Below, one piece after another: positions 1 through 64,000 of a DNA stretch of 64,000 nt. This stretch comes from Sipunculus nudus (lineage: Eukaryota; Annelida; Sipuncula; Golfingiida; Sipunculidae). A program made the translations under genes and the position numbers. The stretch spans positions 43,415,079 through 43,479,078 of the forward strand of contig CM049309.1 of the NCBI GenBank assembly GCA_026874595.1. The letters run 5' to 3'. Numbering within the stretch: the stretch's first letter is position 1; the number at the start of each line of letters is the position of its first letter. A model generated the notes under the pieces. That model had not been told where the DNA came from. It was given only the letters and a program-made list of their open reading frames with translations, and did no database searches.

Positions 1-2239
1 TAACCGTTTGCTTGCTCCTGTAAACAGGTGTTAGAAACAGTGGACCGGGCGGGATCACAGGTGTCACCATAAATACAACGCTTGGGGCTGTGTGCATCAC
101 TGAGCCACAACACCTGTCATTTATGAGATGCCCTGACTAACTTGGCCCCAAAAATGTAATACATGTTCCCTCTGGCTGAAACATCACATGACTCAGGCTT
201 TGAACCCAATACACGACCTAAACTAACCGTGTCATTTCAGCTAAGGCCCCTGGACCTATCGTACAAATCCATTGCGATGTGTTTTACAGTGAATTAACAT
301 TCGATCCATGGACCGTAATTTTCATCCAGCAGAGGACATGACGGTCCATGTATGGATTGGTTTGTCACGTGTGCGCAAAATCGGACCTCCGGACACGCTT
401 CTTTGTTATTGTGAACAGACAAACGTGGACTACATGTCTTGACTAACATGCAAAGTCATAACAAGGCTCAAAGGAAGTACTAAGACTGTCTGTTTGGATG
501 TTTTCATCTGAAAACTTTTGTATAAAGCAAAAGTGAACTGATAGTGTGAAAGAATAGGCACATTATTGGTCCTGATTGTGTCCCTTTAAATAAGTATTTT
601 GGGAAAGTTCGACATTAGCAGAAAAATAGCACTTGCCCGGAGGGAAAGCCTATAGATAGCCAAACGTGGTTTGCTCTGTCCGAAAAAAGTAGACCTCAAT
701 TTTTTTTCAAACAAAGTGAATGCATATTTTAATATTTATATCGACTAAGCTTTGTTAAATTTCTAAAATCATCCATTCCGAACTTCATTGGACCTTAAGA
801 CGCAACGTGAATGAATAACTAACTTGAAATGTCACGACCAAGACTGGTTTCTAAGGGAAGTCTGTTTCAAGGTGTAACTTCCTATTCAGATAGGTCCTTG
901 AATAATTTATCCATAGATATATCAAATTGTGGTAATCGGTCCAAAATAACTCAGATTCTTGATTAAAATAAATGTTAATTGTTGAACCCTGCTATAATGT
1001 TATTAATAAAAATATTTAATCAGTGGCATTAAACAGTGCGTGTTAGTATTAATTACATGAAATTATATGAAATATAAAAGGTGTTATTGTCCTATAGCGG
1101 AATACGCACAGTTAAACTTAGGCCTAAAAATGCACTTGTTCTTGTATGTACAGAGTAGCTGACAAATAAATGCGGCCTTTTATGGTGTACAATACTATTA
1201 GTACCTTTAATTCACTCTTATTTATGCTTCTCTTTTTCGCATTTTAGCTTTTGGACTGTAAACTATTGCCAAAGCCCTATTTGTTTAGACAATTAAGGCT
1301 TCATTATCTGCTTAACCTAGCGGCTATCTGCCAGTATCTGACCATTGTGACGTGTTGATTATGGCTCATTAGAATAAAGGAAACCGTTTAGTGCAATGAG
1401 GCACAAGTTAATAATATTTGCTTGAAAGAATAAACAGGTTTTCGGATTTTTAAGCCATTAAAGAATACGTTTCTCACACAGAGTAGTGTTCAAGTTAAGC
1501 ATTAACATTCACACACTTATATGATTTAACATTTTATTTCGTATATTATTCAGTTCAATCCTGACAAGGGCATGCATGACTTGAAGAAAAGTCCAGTTCT
1601 TGCACAACTGCACTGGCCCACACGATATTTAAGTTTATTTACCTCGGGTGTGCACATGTGGGGGAACTTCACACAAAACTCGAGAAGCCGTGCATTTAAA
1701 GTCCAGAAAGCAGGTAGCCTAATTAACAGCTGGGATCGATTGTTAATTATATACAGAAGAATTATAGCAACATCTCCATGATCTACAACTATATTTTTTT
1801 ACGCCTCACTGTCAATCCGTTAGTCCGGATTGCCATGAAATTTTTATGCCTGTTGATCATGGATACTTTGTGGCTTACTTACAATACTGGTGATGAGACA
1901 ATATATTATATAGTAGTTCGCGGGGTGCAGGGGCCTCCCAGGTCATACTTTCGTAGAATTTTAATTGTTTTTTTTTAGGATTGCAAGTTCCAGCGATTGT
2001 GTGAGTTTCTCAGTTGTGGATCCTTAATGTACTCACATGGAATTTCAGTTGAAGAATAATAAGACTGGTGGTGCCCCCTATTTTTGATCACGGAATTGTG
2101 TATTTTTGAGACTTTCAGTTTCCAGTGATTGTGTTTATTCTAAACTGTAGAATGTTAGTATTCTTTATGGTATTTGTTATTTTTTTTACTTAATACGGAT
2201 AATGGACAGCATTGTCATGTGAACAAATAAGATAGGTTG
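1..2239. other. Upstream intergenic DNA, no gene seen
   Basis: AT-rich sequence with only short ORFs of random composition. No domain, RNA gene or clear repeat was recognised. Confidence 0.5.
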
Positions 2240-2436
2240 TGCCACATGAAGGCCAATAAAATAGACCGGTATGTGGCGGGATAAAGGTTTTTACCGCGAC
2301 ACCGCCATCAGCCTTGACCTTGCTTGATCATCACAACGCGTCTCGTTGTGTGCAGTGATCTCATAAGACTGACAGCTCATTACAGGAAGATCAGGTATTA
2401 ATCACAGAACAGCTACCAAAGCCTGAAGGACACAGC
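2240..2436 (+). promoter_or_regulatory. PLAA: Probable PLAA promoter and 5' UTR
   Basis: A CCAAT pentamer at about 2251 lies some 185 bp upstream of the start codon. No TATA box is obvious, as expected for a housekeeping gene. Base composition changes from AT-rich upstream to balanced from about 2290 to 2580. The transcription start was not determined. Confidence 0.4.
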
Positions 2437-2576
2437 ATGGCCAAGAGATACAAGCTCCGATGTCAGCTACTGGGACACGAGAAAGACGTGAGGGCCGTGT
2501 GCGCCTGTATTTTACCGGACGGCGGTGTCGTGTCGGCGTCCCGGGACTGTACCGCCCGAGTCTGGTCACCCAATGA
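2437..2576 (+). CDS. PLAA: PLAA exon 1 (start codon, first WD40 blade)
   Basis: Encodes residues 1-46 plus two bases of codon 47. It contains [11 protein letters not shown] and [10 protein letters not shown], the GH and WD-like ends of the first WD40 repeat. The donor is GTAAGT at 2577. The exon is followed by a 3.9-kb first intron, the largest in this gene. Confidence 0.93.
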
Positions 2577-5500
2577 GTAAGTTGACAGGTTGACAGCTAA
2601 GCATCGGCAGTGTTCGTAGCCGCTTATGTACAGCAAGCCCCACCTGTGATAGGTATGTTAATGAAATAATTCCCATGGTTCCTTAGCTTGAGGTACTGGT
2701 ACAGTTAAAAAAAATGGGGGGGGGGGGGGGGGGAGGGGTGTATGTAAAACATAGACCTCAGATCCTGGATCTAAAAAATAATCTCTATCTTTAAAACCCT
2801 CATGGTAATTTGTTGAGATATTTTAGCAGAAAAGTAATAGCAATGTTTGCAGCAATATCCAGGATCCTGGATACCACCACATAAAAAGCTTCAGAGTAAA
2901 CTAGAGAATTTAAACCCTTGTAGGGAAAAAAAATTTTCTAATATAAAATATTGCGTTTATGACAAGGAAACCTAAGTAATCTAAGGAAGGTGTAGTACTT
3001 TATTTGAATGACCGACAAATTCAGCTAAATATTATGTTTTTCGCTTTTAAACCTGTGCAATCCTGGAAACAATGAACTGCGTGACCTTTGCTTGCTGAGC
3101 CAACATGGCCAATTACCATTGGTTACACAGGCAGCAGCTGGCCTCCCATGGCTGGGGTAAAACCCAGTGCAGACAAGGTTCCCCACTTTTCACTGTTTAT
3201 AAGGACAATATATTCTTCTAATCAACATTTTAAAGTGGACAAGCACTGTCTATAGAGTATGTTATATGCACATTTGATAAGATTAAGAATATCTTTATTT
3301 CACAACAAATATGACTTTTCAGTCAAAATATAAGAATTCAATTGTCATTTGGAAAGTCTCATGTTTTCTCAAATCATCTAGGGCTCTCGCACAGTGTAGC
3401 TTAGTAAGAGAGCATGGGAGCTAGGGCTAGCAGAAAAGTATCTATTGACGTATAATATGGTATAGGTGCATTATCGGGGCTGAACTTCAGGGGGTAGTTG
3501 TAGCTTAACCCACATTTTCGTTTTTAAAAAATGTGGGTTCAATGCCTAATAGGCTCCTACTAAATACTAATATAAGTAATATATAACAGCAGTTTATAAA
3601 TTAGAAATATGCAGGAAAAAATAAGCATCACTTTGACTTGATGTTTTGATGACTCTTGATGTTTTACACAATGTCTTTGACAAAAATACCAAAACTGCAA
3701 AGTGGTTTCACTTTTCACAGAATAAATGTGGGTTCACATGGAAAAATGTGGGATTTCATAAAAAAAAAGTTGGTTCTCTTGTTGAGTGTCTGTTACGCAT
3801 GAGACCACATTATCCTGCATAAAAATGTGGGTTCACTTGTTCTTTTAGCCCCGAAGTTCAACCCCATATTATGCACCTTGTGAGGCAGGCTGATTATTTA
3901 TTTGTAATTATACCTTATTTATGTAAGACAAGCTGGTTCAGAGTTGTATATAGTTTGCAAAAGTATTTCGTGGGCTGGTTTACGATACGAAACTTCTAGA
4001 ATTCGCCCAGAGAGTGCCCAGACAGAGTGTCTGGAACACACGGACAGGTGGGCGTGGCTTGATAACAGGCACGGCCTGTGATTGGCGAGTCGTGCTGGCG
4101 AGACAGACTGATTGTAGCATGGGCTTGTGTCGCTTGTTCTCGGTGTGGCCAGTTAAAAAAAAACACATGTTGAGGGACTGGATCTGAGGGTACTACACAG
4201 AAAAAAGTACTGGAGAGTGGGACGACAGCGATATGTGGGATGTGTGTAGGCTGTAGAGCAGAAGTTTTGAGACTTTTATGCTAGTGTGATGGAGCCAGAT
4301 GTGGTGGTGTCCAGTGTACATAGGACACACGCTCTTGTACTATTGTTCTGCAGAACTGTGGTATTTTGAATAGACTTTTATTTCCCGCTGATGAGTGGTC
4401 GTGTTGTGACACGGCGGATGGACTGAGATTTTTGGGCTCCGGGCATAGTTACTCAAATGTACACGGTTACAACTGAAGCGGGTCCCTGCTGGGATTATAT
4501 TTATTACGTCTGATGAACTGTTGAGTGGAGAGCCAGTTTTGTTTTATGAACTTTGGTGCTGAGAGCCAGTCTTGGATTCACCTAGTGGACGTGAGCAAAG
4601 ATTGAATTGTAAGATAAATGGACTGTTGAATAAGGCGCCGAGTAGCTACAGTGAAACACCGAGATGTGGACCTCGAACTGTGTATGTAAGCTATAAACCA
4701 GCCCATTTCATATTACACGTTTTACTTTGGTGTAGTTCACCTAAAAGGACTTAGTGTTTGTAATACAGTGTTATATGAGCCAGCTGTCAACATTACGTCT
4801 TGGTATGTTTTTTTATGTTTGTAGACCATTAAATGTATATATATTTTTTTTTTGTTATACCAGTCCTGTGGAATCTGTTCACATATTTCTTTCTTTTGTC
4901 ACAGGCAGTGCCAAATTCATTAGAGAGATACCATTCTTTTCATTATGGCCGGACCTTTCTTATTTTAACTTAATGATTATTATCTCTCTAGCAGGTTCTA
5001 GCCCTTGGCCGTGACAACCTATACTAAGTTTATTTTAGGTGTGGTTAAAAAACTAAAAGATTTGTTTTGCAATAACATTTTAAAATTAACACTTATGGAC
5101 CCTTGCCCAAGGACCTCATGGAACCAACATACCCCTTCGTAAATCATTGTTTAACCTTTTCTTTATTACATAATTTAAAATCACGTTTAGATGTAACACC
5201 CATATGATTTAGTTAATGTGTTTTTGTATCTGTGCATGTATTTACAACATTATTTCACCTACTTGTGCCATAAATGCACTAATGATATACATTTGTGAGT
5301 GACAAACGAGCATTTTCAGGTACCGTCCCTGCCTTCCACACAGGATTTAGTTTAAATTTGCACCAAATAAGCTAGGCAGACAACTGTGTCATGGCCAGAT
5401 GATAAAAATTCCCCAAGTTAGCATGGCAAAACTTGCTTTTGCCAGTGTGGCTAATAACAACCAATAACAGTTTGCCACCGGGTTTTCCTTTTGCCCCTGG

Positions 5501-6830
5501 CGACATGGTGAGAGGCCATCACTGGCCAGTATACCCTGGGTAATTATTTTATTGCCAACTTTAAATTGCATGGTTGTCCATGAATGGAACTTGAAACCTG
5601 TGTTATATGGAAGAGCTCTGATATTGTTCTCAGGTCGGCATTGACCGGTGGCTCATTTCATATAAATCTCCCTCAGTGTGCCTGCAATATTATATTTTCA
5701 TTTAAAATAATGTTCAATTATTCATATGAAATGTGTGACATAATTGCTTCTTTTTTTCATTGAGTCTAAATGAAAATATGAGTTGTGGTTAATGGGGTCT
5801 GTCATAACGGAACAGTCATCAAGTCAAGCAGTTGGAGTTTGTGTTCAGCAAAATATTTTTTTATACTTAAATCTTTCATTGAATCTGTCATTTACAAAGC
5901 TGCAACATTTGGGGTCTTTGCTCTGTTCTTTTTTTCAGCAACGGGTGTTTTTATTGGTATACATAATGGAAAGTCTTGAAATTTGTTTATAGAGTTGGGG
6001 ATCCAGGGGGCCATGGTTTATATACACTGCCAGGGGGAGAGGACCTACTTTTATTAAATCACTCTATGATGACAAGTCTTAGGAATTTATGCAGCACATA
6101 ACAAATCTATGTAAATTGTTATGAGTAGTACAATTTTGTGTCCCTAGTTGATTGATTCAAAAAGTGAGGTTCCCTTTGTAAGGCAGCATTGGGGTAGCCA
6201 ATCAAATTGTATCATTACAGTCATGTGACTTTGTTTTGTTCATTCACAAGTTCTCACATGTATGGTAACAAAAGGAAGACTAAAGTTTAACTGACTAAAA
6301 CTATGACTTTTCTCAATATTGCTTAAAATTCCTTCAGCTGAACCAGTTATGCAGTAATTACCAGTATTGAAACGTTATTCAATGTGGGTTTATTAAGCAG
6401 ATGATAAATCATCAAGATGTTATCACAGCTGTTCTGCTATTTACAGCCATGGCTCTCTACAGGAGGGACTCATCCTGGGTGGACACAGTAACTTCGTAGC
6501 TGCCGTGACTGTGACACCACCAGACGATAACCACCCACACGGTCTCATCTACACAGGCAGTTATGACAACCACATCTACGCCTTTACTCTTGACTCTCCT
6601 CAACCCCAGTTTAAACTTACAGGCCACACAAACTCAGGTTAATTTTATCATCATGAGCATCATTTGAAAATAATTGACTCATCAATGATCCAACCTGATT
6701 GGTGATCATAAACAGAAAATAATGGAACAATTCGAACTTTGATAAATATCTTTAAAGCAGTATTGTTATGGGTCACATTTCTTTTGTTTAGTATTCACTG
6801 CAGGTGCAGCTCTGGCTGCTCTGTAGATTA

Positions 6831-6914
<84 letters not shown>

Positions 6915-9900
6915 ATGAATAAAGACCTTTTACACCAGAGAAGCCATAAAACACCCTGCTTTGAAGTTAACAATGTGTTAAACTTCATTATTTTTGTTTT
7001 TATAAAGCAAAAAAGCATTTATGTACTAAACAAGACAAAAATAAAAATAATGCACTAATTAAGACCAGATATATCCTTGCTTATGCAAATATTCTATAGT
7101 CTGAAATACAATAGCCTTATAGTTTGGAAATAAAATGTCTGTGTCTGAAAAGAAAAGTCAGACATACAGTCAACTTGTTATATTGATCTCTTGTTTACAT
7201 TGTGCAGTCATTTAAGAACATATTTTGATGGTCATTTCTTATTACTGGGATTCTGAATACTATATGTTGCAGTGTGTTCGCTGGCAGCTGGGAAGTTTGG
7301 CACCCTATTAAGTGGGTCATGGGATGCAAGTGCCAAAGTTTGGTTGAACAAGAAGTGTGTCATGACCCTAGAAGGTGAGCAAGTCCAAGCTATACTCATT
7401 TAGAGCATCTTAAGTTCTTAAGCTTTCACAACTACTGGTTGGTTTGTACAAACCTCTTTGAAACTTGTTAGTGAAATTTATATATTTTGTTTTGGGGATA
7501 GACCTGTATTTACAGATATATTGCACCATATTTTAATGCATGTCCACTCACAATATATTATGTAAGGGCAAAAGGCATTAATGTTGTATATAGACCCGTC
7601 TGAATATATTGGACCACAGAATTGAGTAAGAATATCAAGATAGGAATTGTCTGTTGGTCCTTTGAAATTATCACTTAACAGCAGGATCTGTTTTGCTGTT
7701 GTAGAACTTCTTCGGCATTGGGAATGTTAGACCAAAATGGAGTTTGTTAAGTCAGGCATATTCCGTAGCTGTAAAAATTAGGTAGCTATAGCATCACCTA
7801 TACATCACTCATATATGTAGAAGCTTCACTGGTAGTTTTGAAAAGAGAAAAAAAATCTCTGAAAACTCAAGATGTCACCAGACAATTCAACAGAATAAAC
7901 AGATTACAATTGGTATAGTTCTGAAAAATTGCTACATAAAGGGAATGGTGTAGTTAATCGTGCACTGTTGTTCCAGGTCATGAAGCTGCTGTGTGGGCTG
8001 TTGCTGTAATGCCAGAAGCAGGCTTCATGCTGACTGGATCAGCAGACAAAACTATCAAGATGTGGAGGGCTGGAAGGTGTGAAAAGACATTCAGAGGTAC
8101 AATCACTTGTTACTGGTATCATGTGTGTAGACCGTAAAAGTAAAAGTACAATAGTAAAGCATGATGCAGCTGACTGTAGAGCTGAATTACTTAAGAATTA
8201 ATAAAATAGAACCAAAATTTATTACTCTGCTTATTGTTTAATACAGGATGAGATAACATCAGGTAAAGTCAGTTATCAAGAAAATGTGTATGAATATGTT
8301 CATTAGAAAGGATAATTATAGCACACTGTTACTTGAAATTATTTCCTTGATTTTATCAATAGGATCCCTGCAATACTCATTACATGTTATCATTTGGACC
8401 AGGTTTAAATATTTTTAATTGCTGTATCATATCTACAGGTCATGAGGATTGCGTGCGAGGTCTCATCATCCTGAACAAATCAGAATTTCTGTCCTGCTCA
8501 AATGATGCCTCTGTTCGGCGATGGTCCACTTCCGGTGAATGCATACAGGTGCACTATGGTCACAGTAACTTTGTATACTCCCTGGCTCTTCTTCCTAATG
8601 GCAAGGACTTTGTGACGGGCGGTGAAGACAGGAGTTTGAGAGTATGGGAAGACGGAGAATGTGTGCAGACGATCACCCACCCGACAGATTCTGTGTGGAG
8701 TGTTTGTGTGCTTCCTAATGGAGATATTGTCTCAGGAGCAAGGTAAACATTTTACCTACTGGAAGTCTTTATGCATAACAACATTAATCATGATATTTAT
8801 GCAGATTCCCTTAATATATCAGTCATACCATGCAAAAAAACGAGAAAAAAATGGTAAGATAGCGAATGTAATTGATCTGTAACATACCACAAAACAATAA
8901 AACCTCAAGACCACCAAACATAGTTGTGCAATAGGTGTTGTATGAAATGTACAAGAGATCATTATTAGCTCAGGACAGACTTTGTGAGGGAGAGAAGGGC
9001 ATTTCACAGAGGAATAACTACTTAAATTAACTTTTTCTGGAAATGTAACAAATAAATGAATATCAGGGTGTCTTTTTCTGTATTTTCTAGTGACAGGGTG
9101 TAAAGATATTCATGTTTTGTATTATGTAGTGACGGTGTGGTACGAGTATTCACAAGAGCTGAAGAGCGAGCCGCATTGGAAGAGGAACAGAAAGCATTTG
9201 AGGAGCAGGTTGCTGGGTCAGCCATCCCGGCCCAGCTTGGTGATATCAAAGCAGAAGATCTGCCAGGACCAGAAGCTCTGTACAACCCAGGTAGTAGACA
9301 CCACAACAGACAGCAAATGTTAAAATAAATTAAAGGGCCTTGTAGATATAGAGAAGTGCTTAAGTTAACCATGCACAAAGTAGGCCTGTGAGTTGTGAGG
9401 GCCCTTAGAATGGATTCAGTTATCAATTCTTTACCATAAATTAAATTCTCAATTCTGTTATTACTTAGGTAGAGAATTTCAGAATAAAAGCAATTTTTAG
9501 CAAAATGGATGTTAATAAATTTCAGTAAATAAAAGAAAAAATGTAGCTCCCCCTCTGTCGTAAATTTAGGGCACATACACGGTAAAGACCTTCATCTCCG
9601 TTAACTGTTCTTTTACATTTGAGAGCTCACAGAGTACTTTGGGATCATTCATGCAAAAAAAAAATTAAAATTGAAATTAATCAATTCAGAGTCAGTAATC
9701 GATTACAATTTACTCAATGGCTGGCAATTCAGTGCATAGATTCTTCGATGCATTGTAACACCCCCAATATTAAAGATATGTTGTCTGAATTTTTTTGTTT
9801 AATTTATTACGTGCACATCAGCTCCAAGGGTTGAGACTGCATCCAGATACTTTTTGCTTTAATGAACAGTTGTTTTTCAATGAATGATTTTTATTTTGTA

Positions 9901-12900
9901 AAATTCTTTATCTTTGAAAAAATAACACATTTAAAGATTGTGTGAAGTACCAGTCACAAGATGAATTTCTAGTTAATATGCAGAACATTCAGTAAGCAAT
10001 ATTTGAAGGATAAGAATCATAAATTTATACACTGGATAAAAATTATTTTCTTTATATTTTATGTATTTAAAAATATATATTTTACTGTAGAATCCTACCT
10101 GTATCACTTCATTTTACCACCAGGTAAATCATTTTAAATCTGAATGAAAGTGTATGGTAGCTAAACAATCAGTACAATTGATAGTTGTGTCTTTTGTAAA
10201 GGTAAGCGTGATGGCCAGACCATGATGGTCAAAGATGGTAACAACATCACGGCACATCAGTGGAGTGCAGCTGAAGGCCGATGGACGAAGATTGGGGATG
10301 TGGTAGGTTCGTCTGGTGGATCACAAGCAACATCAGGGAAAGTTCTGTATGAAGGCAAGGTTAGTCTTATGTTCTGTAACAATACATATGTCAAGTCTCC
10401 TGTGCTGTAGTGATATCATCTCCATTCACTCTAATTTTCATTATAATTTATATGGATAGACTTGTAAATCACTGTTTATATTTTAAAATTCACAGTCTCC
10501 ATAGGGGTAAAGCAACTTACTTGATATCCACAGTGGATGATACTCTAGCTCGATTCTAAGAGTACCCTATTTTTTACCAAAACAAACCATTATTTGTACA
10601 TAAATTGCACGCTATAGATTTAGCACACTATAGGTCTGGATTATGCTTCACCCTCATGAGGAAGTTCAGTCATTTTTGAAGTTGTTTCTAGCAGAGTGAT
10701 CACCTCTTAGGCCAAAAAAAATTAAAGGTATGGTTCTCAGGCACCGCCCGCATCAATTTCAAACCCCCGCATCAAAAATTTTTATTTTGATTTTCAATAA
10801 AAACTTTCCAATTTAGAGCTGCTGCCGCTTCGACATTTCTTTCAAAAAGATAAAACCATACAATTTCCCTTGTTTTGTAGTGCTTTTACTTATTTAGCTA
10901 AGTAAAACTGTTATTTTCATGCTTTTCCTTTATCATTTGACAATTTTATCGAAACATACCAAAAAATGTAAAATAAAAAAAGCGCCCGCCCGCATTTATT
11001 TCTGTTAAAAAGTGCCTGAGAACCATACCTTTTTTTTATTTTGGCCTTATAAGAATCTATGACTGCCTCAAGTTCGGTGGAACTCCAAAATATATGATTA
11101 CAACATCCAGATTCAGTACAACAGACAGTGTTTGCCATTGGAGTATATTTGACTTGTTTACTTTTATTATTTGAAATAACATGACTATACATTTGTTCTG
11201 GGCAAAAGGTTATTATGTCTGATGTTGTTCGGTGGCCATGACATCATCCCAGTGGTTTAGCTTACATTGTATGTAACTATGATCGTAAGTGTTGCATCAC
11301 AGTGAGTGCACTTCATTTTTCTATTACTTGAAGGAATATGACTACGTGTTTGATGTGGAGCTTGATGAGGGAAGTCCGCTGAAGCTTCCGTATAACACGT
11401 CAGAGGACCCGTGGTTCGCTGCTCAGCGTTTCATACATAAACATGAATTGCCTCAGCTCTTCCTTGACCAGATTGCCAAGTTTATTATGGATAACGCCAA
11501 AGGGGTCACACTGGGTCAAGCTTCAGCAGGGAATATGGACCCATTTACTGGTCAGTCTTTAAGCATGAGATCTACACTTAATAGTATTCAAGTGGTCCTG
11601 TGAAGCTGCTTCTTCCAAGCTAGGCACTGACATGCTCATATAAACAATGTGGTAACCTTAATATTCAAAAGAGGTAGCCTATCTCGGGTTCTTACTATTG
11701 CTGCATTCCCACCAAAACTTAGATGACAAAACCTGTATTTATCTTGATTTTCCTGTTGATAGGTTTTAGTTCTTTTACATGCCACCAGATGTCACCAAGG
11801 CAAAGCATCATGAACCTTGAATAATTTTTGGTTTATTACCAGAGTTTGTAATTGTAGAGATCACAACACTACCATTTTTATGGAATTAATTTTATTATTT
11901 TTTCTTAACAATTTCAAGTAGTTTTATATCATAGCTTCTTGTAATGTTCTTTTAACTGTGAATATTTTTGTGGAATATAATGATGTCACCTTTGAACCCA
12001 TGCCATCACCTTGATCATTTTAAAGATTTGAGTGTTATTAATTACATACAAATTTATGAGTTTGAATGGAATTAGTTTTTTTTTTTTTGCTGTATTTCAG
12101 GGGCAAGTAGTTACTCAAGTGGAGGAGGGACTGCTCAGGGACCCTCAACGGGGGTGGATCCATTTACGGGAGCAGGCCGTTATGTTCCTAGTTACTCAGA
12201 GAGCTCAACTGGTGGCACAACACATGGGGCAGACCCCTTCACAGGTAATTGTCTCAAACATTATCAATAAATGATTTAATAGCGCTATTTTAATAATAAT
12301 TATTATACATTGTGACACAATTAATAATTGATTTAAATAAGGTTGTATTTTCAAGGTTAGAAATAGTTTCTGTTTTCTATCGCCAAAACGTTTATCCCTG
12401 GATGTGATAACCTGTAGTTTTCCTTTTGTTCACCAGGTGGCAGCAGCTACAACCCATCTGGTGCAGTAGCTAAACCACAGAAAACAAGTAATCAGTACTT
12501 CCCCAAGACAACATTCCTCAGCTTTGATACAGCAAACACTTCAGCTATCACAGGTAAAGTCTTATCAATTAAGCAGTTTTAATTTGGTTGCTCTTTTCTC
12601 TATGAGGACGATTATGAAGTGATATATTCTTATTGTGAATTTAAAGATTAAAACCAGGAATTCTGTATCCTGATGTAGCCTGTTGTGAATATTAACAGCT
12701 TCAGAGGTATTGCCTTCATTCCTTAATTTCTGGAATTCTGTGGTGTTTTCATGCTTCATTGTTGTGTTCAGCAATTTTATGACTGACTTTTCTTTTATAA
12801 GATTCATGCAATCAGTGTTTTTGTAATTATTCAGAAAAACTGGGATTAGTGCATCTGTAACCTGTGTCAGAAATATTATTCATTATTTGATCTGAAATAT

Positions 12901-15900
12901 CACAAACTGAGTGTCACTCAGAATAATAGTATCAGGAATAATTGTATCATTGTAATGATAATGATTTTATGTATTGATTAAACATCAGTCTAAGCCTGTA
13001 TACTTATCTTTGAAAAAAATACATAAAAAGTTTAAGATATACTTTGAAAAAAATACTTTATATTAAGAGATTTCAAAATCATATTTAATTCTTTAATATT
13101 CCAAATTTATGTTCAGCATGATATTCATTAAGAGAATGTGCTTTTTGTAACTTTGGTATTACTGAGCTATAACTTGCAGTGTGATACTTTCATGTTTTTC
13201 CCAGGGAAATTAGCTGAGCTGAATAGCAAAGTTCCTGAAGGTCAGCAAGTTGAGGTTGGTGAACTCAAACAGATGGAGGGTTTAATGGATGGTGCCAGCC
13301 CCACAGCACAGCAGTTAAACACACTGTGGAAAATTCTTCATTGGCCCGCTGGTAAGTACCTGACATTGCATGCCATCCTAGCACTGTTTTGGTCCTCTGA
13401 AATAAAGAGAGTCATGAGTCAGGAGACTCAGAGGAAGAGGTTAGAGTAGAGCCCAGAGCCATGTTAGCTACACGAATGTGGCTGGCTTGGACAAAAAGAC
13501 GGCTGACTTTAGTAGTAAGTCAAGTTTTGTGGCTTGACCCGGCACGCAAAATGTTGGCTGGCTTAATCTGACCTGAAAGCCTATTCAATTGATGATGTTA
13601 CCAAGTACCCATTTTATCTAAAAAGTTTTATCTTTATTACATTTGACCCTATATTTTTAGGGGTGTCAGGCTTGACCATGTAATATTATGTAGGGAACTT
13701 CAGCTGTGCTGGGCTGTGCTTGATCTTAACTTGGCTGGCGACGCAAAATGGTATTTGCGCCAGGCTCTAGGTTACTTAAGTTTGATGAGAACCTACCCAT
13801 AAAGCTCAATAAGGATGCAAATATTTGTGTCATTTTGGACAATGCTCAATTGTCTTTTAATATAAACTAGGTCATTCATTAGCTTTGTTTGTGTACTTTC
13901 TAACAACACCATACATGTGCAAGAAAAACTCTGCATATTGTTAAATCCCCCCCCCCCCCCCCAATCTTAGGAGAATTTCTGACAGCATGAATACATACAT
14001 AGCTCACACAGGAAACTGGACAATAGCTTACTTGTATGTGACACAGGAAATGATTTGTTACCATAGTGATGGATTATCACTTTAGTTTTTAGGAATTCAC
14101 ATGTATTCTTTCGTGTTAATTCAATACTCTAATATGAAGATTATCAGCTGTTTACCACAATAAAGATGCAATAGATGGCAGCTGAAGTGTTATGTCTTGA
14201 GTCATAATCCAGGTGGGTGTACTAGTCATAATAAATGCCTACTGAGTCATGTATTAACAGCTAGTGCAAGCCCACAGCACAACTGTAAAATGCTCTGCTG
14301 CTAAGTACCTAACAGGCAGACTTCTCAGGTTGCTGAGAATGGGTTTTGCTCTGAAGCTACCTGTCTGTATTTCCTACTTTGTTCTCTCTCATTTGACTTT
14401 AAATTCCCTTGTATCATATTTTTATTCCCATCTGCAACAGTTAGTCTCATTTCAATTGCTTCCAGCCAGGGATGAAAATTAAAAAAAAATTGTAAATTTG
14501 TTGTTTTTAATGCCATGTCTGGCAGCTGGTAACTGCTGCACATGGAGTCTGTCAGACAATGCCTGACTGGTCGCATGTGCTTGGTGAAGGAGGTACAATG
14601 CACCTTAAGTATGCAGAATCCTTTGACTGACAAGACTGGTCCTGTGACATAATACCTAGACAACATTTGCTACATCTCTCTTCTATGTGAAGCCTTCACA
14701 ATTATTATTTTGGTGCAGATAAAATATATATTTTAAGCCTTACCAAAATGTATTTATTTACAAAAGGTAATCTTGTGTCATAAAGTGTAAATATTGAGTT
14801 ATATGTGTGTTTACTTATGCAGTAGAATCCAGCCTTTCAATTAGTCATGTATTTTAGTAACCAAGCCAAACTAGAATTAACATATATTTTTATATGCCCA
14901 TCATATGACGGGAGTATTATGGTATTCCAACTGTCCGTCTGTCCTTTAACTTTTAGTGTCAACGCGATAACTTACCGGGGCTTTGATGGATTTTCATAAA
15001 AACTCACTGTAACTACTTACCAACAGATTATCTCACCCTACTTCAGTTATGGGCAAGATCCACAAATATTTAATCAGGTCACGGGTCACTTGGCTTCTTA
15101 GTGGTGGAGCTGCGATAACGTGTGAAGAATATGGAGGATTTTGATAAAACTTGTCGAAATGTTAATCAATAAAATATATCGCCTAAGTTTGATTTCCAGC
15201 AAAATCCATGCATATTTAACAAGGTCAGACTTTGTAGGCACCTTGGTGACTTACCAAATATTCTATGGATTTTCATGAAACTCATTTTACATATATTACA
15301 ATAGAGTTTCTCACCTGAATAACCTTCCCCATCAAAATTCACACATATTTTATGAGGTCAGAGGTCACAAGATACAGGACAGGCGTATTATGCAAGTTTT
15401 CAGTGCTCTTGTTAGCCATTAGCAATCGGGATTGCATACTCATAAAACATCACCACCATACCAGCATTAATACTGTTATGTAATAACATTTACTTGTGGT
15501 AGCATCCCTCTCACAAACCTCTAAATTTAAAACCAGTAAAAATTCTTTAAATCATATTAGGCTACATAAAAAGTGTATATCATTTTAGGATACAGTGCTC
15601 TTTACTTATTGATGGCATATTAATTTATTTTAATATGAGGGTTTTTTTGCCAGGGTTGTTTTAATTGGGGATTTACTGTAAATATGTACATTGTGTAACA
15701 AAAACCTGCCTCTTTTTGTAGATGTTGTGTTCCCTGCACTGGATACATTACGACTGGCAGTAAGGTCAGCAGCAGTTAATCAGCACTTCTGTAACGAGAA
15801 AGACGGTTCAGAGTTTCTACAGAGGGTACTGTCATTCATAACACCAGCGTCACCACCTGCCAACTTAATGTTAGGCCTACGAACACTGACCAACTGCTTC

Positions 15901-16296
15901 AAGCACCAACCAGGAGAAAAACTGCTCGTTTCAAGCAGTGACACTGTCATCACATCAGCATTATCCTGTCACGACAAAAAAAACAAGAACGTTCAAATAG
16001 CTGCATGTTCCGTGATGTTGAACATGGCGGTGTCCTTTCGTAACTCTCCAGACATAGAGGCTAAATCTCAGTGTTTATCGGCAGCCATGACTATGATGAA
16101 CACCACTACAGAACCAGAAGCAGTGTTTAGGTTACTTGTGTGTGTTGGGACATTGGTATGGGAAGACTTGAATAGCATGGAGCTTGCCAAATCTCTTGGT
16201 GTAATGACACATTTAGTGAAATGTAGATCAGTGTCAGATCCAAAGAAAGTCAGCGAATGTGCTTCAGCAGTTATTTCAGTTCTCAATTCTTCATAA
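2437..16296 (+). CDS. PLAA: PLAA, phospholipase A2-activating protein (Doa1/Ufd3 family), 12 exons
   Basis: Joined exons are 2437-2576, 6447-6637, 7273-7374, 7977-8096, 8439-8742, 9130-9290, 10202-10359, 11334-11550, 12101-12244, 12437-12553, 13205-13351 and 15722-16296. They total 2,376 nt, 791 residues plus TAA, close to the roughly 795 of vertebrate PLAA. Every junction is GT-AG and keeps frame. Order: WD40 propeller (about 1-295), PFU domain (about 345-445), linker with three DPFTG repeats (about 460-515), PUL domain (about 531-790). PLAA is a cytosolic ubiquitin-binding adaptor of p97/Cdc48; WD40 and PFU bind ubiquitin and PUL, an Armadillo-like fold, binds the p97 C terminus. It works in ubiquitin homeostasis, endosomal sorting and clearance of damaged organelles. 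The old name reflects early phospholipase A2 reports. The ATG at 2437 has A at -3 and G at +4 and opens directly into the first WD40 blade. I saw no frameshift or lost domain. Confidence 0.96.
3464..3879. mobile_element. Short inverted-repeat (MITE-like) element
   Basis: The left end (GGTGCATTATCGGGGCTGAA) is matched in reverse complement by the right end near 3840-3879 (GGTGCATAATATGGGGTTGA), and the match continues for about 55 bp through a shared AACCCACATTTT block. The interior repeats the block AATGTGGGTTCA several times. No coding capacity. A target-site duplication was not clear. Confidence 0.65.
4168..5016 (+). mobile_element. Possible solo LTR (weak)
   Basis: The segment starts TGTTGAGGGA and ends GGCCGTGACA, giving TG...CA termini about 850 bp apart, and differs in composition from the flanking intron. 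Without a matching second LTR or a visible target duplication this is only a suggestion. Confidence 0.25.
6447..6637 (+). CDS. PLAA: PLAA exon 2 (WD40 blade 2)
   Basis: Acceptor TTTACAG, donor GTTAAT. Residues 47-110, with the segment [10 protein letters not shown] followed by [17 protein letters not shown], which matches the second blade of PLAA. It completes the split Asp codon from exon 1 and ends with one base of the next codon. Confidence 0.93.
6834..6911. repeat. (AT)n microsatellite
   Basis: About 39 uninterrupted AT units in PLAA intron 2. Open frames read through it as IYIYIY only because of the repeat. Confidence 0.98.
7273..7374 (+). CDS. PLAA: PLAA exon 3 (WD40 blade 3)
   Basis: Acceptor TTGCAG, donor GTGAGC. 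Contains [15 protein letters not shown], the strand C and D signature of blade 3. Both ends are phase 1. Confidence 0.93.
7977..8096 (+). CDS. PLAA: PLAA exon 4 (WD40 blade 4)
   Basis: Acceptor TTCCAG, donor GTACAA. Encodes [20 protein letters not shown] followed by SADKTIKMW, a complete blade. Both ends are phase 1, so the exon is a symmetric blade-sized unit. Confidence 0.93.
8439..8742 (+). CDS. PLAA: PLAA exon 5 (WD40 blades 5-7)
   Basis: Acceptor ATCTACAG, donor GTAAAC. Encodes about 101 residues with [32 protein letters not shown] and GEDRSLRVW, near-identical in pattern to vertebrate PLAA, and runs into the last blade. It ends with two bases of a codon completed in exon 6. Confidence 0.94.
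9130..9290 (+). CDS. PLAA: PLAA exon 6 (end of propeller, acidic linker)
   Basis: Acceptor ATTATGTAG, donor [26 protein letters not shown] closes the propeller and enters a charged helix, followed by [15 protein letters not shown], a conserved PLAA linker motif. A similar acceptor-like sequence lies 39 bp upstream (see findings). Confidence 0.93.
10202..10359 (+). CDS. PLAA: PLAA exon 7 (PFU domain, first half)
   Basis: Acceptor TTTGTAAAG, donor GTTAGT. Encodes [35 protein letters not shown] and [10 protein letters not shown]. This is the core of the PLAA family ubiquitin-binding (PFU) domain, including the WxxxxGRWxKIGDVVG pattern. It ends on a whole codon, the only phase-0 junction in the gene. 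Confidence 0.95.
10710..11046. mobile_element. MITE family A, copy 1 (PLAA intron 7)
   Basis: Terminal inverted repeats: left GGCCAAAAAAAATTAAAGGT then ATGGTTCTCAGGCA; right TGCCTGAGAACCAT then ACCTTTTTTTTATTTTGGCC. The ends are flanked by TTA on both sides (10707-10709 and 11047-11049). About 337 bp with no ORF. Two related copies lie at 21435 and 50395. Confidence 0.85.
11334..11550 (+). CDS. PLAA: PLAA exon 8 (PFU domain end, first DPFTG repeat)
   Basis: Acceptor TTGAAG, donor GTCAGT. Encodes [29 protein letters not shown] and [16 protein letters not shown], the C-terminal half of PFU. It ends inside the Gly codon of the first DPFTG motif. Confidence 0.94.
12101..12244 (+). CDS. PLAA: PLAA exon 9 (DPFTG linker)
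   Basis: Acceptor TATTTCAG, donor GTAATT. Gly/Ser/Thr-rich linker with [14 protein letters not shown] in the middle and ADPFT at the end, so it holds the second DPFTG motif and most of the third. Vertebrate PLAA has the same three-motif linker between PFU and PUL. Confidence 0.93.
12437..12553 (+). CDS. PLAA: PLAA exon 10 (linker into PUL domain)
   Basis: Acceptor TTCACCAG, donor [15 protein letters not shown] ends the linker; [16 protein letters not shown] corresponds to the FPKK-FDxAN motif that opens the PUL domain. Confidence 0.92.
13205..13351 (+). CDS. PLAA: PLAA exon 11 (PUL domain)
   Basis: Acceptor TTTCCCAG, donor [19 protein letters not shown], then [17 protein letters not shown], the first PUL helices. 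Compared with vertebrate PLAA the loop between these helices looks several residues shorter. A decayed partial copy of the end of this exon lies near 14260-14325. Confidence 0.92.
14262..14326 (+). pseudogene. Decayed partial copy of PLAA exon 11 and its donor site
   Basis: The stretch AGTGCAAGCCCACAGCACAA matches GTGCCAGCCCCACAGCACAG in exon 11. Further on, TGCTGCTAAGTACCTAACA matches CGCTGGTAAGTACCTGACA at the exon 11 donor. The GT donor has become CT, so the copy could not splice normally. It sits in intron 11, about 950 bp downstream of the true exon. Confidence 0.5.
14895..15415. repeat. Dispersed mollusc-type repeat in PLAA intron 11
   Basis: Begins with CATATGACGGGAGTATTATG followed by a CTGTCCGTCTGTCC block and ends near GGCGTATTATGCAAGTTTTC. 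The interior repeats the phrase 'gataac...gattttcataaaactcac' several times. This arrangement is typical of a dispersed repeat of bivalve genomes. No ORF. Confidence 0.5.
15722..16296 (+). CDS. PLAA: PLAA exon 12 (most of PUL domain, stop)
   Basis: Acceptor TTTTTGTAG; ends in TAA at 16294. Encodes about 191 residues including [55 protein letters not shown] and [10 protein letters not shown], ordered as in vertebrate PLAA. This is the six-repeat Armadillo-like surface that binds the p97 C-terminal tail. Confidence 0.96.
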
Positions 16297-16546
16297 TATT
16301 TATGAATAATTAGGTATAGTCAGTAAGTCTTTTCCTATTGCTAGAACATTAAAACCTAACATATGAAATTGTCTTCGTAATGAAACTTGAATATGGATAT
16401 TTTTCAGTTCAAATGTGAACTAATATTATAATGAAGCTATTGGATATTAAACCAATGCATTTATGATAAATTGTACCTTAATTGATAAAAAGTATATACA
16501 GTGAAGTTAATTGAAATATCAGTCACGTGTTCACATGTGTCAATGG

Positions 16547-16552
16547 AATAAA
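16547..16552 (+). terminator. PLAA: Candidate PLAA poly(A) signal AATAAA
   Basis: First canonical AATAAA after the stop, about 250 bp downstream. ATTAAA variants occur earlier (near 16348 and 16447) and another AATAAA near 17170, so the true 3' end may differ. Confidence 0.4.
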
Positions 16553-18480
16553 TTGCAGTAAAAATAATGATTTTAAATATAAACACCAGAGGTCACTGTT
16601 TATCAGCCACACAACTCTTTCCTTATATATGTTGCAGAAGTTAGTGCCTCATAAAAGCTCAGTGGCAATCAGGATTTGTTTTGCAAAACATACTGAGTCA
16701 GACTTCTTTATCATTTCTTGATCTCAGAAGAAGAGAAATGTGCAACTGGTAATTGATCTTTATCAAAACATTGTACATTTTATCGAGTAGGTTAATTGTT
16801 TGTACACAAAATCAGGAATCATTGTTTCACATCCTTGATGTGCCAGTGGAATACAAACCTCCGCTTTCTGTGATCCCTAGGCCACCCAGGCCATTGTGTA
16901 GTGTGCTTATCCTCCAGCAAGTTAGCCATGTTTTGGCACTATAGCTCTGGCCAAATCAAATGCATGTACTTCAGGGAAAGCTATTTCATCTGTTCCAGTG
17001 TGTTTTACTTCAAGTTGAGTTTTGCTTGCTTGTGTATTATTCAGTTCCATTTATTAGAAAATATTCTGCCATGCAGTTGATTTCACAATCAGTAAAACAA
17101 AAACCTACATGACTGTGAACAAAACTTCATGCAATTATAGCCAAGGAATCTGTTGTTCAATTCAGGCAAAATAAAGCTAGAAATGATATTTTTTTATTAT
17201 TTGCAAATCTTTAAGCTTTTTCACATTTAGTAGTGGCCATGAGGGATTAACCAGATTTTGCAAGTTTGGCATTATCATATATTTACATAATTTTATAATC
17301 AAATTTACTATAACCAAAACTTTTAGGATCTTTTATCAAGGCGGATTTAGAGTCAACCTAGTAGGCGTAGCGGACAGAAAAGCTTGGTGTTGATTCGCAG
17401 CACTGAATCTGTTCAGTGCCGATTTTTGGGTCTTTTTTATTGCCATGGAATCTTATGAACTTGTTTTTATGAGCCGTCATGATAGAATCAGCATGGATTA
17501 AGAACTTATCTGTACTGTTTTTCCTTTCATCAGAAACAAAACTGGATTAAGCAGAGACTGGTACAGAATGTAAAAGAATATGTCAGTTTATTTGCTGTGA
17601 AGACCTAATGACCTCGTATGTAAAACGGAATCTGGGATGGAAATGGGTATCACCTCACTGCTAGATGAATTATAGATGGAAACCAATTATGAAATGTGTA
17701 GCTGGATGTCATGAATACTTTAGTGTTTAATTATCGATTAATGACTTCAAGCTCTGAAATATTATTTTTTACTGAGGCAAAGGTATTAAAACCATTGACA
17801 CATATCAGGTTTGTTGTTGGTAACCAGTTAAAATATATTTATGCAAAGAATGTATTTTGTGGTTTGTTTTTCATTACAGAACGACGAATTTAGAGAAAAG
17901 TATGAGTTAAAAAAGTTAATTTTATTATTACTAAAAGACTAATTTAGAAGAATATATACATTTTATTATTACAAAATTATTTAGAAGAAATATGAATGTA
18001 ATGCTCATTTATTGGCTTACCTTTAAATTGAATGTCATTCAGTGACTGCAGTATTGTCCAAAAAACGCTGCATATTGAAATTGTTTTCATGTTTTGATCA
18101 TCAATGAAGTTTGATAAAAATCGTATATAATGCAGGATTGCCTTCAGAATAAAATCCATTTTATTTAAGTGCAAAGCAATTGGTATGAATATAAGAAAAT
18201 GCGGAAGATCAAGAAATTACCGGTAAATTCAAAAGCTCTACATTGTTTTCCCCATCTTTGGATGGATGAGTGATCTTTAATGACGGCTTTCCACCAATAG
18301 GTGTATATTAACATGACCAGGATCCCATCAGTTAAACTAATAGGTAGATGTTCGACTGATGTTTGACATGTATAATAAAGGCGAAAGAATGATTTTGGGA
18401 ATTTGAAATAATAAGTGGCCCATGGGCCATGACACTCAGCTGAATTCAATGAAGCTTGAACAGTGGGTAAAATGAACTCC
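16553..18480. other. Intergenic DNA after PLAA, no gene seen
   Basis: AT-rich with short random ORFs. It may include a longer PLAA 3' UTR because a second AATAAA lies near 17170. No repeat unit or domain recognised. Confidence 0.4.
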
Positions 18481-18484
18481 AAGA

Positions 18485-18850
18485 GTGCTCAAAATCATGC
18501 ATTAGACATTAGATATAGGTTACAGTGATTTTATTCTACATCCAACGGCTACCTTTTGTGTCCATATGACTAAAACAGTGCTTAAATCATGTTCTTTCAC
18601 ACAGCTTGCAGAATTTAGGTCACAGTGACATTATTTCAAATTTCCAAGAAATTTTTACAGGAACCTCCCTGAATCTTAATCAAATTAGAAGTTCCTAGGT
18701 CCGACTGTAACCAATCATGCAAATCTGTCCTATAGGGTGCTCAAATCATGTTGTTTCACATATCTTTCAGAATATAGGTCACTATGATCTAATTTCTAAT
18801 TTCCTTGGATGTACAGTTAGAAGTTTCTAGGTCCAACTGTTATGGTTAAC
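18485..18850. repeat. Degenerate tandem repeat, about 150-bp unit
   Basis: The phrase 'gtgctcaaatcatg...cagaat(a/t)taggtcac' recurs near 18486, 18578 and 18737, followed each time by 'tttc(c/t)aa...' and a block 'aagttcctaggtcc'. Units are diverged and spacing is uneven. Confidence 0.5.
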
Positions 18851-18889
18851 AGCCAGACCACTTCATTTGAAGGTCTCAACTAGATGACA

Positions 18890-19760
18890 CCACAGAAAAC
18901 TAGAGTACGGGTAGTGGACAAGCGACTACGTGTATCTGCCAAAATCAGAGTGGAACAGGTGAAGCGAGGCATGGATTGAGTGGCAAGGGGAAATAGAGTG
19001 AGGTGTGTTGCATATCAGCAGGGATGTCTGCAGCAGAAATGTGTATGTAGGTTTCGCCACCTACCACAAATCCAGAAAGCTGTCCAAGTTGTATACATAT
19101 GCAAAATTTTAGGCAGAAAAGTCAAACCACTACATGTATATGAGTGATTTTATCCCACAGCAAACATGAAGAGGGACTTGTGCAAAAATGGTTGGAGATG
19201 GCCCCTCCAGTTTTGTGTATGACAAAGAGCTATGTGAGATCTATACACATGCAAAATTTTGGCCCAATCGGTCAAACGGTTCCCGAGATATGATCTTGGA
19301 TGTCTGCAGCGTAAACTAGAATGTAGGTGGCGCTACTGTCAAAATCAAGAAAGCTATCCATGATGTATACGCATGCAGAATTTCAGGTGAATTAGTCAAA
19401 CCACTGCAGAAATATGAGTGATTTTAACCCAAGGCAGATGAACAGATGGACACTGTGCAAACATGGTTGCATGTGGCGCCACCATTTTTTGTGTATGTTA
19501 TAAAGCTATCCAAGGGCTACCATTTGTACAAATTTTTTTCCTGATCAATTAAACGGTTCCCGAGATATGTGGGTTTATGTGTGGAAACAGACGCACAAAT
19601 GGACGCTGGGCAGAGAGGGAAGGTCAGAGGTCAAGGCCAAATGGTTAGGCACTAGTTCACATGTGACCCGATAATTGATGTAAGTTTCGGAAAAATCCGT
19701 CCAGTAGTCTCAGAGGAGTTGTCCGGAAACGAACGAGGCGGCGGAAAAATTCGTTTTGGC
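18890..19760. repeat. Two-unit tandem repeat, about 275-bp period
   Basis: GTCAAACCAC occurs at 19121 and 19395, and AAACGGTTCCCGAGATATG near 19272 and 19549, so both marks are spaced 274-277 bp. Each unit carries a variant of 'tggcgcc' plus 'aagctatcca'. Confidence 0.7.
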
Positions 19761-19789
19761 CGATAGAATTAAGAAACTAATTTTGTCAG

Positions 19790-21280
19790 TCTCAAAAATT
19801 TCTCAGTCGAACGGTTATGCTTTGTCTGGTTAACAGACGACAACATTTTTGAAGGTCTAAAAAATAGTGAAGAAAATTCGTAAAAAATGGAAAAAATAAA
19901 GGTGGCGCCATTTCTGCGGAAACTGAATAAAGAGTCCATGATCAATATGCATGCAAAGTATAATGGTGATCAATGCAGTAGTTATTCAGATACTTGAGCT
20001 TTTGTATCAAATTTTGCATTATTCTGGGGGGTACCCTGAGGCCCATAGCTCAAAGAATATGGGTAACAGAGACCTAATTTCAGGTTTCCAGAGAGATCTA
20101 TTCATGAACCTCCTTTGATGTCAAGTTAGAAGATTCCAGGTCCAGTGGTTACAATTTGTTCCCTGTTAACAGATGACAGTTTCACTGCATGTCTGAATAA
20201 AAGAGAAAAAATCGTAAAAAATGGGGGAAAAATACAGATGGCGCCACCAGTCTGCAGGAAGTGATGGAACATCCCATGATCAATATTCATGCAAATAATC
20301 TTGGTGATCAATGACGTTGTTATTCAGATACTTATTCAGAGCTTTTGTATCAAATTTTGCATTATTCTGGGGGGGGGGGGGGGGGGTACTTCGGAGCCCC
20401 ATTGCACGAAGTATATTGGTAACAGAGATCTTATTTCGAGTTTTCAAGGAGATTTTTCATGGACTTCCCTGGATATTATGTTTGAAGATTCCAGGTCCAG
20501 TGGTACGATTTGTGCCCTGTTAACAGATGACAGTTTCATTGCAGGTCTGAAAAAAAAGTCGTGAAAATTGAAAAAAAATATAGGTGGCACCACCAGCCTG
20601 CAAGAAATGATTGAACATCCCATGATCAATATTCATGCAAAGAGTCATGGTGATCAATGCTGTAGTTATTCAGATACTTGAGCTTTTGTATCAAATTTTG
20701 CATTATTATGGGGGTATTTCGGAGCCCCATAGCTCAAAGGATATGGGTAACAAAGATCTAATTTCAAGTTTTCAAGGAGTTTTTTCATGGACCTCCCTGG
20801 ATATTAATTTTGAAGATTCCAGGTCCAGTGGTTACGATTTGTGCCTTGTTTACAGATGACAGTTTCATTGCAGGTCTAAAAAAAGAGACAAAAATTCGTA
20901 AAAATGAGAAATTATACAGGTGGCGCCACCAGTCTGCAGGAGGTGATGGAACACCCCATGATCAATATTCATGGAAAAAATCATGCTGATCAATGCAGTA
21001 GTAATTCAGATACTTGAGCTTTTGTATCAAATTTTGCATTATTCTTGGGGGTACTTTGGAGCCCAATAGCTCGAAGGATATTGGTAACAGAGACATAATT
21101 TCAGGTTTTCAAGGAGATTTTTTATGGACCTCTCTTGATGATAAGTAAGAAGATTCCAGGTAAAGTGGTTACGATTTGTGCCCTGTTAACGGACAGACGG
21201 CCGGACGGCCAGATGGCCGGACGGACGACGGACAAAGAGTGATGACTATAGCTCAAATGACTTACAGTCGGCAGAGCTAA
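19790..21280. repeat. Satellite-like array, four units of about 340 bp
   Basis: The phrase ATTTTGCATTATTCTGG (small variants) starts at 20011, 20354, 20695 and 21031, giving periods of 343, 341 and 336 bp. Each unit also has 'ttccaggtccagtggttacga', 'gttaacagatgacagtttca' and 'ggcgccaccagtctgcagga'. The last unit ends in a GGACGGAC/GGCCGGAC run at about 21188-21230. Short ORFs over the array are by-products. Confidence 0.88.
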
Positions 21281-21434
21281 AAACCACACTGCATGCAGTA
21301 ATCTAAAAAGGGGGCGAGGAACCAGATCAAACAACACGCTACACGCCAACCCTATACAGATATTATTGCCTTCGCTGAAAGAATTATCGCATCATCTAGT
21401 TAACTCCCATGTTCCGTTGAAGAACCATGTACTA

Positions 21435-21725
21435 AGGCCAAAAAAAGGTATGGTTCTCAGGTACTGTTTTTCATAAATCAGTGTGTGCGGGAGATATTTT
21501 ATTTTTTTTAACCTTTTTTTTGTATGTTTCGATAAAAATGTCATATGATCAGGGTAAAGCATGAAAATAACAGAATTTTTTTTGCTAAACAGGTAAAAGC
21601 AATACACAACAAGGAAATCTGATCAAAATTGTATTATTTTTCTTCTTAAAAAATTTTGATGCGGGGGGTTAAAAATGACGCGGCCGGCGCCTGAGAACCA
21701 TACCTTTAATTTTTTTATTTGCCTT
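21435..21725. mobile_element. MITE family A, copy 2
   Basis: Left end AGGCCAAAAAAAGGTATGGT then TCTCAGG; right end GCCTGAGAACCATACCTTTA and onward to TTTGCCTT. The interior matches copy 1 in the opposite orientation (TTTTTGTATGTTTCGATAAA against its complement). About 290 bp and flanked by TA. Confidence 0.82.
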
Positions 21726-22847
21726 AACCAGATCACTGCCGACACACGGGGAAACTTCTTGTAAATTGATATTCCAAATGAAAAGGGGCTTATGTTCGAA
21801 CATATCCGATACCATTCGATTAATTTCATATAACTCCATATAACTTGAAAATTAAATGAAATCTTGTTATTTACAATGCAAATGGGTCTTGACTATTTTA
21901 AGGTATATGCTGAATATGATAAATAAAATGTTTAAAAAGATGTATTGAATTTCAAAATTTATTCATTTACTACTAAACTATTATAGAGGGCATTATCATT
22001 CGATCCTAACAATAGAGGAAAAGACCATTGTAGTCTCGTAAATTACAGTGTTATAATAACCAAGTCTAAGGTTTCCTTGGACTGTTATTTCTAGCTCATT
22101 TGTAGGGCTTCTGATATATAAGATAACCATAATTTTGACGTCCATTTCTGCTTTTTATTTTGAAACCACAGAAATATGATATTAATGAAGCCATTCAGAA
22201 AGTGTAAACATTTGTGATATGAAACCTTATCTGTCCTGTCCCAACAAGGGAATTGAAAAAGATATCATATTATATAAAGTATACCGTGCTACATCGTAGC
22301 GTGCCTAGTTTATGATAAACCTACAACATATAACTAACGTTCTGAATGACTAAAGCAGGATTGCAAGTTATGAAGAGCATTTTAAAATACCAAATCAGAC
22401 TTCATTGAGCTCTACAAAATATCAAAATTATGTAAAATCCGTGTAATGCATTACAATATTTTCACACAAATTTCTTAAAACAAGTATTAAAAAAAATATG
22501 TCTAGTAAAATTCTTGGGTTTAGGTTAGTTTTTTTTGTCCTGCTTGGTCCTACTGTCTGCAGGTTCTTTTTTTTTTGCCAATTTCGAGCCCTGTTAACGA
22601 ATGTAAATATAAGAGGGCAGGATGAGGTGAATGGCGAGGAAACAGATGCCATCTTCTTGAACAAATATAACAAATATGTTCAAATTGGTTGCGTCACCTT
22701 CAAGTCCAATAAACGGACAAATGTTCCCATCGTTCATGTTTCGTTCCCGCCAAGCTGAAGGATTAACATGAAACGCACTAATTATATTAAAAGTATTACA
22801 ATTTCTTCAAGAACAAAACATTTCCAAAATATGACGTCATGCTTTGG
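21726..22847. other. Intergenic DNA between the convergent genes
   Basis: AT-rich and without recognised domains. It would contain the 3' UTR of the minus-strand receptor; I could not choose a convincing poly(A) signal for it. Confidence 0.4.
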
Positions 22848-23271
22848 TCACACTATAACATGCGGAAATGCATTGTAATCGTCAGTTAAGTTAATCCGGA
22901 GTGCGCGTGGAACATAATCGTTTGTGTTCGTGCTAAGACCTTCCATTGTTATGTAGTCGCCACCATTGCTGGTTAATGCGTGGCTGGCAGTGGTCCCTGA
23001 CGCAGCATTTGCCTTCACAAACGTCACAGACACAGATCCCTCTGATTGGCCATCTGAATTTTTGGAGGGATTACACTCTGGCGCTAGTTTTGTCTTTGTT
23101 GGGTAGTGATGTTTGGGAAGCGATTTGTAGGTGACGTTATACAGACAGCTGGTGTGAGACCGTGTGGAACTTTCCATCATGGGCTTGGTAAGGCTTCTGG
23201 AAATGGTAGCATACGTAGCATCATCTTCGGTGATCAACGTGCCAGTACTTCTTGTCTCGTCTTTTGGATCC
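22848..23271 (-). CDS. Receptor exon 6: cytoplasmic tail with ITIM and YxxM
   Basis: Acceptor TAATTACAG. Encodes 140 residues after a split Gly and ends TGA at 22848-22850. Seven tyrosines: 440 (TYATI), 464 (LYNV), 468 (VTYKSL, full ITIM consensus), 476, 526 (DYITM, a PI3-kinase p85-type YxxM), 539 (DYVP) and 552. The last residues HVIV fit a class II PDZ ligand. No enzyme domain. Phosphotyrosine signalling is inferred from motifs only. Confidence 0.83.
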
Positions 23272-23749
23272 CTGTAATTACAGATACTGTTACTGGCACG
23301 TACATATTCAGGGGCGGATACAGAAGCTTAGAAAAGAGAAGGCTCAACAACTTGGGACAGGAAAACAAATGGGAGAGCCAGAAGACATTATACGTAACTC
23401 TCACATTTAAAGATGAAGGAAAGGAAACTCCAGGGGGATGCCGCACCCCTCCATCCGACTTTGCAATTATAAAAAGTTAAATTATAGAAAAAAATATAGA
23501 CTAAAAATAGATATGAAAATAGCAGTCATATTTACTTCAAGCTTCATTACTTTGCGCCTTCATATGCAGGTAACAAACTGTTCCTCTCGTTTTCAGGCTT
23601 AAATTTTATGTATGAAAGTAGGTTGATTTATATATAGCCTAATGTATGTGCAATCCTTGGCAAGTCCCACTCTCTACTAAACAGATGTTGGGTAGGAAAC
23701 GTCGGGGGGGGGGGGGGGGGGAGGGGGGATGCTGCAGGGTTTGATTTTG

Positions 23750-23820
<71 letters not shown>

Positions 23821-23922
23821 TTCCTTGGCCAGTTCTACTCGAGTGAAAAGATTTATAGCAGGAAACTAATGAAAAGATGTAGAGCAGGAAACGTCAGTGG
23901 GGTACCGCAGGGGTCTATTATT

Positions 23923-23979
<57 letters not shown>

Positions 23980-26900
23980 TGGCTACGCCCCTGCCGGAAA
24001 CGATGCAAGACGCTAAATCAGGCGTACTTTTGTGATGGTAATTCTATTGTATGTTATACTATTTCCCAGATTTTATAGAAGCGGACCTCTTTTTCATCTC
24101 TTTTTAAGGGTTACAGACAAAATTATGAGGCCTGGATCCCTCCCCCTTTTTCGCGACCTGGAGACATTTCTTTAGTGTTTCAATGAGTCCTCCTTGGTTG
24201 GACCCCCCCCCTCCCCCCCCCCCCCCCTCTTCCTTTATCCTGTTTTAGGTCGTAGAAGAGGGCCTGATATTAACCGGGGTAAATGACTCACGTGAAGAAC
24301 AATGAAGCTAATATGTATGAAAAGGTAGCGTGAAAAGAATGCAAGAATAATGCTTCAACAGACCGTTATAATATGTAACGATCCTACTGAGCAAGTCAGC
24401 AGCTGAGTGAATTAAAGGAATGTTATTCAAATATCAACATATAATTACGCAGTTATTTTATACTCTTAAAAGAAATTTTTGATGACCCAGGGGTAATTTT
24501 TAGAACTGGATGATTATACGTACCCAACTCCTCTTCTACGGAACACCACAAACACTGCCACTGCCAGAAGAAGCAAGCCACCTGTCAGGACCAGTGGAAC
24601 CACGATTGCCACGGCAAGTGCTGAAAAGTTAAAAATAAAAACTACCGTTACAAACCTGCATCGTTAATGGATATATTTAACCTATCCTATTCGGAAAAAC
24701 TGACATTAAACTGGCATTCAAAGCCATGTAATTGACAGTAACTGCATGTTTTGAAATTTAACGATTTGCATGACGATTATGCCCGGCCACTGATAACATG
24801 ACCTTGATTGCAAGAAGCGTTTTAAGTTTTCCGATATTTAAATACTAATAAAATAATTAAAAGAGCTTAAGTCAGATATGTCATATATGTTATCATCATA
24901 TAGTACAACAGATTGTCAGTGAAACTGGCTTTTAACCTGTCAAAGGGCCATTTGTGAGTTTCAGAGGAATGAGAAAAAGGGTTAGATAACTAACACCTCG
25001 AGATCTTGGATCAGAGAAAAGGCACAACTACAGTCAAGGCCTTAAGTAAGTTGACAGAAAGTCTGATTATTCGAAATGAGTGGTCTACTCTACCATTAAT
25101 GCATGGAATGCTATATATCTTGATGTAAATACACGACAGAGTGACGGCCGGAGACAACGTGAGACGAGATGTCCGGTTGTTTGTTGATCTGTCTGGTTTA
25201 TGCTACCAATTACTCCGCTGTTACCAGCAATCAGGTTGTTCAACCTGGTGGCGGGTCTCGTTGAACAATAACAGGAAGATTTAGGATAAAAATTCTACTC
25301 AAACACGTTATGTTTAAAAATGTTGTAGTATGACTTTTCGGTAATATGAGATATGCAGGATAAAAAAACTTTAATGTGCAAACATTTATCTTAAACCTCG
25401 TTACACGCGAGAATCAATAGTACGCAGTTCGCTTGTACCGGCAATATTGTGTTCTGAGTAAATGTATATCAGGGCTCATATTATAGACTATAAAACATAT
25501 ATCAAACCGCGAAAGCCCTTTCTTGGCTCGCTGCTATATCTGGAACCTATTAGTGAATAACCAGGAGTAATGCCTCTGGTCTCATATAATCTCTTATTAC
25601 ATTTACCACTTCTACTCCGTCCACTAAGGGTCTAGGTCAGCAGTGCTCAGGGGCGGACTTTAAAGGGGGGGGGGGTCGGAGAGGGCGGTCCCCCCCCCCC
25701 CTTCTTTCGACCTAACCCAAAAAACCTGGGAAAACCTCATAGTACTCCGAGTGTATACAGCGGTTACAATATATGTCTTTTTTCATAATGCATTTAAGCG
25801 ACCCCAGATAACACGATCACAACCTAAGCGGCCTCGCAAAGTAAGCCCCCCCCCCCCCCCCATTCTAAATTCTTATATCCGTCCCATTATTCCTTATTAT
25901 TAATCCTTCAGTAACTGGCAATCCGGCGGATAGGTGCAATAACGGATCAAAGGGGGGGTGGGGGGGGGGGGGGGGGGGAGGATGCCGTCCTTTTTTCACC
26001 CTCCGTAACCTTTTGATTAAGGTTTCAGACTAATTTTAGCAGGCTGGACTTTTTTAGGTCTTGTCATTAGTCCTCCCGGTTTGGACCCCTCCTTTTCCTA
26101 AATCCTGGATCTGCTCCTTGAATGTCCACGGTGACTCCGCTTAACCTCGGCTTAAGTGCATGCAGGTGTAAGCAGCAAATCAATGTTCAGTAGCAGGCTT
26201 TCGCTACTTATGTGTATTAATTTGCCAGGAGCAACGAATATGTCCATGTAAGTCAGGGTAGTGGTCTAGACATCAAGAAGAACACCTGTGCGCAGGGCTG
26301 GTCATAATTGTCCGGATGACGCGAGCTTTTGTCTTGTTTTTATTTATATATTTTCGGTATATTGTCGTATTTTCGGAATACTGCTGTATAATTAACGACA
26401 ATTAAACGTATACATTTGGTTCGCCAAAGAACGGTAAAATGGGGCTTGTAGAACTGGTAGGTGATATCTAATACTTATAAAAGGAATTCGGTTCACGTTT
26501 GTGCGTAATGTTCTCTAAAACCGCGTTGTGTACAATATTGTGCCATACATCAATTAAAAGGTTATTATCCCGGCAATGACATAGGCGATATAAATAATTT
26601 TTAATATACATATAATTTTGAGTGATTTTTCCGTTTTTATACCGAGCACAGCCGAAGTGCCTTCGGCAATCACCGGAAAGCGGGCATCGTGGTCACTTAA
26701 CCTCTAACACTAAGGACTATTGTTCATATGAATAACGCTTGCTTTCAATGAGGGATTTGACCCACGTGCGTGGTCAGTAAAAGAGAAAAACACGTGTCTC
26801 GCTTTATGAAATGGAGAGTTCAACCCAGGAGGATTAATGACAAAACCTAATTCAAGGTCCCAATTTCAAGAACAGTGCTGGAGTGGGGTGATGTTGGGTG

Positions 26901-27545
26901 GTGGCGGGAGTTTCAGGCCTCAAAATTTGTCTGATACGATGAAAAAATGATTGCGGTGGCTGATAATGGGATACGGACACACTGCATGGAGTCCCGCTGG
27001 GTCCGCTTCTGCTACTTACGATGTGTGCATATTTCTGTTTCCTTCTTCAGGAACAGTTTCCTTTAACGTACATTTAATTAATCTTTCATGTGTTCCTCTC
27101 ATCAACCTATTCTTTAAACGTCCAACGATAGAAACCAGTCAAAAATCAACAAAACACTGTATCCCTCCGCGTCTCATTCCGGTTCGCAATGTAAACCATG
27201 ACTGACCAGGTCTTCAAGGTAAACATATACTGGGGTATGATTTTTGCCATGGGCACAGTGCCACAAAATAACAGTAAAACATATTTGTACATATCGTATT
27301 CCGAGAGTATCCCACTAAAAATCTATATTTTCTTTTCACTTTTATAATAAAAAATGAGCCAACATTCAAAATCTCAGTAAATGTATCTCCCAAACCCCGT
27401 TAAGCCCGGTATACCGGGTTTATCAGCTAGTATGTATATAAAGTCAGTTTGTACCTGAGGAGTGGGCCGGCTGGTAAGCTGAACTCACGAAACAGTACTG
27501 TAGTACATTATGAAATCAAGCTAACTATACAAATAGTATAATATT

Positions 27546-27592
<47 letters not shown>

Positions 27593-30500
27593 ATAATATA
27601 ATGAAACAGGGAACTGACATGTTCTTATTCTACGTAAATATTCTTTTACCATAAGTTGGATATAAGGACTTTAATCCATCCATACCTTTTAATATATTTT
27701 GTACATACAAAAGAGACGTAAAACAAATCGAGTTTTAACTTCGGTTTACGAAGAGATCGTAGCGATTAGTAGACATAAGACTGGACACATTATAAAAAAA
27801 TCTAATGTCTTGAACATTAGTTGGCGGCAATGAAAGGAGGAAAATCAAATGGGGTGGCCCAAAATCTTTAGTTTTTTTTTAAGGATCTACGGCTTAGACC
27901 CACATCTGAGCCATTCGTAGTGTTCCCCGATGAGCTGACAATAAATGATAGGCCATTTATACTGATAGGCCATGCATTGATTCATATAGGTAGGCCATTC
28001 ATACGGGTGCGGATGCAGGTAGAAACCTGTCCTATTAAAATTAAATGGACTACGTCCATTTTTCGGTGCGGAGTGTGGTCTGACGTACGGCCGTGGATAC
28101 GGTTTAGCCAACCGGATCATGTAGCGGTACGTATATCGAAACTCCTACAGAAACGTAAAGGGAAACGTGCAAACAGGCACATAACCTTACGTACCGTATT
28201 GACATTTCAGCCCTTATTACATCTGCTCAAGTTTCATTCCAGCTGATGCCAACATTTTATGATTAACATGATAATGTGTTTAAATCATGCAGCAGAGATT
28301 TATAAATGCAGCCATTTTTCTCCACCAAATTGTCATTCCTCTACGAGATCGTTGTATGCTCCCCTTGCTATGTTTTTTCTTGTGTTTTAATAACGTTGTT
28401 TTCTTTAGTTGTTTATATCACTGTAGTCTGTACGTAAGCTGCAGCGTTTATAATCTTTTCCTTATGGTGCAGAAGTTGTAATCTTGATTTGCTGGGTGCC
28501 AGGTTAAAGAGGTGAAAGACATTAAACCGCACTAAGAAACGTGTAAATGGATACAAATAGTGACCGCATCCGCATGGACCGTATCCGAACCGCGTCCGTA
28601 CAAGTGGACACGTAGCCCCTAAGAATGAACTCCTCAATTGCTTTTTCTTAGTGACTGACGCATTGTGGAGTCCATAGATTGCACCCGCAGTTAACTGTGA
28701 TTATAACACTCCATACACAACTGTGAGATTTAACATATATCCATTGATTAATGTTCAGTACATCTATGTGTATTGTATATTTGACCACTGGAAAACATTA
28801 ATGTTCTGTTTTCAGCCCTATTTTGCACCAAGGAAGTTAAAATATGAACACAATAGTACACAGGCCTAAAGCCTTATACAGGACTGCCACCAAATGCAAG
28901 ATGTCTACGGGGCTGTTAATGCTACAATTCTCTCTGGACAAATACTATCAGTTGCTGATGTTACATGTGCTTCATGCTATCCAGAATGGTTATTTTTTAT
29001 TACAGGCCTTTCGACATACAATATTATGTGAACATTGGTTTGTTAAAACCATAGGAAATATTTTTATTTAATTTCCTTTCTATGAGTAACAGATCGTATC
29101 GTGCTATAACCTCAGTTAGCCCTTTGGTGGGCCGGCGACGCAACAGAAACTGGAAACCTGTTGCGTCGCCGTCGGCGGCTAGTGGACACGTAGCTTCACA
29201 CAGCAAGTTTCTGCAAGTTTGCCCGGTAGCGTGTTGGCGTGTCCCGTTCCGACCGCTTTCCGCGCTAAAACTCCTGGCTAAAGTCTTTACCACAAGGGTG
29301 CGCTCTCTCCACTAAGGACTGAATTGATATACTGCTAATGGGCGGCAGATAAGTACTAAATGAACAACCTTATAGTGCCTATCATGGCTGCATGGGTTGT
29401 AGATTCCGCAGAGGGGCGACGAAAGAGAGTTAAATCCCCGAAAGCCTAGAAAGGTGAAGTTCGATGATATGAGACTATAAACACACTCTTTTCTTGTTTA
29501 TTAGAGATATATAGTTCTCTCTATGTTTAGGGTTGCAAATAAATGCATAACTTTAAAATAAAGTAATATAACGCAAAAGATATTTTCTTTTTATTTTGTC
29601 TGTATTAACATAGGCTACGCATGTATCGGCTTTACTACATGGGCATGCCCCGTGATCATCTGAAGTCCGGACTGGCTGCTTCTCTTGTTGACGATGGCCT
29701 TGAGGCTTTAGCTTTCTGCCTTTAATTCTGTCTCACCAGGAGACAAACCACGGTTCACTGGATGCCGCTGATAATTCGAAACGATATAATTCTTCTGTTT
29801 TAACTCGTAGAGAAGCCGTTATCAGTTCCACAAGGACCAATTAAGGGTTGAAGTAAGTCATCTAAAACTTTAAAGGATTTTCCAACCTTTATGGCAGGAT
29901 GGAGAGATCACAAGGATAAGTACACCACAGGATATGATACCCGCTGGATAGCCGGAAGGAAGATCATCGTACAGGGATATATCCGCTGCTTATTCGCTAC
30001 AAATCAATCGTTAGCGAATTGGTTTCAACGGTCCTGTTTATCTGTGGCATCAGTAACAAGGAGCTAATCCTCGTCTGCGGCTTGACAGCTCCAGCTGCTT
30101 TACAGTACGCTGGTTTCTATGGAGTTTCCATGGTAGTACATATTAGAGTACGAACTGCAGTACCCACTCGGATGTTAGCCGCCCCGACAGATCGTTAGAC
30201 TGTGTGCTGCAGCGCTTGAACGACGACACAAGGTAAGTTAAACATGCAGCTTTAAGCTTGATTTAGGCATACGTAATGCTGTATGTAAAAGGAAACATTG
30301 GGTAGGGCGTCAGGGGCGGATCCAGGTTTAGGAAAAAAAAGGGGGGGGGGGGGGGTCCATTCCATGAAGATTAATGACAAGGCCTAAAAAAAGCCCCCCA
30401 GGTCCGGAAACGGGGGTCCAGGCCGCCAAAATCGGCCTGAAACCGTTAAAAAAGGTTGCGGCGGCTGAAAAATGAGGGGTCTGGACCTCCCTCCCCCTGT

Positions 30501-33500
30501 TACCGCTTTTGGGCTCTTTTCTGGATTAAAGGTCCCAGGTTCAGTCCCCGCCAAAGAAACAGCTGAGCATCTTTATGTTTCATATACTATCTAATCCATG
30601 CATATCTGCGGCTTGGCAAATTCCACTGTCTGTACTGCCTAACAAATGGAAGTTTTAATCAAAATGTTATATAACATATGGATGTTTAAATGTGTTCCCA
30701 TCTCAACTAAAATTAAAACATAAAACATGTAAAAACATATCGTATCCGATCGGTCTTGGTCTATACGCCCGTATGTTAAAGCTTATATATAGTAACGGGG
30801 AGTAAACAAAAATAAAAATATATGTGATTAACGACAATCGAGCCTGTATGATCATTGTGTCAGATTCTTTCACGGGCACTTTGACTTGAGCAGATGAAAA
30901 TAGCGAAGCCGACAGCTAGTACATATATGCTACATAGTGCTATATATGTAATAGATAGCATGTTATTTCCACATGCAGCTGCTCGTGATTTATGGTTATG
31001 GAAGATTAAGGTTGAAGGTTTTGAATTATGTACGAGTTTATTATTGCTATTGATCTAAAAATGATAAGTCAGAATATTATTTTCGTATTATCTTACCGTA
31101 ATTTAGCTCTCACAGAGGAGATATTTAAAGGTTCTTATTCATTTCCAATAACATGTGTATTATCCCACGTTATTTGCTCATTTTGAATTAAACCATCGTT
31201 CCCATCAAAACCATCCCGGCTCACGGGCTAAAAATCACCAGTTCATCTGTATAACACGTTGTTATGGTTCTTTGAGTCTACATGTGTCTGTTTAGCATAA
31301 AAAGGCTGCGTGACTTGCGCACTCGCGACAATTCCGAAACAAGGAGAAGAGACATGAAAGAAGAAACGCCGAAGAAACACCGGTTGGAAGCTTGAATAAA
31401 CTTGATTTGCTCGGTACGGCCACCCGGTGGCGTGCGCGCTACATCTATGTTTTGAGCCATAGATCGCGCCCAGTGCCAGCTTTTTGCCTATTCTGTACAG
31501 GAGGAAGCAAACGAGCAGGATATTTACATATGCCGTAATATTTTAAGGAGAATATACTCAATCTCATGTATATTTATCATACTTGGTATATGTGAACATA
31601 GGTCCCTTTAAAGGTTAACCCAGTCTGGTCTTTTCTTCATTTTATTCATTCAATTTCAACAATGATTCAATATATTTTTTTTTGTTCACAAATGTGCCAA
31701 TCACTCAGATGTGAATTTAGACGTAGACAATTAAATCCTGATTAAGAAACGTATGATGTCATATTTTCATATTATTATTTGTTAACGTGTTAAATAATTT
31801 CAGTTAAATGTAAACACTGAGAAGTACATGTTGCAGCAAGGTTAAGACTCGAGAAGGCATAGATTTTTATCCTGGTCATGGATTATATTGTGACACATTT
31901 GGTTGAAACAGTGATTTAACAACTCAGTAGGTATTTAAATGAGCCCGACCCCGTTTAGTGTGTGGCACTCTACATGCAAGTGTTAGGGAATTTCAAGGCA
32001 CAAAATCCTCAAGAAAATTGCTCATAAATTTTAAGTTCCTTAATTAATTTACATATTTCCCCCTAACATATATGTTCCAGAAGTTTTGTTATGATACGTA
32101 GGAGTTACAATTCAGTAATTACTGGGATTTGTCAACCATGACTGTGTTCAATCCTCCTGATATAAAACCATTGATTGTAAACACTCACTTGTCGTTTCAC
32201 CAAATGTAATCAGCCATCATTCTGATAAATATCAGATCTTATTGGCAGCGATTCGTGATTAAGGTTAGGAGACACATTGAGGATCTATTGAGAGAATCTA
32301 ATGATTTATCACAGAAAATGAAGGCCTATATGTGCAAGATACAAAAAACACTGAAAGGTCCGTCCAGATGTTTAAAACTTGCTTATTTAATACAGGACAG
32401 TGTATAAGAATTAAGCTTTATTTGCTTATAATATAACCAGGATTTTTTTCTGTCAAGCAGGATTTGGCGATAGGTTTTAGCCAGGGATATCGTGGAGTCC
32501 TTATGAGTCTTGTGTCCACATGTTCGAAATGCAGAGACGATAGTATACAAACCCAACCCTCAACCGACACCCAAGGATGATAGCGCAACTCTGGTTATAG
32601 GAAAACAATTAATTATGGTCATATAATGGTCACTCTCTTGGGGAGAAGCATGTGTCGTTCCAGTATATCCAGTGTAATGCCCTTTAACAAGAGCCGAGAC
32701 AAGACGAGAGAGGAGCAATGGAGGTTCGACACATATAGAGTCTCAAGGCTGATGTACCTCTTCAGCAATGCCGTCAATTTATCTTTCAGAGTGGGGGAGG
32801 TATGATTTGTAGACACACACACCCGGATTTCATATATATATACTTCATCATATTTCAAATATATTACAATTAAGTATAAGGTTTTTGAAAATAACGTATT
32901 ATATTTCAAGGAAATGTTAATTATAATTCTATAATATTTCATATAGTAAACTCATAAATGGAACCAAAGTAAGTATTAGATTTTATAAAATAACGTATTA
33001 TATTTCCAGGAAATGTTAATGATAATTCTATAATATTTCATAGAGTATACTCATAAATGTAACCAAAGGCTCTAATTCTATTTATTACTATATTTCATTT
33101 GTAATATACATGTAAAAATAATGTTCTCAGAGTAGTAGGGGGGATTATTACATATACCACCCCCTCCCCCCCCCCCCCTTGCCAGAAGGTGGGGGGTGGG
33201 GATATATACCATACCACCATCCACCTATATTGACGCCCCTGTTTGACAGGAAGAGATACGCATCGGAGATATTCGTTAACAGTAAGGAGCTCGTGTAAAT
33301 GTGTAAAGATGATATCTTCGCATTGGTGCTTAGAAGAGTCTGGCACCTTCATCACAAGATATACATTAATAAAACGAAGGAAAATAATTCAATTACCTGG
33401 CTGATCTTTTGACTTCCCAGCTGTGGTCGGGGTGTCACCTCTGGGGTCTGCAGTGCGTACCTCTAAACTGTATCTTACTGAAGATGAAATAACACCGTTA

Positions 33501-36500
33501 ACCCCCTTTGAAACGAAAGGTGTCATAACGTTTTGTTCGGTCCTCGAAAAAGTCTTAAACCTTTCCATGGTACTACCTATGGCTGTTGACCCTGGGGTGA
33601 ATGTAGCGTCCGTTTCCTGAATACCTGACCCCGATAAGGACATGAACGTTTGAGTCGTCTGACCGAGGCGGTCTGGGTTCGTCAGCGTCTGAATTTCCCG
33701 AGAGAAAGGTTTTGTTTTAACTTGGTCGGCTGAGTGTGTAACTTTAACGTTTTCATGTCTTGTCAGTTCCGATGTTGGTGTTGTAACAGATGTTTTTACC
33801 ATCAAAGAGGTGGCTGCATTCTCTCGGGGAGAACTTGGTGGATGCCCTCCAAACCCTGACGCTGAGGACGCCGTTAAGGACGACCTGTCCTGGTCTGGGG
33901 GAAGCGAGGGCAGTGCTGTGGAACCAAGATTACGGTCCTTTGATGTCTCAGTGGAATGTTCCGAAAATCCCGATGCAGATGTTTTGAATGTTCTCACTTG
34001 CGGAGTTCTGGAAATTTTGTTTTTAATACTTGATGTTTTTAAAGTGACAGGGTACAGGCTTGTCGTCTCTAAGCGGACGTCTGTTGAAGTTGAAGTTTGT
34101 TCACTGCTGACGGTTCTTGGGGCAGAAGTGCTCGTTTCTGTCGAAGAAAATCCAGTATCAGTATTTTTTCCTCATTGTGATTTAGGTCGGTAAAGTGAAT
34201 CACCGTATAACAATTAAAATACGATTGATTTCCGCATCCTAATACTTTCAATTAACGGTCTTGAGATGAAATCAAATGTTCAGTATATGTCTTCATTGAA
34301 TCATAATACCTGTATATATTTAACATGTAATACCCTCTGCATGCGTGTGGTTGTTAAAAAACAATTCACTAAATTTTGTTTGGGAATATTATTTTTTATA
34401 TAAAAGAGCTAGAATGTAACGGAAATTATTACTTCGCTTAATTGGGCAAAGTAAAATGTGTTATGTTTATTACACATAATTTATGTAATGGGTCTTCGTT
34501 ATAGAGTCATTTGTTTGTTAAGCAAACACGTATTTGATTGAAAATAGCAGTCATCGTTTCTTTAATTACCTCTCATGATACAGGCTATGAGTGAACCTCC
34601 CCAAAATCCGTCAGCCTGGCAAATCCGTACACTATCACCAAATAGTCGATAATCTTTGGAGCATGCGCATATCGCACGTCCCTTATATAGAGTACTCGTC
34701 CAGTTGCAGAATCCGTGCGGAGGAAAATCTGGCGTGCCGCAGTCAACAGCTGGATGAAAAAGTGGAATGTGATTAGAAACATTAAAGAGAAAGATTGATT
34801 TTCGTGAGATTTTAAACTGTACTGTTTAAAATGTAACATTTATTATGCCTGCAAGCACATGGAATAATTATTTTGTTCATTCACTTATGATCAATATCAT
34901 TATTGGTAAATAAACCACCGTGACCTGGAAAACTTTTCAGCGGAGTATAAATTATCTTCAACATTGTCGTTTTGTGTTTAGTTACATCAGCATACACTTA
35001 ACGTCTGTTCTAGCATCGTCTTATTACCGCTTTAACCACAAAGCTCGTTTGGGTCATCTGCCATACCTGAAAAGAGATTTCATAGATACGTTTTCTACAA
35101 GACCAGAAAAGCATATGTACTATATGTATACATAAAAAAAAACTGCTGGCTCGGCCCAAAAAGTCCAACTCGGCCGCGCGTCAGATTTTTACTGGGCAGT
35201 AATGATAGCTCCTTATTATATCAAACCAAATGTTGGGAGACATTTAGGAGAAACAGTTGTCATCTAAAGTTTAAAAGTTTTATGGAAATAGCTATCATTG
35301 GTAGTCCTCCTTGCTGACAGAAATAAACAAGATGGTAATTGGTGACGGGGTATTGCTGATCATCACTGGACACAAATAGGATATAAGTAAATAGTTATAG
35401 GCTGCAGAAGATCTAAATCATGTTGATTGGACTAATACATCAGATGCTAAAAGCTGTGATAATATAGCTCAGATGTTATACGATGTGCTGCCAAAGTAAT
35501 TTGTTGTTACACAAGTTGAAACGTTTTATGTATACATTATAAGGATGTTTTTATTTAGTTTAAAATATATAAAAGAAACACAACCTCTGATTACTAAGAT
35601 ATTCTTTTATTCAATTACATGATATATCATTTTGGTTTATTCTCCGCACAAACAAAGAAAATCTAAATGGGTCAAGTCTTGGCAAAACTATTCAGAGCGA
35701 AGCTGCAGTTCGTAGAAGTCATTGTTTGAAACAACTCTGTGAAGAAGATTCCTGATGAATCCAACTCAGACAGAAAAAGATGTCCCGCTGGGGGCCTAAC
35801 AAGGGACCGCCAGCACTAAATTGATACCGGTCACCGGACGGAAGGCATGATCCTGGCAGGGCCCAGGCGACAACATCACAGTCTAATTAGGTATCGGCCC
35901 ATGGAGATGCGCCGTCATACTAAAGATAAACCTGACTTTTGACTATGCTACTTAAAGGGAAGCCGACCTAAAGCCAGGTATCGACCAACGCTAAAAGAAG
36001 TCTCGTCTGGCCACGCTATCAATCATGTGACGCCAATTTATTAGCGGACTTTTGGAGGGCCCGACCACCCCGGCATGCTTTGTCTGTTGTTCGTGGACCC
36101 GGTTTTTTATACAAATTATAGGTCCCATTGGAGGTCATTAAACGATATCACGCAGGGAGCGGCTGGTGACGCGGAGGACCTAGGGAGAGAGTTGATAATA
36201 TCCTTTGATATGAGCCATACGCGCTTTTAGGACCCAGCAACAGGTCATTCAAGACTTAATCAGAAGTGTATTAGTCCCAAAGAAACACACATTCAGTGCT
36301 TGAACAGAAGTCAAGAAAACGATCTAGCTAATATTTCTGATAAACAAGGGTTAAGGAAGATGTAAGGTTTTAACTGTCTCGTTATATGAAGAATTCTAAA
36401 GCAAGCGACAAAATCGTAATAACTCTTTCCATGGAGGTATTCTAACTCAACGCTCTTTTATAAAACGCTTTTGACATTAAACCATCCGTGGTATTGAAAT

Positions 36501-38427
36501 ATTATGCTTATGAATTTTTTTTTGTACAGCTTAATCTTATAACTCGGAAATACCATACCTATGAGTACACGTATTTAAAGAATAATCCATTTATTACTAC
36601 TACTAAAGCAGTTTCTCCAGTTTGATGGGACAACCATGACTGTAAAAAGGACGTTTAAAGTCATATTCACAAATATCCATGTCAGATTGGACAAGTGTGA
36701 TTATAACGCGGGATTGTGCAATCGGCAAGGATGTTTGTCTTATAACAACACGAAGTCATGAAATACTGGCAATCATAGACTAAATTTTATCAATGGGAAT
36801 TTAGAACAATCGTGACTGCGTAAAATATACGAGTCTCGGCTGCCTTTAATATCATGAGCGTTTCATCATCTCGTGGTTTTGCAAATGCAAAATCTGGCCT
36901 GCTTGCGTGTTGTAACCTTTTTGATTATAACAAATTTGGCTCATTTTTTTGTTTATACAACAAATAGGCCTGAAGCCACCATGAACATTTTAAACTTACG
37001 AGTGCATGGGACAGTGCTTATGTTATCCCAGGATCCTCCGCTGCACCAGACGATACCGGAAGTTTGTGACGTCAACGTGTACCCTTCAACACATCCGAGG
37101 ACCACAAACTCTTGTTCCTTGAGGAATAAGACTTTCATCAGCTCTGGGACAATGACGTCACGGCTCGTGCACGCTGATCTGACTGAAAAAGTATCAATTA
37201 TTAATTATGAAATGTGATATTCCCTTTTCTCGTTTCCAGGGGAGATTTGAAGAATAGTGGAGGGGTATCATGTAGCCAAGACGCGCAGCCGAGGGTGTGT
37301 GTACAGAAGGTTTACATTAACTTTCTTTATTTTACTCTGTTTACAAATGATGAAAAATAACCGCGGCTGTTATCCGCCCCGGGTTTTTAATGTTAAATGT
37401 ACACTTGCGGATTAAAAGACCAGCCCTACATTTTTTTTTTATATCTGGGGGTTATCTGCCATGAAATAACAGGGTGGACTCGGGATTTAGGAAAAGAAGG
37501 GGTCCAATCCAGGAAGACTAATGACGAAACATAAAAAAGGTGCCCAGGTACGGAAATGGTGGTGGGTGGGTGGGTGGGGGGGGGGGGGGTTCAGGGCCCA
37601 AAAATTGGTCTGGGTGTTGTCCGGACCCCCCCCCCCCCCCCCGATCCGCTTCTGAACAACGCTTCTGAACTTAGATGATACTCCAGAAGCAAACGTGTAT
37701 GCTGCACGTTTGTGTAATCGTCATACCGGAAAAACTGCGATGTATTCACCTCGAAAATGAATTTCGCACCTTCACATTTTCTAATCCTCATTACCCTCAC
37801 ATTTATCGACGTAGTTTATTGTTAACGTATTACAGGGTTGCTATGTTTGCTTTAAAGGTGCCCCTTCACCTACCTTTGAAAAAAAAGAATTTATGTGATT
37901 TCTGGTTTCCTCTGTGTATATATTAATGATCTAAGAGTTGTTCTGGTTATGAAAAGATCTTATAACGCCTCTGTGAAAGATTTATGGACTTGTTTATCAA
38001 CAACGTGTATGTAAACACAGCAATGTTGGCAAATGGAAAAATATGTAACCTAAGGTGGAAAGGTCACTTGTTACAATAAGCTCTGGCTTATCTGACTTGC
38101 TGCTTGATGCCCTTGTTGAATTTGTTTTGATTATTTTTGCGGGCCCCCACATATTATAAACACGTTAATATATACAAATTAAGCAGCCTGTGTGCGGTGA
38201 AATCCAAGTTTTCTGGCCTATTTTTATAAAAACTCTAAGTAATTACCTTTAGTATATAAATGTCAGATAGGTGATATGGCCCCTTAAGAGAAATTCGGAT
38301 GCTTTTTATAATCATATACGTTCGATCTATGCAGGACGGACGACGCAGTGCTTGACTTACCTTCGTTCAACATGGCCAGTATTAAAGTACCAAAAACGGC
38401 CTGCCAGGAAAAATGCATGGTTAACAT
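22848..38427 (-). CDS. Predicted Sushi-mucin-ITIM type I membrane receptor, 6 exons
   Basis: Joined minus-strand exons are 38427-38361, 37182-37000, 34749-34570, 34137-33397, 24620-24524 and 23271-22848. They give 560 residues from the ATG at 38418 (563 from the in-frame ATG at 38427); numbering uses 38418. All junctions are GT-AG and phases agree. Order: signal peptide (1-19), Sushi/CCP 1 (21-80), Sushi 2 (82-140), Ser/Thr-rich stalk without cysteine (141-387), membrane helix (about 388-413) ending in RRR, cytoplasmic tail (414-560) with an ITIM at Tyr468 and YxxM at Tyr526. Sushi modules bind complement, cytokines or glycans; ITIMs recruit SH2 phosphatases such as SHP. I infer a surface receptor, possibly inhibitory. 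Named orthologue not recognised. An extra exon inside the 8.8-kb intron cannot be excluded, though phases join directly. Confidence 0.78.
23309..23993. mobile_element. hAT-like short element(s) with internal (TA)n duplication
   Basis: Left edge CAGGGGCGGATACAG at 23309 and right edge CTGGCTACGCCCCTG ending at 23993 look like hAT-type termini. The interior holds a diverged duplication: 'ccttggc(a/c)agt...aggaaacgtc' at about 23656 and 23825, each unit ending in a (TA)n tract (23750-23817 and 23926-23975). No transposase. It may be two nested elements. It starts about 37 bp from the acceptor of the receptor tail exon. Confidence 0.5.
23704..23721. repeat. Poly-G run
   Basis: 18 consecutive G residues, followed by a G-rich stretch. 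Assembly length here is uncertain. Confidence 0.95.
24090..24260. repeat. GGATCC/C-run repeat fragment (hAT-like family, reverse orientation)
   Basis: Contains GGCCTGGATCCCTCCCCC, 'caatgagtcctcc...ttggacccccc' and a long C-rich run (about 24204-24227). The same words appear in complement at 30311 and 37470. Confidence 0.5.
24524..24620 (-). CDS. Receptor exon 5: transmembrane segment
   Basis: Acceptor CTTTTCAG, donor GTACGT. Encodes [20 protein letters not shown] then VAVFVVF followed by RRRGVG: a 25-residue hydrophobic helix and a basic stop-transfer signal, giving an outside-in topology. It joins the stalk in phase 1 and the tail in phase 2. Too short (97 nt) for a long-ORF scan. Confidence 0.85.
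25645..26120. mobile_element. hAT-like non-autonomous element, G/C-run type
   Basis: Left edge CAGGGGCGGACTTTAAAGGG; right edge near TCCTAAATCCTGGATCTGCT. Several poly-G and poly-C runs lie inside (25668-25675, 25691-25700, 25846-25861, 25952-25978). Possibly two overlapping copies. Confidence 0.5.
26815..27015. repeat. Diverged copy of the GGGGCGGATCC element family
   Basis: Shares 'caacccaggaggattaatgac', 'aggcctcaaaatttgtctg' and 'ttgcggtggctgataatg' with the copy at 30311. The ends are eroded. Confidence 0.5.
27549..27588. repeat. (TA)n microsatellite
   Basis: About 20 uninterrupted TA units in receptor intron 4. Confidence 0.97.
30311..30540. mobile_element. GGGGCGGATCC element, best-preserved copy
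   Basis: Starts CAGGGGCGGATCCAGGTTTA, then a G run (30341-30355), then 'tccattccatgaagattaatgacaagg', 'ccaaaatcggcctgaaaccg' and 'gcggcggctgaaaaatg'. No ORF. The hAT assignment rests on the CAGGGGCGGATCC terminus only. Confidence 0.55.
33130..33245. repeat. G/C-run element fragment
   Basis: Contains C-rich and G-rich runs (33162-33178 and 33188-33199) and ends TTGACGCCCCTG, the complement of CAGGGGCGTCAA, an hAT-type edge. It lies within 150 bp of the stalk exon. Confidence 0.45.
33397..34137 (-). CDS. Receptor exon 4: Ser/Thr-rich mucin-like stalk
   Basis: Acceptor TTCTTCGACAG (branch-like CTGAT just upstream), donor GTAATT, phase 1-1. It encodes about 246 residues, roughly a third Ser or Thr, with Pro and no Cys, for example [20 protein letters not shown] and [11 protein letters not shown]. 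No hydrophobic segment or domain. The composition suggests an extended O-glycosylated stem. The first 46 codons lie upstream of any ATG-like start but stay open and in phase with the Sushi 2 exon. Confidence 0.83.
34570..34749 (-). CDS. Receptor exon 3: Sushi/CCP domain 2
   Basis: Acceptor TTCATCCAG, donor GTAATT, phase 1-1. It begins [13 protein letters not shown], continues [20 protein letters not shown] with the conserved Trp next, and ends ACIMR. Six cysteines (84, 95, 108, 110, 124, 137): four fit the Sushi positions and two (95, 108) are extra. Sequon NWT at 96. Confidence 0.87.
34750..36999 (-). other. Receptor intron 2
   Basis: AT-rich, except for a region of balanced composition at about 35700-36240. 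No exon with Sushi spacing was found in it. Confidence 0.5.
37000..37182 (-). CDS. Receptor exon 2: Sushi/CCP domain 1
   Basis: Acceptor CTTTTTCAG, donor GTAAGT, phase 1 at both ends as is usual for single-module Sushi exons. Sixty whole codons. Cysteines at 24, 50, 66 and 79 with GCVEGYTL, then WCSGGSWDN before the last Cys: the Sushi pattern of four cysteines and a Trp between Cys3 and Cys4. N-glycosylation sequon NIS at about residue 73. Confidence 0.85.
37460..37655. mobile_element. GGGGCGGATCC element copy (receptor intron 1)
   Basis: Reads 'gactcgggatttaggaaaag...ggggtccaatccagg' then GGTGGGTGGGTGG and a G run, then a C run and CGATCCGCTTCTG at the right edge. Same family as 30311. Confidence 0.55.
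37909..38286. repeat. Family B dispersed repeat, copy 1 (about 375 bp)
   Basis: Matches 42565-43080 plus 44354-44462 along its length. Shared blocks include CTTGCTGCTTGATGCCCTTG, TTGAATTTGTTTTGA and CTGTGTGCGGTGAAAT. No inverted ends seen; class unknown. Confidence 0.75.
38361..38427 (-). CDS. Receptor exon 1: signal peptide
   Basis: From the ATG at 38418 it reads [19 protein letters not shown], a typical signal peptide with hydrophobic core [11 protein letters not shown] second in-frame ATG at 38427 adds MLT. An in-frame TAG a few codons upstream bounds the start. Donor is GTAAGT (phase 1), completed as Val by the Sushi exon. A TATA box lies about 80 bp upstream. The exon is too short to show as a long ORF, but signal peptide, phase and promoter agree. 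Confidence 0.78.
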
Positions 38428-38462
38428 TATACAAACATTGTGGCACTATCAGAACGTTGCAT
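38427..38462 (-). promoter_or_regulatory. Upstream ORF in receptor 5' UTR
   Basis: An ATG at 38462 opens 11 codons ending in TAA. The last A of that stop is also the first A of the ATG at 38427 (TAATG). Lying perhaps 15 nt from the cap it may often be skipped. Its role is inferred. Confidence 0.4.
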
Positions 38463-38502
38463 GACTCTGTTTCTTCAAATCATGAATCATGAACAGTTGC
38501 CG

Positions 38503-38510
38503 TTTATATA
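38503..38510 (-). promoter_or_regulatory. TATA box of the receptor gene
   Basis: TATATAAA on the minus strand, 76 bp upstream of the ATG at 38427. With usual spacing the cap site would be near 38475, leaving a 5' UTR of about 50 nt. Confidence 0.6.
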
Positions 38511-39384
38511 CTGGTTATCCATATCATATTCTCAACACATCAGATCTACAAAATATCCAAATATCCATGGTTGTGGCCTTGTCGTTAAACCAGGAGAGTT
38601 CTATGAAAAGAGCCTAGCTGCTTGTGTTCATATATAGATATATATGCTGTATGGATAACCAGTTTCATCGCACACAAAATCTGTACCAGTATAAAGATGA
38701 TTTAATCGGGCTTATGAGAGGGATCGCCCTATTCATGTCTATGCCCTGAGACTTCCGTAGAGCAAATAAGCGTGTATTCAGACGCACCAAGGGGGTCATC
38801 CACTGTGGCCTTATTCACATATCGGGTAGGACGACACGGTCACTATAACATACGGGGCGTGCTACTGAATGTTCGCAAACAGAACAGGACCATAGCTGCA
38901 CACAGATTTTCCTGACACCGAATGAATATTAGTGAATATACACGTATACATAGTTGTGTGAAAATGTGGAACATTTACAATGGATGCTTATGAAAATATC
39001 TACTATTTACAGATGTGTGTATTTAGTGGTGAAAGTGTGATCTTGATTACATACACGTACAGAAAATGATCCCCTGTACGTCTGTATGTCCAGGTCCATT
39101 TTATACTGATATGATAATTATTACTTTTTATTCCACATGTGACTTAAGAGCAAAATGAGTCTTACAGTACATTTTCTTTATTCAAGGAATAACTTCCACC
39201 CTTCAACCTTAGGGGTGTGTTTAGCAGTTTCAACAGTATCGTCCTTGCATGTGTCAAGTCATTCGAACAATTAAGTGAATAAGCATAAATAGTTTTCTGT
39301 GTGACATATACAAGCCACCGTAGAAAACAGACCACAGACATTCTTGTCCTAATGAGGGCTTGACCTTGCATAGCATACTTACGC
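38511..39384. other. DNA upstream of the receptor promoter, no gene seen
   Basis: Mixed composition, no repeat or domain recognised. It may hold receptor regulatory sequence because the gene starts just to the left. Confidence 0.4.
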
Positions 39385-39560
39385 GTGCGCACAGGTGAGA
39401 ACGAGATACTGACGCGTTGGAACGAGATAAGTATCCCGTGGAAACGAGATACTTTTGCGTAAGAACGAGATAATTATCGCGTGGGAACGAGATACTATCG
39501 CGTGGGAACGCCATAATTATCGCGTGGCCACGCGAAAAAAAATCGCGTGGATTCAAGATA
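39385..39560. repeat. Short tandem repeat, 'gcgtgggaacgagata' words
   Basis: GAACGAGATA occurs repeatedly, separated by variants of 'attatcgcgtgg', with a unit of about 25 bp in six to seven imperfect copies. The long minus-strand ORF over this region reads the repeat (SRDN, FPRD words) and is not a gene. Confidence 0.75.
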
Positions 39561-40053
39561 AAAAAAATTTCTGTGTGTCCTATACGAGTCACCGTAGGAA
39601 TACATGTAACTCTCACTAAAATTTGTGTACCTTTTGTGTACACAGTTGTGTACATGTATACCTTCCATACCTTCAAAATTGCAGGACCTACTACGTGAAC
39701 CAAATATTGTTTAAAGTCACAACAAATGTGAAAGGTTGTGGTTCGAGGGAGGACAGATGAACCATATGACCTTAGTCTTAATGAAAAGTAGGCTGGCGGC
39801 TCCGGAATCGTCCATATAATCAACAGCGCTTGACACGTCATCTCTCGGCAGACTCTATAGCCGCAGTGTGCATGGTCTCAGAGACCAAAGAGTCAACACG
39901 TTGCGGTGCAGTTACCGGGCCTGTCTGTATGGGTTTACAACGCCATATCTTTTTCCAGTTTACAGGTCAGGAAGCAGCTGCCATCAGATAAACAATCATT
40001 GTTTAGATCCAGTGTATATTCTGGCTCGACAAGGGATAATGTATTAAACTGAT

Positions 40054-40250
40054 AGCGGAGCAATGACCTCTGGTTTCGTCTGTCATAGAGGAGCCATGAC
40101 CTCTGCTTTCGTACATCATAGAGGAACAATGGCCTCTGGTTTCGTACGTCATAAAGGTGCAATGACCTCTGGTTTTGTACGTCGCAGAGGAGCAATGACC
40201 TCTGTTTCGTGGGTCACAGAGGATCCATGACCTCTGGTTTTGTGAATCAT
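40054..40250. repeat. 33-bp minisatellite, about six units
   Basis: The unit AGAGGAGCAATGACCTCTGG plus 'tttcgtacgtcat' begins at about 40054, 40087, 40120, 40153, 40186 and 40218. Each unit contains the small palindrome AGAGG...CCTCT. Confidence 0.85.
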
Positions 40251-40370
40251 ACCAAATCTAGACCTGTCCTGGTATCATCACTTTTAAAAATAAATATAAC
40301 AATAATTATAAATATTTTACACAAGTTTATTTTTTTTAATTAAATCATTTAAGAGGCGGCACTGACTGAA

Positions 40371-40626
40371 GGTGTCACTCTTGACACAAGCTTTCGGAGG
40401 TGCAGCCCCCTTCTTCAAGTGTGCTGCAGGAAGTTCTGCTCAGACACCAAGAAGTAATCCTCTGATCCCAACGATACATGGACTACAAGAACAATAGGCA
40501 TTACAAGACCATAGAGAACAAATTCTGTAAGCCAGTAACACCCACCAGGAAACTACTACCAGGCTTCATTTACACCTGAAGAAGAGGGCTGCACCCCCAA
40601 AAGCTTGTGTCAAGAGTGACAACACC
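40371..40626. mobile_element. Fold-back element with about 50-bp inverted arms
   Basis: Left arm GTGTCACTCTTGACACAAGC then TTTCGGAGGTGCAGCCCC (40372-40421); right arm GGGCTGCACCCCCAAAAGCT then TGTGTCAAGAGTGACAACACC (40587-40626). The 'aagcttgtgtcaagagtgac' word is like 3' ends of some retroelements; class not determined. Confidence 0.7.
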
Positions 40627-41404
40627 AGCTAGTCTATATAAAGGTTTCATATATCTACTTCACTTACTCATATATACAGACTAGCATGGCAATTCAAACC
40701 TTATATAGTGAACGTCCACATTAAGAATGGCCATTTTCAGGGTTAGACAAATTATTTACACGGTTCTTCACTAAACTGACGTTCGTCGATCGACCACCCA
40801 GTATTCTGCACTCTCCGTTCCGTTTATCAATCGTAGACACAAGAATAAATGCGACCTCGACACAAGAGGTCGAAATTTCAGAGAGGACAGTATGAAACTG
40901 ACCCCACCGGAATATGAAATGAACTCGGCGGGCGCCAGTATAGTGAATATCAGCCTGCTGCATTGAGAATCAAACTACCAAACACCAAATAGATCCAGCA
41001 CAGGTTACCTTTATCAGTTAATAATCCCTGTTTATAGCGAGAGGCCTTGCCTACATACGTGTTTAACGTGAGAAAAATTATAGCAGTTTGTTGGGAAAGC
41101 GGACAAGGTTGGCGATTTGTTTGAACTGATAGATGTTCTCAGGTCAAAATATGACTAGACTAGCTTTATCTAAAAATTTCACCATGCGTACGCTTCGGTA
41201 ATATAGATATAAGGTCTAAAATATATCCAAGCGGTGTCCCATTTTATATTTTCAAATGACTACTTTGTTGTATAATGCTATATATATATAATAGTATATG
41301 GATATATACCTTGGTTTTCAAGGTAACTGGTCTTAAAAAACGGAGATATTGGTGGAAATATTTATTGTGTCAAATTTGAAGGAATCAGATGTAGTACTTC
41401 AAAC

Positions 41405-42200
41405 GTTATGGGGTAAACCAAAATTCTATATATTTACAGATTTGACCTTGAAGAACAAGCTCAAGGTCACATGTTTTCGAACAAATCCGAGATATTTGTA
41501 GAAGTATTTTTTTGGTGTCAAATTTGAAGGAACAGATGCAGTACTGCCAAAGCTATGGGGTTAACAAAAGTCCTATATATTCACAGATTTGACCTTAAAG
41601 GTAATTTAAAGCTCAAGGGCACCAGTCTTCAAACATGTCTGAGATCTTGGTGAAAACAATCTGTGTGTAACATTTGAAGAAAAAACAATATGGGGTTATG
41701 GCCAAAGGTTATGGGGTTAAAAAATCCAATATATCAGCAAATTTGACCTTGAAGGTCAAGGTCAGATTTTCAAACTCTCGTGACATCTTATCATCTGATA
41801 TCTTTCATTTTGATTTTCAGAAAGATTCCTCTTTCCACTTAAGAAACAATGTTTTTTTACCAAATACGGAAATATTCAAGGTCAAGGCCACTGTCATAGT
41901 AAAGGTCATGAACTTTATTTAAACAGACTTCATCCGATGACCCATATCAATGCATGTGCACATTACTGAAAAGTGGTAATGGTTGGGGTAAATACATACG
42001 CGAAAACAAGAAAAGGATAAGAGGTGGCATCACCAGTCTCGCGTACAAGACAAAGCTATCCAAGATCTTCGGTCTACTTGAATTTTTCGACCAATCCATG
42101 CAATCTTTCTTGACATGCTTACGATTTTGTGTGATGTTAAAAAAATTAACCTATTCAAGGTCAAGGTCACTCTCTAGTTAAGGTCATGACTCTATTTTAA
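41405..42200. repeat. Tandem repeat rich in GACCTTGA/AGGTCA, about 150-bp unit
   Basis: TTTGACCTTGAAG-type blocks at 41441, 41588 and 41742 (spacing 147 and 154 bp), each preceded by 'ggggt(t)aa(c/a)...ata(t)ca(g)'. Further AAGGTCA words occur at about 41877-41910 and 42155-42185. Confidence 0.75.
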
Positions 42201-42564
42201 AAAGTCCTCTCACCCATATCTATGCATATGTGAAGACTGGTAGAGATCCGTGATTTTTTTTAGTTATCGCGCAGACAAGATTTATGTGCGAAAACCATAT
42301 TTTCCCCGACTTTTTCTGGGGATACAAGTATATGAATGTTAATATTAAAACAAACAATTACTAGATTATGTATCACCCATAGATTTCATGTATCTTTCGC
42401 CCAGTTTGATAGAGTTTGGCACAAAGGAATCTCCTGAGTATACGATTTAACGCATGCGCATGCTATTCACTTCGTAATCTCTAAACTGTTATTATTAACT
42501 GTTTAATTGATGGTCTTTATTTATCATCATATCATTATAGCTGTTTAAGCATCCTGTCCCAATT

Positions 42565-44462
42565 CCTCTTTGTATATACTAATGATCTTAGAGTAATTTT
42601 GGTTGTCAAAAGTTCTTTTACTGCCTTCGTGAAGGACGTGTGAAATTTTTTTTTATCAACAGCATGTTTTTGAACATAGCAATGTTGACAAATGGGAAAA
42701 ACATGTTACCTGAGGTGGTAGGTTGTATATATGCGGAGGTAAAAAGTTGACCTCATAAGTTCATATAATTGCGCATGCGCGTCCTAATTATGGGGACATC
42801 CGGTCAAAACACAGGTTCCATCTGGAACCTCATTAGGAGTTATGGTCATGGAAGGAACCTCCATGTGCAAGATGGAAACTCTATACGGAGAAAAGAGTTC
42901 CAGAAGGAACCATGGTTCTATCCAGAACCAGGTGGGTTCTTAAAAGAAAAATCAAGAACCTTTTTTTTTCTCAGAATGCGTTTGCAAAGCTATGGCTTAT
43001 ATGACTTGCTGCTAGATGCCCTTATTGAATTTGTTTTGACTATTTTGGCAGGCCCCACATATGATAAACATGTTCAAATAAGCAAAACTAGAAAACTTAC
43101 AGGTCAGGAAGGGCCCCGCAAAAGATGAAGTCATTATAAATTGAAGTACTGTAAATTTGGTGTACTTTGGTAGCATGGGCTGATAGAGTGATATTTGAAA
43201 ATTAAAGAACCTGTAAAGAACAGCTGACATGTATAACTGGAAGAAAAGATATGGTAAAATGAAAATGTACAAAGCTATCAAAATAATGATATAAAAGAAC
43301 TGCATGCATTTTTAGTTTCTGTATATGTGTATTACCTGTGCCAATTATTTTCTGGGGAATCTTCAAAATATGCTGTGAAAATGTAATGCCGCCGTACATG
43401 AGTGACTCGAAAAAATTCATCCATTTCTGGCCAGCTGAAGGAGACACCAGCAACTGAACACCAAACTGTGTATTACTTTTTTTCCTTCTGACCAAAATAT
43501 CAATAAGCTTCTCCCTTAGGCCATGGGTGATACATATTATGTTTGAATCCTATCCATCATATGTTAGGGCAGTTATTATGCAGAAACTAATTTGATTGTT
43601 CATCAAATGCTTTGCGGGTTATTGCATTTACATCATTTAAGAATTATCACCTCTGTCAAGGTCATCCATCTTTGAACTTGACCTAGCCCTTTATAACAAA
43701 CATTACTGGTGCAAGTTCAGTGAGTGTTAGTCAAATTGTTTGCTAACTATTTGGTTAACATCATTTTATCATTATCACCTCTGTGACCTTGAAAATCCAT
43801 CAAGGTCACCCATCTTCAAACATGATGTAGCCCATCAAAAGGTCAATCACTGCCATGAGCCTTGGGACCTTGTATGAGAATGTGTGTCTTTTTGCATGCA
43901 TATTTGCTAAGAGAGCGCAACCTTACTAGGTGTTCAGTAATGGTTTTTAGCGCATAACTTACAGAAAAATGGCTGACTATAACCATATATCATGCCTCGT
44001 TGCTGTTGACATGAGGACCTGTCCTACTGTTAAGATGGAACAAACAATTATGATTACAATTATGATTTCTGCCCTGCTGAAAGAGGGACCTAAATTTTAA
44101 CACCAAACTGTGAATAACTTTTTATACCTTTGACCTCCGGACCCCAAAATCTATAGGGATCTTCCATAATTGATGGTTAATACATATTTCAGGTTTGTTT
44201 TCAATCGGTCAATCCTAACTGGAGTTGTCATCCGGAAATAAATTTGTGAACGGACGGACGGACAGACGGAAGGACGGACAGCTAGACGGACGGACAGCTA
44301 GACCGACGGACAGGTCGATTACTATAGGGCACCGCTTTTCAAGCGGGGCCTTAACAAGCCGCCTGTGTGCAGTGATATCTACGTTTTTTGGCCTATTTTT
44401 ATGGAATCTCAAAGGAATTGCATTTAGTTTATAAAGGTCGGATAGGTGATAGGACCCCTTAA
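42565..44462. repeat. Family B dispersed repeat, copy 2, interrupted by insertions
   Basis: Homologous to 37909-38286. The match runs 42565 to about 42728 and about 42985 to 43080, then resumes at about 44354 to 44462 (CCTGTGTGCAGTGATATC onward). One insertion of about 255 bp and one of about 1.25 kb break it. Confidence 0.75.
43109..44354. mobile_element. GGAC-rich mollusc element (family C) nested in family B
   Basis: Left edge GGGCCCCGCAAAAG, right edge CTTTTCAAGCGGGGCCTTAA; GGCCCCGC/GCGGGGCC are inverted. The interior has a ~122-bp repeat around 'attatcacctctgt' (43653, 43775) and a GGACGGACGGACAG run at 44252-44315. No ORF with known domains. The same right terminus recurs at 57775-57793. 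Confidence 0.65.
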
Positions 44463-45975
44463 TATTCAAACACAAGAAAGTCTGTTCAAAATATAAGTTA
44501 AACGAAAAAAAAGAACACGCACATTTTACTATATTATATTTGCCTAATTTCTCTGTACTAAGAGAATCACAAAACTCTGCTTCAGAATATAGATTGCTAG
44601 TTAATTAATTGATTGATGACAGCTTGGGATCAGTTGAGGATGCTTCAATATTAAAATAAACGGGTTTCTTTATCAAACTGATCTTAGCCTAATTTTGAAA
44701 AAAGGTACCCCTGTAAAGGTATTATTTTGTGGGAGTATGTTTGGGACAGCACAAAGTGACATCGTAATACAAGAAATTCCGTGCCGCATCGATTTATCTT
44801 GCAGGCCGCATGCGGCCTGCAGCCGTAGTTTGCCCATCCCTTTTGTAAACATTAATCATCTAATTTACAGTAAAAGCCTGTGTGTAGGGTTATGGGGAAT
44901 ACAACATGTAATACGTTCGACCAGAGTCGGGGAGGGTATATGACAATTAAACCATATATAAAAAATCTCCAAAATCATTTATTTATTTTAAATGTTAACT
45001 TTGCTAAGACATAAGTGAAGCAAATTATGAACAGCTTTTAATTACTCTGGTTAAATATCGTTGCATAACATATATGCCTATGTCAAGGTATAGATTTTCT
45101 TTAAAAGAAAGTCTATTTTTTTGTCTGGCGACATTTTGATTCAATTTAGGATTTCAGTTTTTTTTTATCATCCAGTTAGTCGATCTAACATACTAACACA
45201 TATACAAGTATGCACACGGATAACAATATATTATAATGTGTCTCTCATATCAGGACTGAGTGCCATAGCCGTAATTATCAGCTGTTGTTCAGATAAGATA
45301 TAAGAATGCTATATATACCGCTCTTTACACAGCGCTTTACCTACTACTTATATCGAAAGCGCTGTTTGTTTTGACCTCGTATCGTGAATCGCTACACCAG
45401 AGGGGAGCACTGTATTTTTGTCCAATCAGATGAGACCCAGTGCTGGAAGACAAAACAGTTAACAAGCAAAGTGAGGAATACACGGAGCCAATATTGTTCA
45501 TTTCGTTTTGAGTGACAGTCCATCGCCTCGGCAACCGTCTGAACACGCCACAGGCACAGAGAGAATGGCCACACACGTGGTTTGCTTAGGGGCTTGGGCA
45601 CATAAGATGCCCGGCCGGTGAGCTGTAATACAAACGAAATGTAAAAACAAAGGCTCCTTGAACACCTCGCCGGCTGGTTTCAGTTTTGCAGACAACAGAT
45701 ACATGGCTACCCTAACATAGTCGTAATATCATAATTGAATCGGTTGATGATGTGAGAATGCAGAGGGAGCAATTTAAATTCGACCATAAACTGTCATTAT
45801 GCGTCGCTTGAAGCGCAGCTATGGGCGGAGCCAGGATGCCTGTCGAGTGTTTGTTAATTGGCATCTAGTTGGCTGCGTGTCATACGCACCTTTTTCCAGC
45901 AGACAACGAACCGCCACCTGGTGTCTAAGTGTATCATAAACGGTCAAAGCAGGCAACGGGAAAATCAGTTGCTTC
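44463..45975. other. Noncoding stretch, no gene seen
   Basis: AT-rich to about 45350, then more balanced composition to 45975. A short GC-rich palindrome TGCAGGCCGCATGCGGCCTGCA lies at about 44800. No domain recognised. Confidence 0.4.
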
Positions 45976-45978
45976 TTA

Positions 45979-46962
45979 AAGCCTCGGTCACAACCCGCCG
46001 CGGTCAACGCATACCGTAGATCACTGTTCAGTTTTTGAAACCGCAGGAATATTTATGCGGCCGACGTGCGGGAACGGCAAGGTGTCTTCCTCATTCTGAC
46101 GGCCTACGCACGGTAGAGTAAGTTAACCCTGCGGACGACGCAAGCTAACCTTGCAGAAGCCGCTAAGACCCCTTACGACAGCCGCAGGTACGCCGAACGT
46201 CTCTCCCGAAGCCGAGTAGGCATTAAAAATCGCACGGGCATCCTACGACATTCCCAAGTGTATTGTACGGTGCTCTTACGGAGCCCGAAGGTGGCTGTCT
46301 GACGCACGGCCGCCGCATCAACTTAAGCGCTTGCGCTAATGTCAGTTAAGCCTCCGTCACAACCCACCGTGCGTATTTTTAGTCCGTACGTATTTTGGGG
46401 AGGCCACGGCCGCCACTTTTTTTCTGACAACGTGGGGAGGGAGTGGCAAGAGTAGGGAGGGAGTGCGTCAACGCACGGTTGCGCAAGGTGTAAGTACGTG
46501 GCCCGTGAGCGTTTGCGTGCATCGTACGACGCGCACGTGGTAAGTGAGTTGTGCTTACAACGTGCTTGTAACGTACGATCTCCGTGCGATTGCCACGTTG
46601 TCGTACGAAGGCAGTACTTACACGTGCTGCTCACGTACGGTGCCCTTACTCACTCGCATATTGTAAGTGCGTGCAAGTGCGATGAACGTGAGTTTTTTTG
46701 CCCGATGTGCTTCGGCGTGTCTGCGTGCTCCCAAATCTGTACTGAGGCGGTACTCACCACGTACGGATCCCCAAGTTATGGCCACGTTTTTGCAAGTAGA
46801 CAGCCCGCAATTGCAAGTACGGCGGATTGGGACCACGGCTTTATGGTCGTTGCGGAGTCCCTGCGGCCTTTGAAAAACGCACGGTTGCCGTGCGTCTAAC
46901 GCACGGAATAGCCCAAAACACTTGCCGTACGGCGACCGTATCCCGGTTGTGACCGAGGCTTT
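45979..46962. mobile_element. CGTACG-rich element (family D) with AAGCCTCGGTCACAAC termini
   Basis: AAGCCTCGGTCACAACCCGC at 45979, its inverse GGTTGTGACCGAGGCTT ending at 46962, and an additional direct internal copy AAGCCTCCGTCACAACCCAC at 46348. TA flanks both outer ends. The interior is dense in CGTACG, GTACGG and GCACGG words, GC-rich against the AT-rich surroundings. The several ORFs inside carry no known domain. Either a nested pair or one element with three termini. Confidence 0.75.
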
Positions 46963-47034
46963 AGAAGCGCAAGATTTCCGCTGCCTCGGGAGCGTAGCTA
47001 TTTATACGCTATATACTATAAATATATACTTCTA

Positions 47035-47208
47035 CCGCTACTACCGTTACTACTACTACTACAACAACTACAACAACAATTACTACTACTACAACTATCA
47101 CTTTTTTTATTTCTACTCCTTCAACAATAACCACTTCTACTACTACTGCTACTACTGCTACTACTACTACTACTACTACTACTACTAATAATAATAATAA
47201 TAATAATG
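47035..47208. repeat. (TAC)n / (TAA)n microsatellite
   Basis: Imperfect trinucleotide tract of TAC, CAA and TAA units, giving poly-Tyr/Asn open frames by chance. Confidence 0.95.
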
Positions 47209-50200
47209 CAATGCCTTAATGACACTACTACTGAATGCAGTAAGCAGGTTTTGGCCCATTATTAATAATCTGTATAGAGTTCAGTTTTTTTCAGTTATAC
47301 CGTACTCTATAAGAGGCCAACTTTGTTACATTAAAAGTTTAAAGAAAAAAAGCATCAAGTAACCAAATTACCACAGGCTAAAAAAGATTCTGGTATCGTG
47401 GGCAGTGAGCTCTGAGATCCCGGATCCTATTTGCATGGTTGTATAGAACTCTAGTTGTAAAATACGCTAACTAATCATGCACGGCTCACTAGTGGTTTTG
47501 ATGTCCCATTTGGCGCGCAAAACCCGAGTTAATGCGGGAACCCAGGGGGAAGGAACGCAGCTTCCAGGGTGTGTGATCTATCAGGCAAATTGCTTTAATG
47601 CGACGGGATGCTACAGAACTTTGTGCTCCATTTAAAACACTACAAGAAGAAGTAGCAAGCACAGTGGTCATCAGAACCGCATTTTATTTCCATCTGGTAA
47701 TCTTGGTAACCTTAATTGCGTCCTGGAAGAAATGGAGTGACAGTCGTGATGGGCGAACCCCGAACACGCGATGATCTTATTACACTGTGCAACTCACAAA
47801 GAAGCAGCAACAATCCCATAATTCTCCGCGGCCTTATTCAACAGAAGGCGGGATCAATAAGCCAGCAGCGGAAGCAAGCGGAGGACTTACTTGTAACCGC
47901 TGGGGGCCAATTGAATGTTATGCTGCCATTTGCTATCAGTCTTGATCCGCTACAGCCAGGTCCAGGAGAAGTAGAACAAACCAACCTGTGATCTTCTTTT
48001 GCAGCTTCTTCCGGTCCTAGTAAGGCCGCACAGTTGATAACCCTGGGTCGTCATAAAGTGCGTCCATAGATATTATTTTGACAGCCAGAAACGCTAAAGT
48101 CGCTCTCGTCAAAGTCTTAAAACAACTCCGATGGTGAGGTAAGTCTTTAGCTTTTTTCGTTCAACTATGTGAATTAGTTTATGTTTTCTGAACTAATTTT
48201 AAAGTAAATTTATAAATTACTTCATATGTTCACAATTTTATTTTAATGAAAAAAATATAACGTCCAAACAAGGAAATATCATCTCAATTTCACGATAAAT
48301 TGGGGCGGCTAGTGCCTATGTGATTCAAACGTACATGAAGGTCGCAAGCTTTTTAATAATCTATTTTCATCCGGAAATATAAAAAAAGTTATTTTTTTCC
48401 TCAACCTTATTAAATGTACTGTCTTATAATAGTTCTATTGAAATCGGGTAATAAACTGACAATAAATGCCTGATAAACTTTCTTGTTTCCACACTTATTT
48501 AAATACGTGTTGTTTAGGAAAAGAAGTTAGTCTGTTTAATTAATTTACTTTTACATTTTTTTTATAGAAGAGGCGCCATTTTCACTTATTCTTACCACTT
48601 AAAAATTATACAGTGTTCAGTTAAGACCAATGACCAATATACAGGGGCAATGTTAGACAACACGACAACGAACCATGTTAAATATGATATGAAAACGAAT
48701 TTGCAACAAATAAATATATTTATGCAATACATATATTAATACGGTGTGAGACTTTAGATTTGGCAAATTATATGATAAACGCAAAAAGTTAAACTTTGAT
48801 TTCATGTGTCTAAAAGAATACAGACGGTGTACCTGTACATGTAACCTTAAAGATATTTTCATATTTGTACAATATTTCATCTTCCACTACATTCATAACA
48901 GTAAAATGAAGAAAAAAATTTAGAGTTCAAAGGGAGTAACGAGAAATAAATTTGTATGGAGAAGTTAAAAACACATAGGCGTTATTCGCCCCATTTTATG
49001 CCAGATAATTCATGTCAGTGCATCACCACCTGAGGGCGCTTTCAGTTGTGCCTCATAGTACTTTTGAGAGTTGTATTTTCGCTGATAAATTATAAATGTT
49101 ACGATTAATCTGTAACCCCTTAGAGCAAGTATATGTATTAAATAATACTTATATCTTCCATTACCATAGAATTGTCTTGTTTCTCCTTCAATAGGGAGTT
49201 AATCTACATGCCATTCCGCTCATATGGGTGATCCACGGTTCGTTAACAGGGAATTCGGGCGCTTTATATCATAATGCAGATAAAACCATGTATAGGTTAT
49301 AAATAATAATTACAAAGAATAAAATTGTCGGGGGATCTGATGAAATATCAGTATTTGTTCAGAGGGGCGCTGCGAAATTCTAAGCAGGATTTGAGCTAAT
49401 CATACAAACGATTGCACTAAGCTGTCCGGAGTGTCGCCTAATAACTACTATTGATTCGCAACAGCCGTCTGCATTAAACCCTGACATTAAGAAATGAATC
49501 TTCCGTTGCCTTTCTACCGGATATGTGCTAGGAATTCATCAACATGTATGGTGAATACCAAATTCATAAAAAAATAATAAAAGAAATAAGCTAATGTTTT
49601 AGCAGTTCGTGATGTTCCAACATTTAATTTGTTCGCAGGTTTTATTGTATTTCACTCTTTTGTTATGCAAGAACCTATAAAACTCTCAAACTTTAGCTTG
49701 AGACGTGACACATAAAACATATATTGAATTTTACAGAGCTGTAAATTATTTTGGCGGTTTATAAGCCGAGCGCAGGTGTTGTTATAACGTTAGAAATGGC
49801 AATATCCGCAAAAAATTCGACCACCACCGGTAGAGCGTTATTTTACCAGCGCATTTTGCTTCGGGGTTCGTTGTTTTTTTATTCCACCATGGACACCTTC
49901 CAAAGCTCACCCAGTCACTGGTCGGAAATAAGTGTAAAGTGACACTTGGAATAAACAAGCTACGGTGTCAACATGATAGTCATCACTTCCAGACAGGAAC
50001 AACAACAACCATGTCTGAACGTCTTTTAGCTTTATCACATGATCCACCTTTCGAGGAGACCATTTTTTCCAGAGATGTAAAGCAAATGATTGGTATTTTT
50101 TTGGTGCTTTGGCAAATAGTTATTCGAAAGGTGGAGCTTGCTCGAATATATCCCATATTGTTTGTGGTTGTTTGATATCTTGTTATCTTTAGACAACTTT

Positions 50201-50390
50201 CTCTCTGTTACCAATCGAAAATTGAAACGTTGTAGGAGATTCAGAAGAGAGAACTGAACCGATTAAACCGAGATACTATAGCACCCTATAATAATCTTAT
50301 TAAAAAGTGAAGCTTTAGCCATGAAGCAAGCTGTTTACCTACTTTTACTTCAGAATTATTGTATCAGATTCCAGGTTTACTATGCTTACA
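47209..50390. other. Noncoding stretch with a possible untranslated exon
   Basis: Mostly AT-rich. About 47640-48140 is of balanced composition, with an acceptor-like TTCTTTTGCAG at 48004 and a donor-like GAGGTAAGTC at about 48140. The 91-codon frame at 47716-47991 has no known domain. No gene is claimed. Confidence 0.35.
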
Positions 50391-50394
50391 CATT

Positions 50395-50690
50395 AAGGCA
50401 AAAATAAAAAAATAAGGATACGGTTCTCAGGCACTTTTTTTTCAGAAATTATTGCGGGCTTTTTTTAATTACTTTTTTTTTATGTTTCGATAAAAATGTC
50501 ATACGATTTGGGAAAAGCATGGGAATAACAAATTTGTTTGCTAAACATGTAAAAGCACTACATAAATTTTATTATTTATCTCCTTGAAAGAGGAAAATGC
50601 AAAATAAAAATTTTTATTGCGGCTGGGGGGGGGGGGGGGGGGTGTTAAATTGACGCGGGCGGTGCCTGAGGATTGTAGGTAATCCCTGCT
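50395..50690. mobile_element. MITE family A, copy 3 (right end eroded)
   Basis: Left end AAGGCAAAAATAAAAAAATA then GGATACGGTTCTCAGGCAC; inside ATGTTTCGATAAAAATGTCA matches copy 2; right part GGTGCCTGAGGAT and then diverged. Same orientation as copy 2. Contains a poly-G run (50625-50642). Confidence 0.75.
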
Positions 50691-50697
50691 AAGAAAT

Positions 50698-51030
50698 GTT
50701 CTTCTAACACTTCTGTGACGGATATATGATCCCGTCTATCCACAGGCTGTTAGATAACATAGTACATGTGCCAATGTTACAAACAGAAAAACCATGTAAC
50801 CTAAGGTACATCGTTGCATATTTGCGAATGTTGAAAGGCCAATAGTCGCAAAACTTATTTTGCATAACTGCGGTTAATCTGACGTGTCCCAAAATGTTCC
50901 TGTTAATGGTGTTTGGATTATTTTTGCCCAAACATGTTATAAATATGTGGATATAATCGAAAAGTCTGAGTGCGATGTGATCGGCGTTTATGGCTTATTA
51001 TCTTTAACTAATAAGCGTCAGATACCAGAG
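50698..51030. repeat. Family B dispersed repeat, copy 3 (diverged)
   Basis: Shares 'ccaatgtt(a/g)(c)aaa...ccatgtaacctaaggt', GGATTATTTTTGCCC and 'gagtgcgatgtgatc' in the same order as copy 1, at lower identity. Confidence 0.5.
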
Positions 51031-52440
51031 TAGGGAGCTTCAAATGTTCTGGAATTGGCTGTGAAAATGTAATTTCTATCAGTAAGGGATGGGGATATAT
51101 TCTGTAGAGCGAAATCTCCGCTCCTGCCGTATTATACAATTTGATTTAATCATTAATGATAAAGCACTCGTGACCGGACTTTTCAGGAAGTGATACCCGG
51201 ATTGGAATACGACGTTCCCTTACCATACATGGCACGAAGGTAAGGACACGAATGATCAGTACGTGCATTGTCTTATTGCAAAGAAAAAAAAAACCCAGAA
51301 ATTCAGCCTTTAAAGACGTTTAAACCGATATGTAAGATTTAAATATTAAAACAATTACATGTGGAATAAAATCTGTATATACAAAAATATTTACAAACTC
51401 GTTTAAATGTTCTTAAGATATATTATTTCCGTTGGACTATGAATTGTTTCGGGCTGGAAGAAGGCGACCTTAGATCTGAAGCTCAAGGACCAATGGGCTC
51501 GCATGTCACAGGGATCACGGGGACTTGACGACAGCACTGCTCCGTATTATACTTTATTATTCTACAGTCTGTGTACGGTTCAGTTTATATATTTAGTTCA
51601 TGTTTTTTTGTATTTATAAACTATACACTCAATCTTGTTATTATGATTAAAACGTGCCCCTATATTTTTCCAAAGTTGTATAGAGGAATTTTTACAACAT
51701 ATTTACACTCATTGAAACCCGAAATGTCTACAAATAAGTTGTTTTGAGTTTGACCTAGCTATTCCATTACAAATCTCTTGAAAATTGTCAGTTTACTGAA
51801 CAAAACATCAAGAAAACAAAATGCTCCATAAGAGTTTATATCCGACCAGAAAAAGACCATGGGTTAATGTTGCTCCTTGAAAGTCATTTAGCTACTGGAA
51901 CGATGAGACCATCATGGTATTAAGACTAGATTTATTTTCTTCAGAAGCACTTAGATAAATCTCAAGGGGCACACTTTTTTCCCGATGGATCATTCACGAT
52001 CCTCCGACAAATCTCTCCATTACAAGGAAATTTCTATCTGTTCGGAGTTCAAATTAGCCCTCAGATAAACCTATGTGGTTACCACAGTCAGTTCCAGTGC
52101 CATATGTTATTTAATTAAGTAAATCCTAAAGAAAGAAAATAAATTGGAGAACCTGAAGTGAAAGTTTCATGTTATTATTCAAATACACTCGAAATCAAAG
52201 CCCCATTTGGGTTTTTACTCTATAGAAAATGCCCATGAAGTTGTATGAAAGCATAGTTGTTTTAAGCATTAACTGATTCAGAAAATAGGATCAGAATAAC
52301 ATTTAAACCATGCTTCTTCGTTTAGATATTTTACTCAATCATGTTAGCAAACAGAAGGTGATGATGTAATGTTCCAGATTGTGCGCCATGCCTGTTCATA
52401 ATAACATATCTCAGACCTTCTTATAGGGTTAAACCAACCC
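51031..52440. other. AT-rich noncoding stretch, no gene seen
   Basis: No repeat family, domain or RNA gene recognised. Confidence 0.4.
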
Positions 52441-52461
52441 TTTCATGTTAAACATATAAGT

Positions 52462-52948
52462 ACCACATTCAAAATCTAATACCTCATATCGACAGAAAAA
52501 GAGTAAAAACCCAAACGATAAATTCTATATCATTATAATTTCAATATGAATTGTATATCAGTTTTTCCCCTTGCTGTTTGCTTAGCTAAACCCTGATGAA
52601 TAAATATTTATGCATGTCTATATAAAAACAGTACGTCTTGTACCACATTCGAATTCTAATATATCATATTGACGCAAAAAGAGTTAAAATCCAAAGGAAA
52701 ATCATTTCATCACCGTCATACATAGTCTTGAGAAACAAATTTGAAATTTGCCCACGTCCTCCCAGAAAAAAAAACCCAACTGCAATGCCAAAACGAAAGC
52801 GTGTAAATAATTACCGAATAAGAAGCAGAGACCAGAACGTTATCTATATCAGTTTTTTCCCCTTGATTATCGCTTTGCTAAATCCTGTAAACATACAGAT
52901 GAATAAGTTTTTATGCATGTCCACATAAAAAAGCTCGTCTGTCCGACG
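52462..52948. repeat. Tandem duplication, unequal units
   Basis: Unit 1 (about 52462-52640) begins ACCACATTCAAAATCTAATA and ends 'atgaataaatatttatgcatgtc...ataaaaac'. Unit 2 (about 52641-52948) begins ACCACATTCGAATTCTAATA and ends 'atgaataagtttttatgcatgtc...ataaaaaa', with roughly 125 bp extra inside. Confidence 0.75.
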
Positions 52949-53029
52949 AGAGAAAAGCTGAACTAACGAAACCAGGGCGGATTCCTATCAAGTAAACAAC
53001 ACCTAACCCTGGCTTGATACGCGGCATGG

Positions 53030-53248
53030 ATGGGCAGATACCAATTTGTCCTCCTATTTCTCGCCAAGATCTCCGTGACAGCTGTCATACCGGACGGGAA
53101 TATCATAAAAACAGAAAGGAATGAAACCCAGAACGTGTTTGCTCAATCAAATAATCCATTTTCACAACTGGATTACGGTCGACACAGCCACCACTCCGGC
53201 TCAATATGTGCTCTCAGTACGAAGATAAAACTGACATTGTGGATATAA
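53030..53248 (+). CDS. Possible small secreted protein or first exon (weak)
   Basis: A 72-codon frame begins MGRYQFVLLFLAKISVTA, which could be a signal peptide, then VIPDGNIIKTERNETQNVFA and a Ser/His-rich end with a single Cys. TATA-like words (ATAAAA) lie 90-110 bp upstream. No dibasic cleavage pattern, no known family and no convincing donor. Could equally be chance. Confidence 0.2.
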   Translation: MGRYQFVLLFLAKISVTAVIPDGNIIKTERNETQNVFAQSNNPFSQLDYGRHSHHSGSICALSTKIKLTLWI

Positions 53249-53950
53249 ATTACTGCTTACGGACGGATTTTCGTGTATTTGAATCCAGATTTGTCTTTAA
53301 TAAATCACTTATTGTCTTCTTACTTTTTTTTAGCAAAATTTCAGAAACAAGAGAGCTTGAACAAGGAAAATATTTCACAAAAGCTTTTGACAGCTGTCAT
53401 CTATGTAACAAACTAGGGCTACGTTTGTCACCTATTACAACTAAATTAATCAATATTCTGTCGCCAAATACAATATTAAGGCATATAAAAAGACTGATAA
53501 CTACATATAACTGACGCTTAAGGTATTAATACAATAACTTCTAGCAGCCTGGACGATTCATTCTCTTTATTTTAAAATTCCTTACGGATTCTTATTTAAT
53601 TCTTAATCAGCGTATGTACATCTGCAGTGTTCCATTTCGGTCTGTGACTTCGTTACACGGCAGTAGCACCCGCTTCCTGTCATATTATTTTTTGGTATCA
53701 TGAAGTCACCCGTAGATCCGGTGTCTACCGCACCTGCGGGTCCAACACCCTAATTAATTATCTTGCTGACATCAGCAGACTGTATAATCCATGCTCATTG
53801 ACAGGTGATCACGAGGTCCATCTGCGTAATGAAGACAAATATACGTTTACGCCCAGACAATTCATAGACAGTGTCTGGGTTTATGATATATACGTTTCCT
53901 AGAGACATTGTGAGGTAAATTGGCAAGTAGAAGTATCCATAATGGCCTTA
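53249..53950. other. Noncoding stretch with a balanced-composition island
   Basis: AT-rich, except for about 53600-53850, which holds TAATTAATTA and CAGGTG words. No gene seen. Confidence 0.35.
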
Positions 53951-53954
53951 CAGA

Positions 53955-53963
53955 AATATATAA

Positions 53964-53997
<34 letters not shown>

Positions 53998-54017
53998 ATA
54001 TATATATATAAATATAT
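53955..54017. repeat. (TA)n microsatellite, interrupted
   Basis: TA units broken by single AAA or TTT variants. Confidence 0.95.
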
Positions 54018-55149
54018 TTAACCATAGCCTTATCATGTCAGATACAAATTTTTTTCTCGCTTTTCCGAAAGACCTGAACAGTGAAAAGGGGTTTATCAAG
54101 AATATTGCATCACAGTCGCTCGAATCCCTATGTCAGGTGGAAATGGGCAGAAACAGTGCATATTACATCTATTTAGTGACACATGCTATCTCCGTACGAA
54201 TTACCTAAGGATATACTGAGTCACGAAAGGAGGCATGGTATGTCCAGCATCGCAGAACAGAGTCAGAAGTTCCTAACCTCGACTGACCAAACATTTCTGT
54301 GGTAGCAGCGACATAACTATTTGTCCCGTCTTAATGTAGTGAAAACTTGAATTACACAGACGACCGGGTCAGAACCAAATAGCGATCATAATAATCAGAC
54401 AGACCTTCACAATGATGGCTTGTTATATACTTGACACGTTAAACAACCACGCATTTAAAAGAATATTTCAGAATTCAAACATAGCTGAATGTATGACACT
54501 GTGTGACTAATGAAACATCACATATTAGTTTAATATTCCGCAAATCCGCAAAGTCATTTTTATTTATCAAATTGAAAGGTACAATGGGTCATTACATCGT
54601 GGTGAAGTATACGGTTACTAAAAGTATCTCGCTTTTATGCAATTATACCTGCGGTTCAACGGGAATATGAAATTTGATGCGGTGTATTCTGCAGTATTCT
54701 CTTTGTAATGTAATCCGGAGAATTTTTAATTTACTCTTCAAGAGAACTAGGGAACAATGTGGTCTTTGTCTCAAGCGTTATCCATTTTTTTCCGCTATTG
54801 ATAATTCACTCACCTCAAAGTTGGATGATTTGAAGGAAACGTGTTTAGAATGCGTCATGTGGTAAACTGTATAAAACTGAACGCACTGTACTGAATTTCT
54901 CTCCCTTTACAAAACGTTAGGTGTTTAGTAGATGAATATCCCGGGCTATTTTAGAAAATGTTTAGAACGGAAGAAAGAGTTCCTGCCAATTTCGCCCACG
55001 GAAATCATGCCCATTAATTTGTAATGCCCTACATCTTTCGTGGTCTTGCAAATGGTCTGGACAAAAGAATAAGAATGATTGTTTAACCAGTGCCTACAAT
55101 GGCGGATCTAGGAGAATTCGAGAACGGGTAGGGGGGGGGGGCAATACTG

Positions 55150-55151
<2 letters not shown>

Positions 55152-55230
<79 letters not shown>
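55152..55230. repeat. (TA)n microsatellite next to a GGCGGATCTAGG fragment
   Basis: About 38 TA units. Just upstream (55100-55141) lies ATGGCGGATCTAGGAGAATT and a G run, another eroded member of the GGGGCGGAT family. Confidence 0.95.
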
Positions 55231-55233
<3 letters not shown>

Positions 55234-55559
55234 CGTAATCTGTTTTCAACCTATGCAAAATATAAATGATTTTTTATATCACCTAGAGCCTCCATTTTAT
55301 AATGGTGGCATACCAGGTATAAGGGGGAGGGAATGGGAGGGGTGGTCCCCTCCGATATTAAGAAAAAATTAAATATGCAATGCAAAGAGGACATTTTTAG
55401 GCACCATTCACAAAATAATCTTCTGTTCTTCAACATATATTCTCTTAAATGTCTTTGTATGACGTGGTCAAACTAAAGGGGTTTGCGGTTTCCGTGTGAC
55501 CGGGTTTGATATTTACATTTCTGCAAAATCTGGCTATTAACTGGAAAGTCCACACATTC

Positions 55560-55670
55560 AATCTGTGGTCTAGGCTGCGCAGACCATGAATTCGAGTATC
55601 AGCCGATTAGCCGTCAGATTTTTCACGGCCCTCGGTGTTATGACCCAGCAACCTGTAATAATGACTCCCT
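55560..55670 (+). mobile_element. tRNA-derived SINE, partial copy 2
   Basis: AATTCGAGTATCAGCCGA (B-box-like) then CCTCGGTGTTATGACCCAGC, matching CCTCGGTGGTATGACCCAGC in the fuller copy at 56064. Middle deleted. Confidence 0.5.
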
Positions 55671-56063
55671 TCATCAGTATAGAAACATTTGAATGTCATC
55701 TCGATCACAGAGCTGTTCATTAACATCCTCAAGTTATGAATTATAGAAAGTAATTAACTGCGGATAACTTTTATTGCTAGGGAATAAAAAAGATATTAAA
55801 CAAATAAAAATTAATTTCCAATAACTAGGAAATAAATAGAAAAAAATGAGAGATGTTAAAGCGGGCGCCCCCTCTGGATCCGGCACTGGCCTTATTGGTA
55901 TTAACTTTTTGGAGGAATTTTATTTTGTTAAACGAACTCTACAATTTGAGGATTTGTCTTCTTACAGCACAACGACGCCAAAGGTCTATTGTTCAACTAT
56001 TTGTAAATGAAACGTTGAAGCCCCGTTTAACTGGTTCTTGAAACAAATAAGAATTCTTAGTCA

Positions 56064-56305
56064 CAACCGGTTTCTATGGCTCAAGGGTACTGCTCTTACT
56101 GAAAGCCGGGAGATCTTGAGTTCGAATCTCAGTCGGCCCCGACCCAAGGTGAGCGCTTTGTGTGCTTCATGGAAAGGTCATGCCCAACGGCCGAGTTCCA
56201 CTCACAAACGAGTTCCTCGGTGGTATGACCCAGCAATGGGGACGATTACACACCCAGGGCCCGCAGGTGCAGTAGTCACTGGACCTATTCAACACCAGGA
56301 TATAA
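56064..56305 (+). mobile_element. tRNA-derived SINE, copy 1
   Basis: The head has an A-box-like TGGCTCAAGGG at 56077 and a B-box-like GAGTTCGAATCTC at 56118, spaced as in a tRNA gene. It is followed by a tRNA-unrelated body with ATGCCCAACGGCCGAGTTCC and CCTCGGTGGTATGACCCAGC. The clover-leaf is imperfect, so not a functional tRNA. The 90-codon frame over it is incidental. Confidence 0.6.
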
Positions 56306-57640
56306 AATGAGAGGAAACGTTTAATACTGCCTTGTCGTGGTCACGAGTTGATACAGAACAATATACTGCCCTGTCCGTAGTCAGAAACCGGGATGGAATT
56401 CTACAGATGTACATATAATTAACTAAGCTAAGCGGTTGCCTACAAAAAGAGGAAAATAAAAGATTTCTATATTATGTAATCAGGCATTATTTGATGTACA
56501 TACAAAGTACTGCGATAAATTGAGTCCGTTATGTAGACTCTACATATCCCTTATGTGCTATGGTTGCGTTTCATACAAAGCGAGAATTATTCGCTGTGCT
56601 GTATTTTTTCCTATATTTATTCTGGATAAAAGGTATTATTTGCTGTAAGGTAATTAAAGATTTTGTTCTGAAGTTAAGGTTAATTGCATCCATATGGGTT
56701 TGAGGGTACTGTAGGAAAGATGGTGTCGCAAAATTATTTAAGCTTATGATACGGTGACAGATTTTACGTGATGTGGCACCCATGCATACTATCCAGAGAG
56801 CTGCAATATTTGCTGGGCTATGGAGGCTGGCATCTTCTGAGAGAAGGGTAGTTGATTTCGTTTGGCTTGCCAGACAAGTAACTCACTGACCGGTCTCGGT
56901 TCCCGCCTCAGCGAGCACGCTGTCCTGCGCCTTAACTTTATTATCTTTCATTAAGCCCAATCACCCCGGTGACCCTCGCTCGCACCAACGGAACAGACAG
57001 CAGTTAGCACCCGGGGATTGTAAATGTCCAATTATTCGAGCAAGCGTAAGTACCTGAATAGATTACCAGAGTCCACGTCTTCTGTAATTTTATAGAACTA
57101 ATCCAGGAGGAATCCTATCAGCCTCGTTCCGGGTGTTGTGGACCACGGAGAGACGCAGCTATGCTGTGTGATGAGTGATTAGATTAAAGTGTTCTGCGAC
57201 TCGGGCATGGATTTTGTCACTTTTATTTCACGGCTAACCAGCCTCATCTTCAGCATGTTCACAACCACTAACAGTACTCTATTATTGCATTGTTTCATTT
57301 GTTCATCAAAACAGAGATATGAGGTTGTATATGAATTTTGCCTCAGCTGCCCTTCAGTTGCAGGAAATAGATGTTCTAACACCGTTTACTTTCATTGAAT
57401 TTATAGTATGCTTCCAATAAGTCTAAAATAGCGTTTATGATATCTCGGCAGTTGTGTTGTTATCAAGGACATTTCTGGAAGTTTATTCTTTCACCACTAT
57501 TAGGTATAGTTCATATACCAACCGTCAGATTTGTTTTATCAATGTGCATTTGTTTTTATCAATGTGCATGAGGGAACAAATATCCTACAGGTTCAAATCA
57601 AATAAAAGAACAGGTCTGTAATTAAAAATAAATTACGGTA
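56306..57640. other. Noncoding stretch, no gene seen
   Basis: AT-rich with a balanced part at about 56870-57170. No domain or repeat recognised. Confidence 0.35.
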
Positions 57641-57649
57641 CCAATTATC

Positions 57650-57793
57650 CCTGTGAATTTGAGAAAGATCAAGCATGTTCTTGTTGAGATATCGCGCGCG
57701 AAAGAAAGCGTCACTGACGGACGGACCGAAGGATGGATGGACGGATGGACTGACACGGTGATCGCTTTAAGGCATCGCTTTTCAAGCGGGGCC
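57650..57793. mobile_element. Family C element, right-end fragment
   Basis: GACGGACGGACCGAAGGATG then 'gatggacggatgg', followed by GCATCGCTTTTCAAGCGGGG and GCC, the same terminus as the element ending at 44354. Confidence 0.6.
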
Positions 57794-57829
<36 letters not shown>

Positions 57830-57876
57830 TTAATATTAATAATAATAAGGGGAAGTAGTAGTAGTAGTAGTAGTAG
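57793..57876. repeat. (TAA)n then (TAG)n microsatellite
   Basis: Follows directly on the family C terminus. Confidence 0.95.
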
Positions 57877-58705
57877 GAGTATAATTAGTTGTTGTAGCCG
57901 TGACAACACAACTCAGTAGGCACTGGGCTGGTAAGCCTACTTGAGACGTGATACAAGCAAAATCGAGCAATGCACCGCAGTGGTCTTCCATCATGTTGTA
58001 TTCACATTGTGGTAAACAGCCCATAATATTAACATTAGTCTACGAATGATGTATTAACAAAAGAGAATACAAATGAACACACAACCCAAACTGAATCTCC
58101 GTCTTTATGCTTACGAGTCATTTCCTGTATCGCGTACAAGTTGGCTACGTCCAGTAACCCGTGCGAGCCCTGCTTGTATTCATGCGATCAGAAATTTAAC
58201 AAACATGGATTTTCCAATCTGCTGAGTTAAAACGGAACTTCTCTCGCTCACGTTTGTTGTTAATATAACGTAAACTAAACATGTTAACGATTAGTCCGGC
58301 TTATGTCAATTGACAGTGTACCTGTAAGCCAAAAGGTGTTTCAAGAAATGACGAAAATATTTGCCTCCTCATAGAGCCTCAAAGTGCGTTTCTTAGCTGA
58401 GCATGTAACGGCTCTCTGACAGCCAGTACGCTTGTCGTAGACACTCTAGTGTCAATGGACCGGAATGGCCCTATTGTTGTTGTTGTACAAGTCTGTAAGA
58501 GATAAGAATAATTCTCGACCACATATCCCTAAAAACAAGGGAGATCAAATCTATCAGTACTATAATTATTATTATTGTTGTTTTAGAAAAAAAGAAATTG
58601 AATAATCAAATAGTCTTAACGGGAAGGTCTCACCTTATCACGTATTTATTTATGCCTTATTTATCAATTTAAGTATACGTATAATTATTATGTATTTAAC
58701 TATGA

Positions 58706-58708
<3 letters not shown>

Positions 58709-58799
<91 letters not shown>
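58709..58799. repeat. (AT)n microsatellite
   Basis: About 45 units, interrupted once by GTA. Confidence 0.97.
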
Positions 58800-58800
<1 letters not shown>

Positions 58801-60320
58801 TTCTGACCATAAGCAGGATAGCGTTAGCAATATGGGCGGCATATGAAGAGATATATTGGACAAAAACGTAAGATGTCCGCGTGAATAATATGAACAATGT
58901 GATTTACTGCACAGAAAAGAAAGCATATCTAGTCGAGTGGAGAAGAACCTTGTCTCACTGACGGACCATGCAGCTGTTATATGATTACGGCAATTTGTAG
59001 TCTTGTACACATTTAATACATGTGACATGAAGTAACTTTAATTTTTATGGAAATCCCTGGGGTCCAGTCTTGACCCTTCTTAATTGGCTTTGTCAAGATA
59101 TTCAAAATACAGAATGTAGACAAACATACAAACATACACACACATATATACATATCTATTTATATGATCAAGTACCACAGAAACTGAAAATACTATAATA
59201 ATTTTTGCAAACAAATTTTATGTGGCTATATTACTGCGCTTGTTTGTTGTGTGTATAGATAGTGTAAAGTGTATATCTATAATTAAGGTACTGAACATAT
59301 TTTTTTTTAATTGCACGGGGTAGTGGGAGAAATGTATTAATCTTTATTGGTGATGAACAAACATGTTTTAAGCAATTCATAACTTAAACGTTTTCAGCCT
59401 AGGCGGATATATGCGCTCTATGAATGCAGTCTATTCAGTCATTGGAACCTGCATAACAGTATAAAGTTGTGACTGGTTCCATCAAGCAACGGGACACATA
59501 ATAATCACCCCAGGAAACATTCCGACAGCAAGCCGCGGACGGTCGAGCTGTGAAAAGGAAAAGCAAATTTGACCTCTTCCATGTTCTGGCAGGTAGAGCC
59601 CGCTGTCTGACTTTTAAGGCAGCCAGCGCCAAAATTATCCCCGGCTCTGTCCATTACTCCCATCATTCTTTGCCCCATTGATCCGAGAACAAGCCAGATA
59701 GGGACAGCTTTGTTGTCTCTGGCAGGTCGGAGATACATGTGGATTGAGACAATAAAATGTTTCATTAAGATTGATCTAGCGAGACCCGGACGTTAGCGAG
59801 GAGCGATTGTGTTACAAAATCATGGATTTAGTGAGTATCTGGACCACAGCGGGCTCTTTATTCCCCGACCACAGACAACATAGTCCGGTAATCAACAAAC
59901 AACAAACCCATCATTACGCTGCCGCCAGTTCTTATCCCTATTTATTTATATTGGGGTAATGTGCGGAAGAATGTTTTAGGATTCTGGTAATGGTAGCTGT
60001 CGGGACCGGAATATCCTACTCGAAAAACAGAAATACTCAGTTACTTTCATAAGGATATCAGCAGATGCTTCGTCTTATCGACCGAATTCGGATTGTCCCG
60101 GTGACGAGCGGAAATGTTCAGTGAGCGGAAATGTTCAGTGAGGGAAATGACGGCGTTATTGGGGACTTGAATTTTACAAGTTTGACCTATGGGCCTTCTA
60201 GACAGACCTTTTTGTGCATTTTAAAAACTTTCTCCTAATATTGTATGATATTGACCCTATAATAACAAGAGCTCTACGACAATGGATTTTTCTTTTTGTC
60301 CTTAAATTACTACTATGAAA
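58800..60320. other. Noncoding stretch, no gene seen
   Basis: Balanced composition at about 59400-60170, with a direct repeat GAGCGGAAATGTTCAGTGAG at about 60109 and 60124. ORFs here show no known domain. Confidence 0.35.
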
Positions 60321-60321
60321 G

Positions 60322-60635
60322 GCTTCATATTCGCGGGGATAAAATTTCGCGATTTTGAATGTTTACTGTTTCGCGAGGGTTCCGTTTTCGCGATCTTACC
60401 ATACAAAAGATCAACACAGAATATAACCATTATTATATAAATTGATGGTATCAATTAATATATGCGCAAAATCAATTTATAGTAGCACATCTTTGAACAT
60501 AAGATATATAATTATTCATAATGTCATTCTTTTACCTTTCAACTTGCCTTCGACGATGGGACCTATTATTCATGAAGGTTTTATTTTCGCGATAATCCAT
60601 CTTTAGTGAATATCGCGAATTTAAAACCCTCGTAA
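60322..60635. mobile_element. TTTCGCG inverted-repeat element
   Basis: Left end TTCGCGGGGATAAAATTTCG then CGATTTTGAA; right end ATATCGCGAATTTAAAACCC then TCG, its inverted partner. Inside, TTTCGCGAGGG and TTTTCGCGAT words recur. No ORF. Confidence 0.65.
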
Positions 60636-60639
60636 ACAA

Positions 60640-63530
60640 AATGACAACCACAGTATATATATTTTTTTATCTTTACGACACACAGACTGTAAATAGAAAG
60701 AACACTATTATTTTCTTTCGCGTATGTAATGGATTTTTTAGTATAAGCAAGTAAGGAAAAAGATCTTACTGTAATACAGATACAGAAACACCCGACTGCA
60801 AAGTGTGTTGTAACTGGATAAGCAGCTGAATATAACAAAAAGTACAAGTAACAGACTGACGAAGCTCTGTTTTCTTTGGCCTTGGATATTTTTTCGTCCC
60901 GTGGACCGAGTTAAACCTGTTACGTGCTATTTTAGCGACCTTCAAGAGCGGAGGACGTTGCCAATCTCGTTTTCGTGCTTTTTCTTTTTGCAGCACATTT
61001 CCACAGAATGAACAATAAGGATGTCTCTTGTGGATTAATATTGTATCATGTTTCTGAAGTTCAAGTGTGTGAGACTGAGTAGCGGCAGTCTGCTACCCAA
61101 ACGTCGATTTTAACTAGCTTAAGACGTTGAAGTGGCAGTATAAGCTACAGGGTTCGGATGAATTTATATATGTGCACGCCATTCTAACAGTACATCTGCT
61201 TGTCGAACTGTCATTTTCCCCGGAGTTAGACAAAAAGTGACTTTATTCGCCGTTGAGTTACGTGTATTCATGCAGCAGTTTTAAATAACCAGGCCGGGTT
61301 TACTCGGAAAGTTTCTCTCCGTCCGTCATGACGGCTTGACAGCCGCAACAGCGGTATAGGCGAAACTGCTTCAACTGCCCCCGTGGTAACCACCACAAAT
61401 TTTGGGTAACAACATTTTCTCTTCATTATTTAGATAATAAAACACAACCATGTACGCCTCTGATGTCAAATAATACCACAGAGCAAATACCTTGATCCGA
61501 CCCTTGTATGGGTGTTCTGTTATTAGGCCCCTAATAGTTTATTTTAAAAAGGCCTGAATTTCATGTTGTCATATCTAGTGTGTGAGGGAGTGTTGCATGC
61601 TTTTTGACAAGATACTTAGTGCCCTCGCATTCTAAGCGCGTCCCGCAGTTCCTGATCATTTCAAACCCCGTGTACATAGAAATATATAATTTATTGTATA
61701 ACCTGCATGTTTCATGTGGTCGGCTTCTGCGCCATGCAATACACAGTACCAGCAGCAGACATCAGCTATTGACGCCGGAACACATGGTAAATAATCAAGA
61801 CTGCTGTCTGCATGGGGCCATGCTTATGACCAAGATCACGTACGGAATACTCTTTTCACTGAATGTCATACGTTCACACGTATATTATAACAGAGTTATT
61901 AGTGTACGCTGTGATGTGGCAGATATAACACTCCTCTATGTAGAGGCTTCCATACCCCGTGGAGTTGAACTTTCTATGGTACTTGGATCCATGGTATCCA
62001 AGTAAATGTTAACAAATTAAAAAAAAAAAACTACAGGACAATTTTTTATTGATTCAGTACATCCTTGGTGCTCTATAAGTTGAGGATGATTAGCTGAAGT
62101 AGTTGCATCACGATGAGTGATACTACTAGCGATGCTAGTAGAATAAATTGGTCATGAAACGGAAAAGACAAACTGTTAGCGCCAGAACGTCTCGCTTTGG
62201 TAATATATCACTTAGTTGTATTTGCCTACGATATGTGTATGTTTTTATTCACGTTAACCTGGCCAGGTCTTAAGAAGAATTTGCGATTTTACGACTAATC
62301 GCAATTTTGCTACAGAACTCGATTATCGGGCTCTTTGCTTCTTATTTACAAGTATTTTGTCTATTTTAAATATGACATAAATATTTTTTTTCTTTTTTTC
62401 TTGTTTTTATTTTTTATTTCTTTATGCGAGACATGCGAGACATGAAAAAGAAATTTGATGATTTCAATTACATTGATTTAGAGACGGGCCTTCATGCAGG
62501 TTAAAAAATTTACGTCTGGAATTACTACGGAAAATAAAGATTATGGACGCATTTTGATCTAACTATACGTGGGCCTATTTATGGGTGCACAGAAAATGTA
62601 AATTTTTGGGAACAGTGAAATTTTTTTTTTGCGTCTTGTGAGAAGTTCAATATAATTTTGAAGTATTTCATAGTATGATTATCATCCTAAACTAATTTTG
62701 TATTGGCTTGTTTAGTTCCGTCTCGTAGTTTGTTAGACTGGTTGCATTCACTGTGGTCTTTTCACTTTGCAAATGTATTTTATGAAATGCATGGGTATTA
62801 TTATTCACTAGAAGATAAATTAGTTTGGAAAAATGCAGAGTTTAATAAAGTAACTGAAGTTTACAAATGACTCAGCCCATAGGCCTTGAATCTAACATAA
62901 ATGACACACTATCGGCAATATTAATCAAATATAATTCAGAATGCCGTCTGCGTTAGCTCCGTGAGCCCATCTGTAGCCTTTGTCCTGCCAAAAACAGTTA
63001 CAACAGAAAGGTTGGATAAGGGCGGGGCGAATAGGCCAGACCAAAAAGTTAATGGAAAACCTCAGCCCAAGACACCGGGGAAAAAAATCGATGCTTTTTT
63101 CATAGGTAAACGTGCAGAGTAGGACAGCGGCAATATTAGCCAAGTTGAATGGTCTTATCGATGTAAAATAAATGAAGCAAACCAGCTCATAAATCTAAAT
63201 GTCGGAATGCCACGCCCGAGAACCCACGAGGGCCATCAACAAGATCAACGGCTAGGCTTCTCAGGCCAAAAAGGAAATAAAAAAGAAAGTGAGGAAACAT
63301 CATTGCCAGGTAGAAACCTGTCTCATCCCATTTTGAGCACTCCTCTAGTTTTACTGTTCAATGATCGGTTAACATCTTTTGGAACTGTATCCAAGTAAAG
63401 ATGAAAGGTAGTTATCTCGCATGAAGAATTGCTTGAATTTAACGTCTACCAATTGTAACCACGAGAAAAACTTTTTAAAAGCAGCATTACTGCACTAGTT
63501 GTAGATATATACTCTAACTTTGTATCACTG
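60640..63530. other. AT-rich noncoding stretch, no gene seen
   Basis: Longest frame 61604-62005 has no recognised motif or splice context. No RNA gene or repeat recognised. Confidence 0.4.
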
Positions 63531-63565
63531 TAACCAATTACACCGGAAAAAATGCATTTTTTCAA

Positions 63566-63945
63566 TTATGACAATGATAAAAAAGGGTTGTGTGTTGAAC
63601 GTATCGCCACCACAAAGCAGACAAAATTCTTTTACGAGAAAGGGGCGGATACAGAATCTTAGAATAGGGGGTGAGGTTTGGTGGTGGGGGTGGGGTAAGT
63701 ACACTAGCACAGGTAAGGATGTGTCGGGTTAAAATTTTTAATTCTATTTCCTGTATTTTTCAGATCAAAACAGAATGCATTATATTTATGAAAATGATAA
63801 AAACGGTTGTGTGTTGAACGTATCGCTACCACAAAGCACACGTTTTGGCTTTCCTGCTCTAACCAAAACAGAGACGGATACAAGGTCTTAGAAAAGCGGG
63901 TGGATGGGGGTTAGTTCCAAGGCACAGGTTAATAGTGTGTCGGGG
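63566..63945. repeat. 220-bp tandem duplication carrying the GGCGGATACA word
   Basis: GGTTGTGTGTTGAACGTATC occurs at 63586 and about 63805; 'ggcggatacagaatcttagaa' at about 63643 has its partner 'gacggatacaaggtcttagaa' at about 63873. Spacing about 220-230 bp. Confidence 0.75.
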
Positions 63946-64000
63946 AGTGCTTGTAACCATTATGCACGATTCTCACTTGCTGAAGTATAGTCAAGAAAAC

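What the first reader, a model, noticed from the sequence alone, without database searches (positions are those of the whole stretch)
22848..38427. Undescribed Sushi-Sushi-mucin-TM-ITIM receptor, invisible to simple ORF scans
Six minus-strand exons join in phase into a signal peptide, two CCP modules, a long Ser/Thr stem, one membrane helix and a tyrosine-rich tail. Two exons are under 100 nt. Outside the cell it resembles vertebrate complement regulators (CD46/DAF) or IL-15 receptor alpha; inside it carries an ITIM and a YxxM. Such a combination in a mollusc could be an inhibitory or complement-sensing immune receptor. Architecture is seen directly; function is inference.
Basis: partly seen in the sequence, partly recalled or inferred. 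Interest (0 to 1): 0.78.

Follow-up and report, generated by a model that had tools for sequence, protein, structure and literature searches.

The report
Single-copy two-Sushi tyrosine-tail membrane receptor
Six exons join into a believable cell-surface protein with one sure and one likely Sushi module, a sugar-bearing stalk and a tail with tyrosines, but its claimed inhibitory immune switch is no stronger than chance and its function is untested.

Summary
The six exons are there as described: minus strand 38427-22848, GT-AG at five of five introns, one frame of 563 codons. A coding model trained on other genes of this 1.43-Gb genome picks out exons 2, 3 and 5; exons 4 and 6 stand out only by frame; exon 1 has no such support. 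Exon 3 is a Sushi module (23.4 bits, cut-off 20.7). Exon 2 is only probably one: no Pfam hit, 10.6 bits to a home-made Sushi profile, no fold match. Ser/Thr stem, one helix and tail are confirmed. An ITIM occurs in 24% of shuffled tails and a YxxM in 14%, so 'inhibitory' is unsupported. Genome searches with exons 2 and 6 find only themselves; exon 3's best other match is 41% identical, in a 3975-aa Sushi frame. Closest published design seen: Botryllus fester co-receptors (Ig, Sushi, TM, ITIM/hemITAM tail). Best reading: a type I ligand-binding receptor whose tail tyrosines dock SH2 proteins or the endocytic adaptor. Mollusc origin, transcripts and immune role were not tested.

The parts
38361..38427 (-). 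exon 1: start codon (or the next in-frame ATG at 38418) and proposed signal peptide [22 protein letters not shown]; 67 nt, ends in phase 1
   Evidence: sequence, donor GTAAGT; no coding-model support; no SignalP available
38504..38510 (-). possible TATA box (TATATAA) 83 nt upstream of the start codon
   Evidence: motif scan, one of three TATA matches in 38430-38650; consensus only
37000..37182 (-). exon 2: weak Sushi/CCP-like module 1 (four Cys and Trp in CCP order), symmetric phase 1-1; alternative acceptor 9 nt downstream (37173)
   Evidence: no Pfam hit; fold comparison without match
34570..34749 (-). exon 3: Sushi/CCP module 2 with an extra Cys pair, symmetric phase 1-1
   Evidence: Pfam Sushi 23.4 bits, cut-off 20.7; single-stretch match to MASP-2 CCP, E 6.7e-6; coding model
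33397..34137 (-). exon 4: Ser/Thr-rich, Cys-free stem of about 246 residues, phase 1-1
   Evidence: longest open frame in the window; composition; strand not settled by the coding model alone
24524..24620 (-). exon 5: transmembrane helix and RRR stop-transfer, phase 1 in, 2 out
22848..23271 (-). exon 6: cytoplasmic tail with 7 tyrosines (YATI, YNVT, VTYKSL, YPTK, YITM, YVPR, YNAF) and stop codon
   Evidence: genome search finds only itself
22154..22159 (-). first AATAAA after the stop codon, possible polyadenylation signal (3' UTR about 0.7 kb)
   Evidence: motif scan, first of four in 21503-22850

Best explanation
A gene for a type I membrane receptor, apparently single-copy. Shown: an open reading frame with proper splice signals, one clear and one probable Sushi module, a long Ser/Thr stalk, one helix and a tyrosine-bearing tail. 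Inferred: the stalk is O-glycosylated and holds the two modules away from the membrane; the modules bind a protein or glycan ligand; binding clusters the receptor, Src-type kinases phosphorylate tail tyrosines, and these dock SH2 proteins (YITM suits PI3K, VTYKSL suits a SHP-type phosphatase). Whether the net signal inhibits or activates cannot be said. The four YxxPhi tyrosines may also bind the endocytic adaptor.
For: Gene model: GT-AG and phases. With the first training set, 4 exon-like stretches on the minus strand between 18 and 46 kb score above 6 bits: e2 (from 37173), e3, e5 and 22698-22754 in the 3' UTR. Without the tandem-Sushi frame in training, 5 on the whole minus strand score above 5 bits: the same four and 59509-59585; on the plus strand the same scan finds three WD40 exons of the neighbouring PLAA-like gene, a positive control. 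No candidate above threshold lies in the 8.8-kb intron 4. Sushi homology. One helix plus RRR. 4 of 7 tail tyrosines are Yxx[LIVMF], reached by 2.3% of 20,000 shuffles; an ITIM and a YxxM together by 3.2% (patterns chosen after seeing the tail). Modules on symmetric phase 1-1 exons, the usual form of shuffled extracellular modules (established knowledge).
Against: No transcript was available, so the joins, above all across the 8.8-kb intron 4, are untested, and an exon with a score as low as e4 or e6 would have escaped the scan. No orthologue was found, so no motif is shown to be conserved. Single motifs are at chance level, and only 3 of 7 tyrosines have an acidic residue at -1 or -2 (13% of shuffles). 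Module 1's fold is not confirmed. The coding model was trained on frames that themselves hold Sushi modules and helices; it gives e4 and e6 low absolute scores (-16.0 and 0.8; -40.5 and -11.4) and rates a stretch antisense to e4 at 13.3 bits, the best of that scan.
Confidence: 0.5

Rival explanations
1. Endocytic or scavenger receptor: the tail tyrosines are YxxPhi sorting signals for clathrin adaptor AP-2, and the receptor takes up a ligand rather than signalling.
For: 4 of 7 tyrosines fit Yxx[LIVMF], reached by 2.3% of shuffles; Y443 lies about 20 residues from the membrane, a usual distance (recalled).
Against: A tail of about 146 residues is longer than such a role needs; motifs not tested for conservation.
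Confidence: 0.2
2. Inhibitory (ITIM) immune receptor: VTYKSL recruits a SHP-type phosphatase and damps haemocyte activation, perhaps on sensing complement-like opsonins.
For: One canonical ITIM in the tail. [quoted passage not shown] the paper itself not held). ITIM tails on Sushi-bearing receptors are described in Botryllus (PMC12065747, passages).
Against: 24% of shuffled tails hold an ITIM; a single ITIM is often weak (recalled); immune expression unknown; the search for thioester (C3/TEP) proteins in the genome did not complete.
Confidence: 0.15
3. Membrane complement regulator of the CD46/DAF kind that protects own cells; the tail is incidental.
For: Sushi modules, Ser/Thr stalk and type I anchor recall CD46; exon 3 matches CR2, factor H and CD46 chains among others.
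Against: Two modules, one of them degenerate; the matches are spread over many Sushi proteins; a long tyrosine tail is not needed.
Confidence: 0.08
4. Two genes: a secreted Sushi-Sushi-mucin protein (exons 1-4) and a separate membrane gene (exons 5-6).
For: 8.8-kb intron 4; reading past the exon 4 donor meets a stop after two codons, so a soluble form from retained intron is possible.
Against: Phases agree; exon 5 needs an upstream partner and no candidate above threshold was found between 24.6 and 33.4 kb.
Confidence: 0.07

Closest known systems
Fester co-receptors (FcoR) of Botryllus schlosseri (PMC12065747, passages seen)
   Same: type I, 520-610 aa, signal sequence, Sushi domain, TM, long tail that can carry an ITIM, hemITAM or YxxI/L/V motif
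   Different: FcoRs carry one V and two C2 Ig domains beside the Sushi and form a family of 53 loci in polymorphic haplotypes; no Ser/Thr stalk is mentioned in the passages seen. Here no Ig domain was found and exons 2 and 6 match only themselves in the genome
fester of Botryllus (PMC3549757 passages) and vCRL1 of Ciona (recalled; papers naming it seen only in a listing)
   Same: Sushi module(s) outside, membrane anchored
   Different: fester has three predicted TM exons and, by a passage of PMC12065747, no known signalling domain
CD46/DAF and IL-15 receptor alpha (recalled)
   Same: Sushi module(s), Ser/Thr-rich stalk, type I anchor (DAF has a GPI anchor instead)
   Different: number of modules, tail; no kinship seen beyond the Sushi fold, and no IL-15RA chain in the lists
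Oyster CgIgIT2 (PMC11999971, section 15 read)
   Same: bivalve single-pass receptor with a tyrosine motif, expressed in haemolymph
   Different: five Ig domains and, by that review, an ITAM; no Sushi
Single-pass TM1 proteins of Biomphalaria resistance regions GRC and PTC2 (PMC7494358, passages)
   Same: single-pass membrane proteins of a mollusc with a putative surface recognition role
   Different: clustered and hyperdiverse; PTC2 proteins have no known domain beside the TM segment

Membership tests
Sushi/CCP protein | at least one Sushi module over the curated cut-off | tested here: met
   exon 3 alone 23.4 bits, cut-off 20.7; the whole joined protein scores 16.8, under the cut-off
Sushi/CCP protein | second Sushi module (exon 2) | tested here: inconclusive
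ITIM inhibitory receptor | [SIVL]xYxx[IVL] in the cytoplasmic tail | tested here: met
   VTYKSL at Y471, one site; at chance level, 24% of 20,000 shuffles
ITIM inhibitory receptor | recruits SHP-type phosphatase and inhibits activation | not testable with these tools
   needs biochemistry
Regulators of complement activation (CD46/DAF) | cofactor or decay-accelerating activity on C3 convertase | not testable with these tools
   needs biochemistry
Botryllus FcoR | Ig V and C2 domains beside the Sushi | tested here: not met
   no Ig family up to E 1 in the Pfam scan of the joined protein
Botryllus FcoR | multigene family | tested here: not met
   exons 2 and 6 match only themselves in the genome at E 10 or less; the search scores only the best candidates of a loose first look
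IL-15 receptor alpha | single Sushi that binds IL-15 | not tested
   no IL-15RA chain among the 37 sequences listed or the 48; ligand binding not testable

The most novel reading that the evidence does not exclude
A single-copy invertebrate checkpoint receptor that reads complement-like opsonins through two Sushi modules and answers through an ITIM/PI3K tail: a Sushi-only counterpart of the Ig-based inhibitory receptors.
Probability: 0.1. Interest if true: 0.65.

Novelty: new variant of a known kind. Interest (0 to 1): 0.32.

Why it matters
Sushi receptors with tyrosine tails are known from a tunicate histocompatibility system; a solitary Sushi-stalk-tail receptor in another animal genome would show how readily complement-type modules are wired to tyrosine signalling. 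The gene model is concrete enough to clone. Without expression, orthologues or a ligand it remains one of many single-pass orphan proteins of invertebrates (11% of Biomphalaria glabrata genes are single-pass, PMC7494358, passage).

Tried and rejected
Paralogue cluster: no other match below E 0.48 in the window (tblastn); exons 2 and 6 match only themselves in the genome. Sushi clusters as sister genes: three 10-kb stretches on C5 (L032-L034, three of many places) hold 6, 6 and 4 Sushi-matching open stretches; four hydrophobic stretches and many ITIM-pattern hits came up as well, looked like noncoding sequence by eye, and were not tested further. Exon 4 on the other strand: the coding model prefers an antisense stretch (13.3 bits). 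The antisense run there is 147 codons; 22.8% of 3000 codon-permuted versions of exon 4 have one of 138 or more, so a shadow is no surprise; but the reverse test (permuting the antisense frame) gives a minus-strand run of 164 or more in 27.1%, so these tests do not settle the strand. An earlier test looked at the wrong antisense frame. The antisense frame has no Pfam hit. I keep the minus strand for its length, splice phases and Ser/Thr make-up. A weak TMEM154 hit (18.1 bits, cut-off 30.3) lies over the helix and was not taken as kinship. Relatives elsewhere: tail in genome contigs, 36 pattern matches, 0 relatives (expected for an animal gene in a prokaryote collection); exon 3 in viral contigs, 11 pattern matches, 1 relative matching 17 residues (L035), not followed. 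Rfam and tRNA: 0 hits. Paper searches with sushi + ITIM + mollusc or bivalve: 0 papers; wider ones showed no such mollusc receptor in the titles and abstract starts listed; most subscription papers are not held. One passage of PMC5877582 on Siglecs was seen and not used. The structure of exon 3 never ran.

Full report
Observation. The minus strand holds six exons at the stated place. They splice by GT-AG at five of five introns and keep one frame of 563 codons, with intron phases 1, 1, 1, 1, 2.

Is it a gene? I trained a three-periodic Markov model on long open frames of the same genome and scored splice-bounded open stretches of 36-900 nt. In the region 18-46 kb, minus strand, four distinct stretches pass 6 bits: e2 (with its downstream acceptor, 37173), 22698-22754 in the 3' UTR, e3 and e5. 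Training without the tandem-Sushi frame gives the same four and one more at 59.5 kb above 5 bits on the whole minus strand; on the plus strand it finds three WD40 exons of the neighbouring gene among seven stretches. The training frames contain Sushi modules and helices, so part of this agreement reflects composition. Exons 4 and 6 have low absolute scores, but their true frame exceeds the others by tens of bits (-16.0 against -84.9 and -91.4; 0.8 against -62.0 and -63.1). Exon 1 gets no support. On the opposite strand of exon 4 a stretch scores 13.3 bits, the best of the scan; such shadows are common for this codon make-up (22.8% of 3000 codon permutations reach 138 codons), but the reverse test is no clearer (27.1%), so the strand of exon 4 rests on its length, phases and make-up. 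A TATATAA at 38510 and an AATAAA at 22159 lie where they should, which is weak evidence.

The motif question. VTYKSL fits the ITIM pattern, YITM fits YxxM. Of 20,000 shuffles of the tail, 24% hold at least one ITIM, 14% at least one YxxM, 3.2% at least one of each, and 2.3% at least four Yxx[LIVMF]. The last two hint at a tyrosine-motif tail; they were chosen after seeing the sequence and cannot carry 'inhibitory'.

Kin. In the whole genome (1,426,538,692 bases, 153 contigs) the tail matches only itself (6 of 6 candidates scored), exon 2 only itself (2 of 2), and exon 3 has 103 weaker matches at E 1 or less besides itself (150 of 160 candidates scored), the best 41% identical in a 3975-aa Sushi frame. 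The first look of that search is loose but not exhaustive, so a distant relative could be missed. The genome is rich in Sushi modules: 150 listed, the number scored among 730 candidates. The gene therefore looks solitary, assembled from common parts. The prokaryote collection cannot show animal orthologues.

Function. Established knowledge of Sushi receptors and tyrosine tails supports a ligand-binding type I receptor with SH2 docking or endocytosis; I give the signalling form 0.5 and the inhibitory form 0.15. The design is closest to the Botryllus fester co-receptors, which add Ig domains to a Sushi, TM and ITIM/hemITAM tail (PMC12065747, passages); this gene fails two of their features that I tested (Ig domains, multigene family), so it is not filed there. 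That bivalves use tyrosine-motif receptors is suggested by the oyster IgIT work described and cited in PMC11999971; two primary papers were not held.

Neighbourhood. The plus strand up to about 16.3 kb holds a PLAA-like gene (WD40, PFU, PUL). Beside these and Sushi, the scan of 150 open stretches showed four weak single hits (ODV-E18, zf-FCS, SpoIISA, CoiA; E 4.5e-4 to 2.6e-3), not located; four of its 29 families were not shown.

Noticed in passing
L020-L030 (own genome C8:22.83-22.88 Mb, C9:2.27 Mb, C3:38.26 Mb, C11, C7, C2) and rows: A family of apparently intronless receptors, 553-595 aa in 10 of 11 loci (L020 has 329): Frizzled-like cysteine-rich domain, Sushi, helix and TIR domain. Three of the 11 were scanned: L023 Fz 42.8, Sushi 40.2, TIR 54.4 bits, all over cut-off; L021 TIR and Sushi over, Fz under cut-off; L025 Sushi over, Fz under, TIR not called. 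In one search, 10 of 81 places cover at least 490 of 565 residues, the query included, 8 of them without stops; many of the rest match the TIR part only.
   Followed up: partly
own genome C4:5.900-5.913 Mb (L001, L007 and others): A single open frame of 3975 aa built of tandem Sushi modules, apparently one exon of about 12 kb.
   Followed up: no
own genome C7:2.11-2.31 Mb and C5:26.9-27.2, 36.7-37.1, 50.2-50.5, 52.6 Mb: Large arrays of Sushi matches, several with identical scores, possibly recently duplicated genes; not aligned.
   Followed up: partly
window 6447-16296, + strand: PLAA-like gene (WD40, PFU, PUL domains), convergent neighbour of the receptor.
   Followed up: partly
window 39400-39580, - strand: Repeated short units resembling TATCTCGTTCCCACGCGATAATTA, seen by eye, inside a 207-aa open frame without any Pfam hit; looks like repetitive DNA, not a gene.
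   Followed up: no
window 33389-33397, 34562-34570, 24514-24525, - strand: Reading past the donors of exons 4, 3 and 5 meets a stop after 2, 2 and 3 codons, so intron retention would give soluble or tailless forms.
   Followed up: no
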